From positions 1-41,698 of the forward strand of contig JAUNSH010000022.1 in NCBI GenBank assembly GCA_030539285.1: a stretch of DNA of 41,698 nucleotides, written 5' to 3'. The notes under the pieces were generated by a model. The model made no database searches and was not told the DNA's origin. It saw nothing but the letters and a program-made list of their open reading frames with translations. This DNA comes from Eubacteriales bacterium (lineage in GTDB: Bacteria; Bacillota; Clostridia; Oscillospirales; Oscillospiraceae). Numbering within the stretch: the stretch's first letter is position 1; every line of letters begins with the position of its first letter. The position numbers and the translations under genes were made by a program. Positions 1 through 41,698 of this stretch are shown one piece after another.

Positions 1-20
1 GCTCGGTCGGAATGACAAAT
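1..20. repeat. Fragment of a palindromic intergenic repeat
   Basis: The first bases (GCTCGGTCGGAATGACAAA) resemble the right-hand end GCTCAGGATGACA of the palindromic elements at 4567-4730 and 15429-15533. Only the terminal arm is inside the window, so this is probably the cut end of a third copy. Confidence 0.4.
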
Positions 21-177
21 GGGGTAAGTTTCCCTCATTTTCTGAACATTTCAACTCTTGATTCGCATCAAAGGGGAAGGCTTTGGTACGATGTCGAAGA
101 CTGTCAGTTCAGTGTGCGTCTGAACGGAAAATGCCCGTATTGTATGTATCCCTGTATCCCTCCACGCTCCACACTTC

Positions 178-206
178 TTGACAAACGTCCCCCCGGAGGT
201 TACAAT
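178..206 (+). promoter_or_regulatory. Sigma-A-type promoter for metY-metA
   Basis: TTGACA at 178-183 and TACAAT at 201-206 are separated by exactly 17 bases and lie 39 bases upstream of the metY start. No SAM riboswitch or T-box fold was recognised in the short leader that follows. Confidence 0.75.
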
Positions 207-244
207 AAGGGTCAGAATTCTACTATATTTTGAGGTGATTTCCT

Positions 245-1528
245 ATGGAGAAACTGCGCACCGAGACCCTGTGCATTCAGGCCGGTTACACCCCCGGCAA
301 CGGCGAACCCCGCCAGCTGCCCATTATTCAGAGCACCACGTTCAAATACGCCACCTCCGAGGACATGGGCAAGCTCTTTGACCTGGAAGCCGAGGGCTAT
401 TTCTACTCCCGGCTGGCAAACCCCACCTGTGACGCGGTGGCAGCGAAGATCTGCGCGCTGGAGGGCGGCACCGCCGCCATGCTGACCTCCTCCGGTCAGG
501 CCGCCAACTTTATGGCTGTGTTCAATATCGCAGGCTGCGGCGACCACATCGTGGCTTCCTCTGCCATCTACGGCGGCAGCTTCAATCTGTTTTCCGTCAC
601 CATGAAGAAGATGGGCCTGGAAACCACCTTCATTGACCCCGACTGCACGGAGGAGGAGCTGAACGCCGCCTTCCGGCCCAATACCAAGGCCGTCTTCGGC
701 GAGACCATCGCCAACCCCGCCCTGACCGTGCTGGACATTGAGAAGTTCGCCAAGGCCGCACATGAGCATGGCGTGCCCCTGATCGTGGACAACACCTTCG
801 CCACCCCCGTGAACTGCCGTCCTCTCCAGTGGGGCGCGGACATCGTCACCCACTCCACCACCAAGTACATGGACGGCCACGCATCCTGTATCGGCGGCTG
901 CATCGTGGACGGCGGCAAATTCGACTGGACGGCCTACGCTGACAAGTTCCCCGGGCTGACCACCCCCGACGACAGCTACCACGGCGTGACCTACACCGAG
1001 CGCTTCGGCCTTGGGGGCGCTTTCATCACCAAGTGCACCGCCCAGCTCATGCGGGACTTTGGCTGCGTCCAGTCCCCCCAGGTGGCCTACATCCTGAATC
1101 TGGGCCTCGAGAGCCTGCCCTTCCGGGTGAAGCAGCACTGCGCCAACGCTCAGGCCATCGCAACGTACCTCAAGGGCCACGAGAAGGTCAAGTGGGTCAA
1201 ATACTGCGGCCTGGAAGGCGACAAGTATTATGAGCTGGCGAAAAAGTATATGCCGAACGGCTCCTGCGGCGTCATCTCCTTCGGCCTGCACGGCGGGCGC
1301 AAGGCGGCGGAAGTCTTCATGAAGCACCTGAAGCTTGGCTCCATCGAGACCCACGTGGCCGATTCCCGGACCTGCTGCCTGCATCCCGCGTCCTCTACCC
1401 ACCGCCAGATGACCGACGCGGAGCTGGACGCCGCCGGGGTAGGCGCGGACCTGATCCGGCTGAGCTGCGGTCTGGAAAACGCACAGGACCTCATTGAGGA
1501 TATCGCCCAGGCGCTGGAAAACGTATAA
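245..1528 (+). CDS. metY: O-acetylhomoserine aminocarboxypropyltransferase (O-acetylhomoserine sulfhydrylase)
   Basis: This is a 427-residue PLP enzyme of the Cys/Met metabolism family. It would convert O-acetylhomoserine plus sulfide to homocysteine in the cytoplasm, bypassing cystathionine. The PLP-binding lysine is K207 in THSTTKYMDGH, and the stretch around SSGQAANF fits the family's cofactor phosphate site. The length is normal for MetY and longer than MetB/MetC-type enzymes (about 380-400). The ATG at 245 follows the Shine-Dalgarno GAGGTG at 232-237. It is the first gene of a two-gene operon; metA begins 15 bases after its stop and supplies the acylated substrate. The enzyme could also accept O-succinylhomoserine, but the neighbouring MetA looks acetyl-CoA-specific. 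Confidence 0.93.
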   Translation: MEKLRTETLCIQAGYTPGNGEPRQLPIIQSTTFKYATSEDMGKLFDLEAEGYFYSRLANPTCDAVAAKICALEGGTAAMLTSSGQAANFMAVFNIAGCGDHIVASSAIYGGSFNLFSVTMKKMGLETTFIDPDCTEEELNAAFRPNTKAVFGETIANPALTVLDIEKFAKAAHEHGVPLIVDNTFATPVNCRPLQWGADIVTHSTTKYMDGHASCIGGCIVDGGKFDWTAYADKFPGLTTPDDSYHGVTYTERFGLGGAFITKCTAQLMRDFGCVQSPQVAYILNLGLESLPFRVKQHCANAQAIATYLKGHEKVKWVKYCGLEGDKYYELAKKYMPNGSCGVISFGLHGGRKAAEVFMKHLKLGSIETHVADSRTCCLHPASSTHRQMTDAELDAAGVGADLIRLSCGLENAQDLIEDIAQALENV

Positions 1529-1543
1529 TTTGGAGGGTTTAAC

Positions 1544-2473
1544 GTGCCCATTCAGATCCCCAACGACCTCCCCGCGGCGGAGACCCTGAAAAATGAAAAC
1601 ATCTTTGTCATGTGTAGGACCCGGGCGGAGACTCAGCATATCCGCCCGCTGGAGATCGTGCTCTTAAACCTGATGCCCACGAAGATCGTCACCGAGACCC
1701 AGCTGAGCCGTGTTCTGGGAAATACCCCCTTGCAGGTCCATCTGGAACTGATGATGATTTCCAGCCATAAGTCCAAAAACACCCCGGAGGAGCATCTGCT
1801 GTCCTTCTACAAGACCTTTGACGAGCTGAAAGACCGCAAATTTGACGGTATGGTCATCACCGGCGCGCCCGTGGAAAACCTGCCCTTCGAGGAAGTGGAC
1901 TACTGGCCCGAGCTGTGCCGCATCATGGAGTGGAGCAAGACCCATGTCCATTCCACCTTCCACATCTGCTGGGCGGCTCAGGCGGGGCTTTACTACCACT
2001 ACGGCATCCAGAAGCGGCCATTGCCTGAAAAGCTCTTCGGCGTGTATCCCCACCATGCGGATTACAAGCGGGCCATCCTGCTGCGGGGCTTTGACGACGA
2101 ATTCTGGGCGCCCCACTCCCGGCACACCACCATTGACCGGGCGGATGTGGAAGCCGTGCAGGGGCTGAAGATCCTTGCCTCCTCCGACGAAGCCGGTGTA
2201 TACATTGTCATGAACAAGGCGGGCCGTCAGATCTTCGTCACGGGCCACTCCGAGTATGACCCGGACACCCTGGAGCGGGAGTACCTGAGAGACAAAAATC
2301 AGGGTCTTCCCATCCACGTCCCCGTGAATTACTATCCGAATGATGACGATACCAAGCCCCCCGTCGTTCGCTGGCGGGGCCACGGGAACCTGCTGTACAG
2401 CAACTGGCTGAACTATTTCGTCTACCAGACCACGCCCTATGACATCATGGCGGTGGGTCAGGATCAGGATTAA
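1544..2473 (+). CDS. metA: Homoserine O-acetyltransferase (MetA family)
   Basis: This 309-residue protein activates homoserine by acylation, the first committed step to methionine. The catalytic residues fall at the usual family positions: Cys142 in HICWAAQ, His235 and Glu237 in TGHSEYD. Residue 111 is Glu (TGAPVE). In the MetA family Glu111 is known to go with acetyl-CoA use and Gly with succinyl-CoA, so this protein is predicted to be an acetyltransferase despite the family name homoserine O-succinyltransferase. That matches the O-acetylhomoserine sulfhydrylase encoded just upstream. The start is a GTG at 1544 preceded by GGAGGG at 1532-1537; the N-terminus [10 protein letters not shown] is the canonical MetA beginning. 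A strong terminator follows. Confidence 0.93.
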
Positions 2474-2490
2474 CAAAATGTTTCCATTTG

Positions 2491-2527
2491 CCCGCCGCGC
2501 TGGACTTGAAACCCCGCGGCGGGTTTT
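2491..2527 (+). terminator. Rho-independent terminator of metY-metA
   Basis: A perfect nine-base-pair stem CCCGCCGCG (2491-2499) / CGCGGCGGG (2515-2523) is followed by TTTT. Its 3' arm lies inside the spacer of a candidate promoter (2506-2534). Confidence 0.85.
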
Positions 2528-2534
2528 GTATAAT
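2506..2534 (+). promoter_or_regulatory. Candidate promoter overlapping the metA terminator
   Basis: TTGAAA (2506-2511) and TATAAT (2529-2534) have a 17-base spacer formed by the 3' arm of the metA terminator. It points at the HAD gene at 2721 and would give a leader of about 180 bases that contains an inverted-repeat element. This is a sequence match only. Confidence 0.5.
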
Positions 2535-2548
2535 ATAGGTATACGATT

Positions 2549-2699
2549 CGTAGGGCGGGGTCATGACCCCGCCGGCCATGTTTCGACGTCTGAATGGGGA
2601 ACGACCAATGGGATACGGCCCAGAGAGGAACAATTCCTTTTTTAGAAAACGAACCGCAAATTTGATACTGGGTCGGCGGGGTCATGACCCCGCCCTACG
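2549..2699. repeat. MITE-like element with CGTAGGG...CCCTACG ends
   Basis: The terminal inverted repeats are 25 bases long: CGTAGGGCGGGGTCATGACCCCGCC at the left (2549-2573) and its reverse complement at the right (2675-2699). Each end contains the self-complementary core GGGTCATGACCC. There is no coding capacity inside the 151 bases. A second member with the same outer bases but a different inner stem is at 7952-8063. It sits in the leader of the HAD operon. Confidence 0.7.
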
Positions 2700-2720
2700 G
2701 TATTTTTTATGAGGTAATTT

Positions 2721-3425
2721 ATGACAAAAGCAATTCTATTCGATTTGGACGGCACCCTGCTTCCTATGGACCAGGAGGTGTTCGTCAAGGACTACTTAGG
2801 CCGCATGGCGAAGTTTCTGGCCCCCCACGGCTATGACCCTCAGAGCCTGATCAAGGCCATCTGGGCGGGCACCGGGGCCATGGTGAAAAACGACGGCAAG
2901 GCCCTCAATGAGGACGTGTTCTGGAGCGTGTTCAATTCTGTGCTGGGCAGGGACGCAAAGCAGGATGAAGCCCTGTTCCTGGAATTCTATGAGACGGTTT
3001 TCCAGCAGGCCAAGGATAGCTGCGGCTTTGCCCCTGCCGCCGCCGAGGTTATCCGGGAATGCAAAGCCCTGGGCTACCGGGTGGTGCTGGCTACCAACCC
3101 CTTATTTCCCGCCATCGCCACCCAGAGCCGCGCCCGCTGGGCGGGTCTGGACCCGGAGGACTTTGAATGCATCACCACCTACGAAAATTCCCGGTTCTGC
3201 AAGCCCAATCCCGACTATTACCGGGAGATTCTGGGAAAAATAGGGCTGGACGGCTCTGAGTGCCTGATGGTGGGCAACGACGTGGGGGAGGACATGATCG
3301 CCTGGACACTGGGCATGAAGGTGTTCCTGCTCACCGACTGCCTGATCAACAAGGCAGGGGAGGACATCTCCCAGTACCCCAACGGGGGCTTCCCGGAGCT
3401 GTTACACTACATTCGGAGCCTGTGA
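2721..3425 (+). CDS. HAD-superfamily hydrolase (phosphatase)
   Basis: This 234-residue protein is of the haloacid dehalogenase family, a probable cytoplasmic phosphatase acting on a small phosphorylated metabolite; the substrate cannot be read from the sequence. Motif I is FDLDGTL, with nucleophile Asp8 and acid/base Asp10. Motif II is in the VVLATNP region, the motif III lysine is in FCKPNPDYY, and motif IV is GNDVGEDMI. A helical cap lies between motifs I and II (about residues 15-95). The ATG at 2721 follows GAGGTAA. It starts a compact operon: the alpha/beta hydrolase gene begins two bases after its stop. Confidence 0.88.
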   Translation: MTKAILFDLDGTLLPMDQEVFVKDYLGRMAKFLAPHGYDPQSLIKAIWAGTGAMVKNDGKALNEDVFWSVFNSVLGRDAKQDEALFLEFYETVFQQAKDSCGFAPAAAEVIRECKALGYRVVLATNPLFPAIATQSRARWAGLDPEDFECITTYENSRFCKPNPDYYREILGKIGLDGSECLMVGNDVGEDMIAWTLGMKVFLLTDCLINKAGEDISQYPNGGFPELLHYIRSL

Positions 3426-3427
3426 AT

Positions 3428-4354
3428 ATGGTATTTTTGGTTCTTCTGTGTCTTTCGCTTGCGGTTTTGCTGGGCGGCGGGTACTACGCCTACCGCTATG
3501 CCTTTTATTCGCCCAGGAAGGGCAGGGAAGACCTGCCGGTGCACAAGGGAAAGCAGTATGAACCCCATTTGGACACCATCGCCCGGCTGCTGCAAACCAT
3601 TATCGACCGGCCCTGTGAATTTGTCAGTATTACGTCCTGCGACGGCCTGACCCTGTCGGGGCGGTATTATCATGTGGCAGACGGTGCGCCGCTGGACATC
3701 GCCTTTCACGGCTACCGCAGCTCCGGATTAACAGACTTCTGCGGCGGCGCGGAGCTGAGCCGGGAGCTGGGCCACAATCTGCTGCTGGTCGATCAGCGCG
3801 CCCACGGAAAAAGCCAGGGCATGACCATCACCTTTGGCATCAAGGAGCGCTGGGACGTCCTCAGCTGGGTGGATTACGCCCTGGAGCGGTTCGGCCCGGA
3901 TACCAAAATTCTTCTCTACGGCATCTCCATGGGGGCCTCCACGGTGCTGATGGCCTCAGAGCTGCCCCTGCCGGAGGCTGTCCGGGGCATCGTTGCTGAC
4001 TGCCCCTATTCCTCGCCCACCAAGATCATCCTGTCGGTGGCCCGGAAGATGCGGATCCCCGGCCCTGTGGCAGCGCTTTTCAGTTGGGCCGGGGCCAAGG
4101 TCTACGGGGGCTTTGACCTGCGGGAAGCCGACCCCGTCCGGGCGGTGAAGCAGGCGGGGGTGCCCATTTTGCTGATCCACGGGGAGTCCGACGGCTTTGT
4201 GCCCTGCGACATGAGCGGCGAGATCCAGCGGGCCAACCCCCGGAAGGTCTACCGCTGTACCTTCCCCGGGGCCGACCACGGCATCAGCTTTCTCACTGAC
4301 CCGGACCGCTACCGGCACATCGTTCAGGAATTTTCCGACAAAGTTTTGACATAA
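3428..4354 (+). CDS. Membrane-anchored alpha/beta hydrolase
   Basis: This 308-residue serine hydrolase has one N-terminal hydrophobic segment (residues 2-22) that probably anchors it in the membrane with the catalytic domain outside. The triad is visible: Ser167 in GISMGAS, Asp255 in HGESDGF and His284 in GADHGIS. The HGY motif in AFHGYRSS probably gives the oxyanion hole. This resembles the BEM46/YqkD-like esterase group, and the substrate is unknown. The open frame extends upstream into the HAD gene, but the ATG at 3428, two bases after the HAD stop, gives the normal family N-terminus. Translation is probably coupled. Confidence 0.85.
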   Translation: MVFLVLLCLSLAVLLGGGYYAYRYAFYSPRKGREDLPVHKGKQYEPHLDTIARLLQTIIDRPCEFVSITSCDGLTLSGRYYHVADGAPLDIAFHGYRSSGLTDFCGGAELSRELGHNLLLVDQRAHGKSQGMTITFGIKERWDVLSWVDYALERFGPDTKILLYGISMGASTVLMASELPLPEAVRGIVADCPYSSPTKIILSVARKMRIPGPVAALFSWAGAKVYGGFDLREADPVRAVKQAGVPILLIHGESDGFVPCDMSGEIQRANPRKVYRCTFPGADHGISFLTDPDRYRHIVQEFSDKVLT

Positions 4355-4366
4355 GGAGAGATGACT

Positions 4367-4561
4367 ATGGCAGTCCGTTTGAATGAGGACAAGGAAATGG
4401 TGCAGACCATCCGCGACGGCCTGAAACGCACCGGGGGTTACTGCCCCTGCCGTTTGGAGCGCAGCGAGGAAAACAAATGTATCTGCAAGGAGTTCCGGGA
4501 GCAGATCGCGGACCCGGACTACCACGGCTACTGCCACTGTATGCTCTACTATAAGGAGTGA
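4367..4561 (+). CDS. Ferredoxin-thioredoxin reductase catalytic (beta) subunit-like protein
   Basis: This is a 64-residue Cys-rich protein. The cysteines occur in the order CPC, CIC and CHC (YCPCRLE, CICKEFREQI, GYCHCMLYY), the arrangement of the FeThRed_B family. In that family, cysteines hold a [4Fe-4S] cluster next to a redox-active disulfide that passes electrons from ferredoxin to a thioredoxin. The usual variable partner subunit is absent here, as is common for such genes in anaerobes. Two ATGs are possible (4361 and 4367); 4367 is preferred because the AAGGAG at 4353-4358 is then eight bases away. It is the last gene of the HAD/hydrolase operon and starts just after the hydrolase stop. 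Confidence 0.85.
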   Translation: MAVRLNEDKEMVQTIRDGLKRTGGYCPCRLERSEENKCICKEFREQIADPDYHGYCHCMLYYKE

Positions 4562-4566
4562 CAGCT

Positions 4567-4730
4567 TGTCATCCTGAGCATAGCGTCAGCGATTTTGATG
4601 AAAATGAGTGCCGGCGGCAGTCATTCCTTAAAATTGCGCAGCGAGTCGAAGGATCTATCCAGTACCGTTTGTTGGAAGCGGAAAGATCCTTCGACTCCGC
4701 AGCCCAGGGGCTGCTCCGCTCAGGATGACA
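4567..4730. repeat. Palindromic repeat with TGTCATCCTGAGC ends
   Basis: The 164-base element begins TGTCATCCTGAGC and ends with the exact reverse complement GCTCAGGATGACA. Inner arms GCGAGTCGAAGGATCT and AGATCCTTCGACTCCGC also pair. A second copy is at 15429-15533 and a fragment lies at the left window edge. No gene is inside. As RNA it would form a long hairpin behind the preceding operon. Confidence 0.75.
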
Positions 4731-4777
4731 CTGAGGGGAAGCACCCCAAAATATTTGTCAGTTTTTAGAAAAAAGTG

Positions 4778-4806
4778 TTGACAAACAGAGCACCCTGTGT
4801 TATTAT
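4778..4806 (+). promoter_or_regulatory. Promoter of tRNA-Leu
   Basis: TTGACA (4778-4783), a 17-base spacer and TATTAT (4801-4806) lie 38 bases upstream of the tRNA. Confidence 0.8.
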
Positions 4807-4844
4807 ATTGGAGCGCTGAGGGAAACCCTTCAGAAAGCGAATAT

Positions 4845-4932
4845 GGGCGAGTGGTGGAATTGGTAGACTCGCTAGATTCAGGTTCTAGTGTTCACTGCGG
4901 ACGTGCGGGTTCAAGTCCCGCCTCGCCCACCA
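4845..4932 (+). tRNA. tRNA-Leu (anticodon CAG)
   Basis: The acceptor stem GGGCGAG (4845-4851) pairs with CTCGCCC (4922-4928), followed by A and an encoded CCA (4930-4932). The anticodon arm is CTAGA-TTCAGGT-TCTAG, giving anticodon CAG, which reads CUG leucine codons. The long variable arm typical of class II tRNA-Leu is present, as is the T-arm GTTCAAGTC. Confidence 0.95.
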
Positions 4933-4933
4933 G

Positions 4934-4971
4934 AAAAAGCATCCTTTGTCTTTGGACAAAGGATGCTTTTT
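4934..4971 (+). terminator. Terminator of tRNA-Leu
   Basis: The stem GCATCCTTTGTC / GACAAAGGATGC with loop TTTG is flanked by runs of A and T, ending in TTTTT. It would work in either direction. Confidence 0.9.
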
Positions 4972-4974
4972 CAG

Positions 4975-5156
4975 TGAAATAAATCCTATTGGGATTTGTG
5001 AAATGCCTGACCGGCGTGAAATATTGCTTCGCAATGTGAAATGCGCTGCGGCGCGTGATGGATTTATTTCATTTCACTTGACGCGCAAGCGTCAAATTTC
5101 ACCATCCCCGCAGGGGATCATTTCACAGTTTACAAAAGCAAACTATTTCACTTCAC
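4975..5156. repeat. Hairpin-array (cruciform) repeat, copy A
   Basis: This element consists of small hairpins separated by a six-base spacer. In the left half the spacer reads TGAAAT and in the right half ATTTCA. Left hairpins are AAATCC..GGATTT, GCC..GGC, ATTGC-TTC-GCAAT (5023-5035) and GCGC-TGCG-GCGC (5043-5054). Right hairpins are TTGACGC-GCAA-GCGTCAA (5078-5095), ATCCCC-GCA-GGGGAT (5104-5118) and AGTTTAC..GCAAACT. The left half is also closed by an 11-base stem, GAAATAAATCC (4976-4986) with GGATTTATTTC (5060-5070). Copy B is at 19996-20172. Both copies directly follow a tRNA gene and its terminator. There is no convincing ORF. Confidence 0.8.
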
Positions 5157-5171
5157 ACTCCTAACGCTGCA

Positions 5172-5420
5172 CTACGTATTTTTGTATTTCCTCCGCGTAG
5201 CCATCCCGCCCCGGATGTGCCGCTCCTGCTTATTCTTATCCAGCACCTCGCGCACCTGCACGTACAGGGGATAGTTGCACAGGCGCAGCCGCTGGGTCAA
5301 GGCTTTGTGGACTGTGGATTTGGAAATTCCAAAGTGCTTTGCGGCGGCCCGCACCGTCGCGCCGGTCTCGATGACGTACACAGCCAATTCACAGGCTCGC
5401 TCCTCCAGATCTTGTTTCAT
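5172..5420 (-). CDS. spoIIID: Sporulation transcription factor SpoIIID
   Basis: This 82-residue DNA-binding protein controls mother-cell genes after engulfment in endospore formers. The helix-turn-helix is at about residues 20-45 (TVRAAAKHFGISKSTVHKAL), followed by the family's basic tail with RHIRGGMATRRKYKN, which in Bacillus SpoIIID also contacts DNA. The start is the ATG at 5420, preceded by GGAGGGG. A longer frame starting 15 codons upstream lacks family similarity and would place the ribosome site inside the gene. The gene stands alone and is divergent from the threonine aldolase gene. Its presence indicates a spore-forming lineage. No clear sigma-E promoter was found. Confidence 0.92.
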   Translation of the reverse strand: MKQDLEERACELAVYVIETGATVRAAAKHFGISKSTVHKALTQRLRLCNYPLYVQVREVLDKNKQERHIRGGMATRRKYKNT

Positions 5421-5483
5421 AGGCTCCCCTCCGATGCTGTGTTGCTGGAAAATCCTATGCTGCAAGCAGTCCCATTATGCGTC

Positions 5484-5512
5484 TTGACAGGGGGCAGGGG
5501 AGGGTATAAAAT
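5484..5512 (+). promoter_or_regulatory. Promoter of the threonine aldolase gene
   Basis: TTGACA (5484-5489), a G-rich 17-base spacer and TAAAAT (5507-5512) lie 32 bases upstream of the start codon at 5545. Confidence 0.7.
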
Positions 5513-5544
5513 AACAAAATCAGGGAAAAGAAAGGAAGAAACCC

Positions 5545-6591
5545 ATGCTTTATTTCAACAATGATTACGCCGAAGGCTGCCATCCCAAGGTGCTGGAAGC
5601 GCTGACGAAAACCAATTTCGACCAGACCCCCGGCTATGGGGAGGATAAATACTGCCAGACCGCCGCAAAGAAGATCCGTGCCCTCTGCGGCCGGGAGGAC
5701 GCGGCTGTCCACTTCTTAGTTGGCGGCACCCAGACCAACATGACCGTCATTGCCGCCGCTCTGCGGCCCCATCAGGGGGCGCTGTGCGCTGTCAGCGGAC
5801 ACATCCACGTCCATGAGACGGGAGCCGTGGAAGCCACGGGCCACAAGGTGCTGGCCCTGCCCTCTGCCGACGGCAAAATCACCGCCGCCCAGGTCCGGCA
5901 GGCCGTGGAAGCCCACCGCAATGACGGAAGCTTTGAGCACATCGTCCAGCCCAAGCTGGTCTATATCTCCAATCCTACGGAACTGGGCACCCTCTATAGC
6001 CTTGCGGAGCTGACGCACTTAAGCGAAACCTGTCATGAATTGGGATTGTACCTGTTCCTGGACGGCGCCCGGCTGGGCTACGGCCTGATGGCGAAGGGCA
6101 ATAATGTGAGCCTGCCCGATCTCGCCCGGCTGTGCGACGTGTTCTACATCGGCGGCACCAAGGTGGGCGCCCTGTTTGGGGAAGCCGTGGTGATCGCAAA
6201 CCCGGCGCTCAAAGAGGATTTCCGCTACATCATCAAGCAGCACGGCGGTATGCTGGCCAAGGGCCGGCTGCTGGGGGTGCAGTTTGACGCCCTGATGACG
6301 GACAACCTGTATTTCGAGATTTCCGCCCACGCGGACGCTCTGGCAGACCGACTGAGGGACACGATGCTGTCCCTGAACGTGCCGTTCTTAGTCCCCGGCG
6401 TGACCAACCAGCTGTTCCCCATCCTGCCGGACGCGGTGCTGGACAAGCTCAAAGAAACATACGTCTTCTGCGAGCAGCAGCGGGTGGATGAGACCCACCG
6501 GGCGGTGCGCTTTTGCACAAGCTGGGCCACTAAGGAGGAGGCAGTGGATGCCCTCTGCGCCGACCTGCGTTCCCTTTTAGGGAAAAATTAA
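5545..6591 (+). CDS. Low-specificity L-threonine aldolase family PLP enzyme
   Basis: This 348-residue cytoplasmic PLP enzyme of the beta-eliminating lyase / threonine aldolase family probably cleaves L-threonine or L-allo-threonine to glycine and acetaldehyde. The N-terminus MLYFNNDYAEGCHPKVLEAL and the segment PGYGEDKYC are characteristic. The PLP lysine is K206 in GGTKVGALFGE, and the cofactor-stacking and phosphate contacts are expected in FLVGGTQTN. The length is typical. The ATG at 5545 follows AAAGGAAG. The gene has its own promoter and no operon partner; the next gene has a separate candidate promoter. Substrate stereospecificity cannot be assigned from sequence. Confidence 0.88.
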   Translation: MLYFNNDYAEGCHPKVLEALTKTNFDQTPGYGEDKYCQTAAKKIRALCGREDAAVHFLVGGTQTNMTVIAAALRPHQGALCAVSGHIHVHETGAVEATGHKVLALPSADGKITAAQVRQAVEAHRNDGSFEHIVQPKLVYISNPTELGTLYSLAELTHLSETCHELGLYLFLDGARLGYGLMAKGNNVSLPDLARLCDVFYIGGTKVGALFGEAVVIANPALKEDFRYIIKQHGGMLAKGRLLGVQFDALMTDNLYFEISAHADALADRLRDTMLSLNVPFLVPGVTNQLFPILPDAVLDKLKETYVFCEQQRVDETHRAVRFCTSWATKEEAVDALCADLRSLLGKN

Positions 6592-6602
6592 CAACTTATT
6601 CA

Positions 6603-6632
6603 TTGGACTTTTGTGCAATTTCCCGTTATACT
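6603..6632 (+). promoter_or_regulatory. Candidate promoter of the AI-2E family gene
   Basis: TTGGAC (6603-6608) and TATACT (6627-6632) with an 18-base spacer lie just upstream of the GTG start at 6654. Confidence 0.5.
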
Positions 6633-6653
6633 GTAGGAAAAGGGGGAAATTCT

Positions 6654-7919
6654 GTGCGTATCGATAAAAGTGTGATCAAGAAGCTGTTTGTGCTGATCGC
6701 CTGCTGCATTCTGTTTGGCTGGCTTGTGCTGGACACCGCGAGGGCTACCGTTGTGTTCCGTGCGGTTTGGAATCTGTTCTCGCCCTTTGTGATAGGCGCC
6801 GGCATTGCCTTTGTGTTCAACGTGCCCATGCGGGCCATTGAGCGGCAGCTGGCGGACATCCGGAAAGCCGGATTCCGCAGGGTCCTGTCCATCGTACTGA
6901 CGATCCTGTGCCTGGTTCTGGTCATCATGTTCGTCTTCGAGCTTCTGATCCCCCAGATTCGTCTGACTGTGGCCTCACTGTCCCAAACAATACCTGTGTT
7001 CATTGAGGGACTGGCGGCGAAGCTGATGGTGCTGATGCAGGATCACCCGGAAATGCGTTCGTGGATACAGGAGACTCTGAAGCTGGAAAGCCTTGACTGG
7101 TCTGGCATTTTTACGGAGACACTGGGCTTTTTGAGCAACCAGATGAGCACCGTTATGGGCGGCGCGGTCAGCGTCATCGGCAGCGTCACCGGGGCCATCA
7201 TCAATGGCGTTGTCAGCGTTGCCTTTGCCATCTACTGCCTGTCCCGGAAGGAAATTCTGGCCCGGCAGGGAAGGAGGCTGCTCTATTCCCTTGTTTCTGA
7301 AAAGCACGCCGACGAGGTCATCCGGGTGCTGCGGCTGACCAACTCCACCTTCTCCAACTTCATTTCCGGCCAGTGTCTGGAAGCCTGCATTTTGGGCTGC
7401 CTGTTTGCCGTGGCCATGGCCATCTTCAAAATGCCCTATATTTCCCTGGTCAGCGTGGTCATTGCGGTGACGGCCCTGATCCCCGTGGTGGGTGCCTTCG
7501 TTGGCTGCATTCTGGGTGCCTTCTTCATTTTGGTGAACAACCCCATCCAGGCTCTGACCTTCGTCATCATGTTCCTTATCATCCAGCAGCTGGAAAACAA
7601 CCTGATCTACCCCAGAGTGGTGGGCACCTCCATTGGCCTGCCCGGCATGTGGGTGCTGGTTGCCGTCACGGTGGGCGGCGACCTGATGGGCGTGGGCGGT
7701 ATGCTGCTGATGATCCCCCTGACCTCGGTGATCTACGCCCTGCTGCGGGAATTTACGGACAAGCGTCTGGCAGAGCGGGGTATCCCCGCGGAAAAGCTGC
7801 AAAACCAGCCCCCGGAGCTGGAATCCCGCTATAGCCGCACGAAGCAGCGCAAGGAGCGCCAGAGATTGCAGAAAATGAAGGAAAAGTTCCTGCAAATGCA
7901 GAATCAGAAGAATAAATAA
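6654..7919 (+). CDS. AI-2E family transporter (YtvI/PerM-like permease)
   Basis: This 421-residue polytopic membrane protein is of the AI-2E/UPF0118 family. Members include the Escherichia coli autoinducer-2 exporter TqsA, but most have unknown substrates and some act as sodium/proton antiporters. Hydrophobic segments are visible near residues 8-75, 80-105, 165-195 and 225-350, with the conserved NNLIYPRVVG block and a final GVGGMLLMIPLTSVIYALL segment. The C-terminal 60 residues are a charged cytoplasmic tail rich in K, R, E and Q that may form a coiled coil. The GTG at 6654 is chosen because it follows AGGGGGAAA; an ATG 17 codons upstream has no ribosome site and lies between the candidate promoter elements. 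Confidence 0.85.
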   Translation: MRIDKSVIKKLFVLIACCILFGWLVLDTARATVVFRAVWNLFSPFVIGAGIAFVFNVPMRAIERQLADIRKAGFRRVLSIVLTILCLVLVIMFVFELLIPQIRLTVASLSQTIPVFIEGLAAKLMVLMQDHPEMRSWIQETLKLESLDWSGIFTETLGFLSNQMSTVMGGAVSVIGSVTGAIINGVVSVAFAIYCLSRKEILARQGRRLLYSLVSEKHADEVIRVLRLTNSTFSNFISGQCLEACILGCLFAVAMAIFKMPYISLVSVVIAVTALIPVVGAFVGCILGAFFILVNNPIQALTFVIMFLIIQQLENNLIYPRVVGTSIGLPGMWVLVAVTVGGDLMGVGGMLLMIPLTSVIYALLREFTDKRLAERGIPAEKLQNQPPELESRYSRTKQRKERQRLQKMKEKFLQMQNQKNK

Positions 7920-7951
7920 GCAGACTGCGGAAAAACCCGCGATATCTGTAC

Positions 7952-8063
7952 CGTAGGGGCCGATGCCCACATCGGCCCGCGGTAAAAGCGTACGATGATT
8001 TCTCCAATCTTCGGCGAATTCGGAACACCTACGAAAGGGGCGATGTGGGCATCGCCCCCTACG
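7952..8063. repeat. MITE-like element with CGTAGGGG ends, second member
   Basis: The left end CGTAGGGGCCGATGCCCACA (from 7952) and the right end, which finishes CATCGCCCCCTACG (to 8063), form terminal inverted repeats of about 27 bases with two mismatches. The outer CGTAGGG/CCCTACG is shared with the element at 2549-2699, while the inner palindrome differs. No coding content is inside. It lies between the convergent AI-2E and DUF3006-like genes. Confidence 0.7.
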
Positions 8064-8085
8064 AATTGCTTTTTTAACACGCAGA

Positions 8086-8112
8086 AATCCGCTGACGAAA
8101 TGTCAGCGGATT
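8086..8112. terminator. Hairpin between convergent genes
   Basis: An 11-base-pair perfect stem AATCCGCTGAC (8086-8096) / GTCAGCGGATT (8102-8112) with loop GAAAT is followed on the plus strand by CTTTTAT. It probably ends transcription from both sides, but the T tract is short. Confidence 0.6.
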
Positions 8113-8115
8113 CTT

Positions 8116-8271
8116 TTATACCTGTGTAAACTCGTAATTTTCGAATTTCAGCACATCGCCCACGTCCACGCCGAAGGGCAGCAGGGCAATGGCCACCTCG
8201 GAGACAACGCCGGTGTCGTGGTATTTGACGTATGCGTAGTCGCCCCGAATATCGATGATGGTGCACAGCAT
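8116..8271 (-). CDS. Small DUF3006-like protein
   Basis: This 51-residue acidic protein was found by reading the minus strand behind nifJ. It starts MLCTIIDIRGDYAYVKY and ends FENYEFTQV. The pattern of a short beta-rich start, then LLPFGVDVGDVLKF, resembles the small DUF3006 family, whose members carry a similar LP..V..GDVL motif; the function is unknown. The ATG at 8271 has a good ribosome site, AGGAGG, seven bases upstream. It lies downstream of nifJ on the same strand, separated by a terminator, so it may be expressed by readthrough. The family assignment is from memory of the motif and is tentative; the reading frame itself is well supported. Confidence 0.65.
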   Translation of the reverse strand: MLCTIIDIRGDYAYVKYHDTGVVSEVAIALLPFGVDVGDVLKFENYEFTQV

Positions 8272-8287
8272 GGTTCATCCTCCTTTT

Positions 8288-8320
8288 AAGAAATTCGCCC
8301 CCGGTCTCCCGGGGGCGAAT
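8288..8320 (-). terminator. Terminator of nifJ
   Basis: A perfect 12-base-pair palindrome ATTCGCCCCCGG-TCTC-CCGGGGGCGAAT (8293-8320) is followed on the minus strand by TTTCTT. It ends just before the ribosome site of the DUF3006-like gene. Confidence 0.85.
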
Positions 8321-8349
8321 ATTAGGTTAGGGGAGAGAGATACAGGGAA

Positions 8350-11300
8350 TTAGTCCTTGTACATCTCGACCAGCTTGTTCAGGTGCTCCCAACGCTCCTT
8401 GGCAGCGGCCTCGTTCTTAGCGAACAGGTCGGTAGCGCGCTCGGGGAACTCGCGGGTCAGACGGCTGTAACGAGCCTCGTTCATCAGGAACTCCTGATAG
8501 CCGTCCTTAGGAGCCTTGCTGTCCAGCTGGAACTTGCCGGTCTCCTTGGAAGGATCGAAGCGGAACAGGTTCCAGTAGCCGCACTCGACAGCCTTCTTCA
8601 TCTCAGCCTGGCAGTTGGTCATGCCGCCCTTGATGGAGTGCATCTCACAGGGAGCGTAGCCAATGATCAGAGAGGGACCGTTGTAAGCCTCAGCCTCGGT
8701 GATGGCCTTCAGGGTCTGAGCGGGGTTGGCGCCCATGGCGACCTGGGCGACGTAGACATAGCCGTAGCTCATAGCGATCTCGGACAGGGACTTCTTCTTG
8801 GTCTCCTTACCGGCAGCAGCGAACTGAGCAACCTGGCCGATGTTGGAAGCCTTGGAGGCCTGTCCGCCGGTGTTGGAGTAAACCTCGGTATCGAAGACGA
8901 AGATGTTGACATCCTTGTTGGAAGCCAGCACATGGTCAACGCCGCCGAAGCCGATGTCGTATGCCCAGCCGTCGCCGCCGAAGATCCAGATGGACTTCTT
9001 GGACAGGTATTCCTTCTTGGACAGGATGTCCTTGACGGTGTCGCAGCAAACGTTGGCTTCCAGGTTGGCGATCAGGGCCTTGGTGGCAGCCTTGTTGGCC
9101 TCGCCGTCGTTGTAGGTGTCCAGCCAGGCCTGGCAGGCAGCCTTGCGCTCTTCGCACTCGGTGTTGGCCATGACAGCCTTGACCTTATTGGCCAGGGATT
9201 CCCGGATGACGGACTGAGCGGTGTACATGCCCAGGCCATGCTCGGCGTTGTCCTCGAACAGGGAGTTGGACCAGGCGGGGCCACGGCCTTCGGCGTTCAC
9301 GGTGTAGGGAGAGGTAGCAGCGGGGCCGCCCCAGATGGAAGAACAGCCGGTGGCGTTGGAGATGTACATCCGGTCGCCGAACAGCTGGGTCACCAGGCGG
9401 GCGTAGCTGGTCTCGGCACAGCCGGCGCAGGAGCCGGAGAACTCCAGCAGAGGCTTCTTAAACTGAGAGCCCTTGACGGTGTTATCCTGCATATCCTTCT
9501 TCTCGGAGACCTTGGAAACCATGTAGTTGAAGACATCCTGCTGAGCCAGCTCGGATTCCTGGGGAACCATGGAGATAGCCTTGGTGGGGCACACGCCGAC
9601 ACAGACGCCGCAGCCCATGCAGTCCAGAGGAGACACGGCCATGGTGTACTTGTAGACGCCCTTGCCCTTGCCGGCCTTCACATCCACCAGACGTGCAGCG
9701 GCGGGAGCGGCAGCGGCCTCTTCAGCGGTCAGAGCATAGGGACGGATGGTGGCATGGGGGCAGACATAGGCACAGTTGTTGCACTGGATGCACTTGGTCT
9801 CGTCCCAGTGAGGAACGGTAACGGCAACGCCGCGCTTCTCGTAAGCGGAAGCACCCAGGGGGAACTGACCGTCGGCCAGATCCTCGAAGGCGGAAACAGG
9901 CAGGCTGTAGCCGTCCATCTTGCCGATGGGGTTCAGGATGGTCTTGACGACCTTGACGGTGTCCTCGCGGCCCTCGAGCACGACATCGGCCTTGGTGTCC
10001 TCAGCGGCAGCCCAGGAAGCGGGCACGTCGATCTTCACGTAGGCGGTAGCACCGGCATCGATGGCGTTCCAGTTCTTCTCAACGACGTCACGGCCCTTCT
10101 TCAGGTAGGAGTGCTCAGCGGCGTCCTTCATGTACTTGATGGCATCCTCAGCGGGCATGACCTTAGCCAGAGAGAAGAAAGCGGACTGCAGGATGGTGTT
10201 GGTGCGCTTGCCCATGCCGACCTTGATGGCCAGATCGATGGCGTTGATGGTGTACAGCTGGATATTGTTGTTGGCGATGTAGCGCTTGGAAGCGGCATCC
10301 AGATGATGCTCCAGCTCCTCCATGTTCCACTGGCAGTTGATCAGGAACACGCCGCCGGGCTTGACGTCCTGGACGATCTTGAAGCCCTTGGTGATGTAGG
10401 AGGGGTTGTGGCAGGCCACGAAGTCAGCCTTGTTGATGTAGTAGGGAGACTTGATGGCGTTGTCGCCGAAGCGCAGGTGAGACACGGTGACACCGCCGGT
10501 CTTCTTGGAGTCGTACTGGAAGTAAGCCTGCACGTATTTGTCGGTGTGGTCGCCGATGATCTTGATGGAGTTCTTGTTGGCGCCGACGGTGCCGTCGCCG
10601 CCCAGGCCCCAGAATTTGCACTCGATGGTGCCTTCTGCGGCGGTGTTGGGGGAGACCTTCTCATCCAGAGACAGGTGGGTCACATCGTCAACGATGCCGA
10701 TGGTGAACTCGTGCTTGGGCGCTTCCTTCGCCAGCTCTTCGTAGACGGCAAAGACGGAAGCGGGATGGGTGTCCTTGGAGCCCAAGCCGTAACGGCCGCC
10801 GATAACGGTCACATCGCTGCGGCCGGCCTTGGCCAGAGCCATGACCACATCCTGGTACAGAGGCTCACCCTGGGAGCCAGGCTCCTTGGTGCGGTCCAGA
10901 ACGGCGATCTTCTTGGCGGTGGTGGGGATGGCAGCCAGCAGCTTGTCGGGGCAGAAGGGACGGAACAGGCGAACCTTGACCAGACCGACCTTCTCGCCGT
11001 GGGCGTTCAGGTAGTCGATGACTTCCTCGGCCACATCGTTGATGGAGCCCATGGCCACGATGACACGGTCGGCATCGGGAGCGCCGTAGTAGTTGAACAG
11101 CTGGTAATTGGTGCCCAGCTTCTCATTGACCTTGTCCATGTACTTCTCGACCACTGCGGGCAGGGCGTCGTAGTACTTGTTGCAGGCCTCACGGTGCTGG
11201 AAGAAGATATCGTCGTTCTCGTGAGAGCCGCGCATGGCGGGACGCTCGGGGTTCAGGGAGTGGTTCCGGAAGGCCTCAATGGCATCCATGTTGACCATTT

Positions 11301-11877
11301 CCTTCAGATCCTCGTAGTCCCAGATAGCGATCTTCTGGATCTCGTGAGAGGTACGGAAGCCATCGAAGAAGTTGATGAAGGGAACGCGGCCCTCGATGGC
11401 GGCCAGGTGGGCGACGGCGCCCAGATCCATGACTTCCTGCACGTTGGTCTCGCACAGCATGGCGAAGCCGGTCTGACGGCAGGCGTACACGTCGGAGTGG
11501 TCACCGAAGATGTTCAGGGACTGAGCGGCGACGGTACGGGCGGATACGTGGAACACTGCGGGGAGCAGCTCGCCGGCGATCTTGTACATGTTGGGGATCA
11601 TCAGCAGCAGGCCCTGAGAAGCGGTGTAGGTGGTGGTCAGGGCACCGGCGGCCAGAGAGCCGTGAACAGTACCGGCGGCACCAGCCTCGGACTGCATCTC
11701 GACGACCTTGACGGTATCGCCGAAGATGTTCTTACGGCCGGCAGCGGACCACTGGTCCACGTTGTCAGCCATGGGGCTGGAAGGGGTAATGGGGTAGATG
11801 CCAGCTACTTCGGTAAACGCGTAGCTGACGTGGGCGGCAGCGGTGTTGCCGTCCATGGTCTTGAATTTTCTAGCCAA
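8350..11877 (-). CDS. nifJ: Pyruvate:ferredoxin (flavodoxin) oxidoreductase
   Basis: This single-chain enzyme of 1175 residues oxidatively decarboxylates pyruvate to acetyl-CoA and CO2 and reduces ferredoxin, the central step of anaerobic fermentation. The N-terminal domain has the family signature EVAGIYPITPSSPMAD. Two [4Fe-4S] motifs are seen at about residues 690-770: CIQCNNCAYVCP and CMGCGVCVGVCP. The C-terminal TPP domain contains CAGCAETSYARL (near 817) and GDGWAYDIGFGG (near 966). The start is a TTG at 11877 with AGGAGG nine bases upstream. The protein then begins MARKFKTMDGNTAAAHV, the family's normal N-terminus; the open frame runs another 62 codons upstream without similarity. It is monocistronic or followed by a small DUF3006-like gene. 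TTG may moderate translation of a very abundant enzyme. Confidence 0.95.
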   Translation of the reverse strand: MARKFKTMDGNTAAAHVSYAFTEVAGIYPITPSSPMADNVDQWSAAGRKNIFGDTVKVVEMQSEAGAAGTVHGSLAAGALTTTYTASQGLLLMIPNMYKIAGELLPAVFHVSARTVAAQSLNIFGDHSDVYACRQTGFAMLCETNVQEVMDLGAVAHLAAIEGRVPFINFFDGFRTSHEIQKIAIWDYEDLKEMVNMDAIEAFRNHSLNPERPAMRGSHENDDIFFQHREACNKYYDALPAVVEKYMDKVNEKLGTNYQLFNYYGAPDADRVIVAMGSINDVAEEVIDYLNAHGEKVGLVKVRLFRPFCPDKLLAAIPTTAKKIAVLDRTKEPGSQGEPLYQDVVMALAKAGRSDVTVIGGRYGLGSKDTHPASVFAVYEELAKEAPKHEFTIGIVDDVTHLSLDEKVSPNTAAEGTIECKFWGLGGDGTVGANKNSIKIIGDHTDKYVQAYFQYDSKKTGGVTVSHLRFGDNAIKSPYYINKADFVACHNPSYITKGFKIVQDVKPGGVFLINCQWNMEELEHHLDAASKRYIANNNIQLYTINAIDLAIKVGMGKRTNTILQSAFFSLAKVMPAEDAIKYMKDAAEHSYLKKGRDVVEKNWNAIDAGATAYVKIDVPASWAAAEDTKADVVLEGREDTVKVVKTILNPIGKMDGYSLPVSAFEDLADGQFPLGASAYEKRGVAVTVPHWDETKCIQCNNCAYVCPHATIRPYALTAEEAAAAPAAARLVDVKAGKGKGVYKYTMAVSPLDCMGCGVCVGVCPTKAISMVPQESELAQQDVFNYMVSKVSEKKDMQDNTVKGSQFKKPLLEFSGSCAGCAETSYARLVTQLFGDRMYISNATGCSSIWGGPAATSPYTVNAEGRGPAWSNSLFEDNAEHGLGMYTAQSVIRESLANKVKAVMANTECEERKAACQAWLDTYNDGEANKAATKALIANLEANVCCDTVKDILSKKEYLSKKSIWIFGGDGWAYDIGFGGVDHVLASNKDVNIFVFDTEVYSNTGGQASKASNIGQVAQFAAAGKETKKKSLSEIAMSYGYVYVAQVAMGANPAQTLKAITEAEAYNGPSLIIGYAPCEMHSIKGGMTNCQAEMKKAVECGYWNLFRFDPSKETGKFQLDSKAPKDGYQEFLMNEARYSRLTREFPERATDLFAKNEAAAKERWEHLNKLVEMYKD

Positions 11878-11917
11878 AATGAAATACCTCCTAAAGTATT
11901 CAATTTTTGTCGGTCCT

Positions 11918-11946
11918 ATCATACCACTTTTTTGGCGATTTGTAAA
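11918..11946 (-). promoter_or_regulatory. Promoter of nifJ
   Basis: On the minus strand TTTACA (11946-11941), a 17-base spacer and TATGAT (11923-11918) precede the TTG start by about 40 bases. Confidence 0.75.
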
Positions 11947-12057
11947 GTCATGAAACGACCCCGTTTTGAAATTTTCGTGTAAAATTCCGAAAGGGCGAAA
12001 TATTAAGGAGCGAAAGAAGGCATAACGTTGAGAAAAACGGCCCAGGGCAGATAATGC

Positions 12058-12086
12058 TTGCAATCCTTGGCGTATCCCATTATAAT
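12058..12086 (+). promoter_or_regulatory. Promoter of comM
   Basis: TTGCAA (12058-12063), a 17-base spacer and a consensus TATAAT (12081-12086) lie 23 bases upstream of the ATG at 12110. Confidence 0.75.
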
Positions 12087-12109
12087 GAGGTACGAAAAGG
12101 GGAAATGCT

Positions 12110-13612
12110 ATGATTTGCAGCGTAAAAACACTTGGTATCTCCGGGATTCAGGGCAGTCTGGTCACGGCGGAGTGCTACATTTCCAACGGCCTGCCGGGCT
12201 TTGACATCGTGGGTCTGCCGGACGCGGCGGTGAAGGAGGCCCGGGAGCGGGTCCGTGCCGCTGCCAAAAGCAGCGGGCTTGGATTTCCCGCCAGCCGCAT
12301 CACCGTGAACCTGGCCCCGGCGGGTCTGAAAAAGACGGGTACCCACTATGACCTGCCGATTTTATTGGGAATTCTCTGCGCCGTGGGAAGTATCCGCCGC
12401 CCGAGGTCAGACTGCGCCTTTCTTGGGGAGGTCAGTCTGGACGGACAGATCCGCCCCGTGTCCGGTGTGCTGCCCATGGCGCTGGCAGCCAAGCGGGAGG
12501 GGATCGGGACCCTGTTTGTCCCGGCGGAAAACGCGGCGGAAGCTACTTTGGCCCGTGGGCCTGCAATCATCCCGGTGTCCACCATCCGCCAGCTTGCCGA
12601 CGGCCTGAACGGGGAGACGGAATTCACGGAGCAGCCCCCGTGGATGCCGGAGGGAAATTCCGCCCCGGAGCTGGATTTTAAGGATGTGCTTGGTCAGGAG
12701 AACGTGAAGCGGGCTTTGGAGGTTGCCGCCGCGGGAAGCCACAATGTACTGCTCATCGGCCCTCCCGGCTCGGGAAAAAGTATGCTCAGCAAGCGCCTGC
12801 CCTCCATCCTGCCGGACATGACCTGGGAAGAGGCTTTGGAGGTCAGCCAGATCTACTCCGTCATGGGCCTGCTCACAGCGAAGCAGCCTTTGCTTACAAG
12901 ACGGCCCTTCCGTTCGCCCCACCATACCATCTCCAATGCGGGCCTTGCCGGCGGCGGCACCAATCCCCGGCCCGGCGAAATTTCCATGGCTCACAAGGGC
13001 GTGCTGTTTTTAGATGAAATGCCGGAATTCCGAAAGGACACCCTGGACCTGATGCGCCAGCCCCTGGAAGACGGAAAAGTGACCATCTCCCGGGTCTCCG
13101 GGGCGGTGACTTACCCCGCGGAATTCATGCTGGTGTGTGCCATGAACCCCTGCAAATGCGGCTGGTACGGCGACCCCTCCGGCCGGTGCCGTTGTTCCCA
13201 GCGGGAAGTGGAAAGCTACCGCAGCCGCATTTCCGGCCCCATGCTGGACCGAATTGATATTGTGGTGGAGGTCCCGGCGGTGCACTTTGAGGAACTCCGG
13301 GCCAGAGCCGAAGCCGAACCCTCCTGCGCAATCAAGCAGCGGGTGGATAAGGCACGGCAGATCCAGAACCATCGCGGCCTGTGCAACGCCCGGATGGGCC
13401 CGGCGGAAATGCGCCGTTACTGCGATCTCAGCGAAGAAAGCGCGGCCCTGATGAAGAACGCCTTCGAGGTCATGGGTCTCACCGCCAGAAGCTACGACCG
13501 CATCCTCCGGGTAGCCCGCACGGTAGCCGATCTGGACGGCAGCGAAGAAATCCACCCCCAGCACATCGCCGAGGCCATCCAGTACCGGGCGGTCAACTTG
13601 GGAAACCGCTAG
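12110..13612 (+). CDS. comM: YifB/ComM family Mg-chelatase-like AAA+ ATPase
   Basis: This 500-residue protein is of the ComM group. In naturally competent bacteria ComM is a hexameric helicase that drives branch migration of incoming DNA; in other bacteria the role is unclear. An N-terminal ChlI domain with a Lon-protease-like fold covers about residues 20-140. The AAA+ core has Walker A GPPGSGKSM near residue 216 and Walker B VLFLDEMPEF near 297. The Cys pattern CKCGWYGDPSGRCRC is a family zinc-binding insert, followed by the C-terminal Mg_chelatase_C domain. The ATG at 12110 follows AAGGGGAAA. It has its own consensus promoter and is followed after a short repeat by thiI and a cinA-like gene. 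Confidence 0.9.
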   Translation: MICSVKTLGISGIQGSLVTAECYISNGLPGFDIVGLPDAAVKEARERVRAAAKSSGLGFPASRITVNLAPAGLKKTGTHYDLPILLGILCAVGSIRRPRSDCAFLGEVSLDGQIRPVSGVLPMALAAKREGIGTLFVPAENAAEATLARGPAIIPVSTIRQLADGLNGETEFTEQPPWMPEGNSAPELDFKDVLGQENVKRALEVAAAGSHNVLLIGPPGSGKSMLSKRLPSILPDMTWEEALEVSQIYSVMGLLTAKQPLLTRRPFRSPHHTISNAGLAGGGTNPRPGEISMAHKGVLFLDEMPEFRKDTLDLMRQPLEDGKVTISRVSGAVTYPAEFMLVCAMNPCKCGWYGDPSGRCRCSQREVESYRSRISGPMLDRIDIVVEVPAVHFEELRARAEAEPSCAIKQRVDKARQIQNHRGLCNARMGPAEMRRYCDLSEESAALMKNAFEVMGLTARSYDRILRVARTVADLDGSEEIHPQHIAEAIQYRAVNLGNR

Positions 13613-13617
13613 AATAG

Positions 13618-13686
13618 TGAGGAGTTTGAAGTTAGGAGTGAGAAGTTGTTCTTTCACTCCACACTTCACACTGCTCACTCCACACT
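13618..13686. repeat. Imperfect palindrome rich in AGTGTGGAGT-like units
   Basis: The left arm AGTGAGGAGTTTGAAGT and right arm GCTCACTCCACACT are roughly self-complementary, and the interior has repeated CACTCCACACTTCACAC units. It fills the 93-base gap between comM and thiI. A related right-end fragment (CTCCACACTTC) occurs near 167-178. Confidence 0.5.
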
Positions 13687-13705
13687 AAAAAAACGAGGTA
13701 ATGAA

Positions 13706-14899
13706 ATGAAAGAGATCTTCTTATTAAAGTTGGGCGAGATCGTCCTGAAGGGTGCCAACAAGCGCCAGTTTGAAGCCCGTCTGCGGCAGAATGTCCGCCG
13801 GAGGATGAAGCGCTACGGCAATTTTGACGTATATATCATGCAGTCCACGGTCTACATTGAGCCGATGGACGAAATGGCAGACGTGGACGGGGCCTGGGAG
13901 GCCTGCCGCTCCATTTTCGGCGTGGTCAGCCTGTGCCGGTGCCGTCCCTGCGAGAAGGACGTGGATGCCATTTTTGAAGCCATCGAAAACTATCTGGGGG
14001 ACGATCTGGACTGCGCACGGTCCTTCAAGGTGGAGTCCAAGCGCTCTGACAAGCGGTTCCCCATGACCTCCATTCAGCTGTCTCAGGAGATCGGCGGGCG
14101 TTTGGCGGAGGCCCATCCCGGTGTGGAGGTGGATGTGCACCACCCCGAGTACACCGTGTACGTGGAGGTTCGGGACTTTGCGGCCTATGTCCACGGCCCG
14201 GCCCAGCCCGGCGCTGGCGGTCTGCCCACCGGCGTGGGCGGCAGAGCCATGGTTCTGCTCTCCGGCGGCATCGACTCTCCCGTGGCCGCCTATATGATCG
14301 CCAAGCGGGGCGTGGAAATCGAAGCGGTGCACTTCTTCTCCTATCCCTACACCTCCCAGCTTGCCAAGGACAAGGTGGTGGAGCTGGCCCGGCTGGTGAC
14401 AAAGTATTCGGGAAAAATGACGGTGAATGTTGTCTCCTTTACAGAAATTCAGGAGGCTATCCGGGACAACTGCCCGGAGGAATTCTTTACCTTAATTATG
14501 CGCCGGTTCATGATGGAGATCTCCCAGCGCATCGCGAAGAATGACGGCTGCGGCGCGCTGATCACCGGGGAAAACCTTGGTCAGGTGGCGTCCCAGACCA
14601 TGGAAGCCATGACCGTCACCGGGGCTGTGGTGGACATTCCCATCTTTATGCCCCTTGTCGGCATGGACAAGGAGGAGATCATCACCATCGCCCGGAAGAT
14701 CGGCACCATGGAAACTTCGATTCTGCCCTATGAGGACTGCTGCACCGTGTTCACCCCCAAGCATCCTAAGACCAAGCCCACTCTTGGGCAGGTGCTCCAC
14801 GCGGAGGAAAAGCTGGACCGGGAGGCGCTCATCACCCGGGCGCTGGAGAATATCGAGAAGATCAAGGTGAATTACTATGATGACGAGCCTGTGCTGTGA
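13706..14899 (+). CDS. thiI: tRNA 4-thiouridine sulfurtransferase ThiI
   Basis: This 397-residue enzyme adenylates and thiolates U8 of tRNA and can take part in thiazole synthesis for thiamine. An N-terminal ferredoxin-like/THUMP region covers about residues 1-170. The PP-loop pyrophosphatase domain shows VLLSGGIDSPVAAY near residue 190. Later family blocks include GENLGQVASQT and EDCCTVFTPKHPKTKP. There is no C-terminal rhodanese domain, as in other Firmicutes, where a partner IscS-like desulfurase gives sulfur directly. The ATG at 13706 with upstream CGAGGTA is chosen; a longer frame of 20 codons reads through the repeat and is unrelated. It overlaps the next gene by 23 bases, implying coupled translation. 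Confidence 0.92.
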   Translation: MKEIFLLKLGEIVLKGANKRQFEARLRQNVRRRMKRYGNFDVYIMQSTVYIEPMDEMADVDGAWEACRSIFGVVSLCRCRPCEKDVDAIFEAIENYLGDDLDCARSFKVESKRSDKRFPMTSIQLSQEIGGRLAEAHPGVEVDVHHPEYTVYVEVRDFAAYVHGPAQPGAGGLPTGVGGRAMVLLSGGIDSPVAAYMIAKRGVEIEAVHFFSYPYTSQLAKDKVVELARLVTKYSGKMTVNVVSFTEIQEAIRDNCPEEFFTLIMRRFMMEISQRIAKNDGCGALITGENLGQVASQTMEAMTVTGAVVDIPIFMPLVGMDKEEIITIARKIGTMETSILPYEDCCTVFTPKHPKTKPTLGQVLHAEEKLDREALITRALENIEKIKVNYYDDEPVL

Positions 14900-15341
14900 G
14901 GTTCTGGAAAGGCTGAAAGGGAAGACCCTGGTCACCGCGGAAAGTCTCACCGGCGGCGGCATCGGCGCGGCGCTGACGGCAGTTCCCGGCAGCTCTGAGG
15001 TCTACAAGGGCGGCGTTATCTGCTACACCAACTGGGTCAAGGAGAATATTTTGGAGGTTCCGGCCGAAATATTGAATCAATATGGAGCGGTATCCCAACA
15101 GACGGCCGGGTATATGGTCTCCGGCGTCCGAAAGCTCCTGCAAGCGGACGCGTCGGTATCCGTTACAGGCTTGGCAGGCCCCGGCGGGGATGAATTCGGT
15201 AACCCCGTAGGCACGGTCTTCATCGGCTACGAGGATAACCGCACATCGGAGGTCATTGCCTGCCATTTCTCCGGCAGCCGGGAGGAGATCCGAACCCAGA
15301 CCATCGAAGCAGCATTGAAGCTGATTCTGGACAATAACTAA
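14877..15341 (+). CDS. CinA C-terminal domain protein (PncC-type nicotinamide-nucleotide amidase)
   Basis: This 154-residue stand-alone CinA_C domain probably deamidates nicotinamide mononucleotide to nicotinic acid mononucleotide, recycling pyridine nucleotides. The family motif AESLTGGGIGAALT (near residues 21-34) holds the catalytic serine/threonine region. GGVICYTNWVKENIL and VTGLAGPGGDEFGNPVGTVFIG are further signature blocks. The N-terminal molybdopterin-binding-like domain of full CinA is absent. It begins inside the end of thiI (ATG at 14877), so it is the last gene of the comM-thiI cluster. Starting at the second ATG (14880) is equally possible. Confidence 0.88.
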   Translation: MMTSLCCEVLERLKGKTLVTAESLTGGGIGAALTAVPGSSEVYKGGVICYTNWVKENILEVPAEILNQYGAVSQQTAGYMVSGVRKLLQADASVSVTGLAGPGGDEFGNPVGTVFIGYEDNRTSEVIACHFSGSREEIRTQTIEAALKLILDNN

Positions 15342-15428
15342 TATACAGTAGGGCGGCTTGCTCTCAAGCTGCTCACAGATGCGAATTAAAGTTTGAAATA
15401 GGGATAGACCTCTGATAACAGAAACGTA

Positions 15429-15533
15429 TGTCATCCTGAGCGAACGAAGTGAGTCGAAGGATCTATCCATTTCTCTTGCTGGGATGGGAAAGATCCTTCG
15501 ACTACGCGGCAAGCCGCTTCGCTCAGGATGACA
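15429..15533. repeat. Palindromic repeat with TGTCATCCTGAGC ends, second copy
   Basis: The 105-base element opens TGTCATCCTGAGC and closes GCTCAGGATGACA. Inner arms GAGTCGAAGGATCTATCC and the pairing AAGATCCTTCGACT form one long stem. It shares its ends and inner arms with 4567-4730 but has a shorter, different centre. It follows the cinA-like gene and could act as its terminator-like hairpin. Confidence 0.75.
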
Positions 15534-15591
15534 AATTCGCCCGTTTACCTACCATTTGCAGGGTTTCAACCACTGATTTGCATTATACAGA

Positions 15592-15630
15592 CACAAAAAG
15601 AAACGGCGGTTCATTGGAACCGCCGTTTTC
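15592..15630. terminator. Bidirectional terminator, mainly for the LRR gene
   Basis: The stem AAACGGCGGTTC (15601-15612) / GAACCGCCGTTT (15617-15628) has loop ATTG. On the minus strand it is followed by CTTTTTGTG, just after the LRR gene stop. On the plus strand it ends in TTTTC. Confidence 0.85.
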
Positions 15631-15638
15631 GCGTATTC

Positions 15639-17360
15639 TTAAGCTGCCGTGGGGTCGTAATTGACGATGATGTCCCGGCTTCTCAGCGCGGACACATCGG
15701 GGATCACGTTGCCGAACACGTTGACCTGCACCAGACAGTAGCAGTCCTGCAGGGCATCGATGTTGGTGAGCAGGTTATAGTCCATGTAGACATGGGTCAG
15801 ATTCTGCATATTCTTCAGCGTGTCGATGCTGGTAAGAGCATTGTAGGAGCCGTCGATGGTGGTCAGGGCGCAGCCATCGGGCCAGTCGGGCAGCTCCGCG
15901 ATCTGGTTGCCGGAGAAGTCAAAGCTTAGCAGCTTGGTAAGATTTTTCAGCATGGTGATGTCCGAAATACTGTTGCTGGCGATCCCCAGGTTTTGCAGCT
16001 CGGTCAGGCCGGCAAGCTGGGACACATCGGTGATATTGTTGTTGTTCACGGAAAGATCCGTCAGCGATACCAGCTTGTCTACACTCTGAAGCGAGGAGAT
16101 CTGGTTGTTGTCGGCATTCAGCCATGTGAGCTTCGTGCAGCTGCTCAGAGGTGCCAGAGAGGTCACCGCGTTGAAGCCGATGTTCAGCTTCACCAATTTG
16201 TCCAGCCCGTTGAGCTTAGAAAGATCGGTAACAGCGTTGTGCTGCAAGTCCAGCTCCGCCAAAGCGGGCATGGTGGCCAGCACGTCCAGATTCCGCAGGG
16301 TATTGTCGTGCAGGTCGAGATAGGTCAGATTCACCGCGTTTTCCAGACCCGCGATGGTACTCAGGGAGCACTCTGCCAGGGTCAGGCTGGACAGGGAGGG
16401 CATGGTTACCAGAACGCTCAGCTCATCCACCGGGAAGGTGCAGCCGGTCAGATCCAGCACCACCAGCTTGGACAGGGAAGACAGGCTTTCCAGCGTGGGG
16501 ATATTCTGCTCCCGGATGGTCAGGGTGGTCAGGTTGGGCAGGTATTGCAGGTCGGAGAAATCCTCCACGCCCTCCGGCGCGGTGAACTCCGTAATGCCCC
16601 ACAGGGCGTCGGTGTACACGGTGCTGGTGCTACTGACGTGGATCAGCTCCCGCATGGCAGCTTCCATGGCGGCATCGGTAAACTCCACCCTTTCGATGAC
16701 GCCGGTGACGGTGTAGTCGAGAGTCGTCACCTGGCTGACCAGTCCGTCCTTGTTCACCGCAATGGCGCAGACCTTGGTCTCGCCGGCGGGAAGGGAGATC
16801 CCATCCTCATACACCTGACCTTCCACAGAAGGGTAGAAGCCGTCGGTGGTGTAGTACACGGTGTCGGCGTCAGAGATCAGATGTACGTCGATATACTGGC
16901 TGAAAAAGCCTGGCTCCTGATCGGCTTCAGGAGCGGCAGGCCGCAGAGCCGCAATTTCCTGAGCAATGGTGGGGTCGGAGATATTACCCAGCAGCTGCAC
17001 CGCGTCCAGCAGCTTATCCTGCTCCACGTAAACCTTGCTCAGGGCGGTGTACAGTTCCACCGTGGGCTGGTCGTGGATGGAGGTGGTGAGGGTCAGCTCT
17101 GCCTTGGTGTAGTTACCAACCTTTTTGTACTGGTTCGCCAGCTCGATGGCCACGTTTTCGTCGTGACCGGAGAAATTGTAGGCGGCGTCATAGAACCAGG
17201 AGGCCAGCCGGGAATTGCCATGGAGGGACTGGAACCGGGCCTGGCCCAGCAGAGTATCCCGGGTAAAAGCCCGGTCATAAATGAACAGGTACCAGAAAAT
17301 GCTGGCCAGGATCAGCAGGCCCAGCATCAGCGATACCAGAAATCTGGTGGCTTTCTTCAT
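15639..17360 (-). CDS. Membrane-anchored leucine-rich-repeat protein
   Basis: This is a 573-residue protein. Residues about 5-27 form one transmembrane segment (LVSLMLGLLILASIFWYLF) without a lipobox, so it is probably anchored with the rest outside. About 33-135 look like TPR-type helical repeats (YNFSGHDENVAIELANQYKK). About 155-225 resemble the chitobiase/beta-hexosaminidase C-terminal domain (VYYTTDGFYPS...AGETKVCAIAVN). From about 270 to the end there are roughly a dozen leucine-rich repeats of 21-22 residues in the internalin/SDS22 pattern (LTYLDLHDNTLRNLDVLATM). Such repeats usually bind proteins. The start ATG at 17360 is chosen because the signal segment begins there and GGAG lies just upstream. 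The function is unknown; a role at the cell surface is inferred. Confidence 0.8.
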   Translation of the reverse strand: MKKATRFLVSLMLGLLILASIFWYLFIYDRAFTRDTLLGQARFQSLHGNSRLASWFYDAAYNFSGHDENVAIELANQYKKVGNYTKAELTLTTSIHDQPTVELYTALSKVYVEQDKLLDAVQLLGNISDPTIAQEIAALRPAAPEADQEPGFFSQYIDVHLISDADTVYYTTDGFYPSVEGQVYEDGISLPAGETKVCAIAVNKDGLVSQVTTLDYTVTGVIERVEFTDAAMEAAMRELIHVSSTSTVYTDALWGITEFTAPEGVEDFSDLQYLPNLTTLTIREQNIPTLESLSSLSKLVVLDLTGCTFPVDELSVLVTMPSLSSLTLAECSLSTIAGLENAVNLTYLDLHDNTLRNLDVLATMPALAELDLQHNAVTDLSKLNGLDKLVKLNIGFNAVTSLAPLSSCTKLTWLNADNNQISSLQSVDKLVSLTDLSVNNNNITDVSQLAGLTELQNLGIASNSISDITMLKNLTKLLSFDFSGNQIAELPDWPDGCALTTIDGSYNALTSIDTLKNMQNLTHVYMDYNLLTNIDALQDCYCLVQVNVFGNVIPDVSALRSRDIIVNYDPTAA

Positions 17361-17393
17361 AAAAATTGCTCCATTTCGAGAGAATCTCCAGCA

Positions 17394-17422
17394 ATTATAC
17401 ATTATGTGGTGAATAAAGTCAA
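17394..17422 (-). promoter_or_regulatory. Promoter of the LRR gene
   Basis: On the minus strand TTGACT (17422-17417), a 17-base spacer and TATAAT (17399-17394) lie 33 bases upstream of the ATG at 17360. Confidence 0.8.
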
Positions 17423-17492
17423 GTATTCCGAAAAACGTTACAATTTCCTAACATTTTTTCGGTTATGTAAACTGCCGCAATGCAGAATTGAA

Positions 17493-17596
17493 AGTTGAAA
17501 GTGGAAAGTTGAAAATGATGGTATCCCTTCGGGATGATTTCAATATGCTCCGCAGGAACTTCTTAACTTTCAACTTTCCATTTTCCACTTTCAACT
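17493..17596. repeat. Palindromic repeat with AGTTGAAAGTGGAAA ends
   Basis: The left arm AGTTGAAAGTGGAAAGTTGAA and the right arm ending TTTTCCACTTTCAACT are inverted repeats of about 30 bases. The centre holds a small hairpin ATCCC-TTC-GGGAT followed by ATTTCA. That design recalls the hairpin-plus-ATTTCA units of the elements at 4975 and 19996, so it may be a distant relative. Confidence 0.6.
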
Positions 17597-17626
17597 AAAA
17601 AGCGGTGCGTCAGTTTGACGCACCGC
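17597..17626 (-). terminator. Terminator of tex
   Basis: The stem GCGGTGCGTCA (17602-17612) / TGACGCACCGC (17616-17626) is followed on the minus strand by TTTTTAG. It begins just beyond the tex stop codon. Confidence 0.85.
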
Positions 17627-17632
17627 CGTAAA

Positions 17633-19774
<2,142 letters not shown>

Positions 19775-19844
19775 TCAAAAGCTCCTTATCTCAAAGTCTC
19801 GCCCAACAGCATATCACATTCTTCGGAAAAAGGGAAGAAAAAAC

Positions 19845-19873
19845 TTGACAATCGGTGATGCCGACGCTATAAT
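19845..19873 (+). promoter_or_regulatory. Promoter of tRNA-Ala
   Basis: A perfect consensus TTGACA (19845-19850), 17-base spacer, TATAAT (19868-19873), 14 bases upstream of the tRNA. Confidence 0.88.
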
Positions 19874-19887
19874 ACTCAGGTAGTCAC

Positions 19888-19963
19888 GGGCCCGTAGCGC
19901 AGCTGGGAGCGCATTACATTCGCATTGTAGGGGTCGGGAGTTCGAATCTCCTCGGGTCCACCA
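19888..19963 (+). tRNA. tRNA-Ala (anticodon CGC)
   Basis: The acceptor GGGCCCG (19888-19894) pairs with CGGGTCC (19953-19959), followed by ACCA with encoded CCA. The third pair is G3-U70, the classic alanine identity element. The D arm is GCGC/GCGC. The anticodon arm TTACA-TTCGCAT-TGTAG gives anticodon CGC, reading GCG. The T-arm is GGGAG-TTCGAAT-CTCCT. Total length 76. Confidence 0.93.
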
Positions 19964-19964
19964 G

Positions 19965-19992
19965 AAAAAAGCACGCTTCGGCGTGCTTTTTT
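19965..19992 (+). terminator. Terminator of tRNA-Ala
   Basis: The stem AAAAAAGCACGC-TTCG-GCGTGCTTTTTT is a canonical hairpin directly after the CCA end. Confidence 0.92.
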
Positions 19993-19995
19993 CAA

Positions 19996-20172
19996 CGAAA
20001 TAAATCCCTTTTGGGATTTGTGAAATGCCCTCCGGGCGTGAAATATGGCTTGCGCCATGTGAAATGCGCTGCGGCGCGTGAGGGGATTTATTTCATTTCA
20101 CTTGACGCGCAAGCGTCAAATTTCAAAATTCCTAGGGAATTATTTCACATCCGAAGGATATTTCACTTCACA
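19996..20172. repeat. Hairpin-array (cruciform) repeat, copy B
   Basis: The plan is the same as copy A at 4975-5156. Left half: hairpins AAATCCC-TTTT-GGGATTT, GCCC-TCC-GGGC (20027-20037), ATGGC-TTGC-GCCAT (20045-20058) and GCGC-TGCG-GCGC, each followed by TGAAAT-type spacers. It is closed by a 12-base stem GAAATAAATCCC (19997-20008) with GGGATTTATTTC (20083-20094). Right half: TTGACGC-GCAA-GCGTCAA, AATTCC-TAG-GGAATT (20127-20141) and ATCC-GAA-GGAT (20149-20159), separated by ATTTCA. Several stems differ from copy A on both strands yet still pair. It lies directly behind the tRNA-Ala terminator. Confidence 0.8.
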
Positions 20173-20195
20173 ATCCGTCTTTCTTACGGTATACT
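20167..20195 (+). promoter_or_regulatory. Promoter of the four-helix-bundle gene
   Basis: TTCACA (20167-20172), a 17-base spacer and TATACT (20190-20195) lie 24 bases upstream of the ATG at 20220. The -35 box is the last bases of the hairpin-array repeat. Confidence 0.55.
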
Positions 20196-20219
20196 CGACG
20201 TAAGAGAGGCGGTGTTTTT

Positions 20220-20567
20220 ATGTCTGAATCGAAACTTCGTGACCTTTCCACTGACTTTGCAGTCAGAATCATCAAGCTGACCGAAACCATCAAAGGGCAT
20301 TATTCCCTTGTGAATCAGTTGGAGCGCAGCGCAACATCCATTGGCGCAAATGTCCGTGAAGCGAATTATGCCCATGGAAAGCCTGATTTCATTGCAAAAC
20401 TGCAAATCGCTTTGAAGGAATGCTATGAGACAGAATATTGGCTGGAATTGTTTGTGAAAGCGGATATTCTGAGCAGGGAAGCTGCGGCGGAAGCGTATAC
20501 CCAATGCGGAACCATGCGACGCATCCTGATTGCTTCCATCAATACCGCTAAAAGAAATGAACAATAG
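20220..20567 (+). CDS. Four-helix-bundle protein (S23/IVP family)
   Basis: This 115-residue, almost wholly helical protein is of the TIGR02436/S23 family, first named from ORFs inside intervening sequences of 23S rRNA genes; the biochemical function is unknown. Characteristic blocks are LVNQLERSATSIGANVREAN and ALKECYETEYWLELF. The gene stands alone, with AGGCGGTG as ribosome site and a candidate promoter whose -35 comes from the repeat upstream. It is not inside an rRNA gene here. Stand-alone copies are common in Clostridia and Bacteroidetes, often as variable accessory genes. Confidence 0.85.
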   Translation: MSESKLRDLSTDFAVRIIKLTETIKGHYSLVNQLERSATSIGANVREANYAHGKPDFIAKLQIALKECYETEYWLELFVKADILSREAAAEAYTQCGTMRRILIASINTAKRNEQ

Positions 20568-20612
20568 CGCATACCACTCCAATTTTGGAATACACTGTTC
20601 CGAGGTGGTCAT

Positions 20613-20885
20613 ATGGGCTACAGAATTGAGTACCAGACGGTATCAACGGCAAAAAAACCAGGAAAACGACATCATCCATTGCTGATTTTCTCCCTGTGCC
20701 TGCTGGCTGTGCTCCTTCTCAACACCGTCCTTAAGGATCAGCGGACCTTCCTGTTAAAAATCCTGTTTCCCGGAGATGCTGCCGTCACAATGACGTCTCT
20801 TGACAATATGCTTGCCCAGCTAGAAGCCGGAATGCCCTTCACCGACGCTTTGCAGACCTTCTGCCGGCAGGTGATCACCGGATGA
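20613..20885 (+). CDS. Small single-pass membrane protein upstream of an M50 protease
   Basis: This 90-residue protein was not recognised as a family. Residues 1-22 are basic (KKPGKRHH), 23-38 form one hydrophobic helix (LLIFSLCLLAVLLLNTVL), and the rest (about 50 residues) is mildly acidic, ending VITG. The topology is probably cytoplasmic N-terminus, outside C-terminus. The start ATG at 20613 follows CGAGGTGG. Its stop overlaps the next gene by four bases (ATGA), so the two are translationally coupled. By position it could be a regulator or partner of the M50 protease, as SpoIVFA is for SpoIVFB, but it lacks SpoIVFA's peptidase-like domain. Confidence 0.6.
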   Translation: MGYRIEYQTVSTAKKPGKRHHPLLIFSLCLLAVLLLNTVLKDQRTFLLKILFPGDAAVTMTSLDNMLAQLEAGMPFTDALQTFCRQVITG

Positions 20886-21451
20886 TCCGTGTCCAGCCTT
20901 CCGCCTATCTGATGGCTGCCGCGCTGGTGCTCCTGCTTCCGCTGGACTGGCTGCTGGCCGCGATTATGGCCGCTGTCTTTCACGAAGCGGGCCATCTCAT
21001 AGCGATTCACGCCGCCGGAGGCCGGGTCAGTTCTGTCTCCATTGACTTCCTCGGCGCACGGATCCATACAGGACCGCTGGAAAACCGGGCAGAGTTTTTC
21101 TGCGCCGCAGCCGGCCCGACGGCAAGTCTTTTGCTGCTGTCTCTGTGCCGCTGGTTTCCGCAGCTTGCTCTTTGCGGCTTGGTGCAGGGGATGTTCAATC
21201 TGATTCCGGTGCATCCTATGGACGGCGGCAGAATGCTGTATTGTATGCTGCGGCGGCTGTGTCCCCGGCAGGCTGACCGGGTACTTCACAGAATTGAGTG
21301 GGTGATACTCTTCGGTATTCTTTCCCTGTCGCTGACGCTGGCGGTCCGCCGGAGGGACACCGTATTTCCTGTACTGATGTGCATACCGGTTCTTTCCAGA
21401 CTGCTGCTTTCAAAAATACCTTGCAAATCGGGCCGATTCGCTGTACAATGA
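20882..21451 (+). CDS. M50 family site-2-type intramembrane metalloprotease (SpoIVFB-like)
   Basis: This 189-residue polytopic zinc protease has its metal motif HEAGH at residues 34-38 inside a hydrophobic helix, and the second motif NLIPVHPMDGGR with Asp114 as third zinc ligand. Such proteases cut membrane-bound substrates; SpoIVFB activates sigma-K in sporulation. The presence of spoIIID in the window fits that idea but does not prove it. There is no CBS or PDZ domain. The start overlaps the preceding 90-residue membrane protein by four bases. A promoter for the next operon lies inside its last codons. Confidence 0.78.
   Translation: MIRVQPSAYLMAAALVLLLPLDWLLAAIMAAVFHEAGHLIAIHAAGGRVSSVSIDFLGARIHTGPLENRAEFFCAAAGPTASLLLLSLCRWFPQLALCGLVQGMFNLIPVHPMDGGRMLYCMLRRLCPRQADRVLHRIEWVILFGILSLSLTLAVRRRDTVFPVLMCIPVLSRLLLSKIPCKSGRFAVQ
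21421..21449 (+). promoter_or_regulatory. Promoter of the radical-SAM operon
   Basis: TTGCAA (21421-21426), a 17-base spacer and TACAAT (21444-21449) lie within the 3' end of the M50 gene, 30 bases before the ATG at 21479. Confidence 0.65.
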
Positions 21452-21478
21452 GCCTACCATATACAAAGAGGTAATGCT

Positions 21479-23314
21479 ATGACCGAATTGAAACAGCGGA
21501 TTTTAACGGCTGTGCAGAAGCCGGCTCGCTACACCGGCGGCGAATGGGGAGAGGTAAAGAAAAACCTGTCCGATGTCCGCGTCCGGGTGGCGTTCTGCTT
21601 TCCGGATACCTATGAGATCGGCATGTCCAATCTGGGAATGCGCATCCTGTACGGTGTGATGAATCAGATGGACGGAATTTGGTGTGAACGGGTCTTTGCC
21701 CCCTGGGGGGATATGGAAGCGGAAATGCGCAGACACAGCCTGCCCCTGTGGGCGCTGGAAAGCCAGGACAGCGTCCGGGATTTTGACATGATTGCCTTTA
21801 CCATCGGCTATGAGATGGCCTATTCCAATATTCTCAATATGCTGGACTTAGCCGGTGTCCCTCTCCACGCCAAAGACCGCAAAGGATTAAAGAACATCGT
21901 CTTTGCGGGCGGTGTCTGCGCCTTCAACCCGGAGCCGCTGGCAGAGTTTATCGACTTCTTTTCCTTGGGAGAAGGGGAGGACAGCACCGTGGAGATCGTG
22001 TCCCTGTACGACCGGGCTAAAGCAGAGGGCTGGGATAAGGAGACCTTCCTAAAAGAAGTGTCAAAGATTCCCGGCGTGTACGTTCCCAGCTTTTACCGCC
22101 ATGAATACAACGAGGATGGTACGCTGAAAGCCATTGTCCCGCAGAATGGTGCGCCGGAGACCGTCACAAAGCGTATCGTTGAGGATTTGGATAACGCTTA
22201 TTTCCCCACAGAAATGATCGTTCCTTCCACGGAGATCGTCCACGACCGGGCCAATCTGGAAGCCTTCCGGGGCTGCATCCGGGGCTGCCGGTTCTGCCAG
22301 GCGGGCTTTTCCTGCCGTCCCGTCCGCAAAAAAAGCCCGGAGGTGCTCTACCGTCAGGCGGTGGAAACCCTGGAGCACTCCGGCAACAATGAGATCACAG
22401 TATCCAGCCTTTCCACCTCGGACTATCGGGGCCTGAAAGAGCTGACGGACGAGCTGATCCCATACTGCGCGGAAAACAAGGTGAATCTGTCCGTCCCGTC
22501 TCTGCGGGCCGATAATTTCTCCCGGGAGCTGATGGAAAAGCTGCAAACCGTCCGCAAAAGCGGCCTGACCTTCGCCCCGGAGGCAGGTACCCAGCGTCTG
22601 CGGGACGTGATCAACAAGAATCTGACGGAGGAGGAGATCCTCAACACCTGCTCCCAGGCTTTCTCCGGCGGCTGGAACAACGTCAAGCTCTACTTTATGC
22701 TGGGTCTGCCCACCGAGACTGACGAGGACGTTCTGGGCATCGCGGAGCTGGTCTATAAGGTCATTCAGGCCTGGAAGGAAAACGCGGTAAACAAAAAGCG
22801 GGGCCTTCGTGTCCACGTGGCCACGGCCTATTTCGTGCCCAAGCCCCATACGCCCTTCCAGTGGGAGAAGCAGATCACGCCTCAGGAATATCTGCGCCGC
22901 TGTAAGCTGTTAAAATCCCATTTCTATTCCAAATCCATCGTCTACGACTATCACAGCCCGGACCTGAGCAGATTGGAAGCGGTATTCGCCCGGGGCGACC
23001 GGCGGCTGGGACCTGTCATTGAAACGGCTGTGAAGAACGGCGCAAGACTGGACGGCTGGGATGAATACTTCAACTACGCCAAGTGGTACGACGCCTTCCG
23101 CCAATGCAGAATTGAGGAGGATTTCTATACCACCCGTGGCTATGGTGAGGATGAGATCCTGCCTTGGGATACCATCGATGTTGGCGTGACCAAGCGCTTC
23201 CTGAAACGGGAACGCCATCGGGCCTACGAAGGACAGGTGACTCCTGACTGCCGCCACGGCTGTGCCGGGTGCGGTGCCAACTGTTTGCTCAAGGAGGTGG
23301 CCTGCGATGCCTAG
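21479..23314 (+). CDS. TIGR03960-family B12-binding-like radical SAM protein
   Basis: This 611-residue protein has a cobalamin-binding-like N-terminal fold (about residues 35-185) and a radical SAM domain whose cluster motif C-x3-C-x2-C is at Cys266, Cys270 and Cys273 (GCIRGCRFCQAGF). A Cys-rich C-terminus CRHGCAGCGANCL may bind a second cluster. The family is widespread in Clostridia; its chemistry is not established. It is almost always paired with a DUF2344/TIGR03936 protein, and that gene overlaps it here by eight bases. It is the first gene of a five-base-spaced operon with a promoter at 21421-21449. Confidence 0.88.
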   Translation: MTELKQRILTAVQKPARYTGGEWGEVKKNLSDVRVRVAFCFPDTYEIGMSNLGMRILYGVMNQMDGIWCERVFAPWGDMEAEMRRHSLPLWALESQDSVRDFDMIAFTIGYEMAYSNILNMLDLAGVPLHAKDRKGLKNIVFAGGVCAFNPEPLAEFIDFFSLGEGEDSTVEIVSLYDRAKAEGWDKETFLKEVSKIPGVYVPSFYRHEYNEDGTLKAIVPQNGAPETVTKRIVEDLDNAYFPTEMIVPSTEIVHDRANLEAFRGCIRGCRFCQAGFSCRPVRKKSPEVLYRQAVETLEHSGNNEITVSSLSTSDYRGLKELTDELIPYCAENKVNLSVPSLRADNFSRELMEKLQTVRKSGLTFAPEAGTQRLRDVINKNLTEEEILNTCSQAFSGGWNNVKLYFMLGLPTETDEDVLGIAELVYKVIQAWKENAVNKKRGLRVHVATAYFVPKPHTPFQWEKQITPQEYLRRCKLLKSHFYSKSIVYDYHSPDLSRLEAVFARGDRRLGPVIETAVKNGARLDGWDEYFNYAKWYDAFRQCRIEEDFYTTRGYGEDEILPWDTIDVGVTKRFLKRERHRAYEGQVTPDCRHGCAGCGANCLLKEVACDA

Positions 23315-23963
23315 AGCGCTGTTTGAAAAGACGGGAAATGCCCGCTATATTTCTCATCTTGATCTGATGCGGGTGTTTCAGCGGGCTTTTAAGCGGTCTA
23401 GCCTGCCCCTGACCCACACCCAGGGCTTCAATCCCAGACCATCGGTGTCCATCGCCCTGCCCCTGAGCCTTGGCGTGGAGAGCAAATGCGAGCTGCTGGA
23501 CTTTGAACTGGAAAGCCCCCACGCCTGTGAGGAAATCCGGGAAAAGCTGAACGCCGCGCTGATCGACGGTGTTTCTATCCGGGAAGTCTACGAGCAGGGG
23601 CAGAAGATCAAAAATCTTGCCCTGCTGCAAAGCCGCCTGGTTCTGGAATACGACAATCCGCTGCCGGACGATGCCGTGGCGCGGATCCAAAGCCTGTTTT
23701 CCCGGCCGGAACTGGTCGTGGAAAAAAAGGGAAAAAACGGCGTGACCCATCAGGATATCATTCCCATGCTCCGCAGGCTGACAGTAAACAGACTGGGGAA
23801 CAGGGAAGTGGAGATCACTGCCCTGCACAGCTGCCAGAATCCGTCCCTGAATCCCATGCAGCTGAGCGCTGCCATCACAAAGTATCTGCCGGAGCTGGCG
23901 CCGGATTATGTTCGCTGCTTCCGGGAGGAAATATTTGACACAAACGAAACGATTTTCAGATAA
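23307..23963 (+). CDS. DUF2344 / TIGR03936 radical-SAM-linked protein
   Basis: This 218-residue protein begins MPRALFEKTGNARYISHLDL and contains the conserved QGFNPRPSVSIALPLSLGVES block. The DUF2344 domain covers most of the length. It is always coupled to TIGR03960-type radical SAM proteins, sometimes fused to them; a structural resemblance to tRNA-modifying folds has been suggested, but no role is known. The ATG at 23307 is chosen because AAGGAGGT ends eight bases upstream; a longer frame begins inside the radical SAM gene without similarity. It overlaps that gene by eight bases. Confidence 0.87.
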   Translation: MPRALFEKTGNARYISHLDLMRVFQRAFKRSSLPLTHTQGFNPRPSVSIALPLSLGVESKCELLDFELESPHACEEIREKLNAALIDGVSIREVYEQGQKIKNLALLQSRLVLEYDNPLPDDAVARIQSLFSRPELVVEKKGKNGVTHQDIIPMLRRLTVNRLGNREVEITALHSCQNPSLNPMQLSAAITKYLPELAPDYVRCFREEIFDTNETIFR

Positions 23964-23975
23964 GGAGATAGGAAA

Positions 23976-24194
23976 ATGGAAGAAATGATCCTGTTGGAGG
24001 ACTGCCCCATCTGCCGCGGCGCGGGCATGATCATGCACGAGGGCGGTTGGAGTGTTCAGGTGGAGTGCTGCGACTGCAGCGCCCATACGATTTACGTGGA
24101 GTACAATAACGAGGAAGAGAAGAAGGAAGCGGAGCGGACGGTGGCCCACCTGTGGAACATCGGCAAGGTGGTCAGCAGCGAACGCGGTGAGTGA
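23976..24194 (+). CDS. Small zinc-ribbon protein (Lar-like)
   Basis: This 72-residue acidic protein has two CxxC pairs, CPIC (residues 10-13) and CCDC (32-35), spaced as in restriction-alleviation Lar and related phage-type zinc ribbons. A C-terminal AHLWNIGKV resembles the Lar family AI..WN. motif. The ribosome site is AAGGAGAT, six bases before the ATG. It lies 12 bases behind the DUF2344 gene in the same operon and one base before the thioesterase gene. Anti-restriction activity is not implied for such chromosomal copies; a structural zinc site is all that can be supported. Confidence 0.7.
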   Translation: MEEMILLEDCPICRGAGMIMHEGGWSVQVECCDCSAHTIYVEYNNEEEKKEAERTVAHLWNIGKVVSSERGE

Positions 24195-24195
24195 T

Positions 24196-24639
24196 ATGAT
24201 TGATTTAGGTGAGCAGGTCCGCCGCCGTATTGAAGAGGTCAACGCAGGCTCCCCAGGCTCCATCGCGGAGATGTTGAATTTTCAGTTTGTGGAGTATGAC
24301 CATGCGCGGGACGAAGTCGTGATGACCTGTGAGACCATGCCCTGGATGCGGAATTCGGCCGGAACGCTCCACGGCGGATTATGCGCTACGATTCTGGATC
24401 AGGCCATGGGCTATGTTGTCTACTGCGTAAAAGCAGGGGATGGTGCCGCGCCGACTGTACAGTTGGAGATACGCTACCATCGTCCCCTGCATCCGGGGGA
24501 ACAGGTGATCGTAAAAGTTCACGTAGTCAGCGTCACCAGAAGTCTGATGAACCTGACCGCCGAAGCATATCAAGCTGCCCGCCCGGAAAAGATCTGCGTG
24601 TCCGGTTCCGGCATCTATTTCTTTAAGCCCCAGGAATAA
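24196..24639 (+). CDS. PaaI-type hotdog-fold thioesterase
   Basis: This 147-residue acyl-CoA thioesterase is of the hotdog superfamily, PaaI/YbgC-like group. The signature NSAGTLHGGLCATILDQAMG places the active-site HGG motif at about residues 57-60 and the catalytic acidic residue in ILDQA. PTVQLEIRYHRPLHPGEQV is the second conserved strand. The substrate is unknown; PaaI enzymes act on aryl- or medium-chain acyl-CoA. The start at 24196 is one base after the preceding stop; the upstream continuation of this frame is only the shadow of the zinc-ribbon gene. It is the last gene of the radical-SAM operon. Confidence 0.83.
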   Translation: MIDLGEQVRRRIEEVNAGSPGSIAEMLNFQFVEYDHARDEVVMTCETMPWMRNSAGTLHGGLCATILDQAMGYVVYCVKAGDGAAPTVQLEIRYHRPLHPGEQVIVKVHVVSVTRSLMNLTAEAYQAARPEKICVSGSGIYFFKPQE

Positions 24640-24731
24640 GTGGTAAATAGTGGCGTTTTCCACAGAAAAGTGGGAGGTTTTCTCACTTTTCGGTGGAAAA
24701 TAAAAAATTTGAAAAAAAGTAAAAATAATGC

Positions 24732-24760
24732 TTGCATTTTCCGAAGTTCTGTGGTATCAT
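24732..24760 (+). promoter_or_regulatory. Promoter of tRNA-Pro
   Basis: TTGCAT (24732-24737), a 17-base spacer and TATCAT (24755-24760), 34 bases upstream of the tRNA. Confidence 0.7.
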
Positions 24761-24794
24761 ATCGAAGTCGCCAAGAGAGCGGCAAACAAAATAT

Positions 24795-24871
24795 CCGGGT
24801 GTGGCGAAGTTTGGTATCGCGCTTGAATGGGGTTCAAGAGGCCTCGAGTTCGAATCTCGACACTCGGACCA
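24795..24871 (+). tRNA. tRNA-Pro (anticodon GGG)
   Basis: The acceptor CCGGGTG (24795-24801) pairs with CACTCGG (24861-24867) with one G-U pair, followed by ACCA with encoded CCA. The anticodon arm CTTGA-ATGGGGT-TCAAG gives anticodon GGG. The D arm is GCGA..TCGC and the T arm TCGAG-TTCGAAT-CTCGA. Total length 77. Accessory DNA begins shortly after its 3' end. Confidence 0.92.
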
Positions 24872-24874
24872 TAT

Positions 24875-24935
24875 GAAGTGTACACTATAGATGTCAACTA
24901 AGAAAAGTTGAGTTTATAGTGTACATTTCGTTTTA
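24875..24935 (+). terminator. Long hairpin after tRNA-Pro
   Basis: Arms GAAGTGTACACTATA (24875-24889) and TATAGTGTACATTTC (24915-24929) pair over 15 bases with one wobble. Inner TCAACT/AGTTGA also pair, and GTTTTAT follows. It is AT-rich for a tRNA terminator and might instead belong to the edge of inserted DNA. Confidence 0.6.
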
Positions 24936-25345
24936 TATCCGCTTTTTAGAAGATTGAAAGTTTTGAAAATACAGGCAAAATGTTAACACGATTTTAGTGG
25001 ATTTCATAGATATTTTTCCGCTTCGCACAGATATTTCCCAGGGCATCCGCCGGTCGGGGCAGATTTGGACGGGAAAATAGCAGCGCCCTTTTTGATTTCG
25101 GAGGAAATCTGAAAAAGGGCGCTGATTTTATATAGAGTTTTTAAAAAGTTATCATTAGGAAACCAGCCGGGGTTTTGTGGCGTGAAGCCATAAGAATCCC
25201 GGCTTTTTTCATTTTCAAAAAGGGCGCTGGCTTCCAGCCCCCTGATTTGCAGCCGTTCTCCTGTAACAAGGAGGACGGTTTTTTTCGTTTCCAGAGCTTA
25301 TTACCCGCGCCTGAAAAGGGGCGCCGGAGAATATGGAGGTTAAAA
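24936..25345. other. Non-coding stretch at the left side of an accessory element
   Basis: About 410 bases with no supported gene. 24936-25080 is AT-rich without recognisable features. The second half contains three successive hairpins each followed by T-rich sequence (listed separately) and a 13-base direct repeat AAAAAGGGCGCTG at 25112-25124 and 25217-25229. It precedes the Cys-rich protein and DUF4314 genes and may be the leader region of that element. Confidence 0.5.
25081..25286 (+). terminator. Three stacked terminator-like hairpins
   Basis: First, CAGCGCCCTTTTT..AAAAAGGGCGCTG (25081-25124) is followed by ATTTTAT. Second, AGCCGGG..CCCGGCT (25165-25204) is followed by TTTTT. Third, CCGTTCTCC..GGAGGACGG (25253-25278) is followed by seven or more T. 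Three in 200 bases would strongly insulate the genes downstream from the tRNA side. Confidence 0.65.
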
Positions 25346-25570
25346 GTGAAGAATCCGAATCAAACGAGTTCCAAGCCTATGAGAACCGTCCCGGAATACC
25401 GTGACCATACCGGCCCTCCCGGGTTTGCGGAGAAACCCGTCTGCACGGCATCCCCGCTGTGCGAGGGGTGCCCTTTTCCCGGCCACGGCTTTCTGTGTCA
25501 GGGAGGGGACGGGGAGTGTATGCGCACGCGATTGATGAAATTATCCGTGAAGGAGGAAGAAAGCAAATGA
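25346..25570 (+). CDS. Small Cys-rich protein of an integrative element
   Basis: This 74-residue protein is not assigned to a named family. It starts at a GTG (25346) with GGAGGT five bases upstream and reads VKNPNQTSSKPMRTVPEYRD. The middle has five cysteines in CTASPLCEGCPF..FLC..EC, suggesting a metal site. It ends in a charged tail and overlaps the next gene by four bases (ATGA). Small proteins of this kind are usual next to DUF4314 and serine recombinase genes in Clostridia integrative elements, which is the basis for the context call. The open frame extends upstream over the terminators but is not supported there. Confidence 0.55.
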   Translation: MKNPNQTSSKPMRTVPEYRDHTGPPGFAEKPVCTASPLCEGCPFPGHGFLCQGGDGECMRTRLMKLSVKEEESK

Positions 25571-25848
25571 ATATGCCGTTTCCCAGCTGCGAGCAGGTGG
25601 AGTCGATCCGAAAGAATTACCCACCCGGCACACGGATTGTGCAGAACAGCATGAATGACCCATACTCCCCGGTAGAATCCAGGGCCAAGGGCACTGTCCG
25701 ATATGTGGACGATGCGGGCCAGCTCGGCGTTGCCTGGGACAATGGGCGCAGCCTGTCGCTGGTTCCCTGCGTGGACTGCTATCGCAAGCTGACCCAGCAG
25801 GGGATCGCCCAGGAGCAGGGGATGAAGATGGAGGAGATGAAGCTGTGA
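25567..25848 (+). CDS. DUF4314 domain protein
   Basis: This 93-residue protein has the DUF4314 pattern: an N-terminal FPSCEQVESIRKNYPPGTRI, then a small beta-barrel-like core SRAKGTVRYVDDAGQLGVAW followed by DNGRSLSLVP. DUF4314 proteins are carried on conjugative and integrative elements of Firmicutes, and their role is unknown. The start ATG at 25567 overlaps the stop of the preceding gene; the longer upstream frame is a shadow of that gene. The DUF4314 core ends near residue 75 and the rest is a Met/Glu-rich tail. Confidence 0.8.
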   Translation: MNMPFPSCEQVESIRKNYPPGTRIVQNSMNDPYSPVESRAKGTVRYVDDAGQLGVAWDNGRSLSLVPCVDCYRKLTQQGIAQEQGMKMEEMKL

Positions 25849-26015
25849 GTATACGGGTGATCTCAACGGAGCAGCTCCGCCATATGGGAGATCAGGAAGG
25901 TCTCATCCTCCAGGAATACAGGCAGTCATACGTTCAATCAAGTTTCAGAAGGGAGCCGCCCTGCTGTACCTTAATGATACGGCAGGGCGGCTTTGCGAAT
26001 AGGAGAAGCCTATGA
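25845..26015 (+). pseudogene. Degenerate small ORF of the integrative element
   Basis: It starts at a GTG (25845) overlapping the DUF4314 stop. The first 24 residues read like the start of a conserved element gene (STEQLRHMGDQEGLILQ), but after that the frame runs straight through a GC-rich hairpin (GCCGCCCTGC..GCAGGGCGGC, about 25954-25993) and ends after 56 codons. I infer that the body of the gene has been deleted and replaced by a terminator-like sequence. It overlaps the next small ORF by four bases. Confidence 0.4.
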
Positions 26016-26155
26016 ATGCCAATGTGAATTACTACGGTGTGATCATCCCGCTGCGCCAGTTGGTGGCGGCGGGGCACTGTACGAAAAAGGAAGCAGGCAG
26101 AATCGCCGCCCGGATCGCGAAAAAGACCGGAGCGGATCTGATTCTTTCTATATAA
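26012..26155 (+). CDS. 47-residue ORF upstream of the serine recombinase
   Basis: This small basic protein reads MNANVNYYGVIIPLRQLVAA and continues with a CTKKEAGRIAARIAKK helix. A ribosome site AGGAG lies nine bases before the ATG. Comparable short ORFs with an NYYG start and a TKKEA helix are common directly before large serine recombinases in Clostridia elements, so it is probably real and part of the same element. The role is unknown. Confidence 0.55.
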   Translation: MNANVNYYGVIIPLRQLVAAGHCTKKEAGRIAARIAKKTGADLILSI

Positions 26156-26225
26156 AATTATCGAATTTGCACTAGCTACTCCGAAAAAGGTGTGGTAATG
26201 TGTGTTGCTAATAGGGGGTGAAGTA

Positions 26226-26540
26226 ATGGCAACGGCAAGGGACAACCTGGCGAGAAAGCAGATTTTTATACCAGCCACCGTGCCGGAGGAGGAAATCGTC
26301 CTGCGGGTCGCGACCTACTGCCGTGTCAGCTCTGATTCAGAGGATCAGCTGAACAGCTTTGCTGCCCAGAATACCCACTACAACAGCCTGATTAAATCCC
26401 ATGACAGGTGGGAATTGGTGGACATTTACGCGGATGAGGGTATTACGGGCACCTCCGCCAAAAAACGCCCGGACTTTCAGAGAATGCTGGAAGACTGCCG
26501 GAAACAATTGTGTATTGTGTTTATATTTTGTATCATATAG
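26226..26540 (+). pseudogene. Truncated large serine recombinase (N-terminal catalytic domain only)
   Basis: The first ~95 codons encode the N-terminal resolvase domain with the catalytic serine in RVATYCRVSSDSEDQL and the conserved DIYADEGITGTSAKKRPDF block. Similarity stops at MLEDCRK; the frame then reads QLCIVFIFCII and ends. A complete enzyme of this type has 450-550 residues with a zinc ribbon and coiled coil, so about 80 percent is missing and it cannot integrate or excise DNA. The ATG at 26226 follows GGGGGTG. The break, near 26503, coincides with the upstream region of the sugar ABC operon, marking a deletion junction. Confidence 0.8.
26508..26536 (+). promoter_or_regulatory. Candidate promoter of the sugar ABC operon
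   Basis: TTGTGT (26508-26513), a 17-base spacer and TATCAT (26531-26536) lie at the junction with the truncated recombinase, 55 bases before the binding-protein start. Confidence 0.5.
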
Positions 26541-26590
26541 ACACTGACATGAGTGAAATGTCACAATAATTCTTCAAAGGAGAGAACACT

Positions 26591-27933
26591 ATGAAAAAGA
26601 TCATCGCTTTCCTGCTCGTCACCTGTATGTGTCTGGGCATGGCTGCCTGCGGCGGCAGCGCTGCTCCTGCCGCTCCCGCTGCCACTGAGGCTGTGCAAAA
26701 AGCACCCGAAGGAACCACGGCTGCGGCCCCCGCTCAGAGTGTCACCCTGAACGTTGTCACCTCCTACGGCGGCGACGACGGCAACCGCAAGAACTTCGAG
26801 AATGCTGTGGCTGCCTATGAGGCATCCACCGGCAACAAGGTCAACGACGGCTCCGCCACCTCTAACGAGGAGTGGAAGGCCAAGGTTCTGACGGACTTTG
26901 AGACCGGCTCCGAGCCGGATGTCCTGTTCTTCTTCACCAACGCCGACAGCGAACCTATTGTGGACGCTGGCAAGGTAGTTTCCATTGAGGAGATCCGCTC
27001 CGTTTATCCCGACTACGCCTCCAATATGAAGGATTTCATGATGGCAATCGCTGCCGACGGCAAGCACTATGCGGTGCCCTCCGCCGGCTTCTGGGAGAAT
27101 ATGTTTGTCAACAAGGCGGTGCTGGATGCCTGCGGCGTGGCAGTCCCCGGCCCCGATTATACCTGGGATCAGTTCCTGACTGCCAGACTATCAAGGACAG
27201 CGGCTATACCCCCATCGCCTGCTCCCTGTTTGAGGTTCCCCACTACTGGTTTGAGTTTGCTGTTATGAACAACGGCTCTCTGGAGAACCAGCTGGAGGTG
27301 CCCATGCTGGATGCAAACGGCAAACTGGTAGACGACGCTGTATCCCAGAAGTGGATCGCCGCTCTGGAAGATATCAAGTCTCTGTATGAAGCCGGGTACT
27401 TCCCCGACAACACCCTGACCGCAACCGATGCGGAGACCGTGGCCCTGTTCGGCGAAGGCGAAGCGGCCTTCCTGATCGACGGCTCCTGGAAGTGCGGCTA
27501 CTTCGCTGAAAACCATGCCGGTAATCTGGAAGACTATGTGGTCTGCTGTGTCCCTGGTAAGGGCAACCGTCCTGCTACCGATGCCATCGGCGGTATCTCC
27601 ATGGGCTATTTCATCACCCGCAAAGCCTGGGAGGATCCTGCCAAGCAGGCTGCCGCTGTGGAATTCGTGTTCCAGCTCACCGGTGATGAGACGCTGAGCA
27701 CCTTCGTTACCACCGAGGTCACCGCCCTGAAGAACGGTGCGTCTCCCAGCGGTCTGAATGCCATTCAGCAGTCTGCTGCTGAGTGCAACGCCAACATTAC
27801 CGGCGTTGTGGGCGCTGTTCAGGACACCATCACCGCCGAAGCAAAGGGTGACCTGTTTGCCAACGTGCAGAAGGTCGTGGCCGGTCAGATGACCGCTGCC
27901 GAGGCTGTGGAATCCGCTATGAAACTCAACTGA
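26591..27933 (+). pseudogene. Sugar ABC transporter substrate-binding lipoprotein, frameshifted
   Basis: Two frames together make a normal extracellular solute-binding protein of about 447 residues (SBP_bac_1 type). The signal peptide MKKIIAFLLVTCMCLGMAAC has its lipobox Cys at residue 20. The first frame runs to about 27180 (YTWDQFLT) and the second continues at 27181 (CQTIKDSGYTPIACSLFEVP), so one base is missing near 27180. After the break the protein is intact to its end at 27933. A short product ending at 27268 would be non-functional. It could also be a sequencing error. The following genes encode matching permeases, and no ATPase gene is present, as is usual for MsmK-sharing systems. 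Confidence 0.8.
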
Positions 27934-27955
27934 TTGTACATCTTTTTCCTCCGGG

Positions 27956-27980
27956 GGGCTGCTGCCATAAGCAGCAGCCC
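27956..27980 (+). terminator. Intercistronic hairpin after the binding-protein gene
   Basis: A perfect ten-base-pair stem GGGCTGCTGC / GCAGCAGCCC with loop CATAA is followed by TTTCC. Such hairpins behind binding-protein genes commonly reduce permease expression. Confidence 0.7.
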
Positions 27981-28012
27981 TTTCCATACTCCAATAAAAG
28001 GATGGTGCGGCC

Positions 28013-28939
28013 ATGAGCTCCATGATCTACAAGAAAAAAACGCCGCTGCTGCTGTTCCTGATACCGGCTTTTGCGTTCCTGATCGTCTATCTGTATTATC
28101 CCTTCCTGTAAAACATTCTGAATACTTTCCTGAATATTGGCGGCTTGGGCCGTGCCGCGGAGGGTGTCAATGACCCGTGGTACGAAAACTATCGACGCTT
28201 AGTCACAGACCCGGATCTGCGCACCGCTCTGAAAAACACGGTGCTGCTGACGGTGTGCACGGTGGTATTTCAGGTGGGCATTGCCCTGATCCTGGCCCTG
28301 CTGGTGGACTCCATCCGGGTAGGTGCCAAAGTGTTCCGCACCGTCTACTTTTTCCCCATCGTTATTTCCGCAACGGCGCTGGGCCTCATGTTTAATCTGA
28401 TGTTCCTGTATAAGGGCGGCATGGTCAACCAGCTCCTGCTGAATATGGGACTGTTGGAATCGTAGATCAAGGCCAGCGGAAAAGTGATCGTTCAGTGGCT
28501 GGACTGGAAGGATGAGAACCACTTCCTGTTTACTATGTTCCTGCCGGTGATTTGGCAGTATGTGGGCTTCTATTTCGTCATCCTCATTACGGGACTGAAT
28601 AACATCCCCGATGACCTGTTTGAAGCGGCGGCGCTGGACGGCGCTTCCGGGCTGAAAAAAGTCCGCTATATCACCCTGCCCATGCTGCGTAATGTACTGT
28701 GTACCTGTCTGGTGCTGGCGATTAACGGCGCACTGAAGGTCTTTGACCTGCCCTGGGTCATGTTTGGCGCGGGAATGCCCCAGAACCAGGGCTGGCTCAC
28801 AGGAACCTATATGTACGATCAGACCTTCAACAAAATGAACGTAGACTACGGCAGCACAATTGCCGTTCTCATCGTGGTGCTGGGCGTAGTGCTGTCCAAT
28901 GCGGCAAACCGGGTGTTCAAAACCACGGAAGATTATTGA
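28013..28939 (+). pseudogene. Sugar ABC permease (MalF/UgpA-like) with two in-frame stops
   Basis: A single 309-codon frame encodes a complete permease of about 308 residues, interrupted by TAA at 28109-28111 (after LYYPFL) and TAG at 28463-28465 (after MGLLES). The frame continues unbroken on both sides, with hydrophobic helices throughout and the ATPase-contact EAA loop FEAAALDGASGLKKVRYITL. The first stop stands where Gln (CAA) is plausible and the second where CAG is plausible, consistent with two C-to-T transitions. Other genes here end normally with TAA and TAG, so recoding is unlikely. The start is at 28013 behind AAAGGATG. Confidence 0.8.
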
Positions 28940-28950
28940 GGAGGACAGAT

Positions 28951-29670
28951 ATGGTTGAAAAGAAACGATCCCACGGCAGAGTACTGACCTATCTGGTACT
29001 GGGCCTGTGGGCTCTGAAGACGGTCTACCCCTTTCTCTGGGTGATCCTTAATTCCTTCCGGCAGAAGGGCATGATGTTCCCGGTGTTTTCCACCATCATC
29101 CCGGTGTTTCGGATGCAGGTGGTCATGGGCATTGCGGAAAAAGGCAACCGCTGGCTGAGTCTGCTGGCAACGATCCTGCCTCAGATTGCCGGAAACCTTT
29201 GCTTTGCCATTATCATCCTCACCGGCTTTATCCAGTCGGTACCTATTGAACTGGAGGAAAGCGCCTACTTAGACGGCTGTAATGTCTTCCATATCTTCTT
29301 CCGGATCATTGTCCCCGCGGCAAAGTCCTCCTTTGCTACTGTGGCGATTTTCGCCTTCCTGTGGAGCTACAATGATCTGTTTACCCAGTCTTTCTTCCTG
29401 CGTTATCCCCAGGAACGGGCCATTACCGGCCTGCTCAACGAGATCAGCTCCCAGGCTGGTGTCAACTATGGCTTGATGGCGGCATCGGTGGTGCTGGTGG
29501 TGGTTCCTGTGCTGATCGTCAATGTGTGTCTGCAAATGTCTACCGCCATGTTCTCCAAACGGGAAAAACGCAGATCATCTATGAGCCGGGCAGGGAAGAG
29601 GTCTGTCAGGCATGTCCGCACCGCTTTGACTGCCAGGAGGAAATCGAGATTTCCATGCCTGTGCGGATGA
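28951..29670 (+). pseudogene. Sugar ABC permease (MalG-like), internally deleted and C-terminally fused
   Basis: The frame starts at an ATG (28951) with GAGGAGG upstream and reads MVEKKRSHGRVLTYLVLGLW, a normal first helix. At about 29070 the sequence jumps from NSFRQKGM directly to MFPVFSTIIPVFRM; from family knowledge about 70-80 residues (extracytoplasmic loop and the next helices) are missing, in frame. The EAA loop LEESAYLDGCNVFHIFFRII is intact. At about 29538 (VNVCLQ) similarity ends and the frame reads an unrelated tail to 29670, because the sequence has joined the sigma-54 activator gene in another frame. It is unlikely to work. Confidence 0.75.
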
Positions 29671-31157
29671 GCGACGAAGTGATTGGGATTATCGGTTTGG
29701 TGGGAACCTCCCGGGAACAGAAAAATCGGATTCTGGAGAGCGAGAAGCTGTACATGGATTTTCTGGGGCAGATTGCGGAATTCATATCTGCCAAGGCTCA
29801 GGAATATGTCTCACAGGAAAGCAGAGCTGCCATGCTGGGAGCGTTAAACTGCACCATGGATTATATTACACAGGGCGTGATGATTCTGGGCAGAGACGGA
29901 ACGGTGACTGCGGCCAACGAAACGGCCAGGCAACAGCTGAAAATTCCTCAGCCGGAAGGCCTGCAGGTGCAGATCCAGGCAACCGGTGACCATCTGAATA
30001 ACAACAATGAATATACCCTGAACATTGGAGAACGACGCTATACGGTGATGGGGCAGCTCCACAGTCTTCCCCAGACGACCAAACGCTATGCGGAGGTGCT
30101 GCTGTTCCAGAGCAGCAAGAGCGTTCAGAAACTCCTGTACGAAATGACTTCCACAGTTCAGACCATGAGCTGTCGGAATATCATTGGGGACAGCCCCCAA
30201 ACTCGACAACTGAGACAGGACATTCAGAAGGTGGCCCAGAGTACCTCCACAGTGCTGATCACGGGAGAAAGCGGAACCGGAAAGGAAATGGTAGCGACTG
30301 CCATTTGGAATGCCAGTGACCGGAAAGACCGAAAATTTGTGGCGCTCAACTGCGCGGCAATTCCCGAGGCGCTTTTGGAGTCGGAGCTGTTTGGCTATGT
30401 GAAGGGGGCGTTTACAGGCGCAGACCCGAACGGACGAATCGGAAAGTTTGAACTGGCCAATAAAGGCGTGATATTTCTGGATGAGATCGGAGATATGCCC
30501 CTTTATCTTCAGGCAAAGCTGCTTCGCGTGCTTCAGGAACGAAAAATCGTGCGGATCGGCTCCAATCAGCTGATTCCCATAGACGTTCGTGTTTTGGCGG
30601 CAACCAATAAGGACTTGAAGGAAATGATTCGGGAAAAGAAATTCCGGGAAGATCTGTACTATCGTCTGAACGTGATCCCGCTAGAAATCGCGCCGCTTCG
30701 GGAGCGCAGAGAGGATATCGAGGAACTGACGCTGCACTTTGCCAGGCGGTACGCCCAGCTGTTCAAGAAGGATTTTTGGAAAATTACCGATGATGTCATG
30801 GAGCGGCTGAAAAGTTATGAATGGAAGGGAAATGTCCGGGAGCTGGAAAATGTAACAGAGTTTATGGTGAACATGATGGGACCTAATGGAATTCTGGACG
30901 ACAGCACCCTGCCCAGAGAGCTGCGATGCATCCAATCGGTGGGTCAGAAGCCACAGATCCAGCAGCATGAGACCTCTGTCGTGCAGGAGGAAGCCATCCT
31001 CCCGCTGAAGGAACTGGAGCAACGGGAGATTCGGCGTGCATTGATAAAGCATGGGACAACCACCCAAGGGAAAAAGGCAGCGGCGAGGGAACTGGGGATC
31101 GGCCTTGCCACACTCTACAGGAAGCTGGATGAAATCGAAAAGGGATTATCAAATTGA
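29526..31157 (+). CDS. Sigma-54-dependent transcriptional activator, N-terminally truncated
   Basis: This is a 543-residue bacterial enhancer-binding protein as read. An N-terminal sensory part (about 1-110) has the Cys motif VCQACPHRFDC; a PAS-like segment covers about 110-200. The AAA+ domain follows with Walker A GESGTGKE near 247, the sigma-54 contact motif GAFTGA at 294-299 and Walker B VIFLDEIGDM. A Fis-type helix-turn-helix ends the protein (KKAAARELGIGLATLYRKL). Homologues as remembered carry roughly 50-60 more residues before YRHVLQTGKTQIIYEPG; here that part is replaced by the end of a permease gene. The GTG at 29526 lacks a clear ribosome site. It is positioned like E. coli ygeV relative to ygeX-ygeY and should control dpaL. 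An N-terminal truncation might leave it inactive or constitutive. Confidence 0.82.
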   Translation: MSANVYRHVLQTGKTQIIYEPGREEVCQACPHRFDCQEEIEISMPVRMSDEVIGIIGLVGTSREQKNRILESEKLYMDFLGQIAEFISAKAQEYVSQESRAAMLGALNCTMDYITQGVMILGRDGTVTAANETARQQLKIPQPEGLQVQIQATGDHLNNNNEYTLNIGERRYTVMGQLHSLPQTTKRYAEVLLFQSSKSVQKLLYEMTSTVQTMSCRNIIGDSPQTRQLRQDIQKVAQSTSTVLITGESGTGKEMVATAIWNASDRKDRKFVALNCAAIPEALLESELFGYVKGAFTGADPNGRIGKFELANKGVIFLDEIGDMPLYLQAKLLRVLQERKIVRIGSNQLIPIDVRVLAATNKDLKEMIREKKFREDLYYRLNVIPLEIAPLRERREDIEELTLHFARRYAQLFKKDFWKITDDVMERLKSYEWKGNVRELENVTEFMVNMMGPNGILDDSTLPRELRCIQSVGQKPQIQQHETSVVQEEAILPLKELEQREIRRALIKHGTTTQGKKAAARELGIGLATLYRKLDEIEKGLSN

Positions 31158-31202
31158 GAACAATTTCTCAATGCAAGAAATCTCATAACGAGAAATATTC
31201 TC
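31153..31202. promoter_or_regulatory. Candidate activator-binding sites (enhancers)
   Basis: ATTGAGAA-N4-TTCTCAAT (31153-31172, eight-base perfect arms) and GAGAA-N3-TTCTC (31190-31202) share the half-site TTCTC. The centres are about 33 bases apart, close to three helical turns. They lie about 130-180 bases upstream of the -24 element, the usual enhancer distance. The first overlaps the stop codon of the activator gene. Confidence 0.65.
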
Positions 31203-31218
31203 AAAATAAGAATTAACA

Positions 31219-31265
31219 GGCGGCACAGATGCGGGATCTACCGAATTGTGCCGTCCATTTTTTGT
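31219..31265 (+). terminator. Terminator of the activator gene
   Basis: The stem CGGCACA (31221-31227) / TGTGCCG (31247-31253) is followed by TCCATTTTTTG. It separates the activator from the sigma-54 promoter. Confidence 0.75.
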
Positions 31266-31330
31266 TCACCTTTTCCAAATTAGAATTGAAATAATTGTGC
31301 AAAAAGTAAAACAATTGGAATAAAGAAAAA

Positions 31331-31347
31331 TGGGAACGAATCTTGCA
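31331..31347 (+). promoter_or_regulatory. Sigma-54 (-24/-12) promoter of the dpaL operon
   Basis: TGGGAACGAATCTTGCA has GG at 31333-31334 and GC at 31345-31346 with exactly ten bases between them, the invariant spacing of sigma-54 promoters, and TTGCA at the -12 side. Transcription would begin about 12 bases after the GC, leaving a leader of about 30 bases before the ATG at 31390. Confidence 0.8.
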
Positions 31348-31389
31348 CTTTAATAGGGCAGAAACAAAAACAGGAAAGGACAATGACTT

Positions 31390-32589
31390 ATGAAAGATGA
31401 ATTCAAACTGGTAACCCGGCAGCATACCGGGCAGGGCTGTGATCTTCAATTTCTGAGCGAAGAAGAAGCCCGTAAGATACGCAGGTTCCATGAAAGCTTT
31501 CCCATGTACAAGCCTACGCCTCTGGCACACCTGCCGGAAACGGCAAAATGCCTTGGACTGAAGGATGTATATGTCAAGGATGAGTCCTACCGCTTCGGCC
31601 TGAACGCTTTTAAGGTGCTGGGCGGCAGCTTCGCCATTGGCAGCTATCTGGCGCAGAAACTGGGAAAGGATATCAGCCGAGTGGGCTATCCCGAGCTGGT
31701 TTCCCCCGAAACCAAGGAAAAGCTGGGGGATGTTACCTTCGTTACCGCAACCGATGGAAACCACGGCAGAGGCGTTGCCTGGACTGCCAATCAGTTCAAA
31801 TTAAAATCTGTGGTGTATATGCCTAAGGGCAGCGCTGCGGAACGTCTCAACAACATCCGGGCGGAAGGTGCTGAGGCAAGCATCACTGATTTGAACTATG
31901 ACGAAGCGGTTCGTCTGGCAAACAGTCAGGCGGAAACCAAGGGCTGGGTCATGGTGCAGGATACCGCTTGGGAGGGCTACGAAGATATCCCAACTTGGAT
32001 CATGCAGGGCTACGGCACCATGGGCCTGGAGGCTTACGAGCAAATTCCAGAAAAGCCCACCCACATTTTCCTGCAGGCGGGGGTAGGCTCCATGGCCGGT
32101 GCCATTACCGGACTGTTCTCTTCCATTTACGGAGAAGACCGTCCCATCATCACCATTGTGGAGCCAAACAAGGCCGACTGCCTGTTCCGCACGGCACAGG
32201 CCAACGATGGCAAACGTCACTTTGTCACCGGTGATATGGATACCATCATGGCAGGTCTTGCCTGCGGCGAACCCTGCAGCATCGGCTGGAACATTCTGGC
32301 GGACTATGCAGACCACTTCATTTCCTGCCCGGATTACGTTGCCGCAAAGGGTATGCGTATTCTCGGCAATCCCGCAGGACACGATGAACGGGTGGTTTCC
32401 GGCGAAAGCGGCGCGGCATCCTTTGGATGCGTGGCGGAGATTATGACAAATCCGGAGCTGGCACATATCAAGGAAACTCTGGGTCTGAACGAAACCTCCC
32501 GGGTGCTGTTCTTCAGCACCGAGGGAGATACCGACCGGGAGAATTACAAGTCCATCGTCTGGGACGGCAAGTATCCCAGCACCCGCTGA
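31390..32589 (+). CDS. dpaL: Diaminopropionate ammonia-lyase
   Basis: This 399-residue fold-type II PLP enzyme (YgeX family) cleaves 2,3-diaminopropionate to pyruvate and two ammonia; it accepts both stereoisomers and also D-serine weakly in characterised homologues. The PLP lysine is K75 in GLNAFKVLGGS, matching the E. coli enzyme. The glycine-rich phosphate loop is QAGVGSMAGAITG and VTATDGNHGRGVAW is the asparagine-loop block. The ATG at 31390 follows AGGAAAGGA. It is the first gene of a five-gene operon behind the -24/-12 promoter; the same dpaL-ygeY order occurs in E. coli next to the sigma-54 regulator ygeV. Confidence 0.93.
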   Translation: MKDEFKLVTRQHTGQGCDLQFLSEEEARKIRRFHESFPMYKPTPLAHLPETAKCLGLKDVYVKDESYRFGLNAFKVLGGSFAIGSYLAQKLGKDISRVGYPELVSPETKEKLGDVTFVTATDGNHGRGVAWTANQFKLKSVVYMPKGSAAERLNNIRAEGAEASITDLNYDEAVRLANSQAETKGWVMVQDTAWEGYEDIPTWIMQGYGTMGLEAYEQIPEKPTHIFLQAGVGSMAGAITGLFSSIYGEDRPIITIVEPNKADCLFRTAQANDGKRHFVTGDMDTIMAGLACGEPCSIGWNILADYADHFISCPDYVAAKGMRILGNPAGHDERVVSGESGAASFGCVAEIMTNPELAHIKETLGLNETSRVLFFSTEGDTDRENYKSIVWDGKYPSTR

Positions 32590-32627
32590 ATGTAAAAAAG
32601 AAAAATTGAAATACAGGAGGAAAAACC

Positions 32628-33812
32628 ATGCTTAGCAAAGAAAGACAGGAACAGGCTGTAGCGCTGTGTCAGGAGCTGATCCGGCAGCAGAGCTACTCCG
32701 GACATGAGGACGGTGTCGTGAAGGTGCTCAGTGAGCACCTGAAGGCGGAGGGCTTTGATGAGGTTACCGTGGACAAGTACGGCAACATCATCGGCTGCAT
32801 TAAGGGCAGCCGCCCTGGCAAGAAGCTCCTCTTTGACGGACACATCGATACGGTGCCCGTGTCCGATGAGACGGAATGGCAGTATCCCCCCTTTGCCGCA
32901 GAGATCCACGACGGTAAGATCTACGGCCGTGGGACCAGCGACATGAAGGGCGCTGTGGCCGGTTTCGTGACAGCAGCTGCCGCCTTCGCCAAGGACACCG
33001 GCAAGGATTTCGCCGGTGAGATCTATGTCGCTGGCGTTGTCCACGAGGAGTGCTTTGAGGGTGTTGCTGCCCGGGAGATCAGCAGCTTTGTGAAGCCTGA
33101 CTACGTGGTTATTGGTGAGGCGTCCCAGCTGAATATCAAAATTGGCCAGCGGGGCCGGGGTGAGATTGTGGTGGAGACATTCGGCGTTCCCTGCCGCTCC
33201 GCCAACCCGGAAAAGGGTGTCAACGCGGTCTACATGATGGCGAAGGTTATCGAGGCCATCCGTACTCTGGTGCCGAACCATCATCCTGTTCTGGGCGACG
33301 GAATTCTGGAACTGACCGATATCAAGTCCGCTCCCTATCCCGGCGCTTCTGTAGTGCCGGAGTACTGCCGCGCGACTTATGACCGCCGCCTGCTGGTGGG
33401 AGAAACCAAGGAAAGCGTGCTGAAGCCCATTCAGGAGCTGCTGGACAAGCTGATGGCGGAGGATCCGCAACTGAAGGTGAAGGTTTCCTACGCGGTCGGC
33501 AGGGAGAAGTGCCACACCGGTGCGGAAATCACCGGCGAGCGGTTCTTCCCCGGCTGGCTGTATGATGAGAACGACGGGTTTGTTCAGGAAGTGAAGCAGG
33601 AGCTGGAGTCTATGGGCTACGGCCCCGCGATTACCCAATACAATTTCTGTACCAATGGAAGCCATTACGCCGGTGAGGCAGGCATCAAGACCTTCGGTCT
33701 CGGCCCCTCCAAGGAAAATCTGGCACATACCGTCAACGAGTATATCGAGATCGACCAGCTGGTAAAGGTCACCGATTGCTACTATGGTGTCATGAAGGCT
33801 CTGCTGAAGTAA
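32628..33812 (+). CDS. ygeY: YgeY family M20 metallohydrolase
   Basis: This 394-residue M20 zinc peptidase/deacylase (family described as putative selenium-metabolism hydrolase YgeY) has a catalytic metal His in FDGHIDTVPV. The shared metal Asp is in GRGTSDMKGA and the catalytic Glu pair in VVHEECFEG. The dimerisation insert lies between about residues 175 and 290. The M20 family hydrolyses small peptides, N-acyl amino acids or carbamoyl compounds; YgeY's own substrate is not established. Being next to dpaL it may release diaminopropionate or a related amino acid. The gap to dpaL is 38 bases, with AGGAGG before the ATG. Confidence 0.88.
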   Translation: MLSKERQEQAVALCQELIRQQSYSGHEDGVVKVLSEHLKAEGFDEVTVDKYGNIIGCIKGSRPGKKLLFDGHIDTVPVSDETEWQYPPFAAEIHDGKIYGRGTSDMKGAVAGFVTAAAAFAKDTGKDFAGEIYVAGVVHEECFEGVAAREISSFVKPDYVVIGEASQLNIKIGQRGRGEIVVETFGVPCRSANPEKGVNAVYMMAKVIEAIRTLVPNHHPVLGDGILELTDIKSAPYPGASVVPEYCRATYDRRLLVGETKESVLKPIQELLDKLMAEDPQLKVKVSYAVGREKCHTGAEITGERFFPGWLYDENDGFVQEVKQELESMGYGPAITQYNFCTNGSHYAGEAGIKTFGLGPSKENLAHTVNEYIEIDQLVKVTDCYYGVMKALLK

Positions 33813-33852
33813 TTTCGAAATAAAGAAAGAAGATAGAAAGGACGTATTTTTT

Positions 33853-35325
33853 ATGACAAGCAAACAGTTAACGGCACTGGTCATCATTTTCCTGTACATG
33901 GTCCTGACTGTGGTGGTCGGCCTGGTCTCTTCCAAACGCAAGCAGGCCAAGAAGGCACAGCAGAGCAACGACGACTTCCTGATGGCAGGCAAGTCTCTTG
34001 GCCCTCTGGTGCTGGCAGGTACTCTGTTCGCCGCCAACACCGGCGGTGCCTCCACCACCGGCATTGCTACCAATGTCTATAGCTACGGCCTGTCCGCAGC
34101 CTGGTATGTGATCGCCGCAGGCATTGGCTTCGTGCTGGTATCCTTTATCGCTCCCTACTTCCGCAAGGCTCAGGCCAGCACCGTTCCTCAGATCATCAGC
34201 AAGCGTTACGGCAAGGCCTCCCACATTTTTACCGCCTTTACCTCCATCGCCGCCCTGTTTATGGCCACCGGCGCGCAGATCATCGCTACCGCATCCATCA
34301 TTAACGTGGTCACCGGCCTGTCTTTCAAGACGGCTGCCGTAATTATCACCGTGGTGGTTATCGCTTATACCATGGTCGGCGGCTTCGCCAGCGTGGCAGC
34401 GGCAAACCTGATGCACGTTCTGTTCATCACTGTAGGCATGACCATTGCTATGTTCGTCATGGTGGGCAATGAGGCCGTTGGCGGCTTTGCTGCCCTGTTC
34501 AGCAAGGCTGCCGCTGTTACCGATGCCAACGGCGTCAACATGGATCTGCTGAGCATGACTAAGGTGGGCGTTCCCACCATTATCGGCTACATTGCCATGT
34601 ACTTCATGACCTTCCCCACCGGTCAGGAGATCGTGCAGACCTATTGCTCTGCCAAGGACGGCAAGTCTGCCAAAGTTGGTTCCGTGATCGCCGGTCTGCT
34701 GTCTGCCGTTTACGCCATTGTCCCCGCCATCATCGGTCTGGTTGCCTATGTCTGTATCGATGGCTACGCCGTCAGCGCCCAGAAGAATGCACTGGCTGAC
34801 GCTACCATGACCTTTGCCCCCGCTATTGTGGCTGGCATTGTGCTGGCAGCGGTGGTTGCAGCGACCATGAGCTCTGCCTCCGGCAACATGATCGGTACTG
34901 CCACCATGTTCACCAACGATGTGTTCCGCCCCTACATCAACGGCGGCAAGCAGGATGACAAGAAGGAAATCTGGATCTCCCGGGTGGTCATGGTTGTGGT
35001 CGGCGCAGTTGGTCTGACCGTTGCCCTCACCGCCTCCAACATCATCAGCGTGATGATGGGCGCCTTTGCCCTGCGCAGCGCCGGCCCCTTCGCCGCTTTC
35101 ATCTGCGGCCTGTTCTATAAGAACGTCACCCAGAGAGCCGGTTTTATCTCTATCGTCGCCGGTACAGTCGTTGCCGCAATCTGGATCTATGTGCTGGGCA
35201 CCCCCTGGGGGCTGAGCGCCATGGTTCCCGGCGGTATCGTGGCTCTGGTCACCATTTTCGCGATCTCTGCCATTGACCGCAAGCTGGCGTTGCCCCCGCT
35301 CCCGAGCTGGAACTGGAATAATTGA
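33853..35325 (+). CDS. Sodium:solute symporter (SSS family)
   Basis: This 490-residue polytopic membrane transporter of the SSS/PutP superfamily has about 13 hydrophobic helices. The sodium-site helix AGTLFAANTGGASTTGIATN is near residues 56-75, and FPTGQEIVQTYCSAKDGKSA is a conserved loop. Solute-binding specificity cannot be read directly. Its place in the operon suggests uptake of the amino-acid-like substrate degraded by DpaL, YgeY or the deacylase. No N-terminal signal beyond the first helix. The ATG at 33853 follows GAAAGGA. A strong hairpin follows its stop. Confidence 0.88.
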   Translation: MTSKQLTALVIIFLYMVLTVVVGLVSSKRKQAKKAQQSNDDFLMAGKSLGPLVLAGTLFAANTGGASTTGIATNVYSYGLSAAWYVIAAGIGFVLVSFIAPYFRKAQASTVPQIISKRYGKASHIFTAFTSIAALFMATGAQIIATASIINVVTGLSFKTAAVIITVVVIAYTMVGGFASVAAANLMHVLFITVGMTIAMFVMVGNEAVGGFAALFSKAAAVTDANGVNMDLLSMTKVGVPTIIGYIAMYFMTFPTGQEIVQTYCSAKDGKSAKVGSVIAGLLSAVYAIVPAIIGLVAYVCIDGYAVSAQKNALADATMTFAPAIVAGIVLAAVVAATMSSASGNMIGTATMFTNDVFRPYINGGKQDDKKEIWISRVVMVVVGAVGLTVALTASNIISVMMGAFALRSAGPFAAFICGLFYKNVTQRAGFISIVAGTVVAAIWIYVLGTPWGLSAMVPGGIVALVTIFAISAIDRKLALPPLPSWNWNN

Positions 35326-35335
35326 AGAAAACTAC

Positions 35336-35364
35336 TCCCTGTGACCTGAAAATGGTCACAGGGA
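35336..35364 (+). promoter_or_regulatory. Intercistronic hairpin
   Basis: An 11-base-pair perfect stem TCCCTGTGACC / GGTCACAGGGA with loop TGAAAAT lies between the symporter and deacylase genes. There is no T tract, so it is more likely an RNA-stability or processing element than a terminator. Confidence 0.6.
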
Positions 35365-35389
35365 ACCGGATAAAGAAAGGAATTGCCTT

Positions 35390-36994
35390 ATGAAAAAACT
35401 GATTCGCGGCGGTCTGGTGGTTGACGGCACCGGCAAGCCCGGTTACAAAGCAGACGTTCTGGTTGAAAACGACAGAATCGTAAAAATCGGCGAAATCGAT
35501 GCCGCTGGAGATATGGAAGTGACCGAAGCTGCCGGACTGGTAGTTGCCCCCGGCTTCATCGATACCCACAGCCACAGCGATTTGCAGATCTTGGTGGAGC
35601 CTGAGGTTCAGCCCAAGGTGCGGCAGGGCATCACCACGGAGGTTCTGGGTCAGGACGGCATCTCTATGGCGCCCCTGCCCAAACAGTACATCAGCCCCTG
35701 GCGGAAGAACCTGGCCGGTCTGGACGGCGACACCGACGCCATCGACTGGGGATTTGAGACCACCGAAAACTATCTGAAAATGCTGGAAACGGTCCATCCC
35801 GGCCTGAACGAATGCTATCTGGTGCCCCACGGCAACATCCGTATGGAGGCCATGGGTCTGGAGAACCGTCTGCCTAACGAGGAAGAGCTGGAGAAAATGC
35901 GCCAGATCACTCGTCGGGAGATGGAGGCCGGCGCCATTGGCCTGTCTACGGGCCTCATCTATATGCCTTGCGCTTACTCCGAGTCCAAAGAAATCATTGA
36001 AATGTGCAAGATCGTGGCGGAGTACGACGGACGCTTTGTCATCCACCAGAGAAGCGAGGCCGATACCATTCTGGATTCCATGGAGGAGGTCATCAAGATC
36101 GGCAGAGAGTCCGGTGCCAAGATCCACTATTCCCACTTTAAGGTTTGCGGCAAGAAGAACTGGGATAAGATCGAGGATGTGATCCGCCTGCTGGAACAGG
36201 CTAAGGCCGAGGGTATCGATGTGTCCTTCGATCAGTATCCCTATGTTGCCGGCAGCACTATGCTGGGTGTCATTCTGCCGCCCTGGGTGCATGACGGTGG
36301 CACGGATAAGGTGCTGGAACGTTTGGCAGACCCCGAGCTGCGCAAGAAGATGATCTACGACATTGAGCACGGCATCCCCGGCTGGGACAATTTTGTAGAG
36401 TTTGCCGGTCTGGACGGCATCTATGTCACCAGCGTCAAGAACGAGAAGAACAAGGATGCCATCGGCCTGAACCTAACCCAGTTGGGTCAGCTCCGGGGCA
36501 AGGATGCCTACAACGCTACCTTTGACCTGCTGTATGAGGAGGAGAACGCCGTGGGCATGGTGGACTTCTATGGTACTGAGGAACACGTTCAGCTGTTTAT
36601 GAAGCGTCCTGAGATGAACGCCTGCACCGATGGCCTGCTGGGCGGCAAGCCCCATCCCCGTGTGTTTGGTGCCTTCCCACGGATCTTGGGCAAGTACGTC
36701 CGGGAGGATAAGGCTCTGACTCTGGAGGAGGCTATCTACAAAATGACTAAGAAGCCTGCCACGGCCTTCAATATGACCGATCGGGGCGAACTGCGGGAAG
36801 GTGCCTACGCGGATATCACTATCTTTGATCCCAACACTGTTATCGACAAGGGCACCTTCACCGACCCCATTCAGTATCCCGAAGGCATCGTCCATGTGAT
36901 GATCAACGGCGAATTCGCGGTGAAGAACGGCGAGCATACCGGCACCCGCAGCGGCGTGGTGCTGAGAAAGAAAGGTACGGAGGTTGTCAGATAA
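35390..36994 (+). CDS. N-acyl-D-amino-acid deacylase (D-aminoacylase) family amidohydrolase
   Basis: This 534-residue protein of the amidohydrolase superfamily removes acyl groups from D-amino acids, or related N-acyl compounds. The metal motif HSHSD (FIDTHSHSDLQ) is near residue 60. Other family blocks are STGLIYMPC, the SHFKVCGKK histidine and the late CTDGLLGGKPHPR, in which Asp is the usual catalytic acid. The length is in the normal range of 480-535. A true D-aminoacylase and a dihydroorotase-like enzyme cannot be told apart from the sequence alone, but the operon argues for amino-acid release. The ATG at 35390 follows AAAGGAA. Its stop overlaps the ridA start by one base. Confidence 0.85.
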   Translation: MKKLIRGGLVVDGTGKPGYKADVLVENDRIVKIGEIDAAGDMEVTEAAGLVVAPGFIDTHSHSDLQILVEPEVQPKVRQGITTEVLGQDGISMAPLPKQYISPWRKNLAGLDGDTDAIDWGFETTENYLKMLETVHPGLNECYLVPHGNIRMEAMGLENRLPNEEELEKMRQITRREMEAGAIGLSTGLIYMPCAYSESKEIIEMCKIVAEYDGRFVIHQRSEADTILDSMEEVIKIGRESGAKIHYSHFKVCGKKNWDKIEDVIRLLEQAKAEGIDVSFDQYPYVAGSTMLGVILPPWVHDGGTDKVLERLADPELRKKMIYDIEHGIPGWDNFVEFAGLDGIYVTSVKNEKNKDAIGLNLTQLGQLRGKDAYNATFDLLYEEENAVGMVDFYGTEEHVQLFMKRPEMNACTDGLLGGKPHPRVFGAFPRILGKYVREDKALTLEEAIYKMTKKPATAFNMTDRGELREGAYADITIFDPNTVIDKGTFTDPIQYPEGIVHVMINGEFAVKNGEHTGTRSGVVLRKKGTEVVR

Positions 36995-37368
36995 TGAAAG
37001 AAATCATTGCAACGAAAAGCGCGCCCGGGGCGGTCGGACCTTATGTACAGGCAATTAAGGCAAACGGCATGGTTTACTGCTCCGGTCAGCTTGGCATTGA
37101 CCCCACCACAGGAAAAATGCCTGCAACCGTAGAAGAGCAGGCTCACTTCTCTATGAAAAACTTGGGCGCAATTCTCACAGAAGCCGGTTCCGGATATGGC
37201 AATGTGGTAAAAACCACCATTTTTCTGGCGGATATGAACGATTTTGCCAAAGTCAATGAGATTTACAAATCCTATTTTGGTACAGACTTCCCCGCACGGT
37301 CCTGCGTGCAGGTCGCCAAGCTACCCCTGGGCGGCTTGGTGGAAGTGGAGTGCATCGCAATCGCCTGA
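36994..37368 (+). CDS. ridA: RidA family reactive imine/enamine deaminase
   Basis: This 124-residue trimeric cytoplasmic enzyme hydrolyses 2-aminoacrylate and related imines to keto acids and ammonia. The N-terminus SAPGAVGPYVQAIKANGMVYCSGQL and the C-terminal PARSCVQVAKLPLGGLVEVE are family signatures, with the substrate-binding Arg in PARSCV. It starts at the A of the preceding TAA (TAATG), so translation is coupled. The role fits: DpaL produces 2-aminoacrylate, which damages PLP enzymes if not removed. It is the last gene of the operon. Confidence 0.93.
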   Translation: MKEIIATKSAPGAVGPYVQAIKANGMVYCSGQLGIDPTTGKMPATVEEQAHFSMKNLGAILTEAGSGYGNVVKTTIFLADMNDFAKVNEIYKSYFGTDFPARSCVQVAKLPLGGLVEVECIAIA

Positions 37369-37390
37369 TTCACAGATTACCTTCCATATA

Positions 37391-37424
37391 GGAAAGGCCG
37401 CCGGAACATTCCGGCGGTCTTTCC
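37391..37424. terminator. Bidirectional terminator between ridA and rpoN
   Basis: GGAAAGGCCGCCGGAA-CA-TTCCGGCGGTCTTTCC is a 16-base-pair stem with one wobble, serving the convergent ridA and rpoN transcripts. Confidence 0.85.
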
Positions 37425-37425
37425 G

Positions 37426-38736
37426 TTATTTACTATATTTCCGACGGACTCCAGCGCCGGGAATGTTCAGGTTTTCCCGATACTTGCTCACCATGCGGCG
37501 GGAGATGGAGAAACCTTCCCCGGTAAGAGCGTCACACAGAGCCTGATCGGAGAGAGGGCGACGTTTGTCCTCATTCTCAACCAGCTTGCGGATCTGGTGG
37601 CAAATTTCATCCCGCTGAGCCAGTCCCTGGGAAAAAAAGTGCTGCAGGGGAAATATACCCCAGGAACACTGCAGGTATTTTCCGCGAAGGGCGCGGCTGA
37701 CTGTGGATTCATGCACGTTCAGAAGCTCAGCGGCCTCTGCCTGTGAAAAAGCGCGAAGATTGCCGGGACCACGGAGGAAGAAGCCGCTTTGTGTCTCAAG
37801 AATGAGGTTCCCAAGGGACAGAAGCGTCTGTTTTCTCTGGACAATGCACTGCCGCACCCATTCCAGCTGATTTTACTTCTGTTCCAGGTAGGCGGCAGTT
37901 TCCGCATCGCAATCGTGAAGCATTTGTAGATAAGAACTGTTAATCTGCACTGAAAGCGGCTGCGTTTCATTTAATGTCACGTGAAAACGACCGTTTTCCT
38001 GAAACACAAGCAGCTCCGGGACGATGTAGGATACACAATTTCCATCGCTGTAGCCGGCTCCAGGGCGGGGGTTTAAGCTGCGGATGATTTCGCAAGCGTG
38101 CAGGATCTCGTTGAGAGGCCTGTGAAGTTTCCTTGCCAATACTGGAAGTTGGTTCTTTCCGAGTAAAACCAGCTCATTTTCAGCAATTTTTGCAGCGGTC
38201 TGTTCTTCGGGATAGAGCCGTTGAAGTTGGATACAAAGGCACTCACTCAAATTCCGTGCGCCGACACCATAGGGTTCCATATCTTGCAAAATTGCCAATG
38301 CGTCAGAAACTGCGTCCTCTTTGCAGTCAAGGACAAGCCGGATGTTCTCTTTGGACACGGATAGGTAGCCATTGGCATCCAGATTATAGATCATGTATAT
38401 CAGAATGCGCCGTATGTCAGGACCTAAAACCATGCCCCCAAGTTGAAACATAAGGGCGTCTGACAGAGTGCCGGTTTGTCCAGAATCCCAAACCTCCCGG
38501 GAATCCGCCTGCTCCTGCCGGTCGTAAACATAGTTTTGCTCATCTGGCTCAGATACGCTTTCCTTCACATATGCATTTGGAGTCGTTTGCTGGATAAATT
38601 CCATAAGGGGATTTTCTAATGCAAGGTCTTCGAGATAATGGCGTAATTCTGCTGTACTTAATTGGAGAACGTGAGCAGACTGAATCATCTTTTGAGATAT
38701 TGTCTGCTTGATTGCCTGATTCAACTGTACCTTCAC
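37426..38736 (-). pseudogene. rpoN: RNA polymerase sigma-54 factor with an in-frame stop
   Basis: One 437-codon frame covers a complete RpoN of normal length. Region I (activator contact) begins VKVQLNQAIKQTISQKMIQS. Core-binding and helix-turn-helix parts follow, and the C-terminal RpoN box is SRRMVSKYRE. A TAA at 37873-37875 on the minus strand interrupts it after AAYLEQK, at residue 288. The same frame continues NQLEWVRQCIVQRKQTLL without loss. Family alignments usually have a hydrophobic residue such as Leu there, and TTA to TAA is a single change. The start is GTG at 38736 with GGGGGAA upstream. As read it would lack the DNA-binding domain; a sequencing error is possible. Confidence 0.8.
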
Positions 38737-38773
38737 AACGTTCCCCCTTACACCATTATCAGAATACGTCAAT

Positions 38774-38802
38774 ATTATACCAAAAAGTACAGAATTTTAC
38801 AA
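38774..38802 (-). promoter_or_regulatory. Promoter of rpoN
   Basis: On the minus strand TTGTAA (38802-38797), a 17-base spacer and TATAAT (38779-38774) lie 37 bases upstream of the GTG start. Confidence 0.7.
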
Positions 38803-39317
38803 CCCTATATAATGCTGACAGGTTACTTGGGAGTGTTGAGAAGGACGACTGCATTCAGCTAGTAATTCGTGAGACCATAATATCATACTGGATGAATTGC
38901 TGCAGATGCAGCGTACTATTTGGGATTATCTGTTTGAAGATTGAACTGATAAGGAGAAATTCGCTATAGCTGTCGAGAGCGAAGAATAATCAATTTGAGA
39001 ATATGGAAAAGAAAAAGTTGTTCAAAAGACGCAAAATTTTGAAAATCCCGACGAAGGCGCAGACAGCGAATCAGTTGCTTGCGCTCTTTCTTTTTTCGAC
39101 ACCGCTCTGCAAAACCCGCTATCAGAAAATAGTAGATTTTGCAGAACGGTGTCGTTTTTATCGGCAGAAATCGCAAGAGTTCCGTATAAAGAATACCGTT
39201 CCTAGTTATTTCGCGCTATTACACAAAAAATCAGCAGCATTTTTAGTGAATATTCGCGCGCCTCTTTCTGAAATTTGACTTTATCTTTCAAATCTCAATT
39301 TTAAGGAGGTCTGCGCT
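38803..39317. other. Non-coding stretch with one strong hairpin
   Basis: About 515 bases without a supported gene. It contains the terminator-like hairpin listed next and a short open stretch near 38874-38945 (about 23 codons, ending LLQMQRTIWDYLFED) that might be the tail of a lost gene. A 91-codon frame at 39003-39278 has no family features and crosses the hairpin. Base composition is more AT-rich than in the flanking genes. Confidence 0.5.
39097..39159 (+). terminator. Long terminator-like hairpin
   Basis: Arms CGACACCGCTCTGCAAAA (39097-39114) and TTTTGCAGAACGGTGTCG (39137-39154) pair at 17 of 18 positions. An inner CTAT/ATAG stem follows, then TTTTT. It probably terminates a gene that has since been lost, or is the end of a mobile sequence. 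Confidence 0.6.
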
Positions 39318-39627
39318 ATGGCAGATAGGGAAAAGTATTATATGCCCAAGCTGTCCCTTCACTGCCGGAAAGGCTGTTGGAATACCGGAAAGTGACGTCG
39401 GAAAAGCACTCTTTAATGTAGCCATCCAGATAGTTCTTAAACATCCGGATCTGAGCGTCCTGAATGTCGTAGGTGGCTACGCCGATTTTGTGGAAGGTCA
39501 GACCGCTGGCTTCTGCCGAAAGCTGATCCTGATTGGCAATATCCCCGGTGGTTGTTGAGGCGCATCCGAACAGGATAGCTATTAGGCAGACCGCAGCCAG
39601 CGTACAAGCAATCAGTTTCTTCGTCAT
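39316..39627 (-). pseudogene. Truncated substrate-binding lipoprotein
   Basis: About 90 residues remain of a periplasmic-type sugar-binding protein. The signal peptide MTKKLIACTLAAVCLIAILF ends in lipobox FGC with Cys22. Then comes FHKIGVATYDIQDAQIRMFKN, typical of the first strand and helix of Peripla_BP_4 proteins. Similarity ends near SNSLSGSEG (about 39355-39365), after which the frame reads into unrelated DNA and stops at 39316. A full protein would have 320-380 residues. It begins 11 bases after the OppF-like gene, with GAGAGG as ribosome site, so it was once the last gene of that operon or was placed there by the deletion. Confidence 0.7.
39318..39395 (+). pseudogene. 5' remnant of an unidentified gene
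   Basis: An ATG at 39318 with a perfect AAGGAGGT (39303-39310) starts a 25-codon frame, MADREKYYMPKLSLHCRKGC and then WNTGK. The strong ribosome site suggests a genuine gene start. The latter part is antisense to the lipoprotein fragment, so only about the first 12 codons are probably original. The parent gene was not recognised. Confidence 0.4.
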
Positions 39628-39638
39628 AAGTTTTCCTC

Positions 39639-40592
39639 TCAAAACAGGTGACAGGCCACTTCGTGCCCTTCGCCGATGGTCTTCAGCTTCGGATGCTCAC
39701 GGCGGCACCGCTCGGTGCAGTATTCGCACCGGGGCTGGAAGGGACATCCGGGGGGAACATCCAGAGGACTGGGAATTTCACTGTCAATGCTTTCAATTTT
39801 TTTGCTGAAATCCATTTTCGTGTCAAAAATCGCCCCCAGCAGGGCCTGGGTATAAGGATGCCGGGCCTTTTCTACATCCTCACCGGGCAGAATTTCCACG
39901 ATATTGCCCAGGTACATCACGGCGATCTGGTGGGCAAAGGACTGGATGAGCCCCAGATCGTGGGCAATAAAGCCGATGGCGATATTTTTCTCCTTCTGAA
40001 GCTTGCAGACCAGCTCAATAATGGTTTTCTGCACCGACACATCCAGGGCACAGGTGGCCTCGTCCATGATGATCAGCTCCGGCTCTAGGGCGATGGCCCG
40101 GGCAATGGCGATCCGCTGCCGCTGGCCACCGGACATGCTGTGGGGGAACCGGTCGGCAAAATCTCCGGGCAGCTCCACGGCTTCCAGATACTTCCGGGCA
40201 ACGGCATCCTTTTCGCTGGACTTGATCCTGCCAAAGTTCAGCAGCGGCTCACAGATAATGTCCCGGATCTTCATTTTGGCGTTGAAGGAGCTGCCGGGAT
40301 CCTGGAATACCATCTGGATGTACTGCCGGGTCTGCCGCAGCTCTTCGCCCTTCAGCTTGGTCAGATCTTTTCCCTTGAACAGGATCTCTCCCTCGGTGGG
40401 CTTGTCCAGCCGGACGAGGAAGCGCATGAAGGTGGATTTTCCGCAGCCGGATTCGCCGATCAGCCCCAGAGTTTTGCCCCTGTAGAATTTGAGACTGACA
40501 TCATTGCAGGCGGTCAGCTCCCGTCCGCCAGAGGCAGGGAACCGCCGGGTGACGTGCTTTGCTTCCAGGATCAGGTCTTTTTCATCAAACAT
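39639..40592 (-). CDS. Oligopeptide/nickel-type ABC transporter ATPase (OppF/DppF-like)
   Basis: This 317-residue ATPase energises import of peptides or nickel complexes. Walker A is GESGCGKST, the signature MSGGQRQRIAIARA and Walker B ELIIMDEATCALDVS. The C-terminal oligo_HPY region contains CPFQPRCEYCTERC, a four-Cys motif that in this family can bind an iron-sulfur cluster. The ATG at 40592 is chosen (GGGAGGTGA upstream); a longer frame lies within the preceding gene. It overlaps the OppD-like gene by eight bases. The transported substrate is not known. Confidence 0.9.
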   Translation of the reverse strand: MFDEKDLILEAKHVTRRFPASGGRELTACNDVSLKFYRGKTLGLIGESGCGKSTFMRFLVRLDKPTEGEILFKGKDLTKLKGEELRQTRQYIQMVFQDPGSSFNAKMKIRDIICEPLLNFGRIKSSEKDAVARKYLEAVELPGDFADRFPHSMSGGQRQRIAIARAIALEPELIIMDEATCALDVSVQKTIIELVCKLQKEKNIAIGFIAHDLGLIQSFAHQIAVMYLGNIVEILPGEDVEKARHPYTQALLGAIFDTKMDFSKKIESIDSEIPSPLDVPPGCPFQPRCEYCTERCRREHPKLKTIGEGHEVACHLF

Positions 40593-41367
40593 AGCGCTCA
40601 CCTCCCACAGAAGGAACGGCATCCAGAAGCTGCTGGGCATAGCAGCTGTGCTCCCCGCCGAGAAGCTGTTCCCGGGTGCCGGAATCCGTGATCTCGCCGT
40701 TCTTCATGACAACCAAAAAATCGGACATATAGGCCGCGACACCCAGATTGTGGGTGACCATGATGATGCTGGTGCCGTATTCGTCCCTCAGCTCCATCAT
40801 CTGCCGGACGATCTGTGCCTGAGTGGTCACATCCAGCGCGGAGGTGGGTTCATCCGCCAGCAGAAGCTTCGGCTCATAGATCATGGCCATGGCAATGCCC
40901 ACCCGCTGGCGCATACCGCCGGAGAGCTGAAAGGGATAGGAGTTCATGATGTTGTCCAGGTCTGCCAGCCGCATTCGTTCCAGCATTCCGGCACCCTTTT
41001 TCCATGCTTCCTTCCGGGAAATTTTTTCGTGAGTCCGAATGTATTCCGTAAATAGGCTTCCGATTTTTTTCGTGGGATTCAGCATGGCACCGGAGTCCTG
41101 AAAGATCATGGAGATATCCGTGCCCCGGAGACTGCGCCACTGCTCAGGCGTGTTTTGCAGCAGGGAGGTTCCCTCAAACAGGATATCGCCCTCGGTGACC
41201 TTTCCGCTGCCGGGAAGCAGTCCCAGCACAGCGCGAATGACGGTCGTCTTCCCGGAGCCGGATTCTCCGACAAGGGACACGATCTGCCCCTGTTCCAGCG
41301 TCAGGCTGAAATTTTTCACAGTGGGACGATCCTGATAGCAGACCGTCATATTCTTGATTTCCAGCAT
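40585..41367 (-). CDS. Oligopeptide/nickel-type ABC transporter ATPase (OppD/DppD-like)
   Basis: This 260-residue ATPase subunit, partner of the OppF-like protein, has Walker A GESGSGKTT near residue 36, signature LSGGMRQRVGIAMA and Walker B LLLADEPTSALDVT. It is shorter than OppD (about 330) because the C-terminal oligo_HPY extension is nearly absent, as in nickel-type NikD-like subunits. The ATG at 41367 follows GAGGAGGAG; the frame upstream is a shadow of the permease gene. Stop and start overlap with the next gene. Confidence 0.9.
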   Translation of the reverse strand: MLEIKNMTVCYQDRPTVKNFSLTLEQGQIVSLVGESGSGKTTVIRAVLGLLPGSGKVTEGDILFEGTSLLQNTPEQWRSLRGTDISMIFQDSGAMLNPTKKIGSLFTEYIRTHEKISRKEAWKKGAGMLERMRLADLDNIMNSYPFQLSGGMRQRVGIAMAMIYEPKLLLADEPTSALDVTTQAQIVRQMMELRDEYGTSIIMVTHNLGVAAYMSDFLVVMKNGEITDSGTREQLLGGEHSCYAQQLLDAVPSVGGERYV

Positions 41368-41377
41368 AGGCTCCTCC

Positions 41378-41698
41378 TCACTCCTCTCTGGGATCCAGAT
41401 AATCCCGGAACGCGTCACCCAGCAGGTTGAAGACCATCACCACCACGAAGATCGCGGCGCCGGGGAAAATCGTCATCCAGGGTGCGTTCTGAATGAACTG
41501 CCGGCCCTCGTTGAGCATCAGGCCCCATTCCGGGGTGGGCGCTTTGGCACCGAAGCCCAGGAAGGACAGACCCGCCAGCTCCAGCATCATGCCGCCGATG
41601 TCTGTCGCCGCGGTGATCACCAGCGTGGGAATCACGTTGGGAACCATGTATTTCCGCAGAATATAGGGGGTCTTGGAGCCGGTGACAATGGCCGCCGA
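41378..41698 (-). CDS. ABC transporter permease (OppC/DppC-like), partial
   Basis: This is the C-terminal ~106 residues of a binding-protein-dependent permease; the start lies beyond the right edge. Visible are the end of the EAA-type cytoplasmic loop (SAAIVTGSKTPYILRKYMVP), an inner helix VIPTLVITAATDIGGMMLEL, the family block LSFLGFGAKAPTPEWGLML and the last helix GAAIFVVVMVFNLLGDAFRD. The gene ends DPREE and is followed after ten bases by the OppD-like gene, so the minus-strand operon order is permease, ATPase D, ATPase F. Confidence 0.9.
   Translation of the reverse strand, partial: SAAIVTGSKTPYILRKYMVPNVIPTLVITAATDIGGMMLELAGLSFLGFGAKAPTPEWGLMLNEGRQFIQNAPWMTIFPGAAIFVVVMVFNLLGDAFRDYLDPREE

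Follow-up and report, generated by a model that had tools for sequence, protein, structure and literature searches.

We report here that the window, the whole 41,698-nt contig JAUNSH010000022.1 of an Eubacteriales bacterium (Oscillospiraceae) read on the forward strand, carries a transporter-fed catabolic module in which the lower half of the reductive urate pathway is probably put to new use. The dpaL-ygeY-SSS-deacylase-ridA operon, its GAFTGA-bearing activator, the -24/-12 promoter and the accompanying palindromes are real, and the original prediction was supported in part, in that a sigma-54 catabolic module ending in DpaL and RidA is conserved in gene order and cis-elements. The genome from which the window comes is a draft assembly, 84.4% complete.

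As predicted, the five catabolic genes are closely packed on the plus strand, and profile matches and coordinates agreed with their assignments: dpaL/ygeX (31390-32589), encoding 2,3-diaminopropionate ammonia-lyase (TIGR03528, 648.9 bits; cut-off, 532.25); ygeY (32628-33812), encoding an M20 hydrolase of the subfamily that accompanies UacY-type proteins (NF009555, 510.2 bits; cut-off, 321); the gene for an SSS-family sodium:solute symporter, the putative substrate importer (33853-35325); the gene for an Amidohydro_3 protein of the UacY type, a predicted 2-ureido hydrolase (35390-36994); and ridA (36994-37368), encoding an enamine/imine deaminase. The window YgeY scored 257 bits with TIGR03526, under that model's cut-off of 321.5, and was 32% identical to E. 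coli YgeY. In the E. coli locus ygeV-ygeW-ygeX-ygeY-hyuA (L089), the sigma-54 regulator gene ygeV was indeed found next to ygeX and ygeY, just as the activator gene adjoins dpaL and ygeY in the window. The layout nevertheless departs from that of E. coli, as had been anticipated, since L089 has YgeW for UacY, a YgeY of a different subfamily, and upper-pathway genes nearby.

The activator gene (29538-31157, plus strand) encodes a sigma-54 enhancer-binding protein with an AAA+ domain (PF00158, 244.2 bits), a Fis-type HTH and the GAFTGA motif that had been noticed in it. Its ORF as called spans 29526-31157 (543 aa); a start at 29526 was rejected, because homology begins only at about 29538-29541, matching residue 57-62 of relatives with short leaders. 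Most relatives are 569-647 aa long, and by this alignment the window's activator lacks about 57 N-terminal residues, a part that was not found elsewhere in the assembly (best E = 0.37). The frame upstream of the truncated activator encodes an ABC permease. Also upstream, an ABC permease frame is interrupted by a stop codon (28463-28465), and the gene for the binding protein is split over two ORFs. The activator clade was sister to the activators of YgeW-type urate clusters, and the protein scored 36% against E. coli YgeV over 539 aligned positions. In the genome as assembled there was one strong activator match (247 bits), beside the operon; three more scored 29-39 bits, and matches of the same kind occurred in 14/14 control genomes.

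The -24/-12 promoter (31331-31347, plus strand), which starts 59 bases ahead of the dpaL ATG, has the exact GG-N10-GC spacing expected and agrees with the sigma-54 consensus at 11 of its 13 specified positions. Two other sites of score 11 lie in the window, at 34433 (within the symporter gene) and 9767. As a single-letter shuffle is a weak control for the significance of such a site, better evidence comes from the contrast between groups of loci: a site of at least 10 of 13 stands ahead of dpaL in the window and in 28/28 of those loci among L009-L038 that have an activator gene, whereas 15/15 of L039-L053 scored at most 9 or were without a site. We rejected the idea that the promoter is confined to symporter-type loci, since sites of at least 11 also precede dpaL in L054, L071, L076, L077, L079, L083, L085 and L088, among others. 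Both anticipated palindromic sites were present as putative activator-binding sites. The first, ATTGAGAA-N4-TTCTCAAT (31153-31172), overlaps the stop codon of the activator and is the sole match in the window at three or fewer mismatches (0.18 expected); the second, CGAGAA-ATA-TTCTCA (31189-31203), has one mismatch and an N3 spacer. Palindromes recurred as predicted activator sites in 20/27 loci against 0.51 expected, with L014 and L032 excluded, activator and dpaL being over 1500 bases apart there. Promoter and putative enhancers, whose loss in relatives had been set as refuting, are thus conserved. The activator, promoter and upstream sites form a unit as in the Clostridiales sigma-54 regulons of PMC6615313, the main text of which gave no hit in a word search for terms such as ammonia-lyase, purine, symporter, deacylase and symbiosum.

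Gene order, on which the prediction had likewise been staked, was compared around dpaL in the best 80 of the 163 relatives found. Of these 80 fetched loci, 25 kept the order activator-DpaL-YgeY-SSS-deacylase and encode a close symporter (76-86% identical to that of the window); L031, which has no activator, brings the close-symporter loci to 26, and a UacY-type protein and YgeY were both present in 26/26. Four of L009-L038 fall outside this set, namely L009 (truncated YgeY and deacylase ORFs, no SSS ORF), L025 (activator ORF of 77 aa, no SSS or deacylase ORF), L030 (NCS1 replaces SSS) and L036 (DpaL alone). Two loci, L014 and L030, additionally encode a hydantoinase (TIGR02033, over cut-off) and an NCS1 permease, which matches general NCS1 and allantoin-permease models without reaching their cut-offs. 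In L030 the pair occupies the position of the missing SSS gene; the hydantoinase ORF of L014 has a sigma-54-like site at its start. An MFS transporter adjoins the module's enzymes in L071 and L083, and L056, L062 and L067 encode DpaL-YgeY-RidA without UacY. Clostridium tetanomorphum (L087) has a related locus in this order as well, except that RidA is inserted after the activator, ahead of DpaL; its SSS is divergent (50%), and the locus includes a hydantoinase. Within the genus (the window's own genome and 36 congeners; dpaL at E<=1e-80, activator at E<=1e-20), 2/37 genomes had dpaL, the activator and a full-score sigma-54 DNA-binding domain, and the other 35, of which 13 are at least 90% complete, gave no match to any of the three that passed these thresholds; a weak partial sigma-54 match was seen in one of these 35, G005.

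The deacylase had been read as acting generically on N-acyl or D-amino compounds. This was not supported; judged by its motifs, the protein reads better as a UacY-type ureido-hydrolase. Its active-site motifs are common to proteins encoded beside SsnA, YgfK and HyuA, those of symporter-type and SsnA-linked deacylases being largely identical, and in the tree it was placed beside SsnA-linked UacY-type proteins, a link that is drawn through SsnA-linked homologues (58-74% identity) and not through the C. difficile UacY sequence (UniProt Q181U6). The deacylases of L034, L035, L037 and L038 are only 57-58% identical to that of the window and stand apart from the rest. All 41 deacylase rows have QDG where the solved D-aminoacylase 1m7j has NCG, and the Cys of the latter motif, presumably a metal ligand, is missing from the window deacylase. 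The name D-aminoacylase was therefore rejected as proof of substrate. That the symporter imports N-acyl-D-amino acids, which a D-aminoacylase would deacylate for DpaL to eliminate D-serine-like products, seems rather unlikely to us: although the best solved relatives of the deacylase are 1m7j and its kin, followed by the N-acyl-D-glutamate deacylase 3gip, all of the same family and sharing the paired histidines and the YPYVAGST motif, the window protein has Asp for Cys, exactly as SsnA-linked UacY-type proteins do, and is encoded with YgeY and DpaL. Moreover, DpaL lies over the diaminopropionate equivalog cut-off, and the modules of L014 and L030 include a hydantoinase and an NCS1 permease.

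According to PMC12507026, the reductive urate pathway finishes with three steps carried out by UacY, YgeY and DpaL; its clusters in C. difficile and E. coli comprise XdhD, YgfK/UacX, SsnA, HyuA, YgeW/UacY, YgeY and YgeX. The window has in common with these clusters DpaL/YgeX, a YgeY-family hydrolase, a YgeV-related activator and, by motifs and place in the tree, a putative UacY-type hydrolase; unlike them, it has an SSS symporter, RidA and palindromes of its own, and SsnA, YgfK and HyuA were not found. In the window's genome, the best SsnA match reached 143.6 bits (cut-off, 455.5), and there was no match to YgfK at E<=1e-100 or to HyuA at E<=1e-60. The SsnA search covered 47 of the 80 locus genomes, G000 and G020, as well as L056, L062 and L067, the genomes of which had none at E<=1e-60; G020 and L011, giving the same places and scores, were counted as one genome, and many of the compared genomes are drafts. 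In the profile searches, neither SsnA nor YgfK (in G020 for L011) exceeded its cut-off in any of the 26 close-symporter genomes or in the window's own, G088 and G089 giving partial YgfK matches of 377-378 bits, below cut-off. HyuA was over cut-off, away from the module, in 2/26 (G085 and G088). The carriers in which SsnA stayed below cut-off include two cultured bacteria, Anaerotruncus sp. G3 (L010) and Gemmiger sp. An120 (L019). Among ten tested genomes of L039-L052 with DpaL-YgeY-UacY and no SSS or activator, SsnA was over cut-off in eight, and in the remaining two (L040 and L041) it scored 366-371 bits within the DpaL-YgeY-UacY locus; YgfK was over cut-off in 5/7 SsnA-linked genomes. Outside these ten, SsnA was below cut-off in L071, L082, L083 and L086 (best, 25-256 bits), the locus of L086 nonetheless showing an SsnA-like ORF and urate genes. 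A class draw of 391 genomes gave the same division: SsnA was missing where SSS stands beside the UacY-type deacylase (3/3) and present where YgeY, DpaL or urate genes do (4/4), with G241 and G192 set aside as another family (42% identity, tandem copies).

Complete urate degradation, in which assembly gaps hide the upper genes or unrelated enzymes take their place, is given little credence. The incompleteness of the window's genome speaks for it, as do the scope of the search, which covered SsnA, YgfK and HyuA among the upper-pathway genes, and the genome of L087, in which the related locus coexists with SsnA on another contig; SsnA was, however, below cut-off in 27/27 close-symporter genomes, the window's included, and was not found at E<=1e-60 in three further genomes that are 96-99% complete. 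Because UacY, YgeY and DpaL complete that pathway and SsnA is below cut-off in the close-symporter genomes, the module looks like a detached lower half of the reductive urate pathway. Among the open-access titles listed for our literature searches, none dealt with a UacY-YgeY-DpaL locus that lacks SsnA.

These features suggest that the bacterium feeds on a compound that others produce, either an intermediate of the urate pathway or something similar. Judging from the motifs and their conservation, the YgeV-kind activator would act on the TGAGAA/TTCTCA palindromes and activate transcription from the dpaL promoter by sigma-54 RNA polymerase. The SSS symporter would then import an N-substituted 2,3-diaminopropionate, probably a ureido-diaminopropionate such as 2,3-diureidopropionate. 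By analogy with the enzymes assayed in PMC12507026 (UacY from C. difficile, YgeY from E. coli), the 2-ureido group would be taken off by the UacY-type hydrolase and the 3-ureido group by YgeY. DpaL, as its family assignment over cut-off indicates, would convert diaminopropionate to pyruvate and ammonia. RidA proteins remove 2-aminoacrylate, and that of the window would clear the portion arising on the way. Since SsnA, YgfK and HyuA were not found in the assembled genome, the substrate should come from outside, and urate-degrading neighbours or the diet would supply it. A dietary origin could also mean another 2,3-diaminopropionate conjugate, for instance a plant amino acid like albizziin or oxalyl-diaminopropionate, handled by enzymes of shifted specificity; we regard this as unlikely, if conceivable. 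The importer varies by locus (SSS, NCS1, MFS), as if the feed varied, and L056, L062 and L067, without UacY and SsnA, are as expected for a substrate with a 3-ureido group only, but the joint presence of UacY-type protein and YgeY in 26/26 close-symporter loci suits a substrate blocked on both nitrogens.

The rpoN gene was found at the end of the module as predicted, but it lies on the minus strand (38772..37426), convergent with the operon, and is interrupted by an in-frame TAA (37873-37875) ahead of the DNA-binding domain; it is the sole rpoN copy found in the window's genome, where an intact one was not found. The claim that the module has its own sigma factor did not hold for the relatives, and rpoN was rejected as a universal part: it lay inside the fetched flanks in 7/26 close-symporter loci (from the best 80 of 163 relatives), and the rpoN genes near such loci belong to several lineages (quick tree, long branches). 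As the genome is an incomplete draft, the defects of activator and rpoN may be assembly errors or real decay. On this contig only, the locus is possibly decaying and its expression lost, a reading we hold tentatively: the N-terminal loss of the activator, the stop in the only rpoN, the stop in the upstream ABC permease and the divided binding-protein gene all favour it, whereas promoter, palindromes and all five genes of the operon are intact and the breaks may come from draft assembly. With one strong activator match and one sigma-54 gene, both beside the operon, the genome presents a compact sigma-54 system.

Preferring the detached lower half of the urate pathway, we may go further and propose, as a joint conjecture that we think somewhat less than even, that certain gut bacteria lacking urate-attacking enzymes form a guild that feeds on what urate degraders release, either 2,3-diureidopropionate or, where the module is extended by a hydantoinase and an NCS1 permease, ureidomethyl-hydantoin, and that the module and its sigma-54 switch have spread across bacterial families, the only sigma-54 gene standing beside the module in some genomes. 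Gut urate breakdown would, if this is true, be a shared pathway. In PMC12542679, ygeX and ygeY are two of the six marker genes by which urate clusters are found in gut genomes; as module-bearing genomes have both genes with SsnA and YgfK below cut-off, rules leaning on ygeX and ygeY could miscount urate degraders. Should the substrate be a urate intermediate, a usable product escapes from the first half of urate breakdown in the gut, and such a leak would bear on urate balance and gout.

The activator gene (29538-31157, + strand), whose product carries the GAFTGA motif, is followed after a spacer of 232 bases by dpaL, ygeY, the SSS symporter gene, the Amidohydro_3 (deacylase) gene and ridA, in this order on the + strand, and rpoN lies convergent with this operon on the - strand. 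A palindrome at 31153-31172 was the sole match in the window at up to 3 mismatches (0.18 expected), and the promoter at 31331-31347 agreed with the sigma-54 consensus at 11 of 13 positions, a score also reached at two other places in the window, namely 34433 (within the symporter gene) and 9767. ABC transporter genes occupy the - strand at 39639-41698, comprising an ATPase with oligo_HPY (39639-40640) and further putative ORFs of this kind up to the window end.

DpaL relatives numbered 163 in a collection of one genome per species (84,980 species), and the best 80 of these 163 were kept. In 25 of the 80 loci, the order activator-DpaL-YgeY-SSS-deacylase was preserved on a single strand, and the SSS shared 76-86% identity with that of the window; in L014, one of these 25, two additional genes lie between the activator and DpaL. 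RidA came after the deacylase at 14 of these loci. L031 showed the same arrangement minus the activator, giving 26 close-symporter loci, and L087 retained the order but with an SSS of 50% identity and with RidA between the activator and DpaL. In a quick tree, a branch with an SH-aLRT of 96 set apart 28 rows, namely the activators of the 25 loci, L009, L030 and the window; next to them stood the activators of YgeW- and SsnA-containing clusters such as L054, L085 and L088. At 11169-12685 of L009, the YgeY and deacylase ORFs abut, are only 214 and 292 aa long, and are accompanied by no symporter ORF, which may reflect a collapse or a deletion.

An activator gene was present in 28 of the 30 loci L009-L038 (in L025 as a 77-aa piece only). 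The window and all 28 of these activator-bearing loci possessed a GG-N10-GC site scoring at least 10/13 at 52-183 bases before dpaL; no site of that score was found upstream of dpaL in the activator-less L031 and L036, and none of the 15 loci L039-L053 scored above 9 there. Such sites were not exclusive to the symporter-type loci, as they also occurred in other activator-bearing loci such as L054, L071, L076, L085 and L088. The palindrome TGAGAA-N2-8-TTCTCA, to which the activator would presumably bind, was detected with at most one mismatch in 20 of 27 regions, versus 0.51 expected from Markov resampling, and in 0 of 8 activator loci outside the symporter-type group. The seven regions devoid of it were those of L021, L025, L034, L035, L037, L038 and L010, the last being the closest deacylase relative of the window.

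The reductive urate pathway reported by Li et al., 2025 (PMC12507026) runs through XdhD, YgfK or UacX, SsnA and HyuA; in its lower steps, YgeW or UacY, the latter a C. difficile homologue of D-aminoacylase, acts on the 2-ureido group and YgeY (assayed as the E. coli enzyme) on the 3-ureido group, and YgeX acts thereafter. The sequence of the two ureido cleavages is disputed according to a commentary (PMC12990295). The Amidohydro_3 protein, YgeY and DpaL of the window are relatives of the last three enzymes, UacY, YgeY and YgeX. The Amidohydro_3 motifs were almost identical to those of proteins whose genes neighbour SsnA, YgfK and HyuA at seven loci (L039 and L046-L051), and all 41 Amidohydro_3 rows carried QDG where the solved D-aminoacylase has NCG. 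In the deacylase tree, 21 window-type rows (including L030) stood beside seven SsnA-linked rows, and four symporter-type rows (L034, L035, L037 and L038) were placed elsewhere. The window's YgeY was only 32% identical to that of E. coli; the YgeY proteins of the 13 loci having both YgeW and an E. coli-like YgeY were 59-75% identical to the E. coli protein.

SsnA over the cut-off was found neither in the 26 close-symporter genomes nor in the window's genome; it occurred in 10 of 49 searched genomes, namely eight with DpaL-YgeY-UacY urate loci and those of L043 and L087, and L040 and L041 encoded SsnA-like proteins (366-371 bits) within the same locus. YgfK exceeded the cut-off in 5 of 44 searched genomes, every one SsnA-linked, with partial matches in two further SsnA-linked genomes (511-611 bits) and in G088 and G089 (377-378 bits). 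HyuA was over the cut-off in three of the 26 close-symporter genomes, G065 (L014, inside the module), G085 and G088, and also in G081, the genome of L030. A class draw of 391 genomes, including the window's own, added nine deacylase relatives at E<=1e-130. Three of them adjoined an SSS gene (identities of 50, 65 and 68%), and their genomes, 96-99% complete, showed no SsnA at E<=1e-60; four adjoined YgeY, DpaL, SsnA, HyuA or Xdh-like genes, with SsnA over the cut-off in all four genomes, and two were distant copies in tandem, accompanied by SsnA-like matches that scored 217-227 bits.

Several genes of the contig, which belongs to a draft assembly (2.78 Mb, 98 contigs, 84.4% complete), appeared broken. 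The activator ORF lacks about 57 N-terminal residues, its homology starting at residue 58 of the L028, L030 and L033 proteins; an ABC permease lies directly 5' in a different frame, and the absent piece could not be located anywhere else in the assembly. The rpoN gene contains an internal TAA at 37873-37875, and no other sigma-54 match listed has an internal stop. In the ABC sugar-type transporter at 26591-29535, the binding-protein gene is split into two ORFs, the first permease is interrupted in frame by a stop codon at 28463-28465, and the second runs into the activator junction. These breaks represent either decay or assembly error.

Within the fetched stretches, rpoN was located in 7 of the 26 close-symporter loci as well as in the window, upstream of the activator in L011-L013 and downstream in L018-L020 and L026. 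It was the genome's sole sigma-54 match in six of the seven, the genome of L011 having two, and the locus rpoN genes were scattered over several places in a quick tree with long branches. Among 36 congeners, G020 alone, with two rpoN genes, had DpaL (E<=1e-80) together with the activator (E<=1e-20) and a sigma-54 DNA-binding domain matched at full score; G005 gave a weak partial sigma-54 match (22-24 bits). Since the window deacylase grouped with that of Anaerotruncus L010 and not with that of the congener L011 (95/96), separate arrivals of the module in the genus are suggested.

The module was also accompanied by other importers. Between its YgeY and deacylase genes, L030 (C. symbiosum) carries an NCS1 permease and a hydantoinase that passes the TIGR02033 cut-off (5784-8640), and the SSS gene is absent from the module; in L014, such a pair lies between the activator and dpaL (2654-5558). 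A sigma-54-like site (11/13) overlaps the first codons of the called L014 hydantoinase ORF, whose true start may be further downstream because the family match begins at residue 20. Both NCS1 proteins matched general and allantoin-permease models below the cut-off. A hydantoinase stood beside the module in two cases, or three counting L087, and an MFS transporter lay next to DpaL-YgeY-UacY-RidA in L071 and L083. The DpaL-YgeY-UacY-RidA set of L071, L082 and L083 occurs in soil and Pelosinus genomes. The varied importers that accompany one UacY-YgeY-DpaL set, and the ring-opening hydantoinase of these two or three loci, point to ureides of diaminopropionate as the putative substrate, which would presumably be imported from an outside source. 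UacY was absent beside DpaL-YgeY-RidA in L056, L062 and L067, whose genomes showed neither SsnA at E<=1e-60 nor YgfK at E<=1e-100; these loci would fit a substrate blocked at the 3-nitrogen alone, possibly as a 3-ureido-only variant. Given the observed protein families, gene order, cis-elements and lack of SsnA and YgfK over the cut-off, the conserved locus is probably a version of the reductive urate pathway that comprises its lower half, fed by a transporter and controlled by sigma-54.
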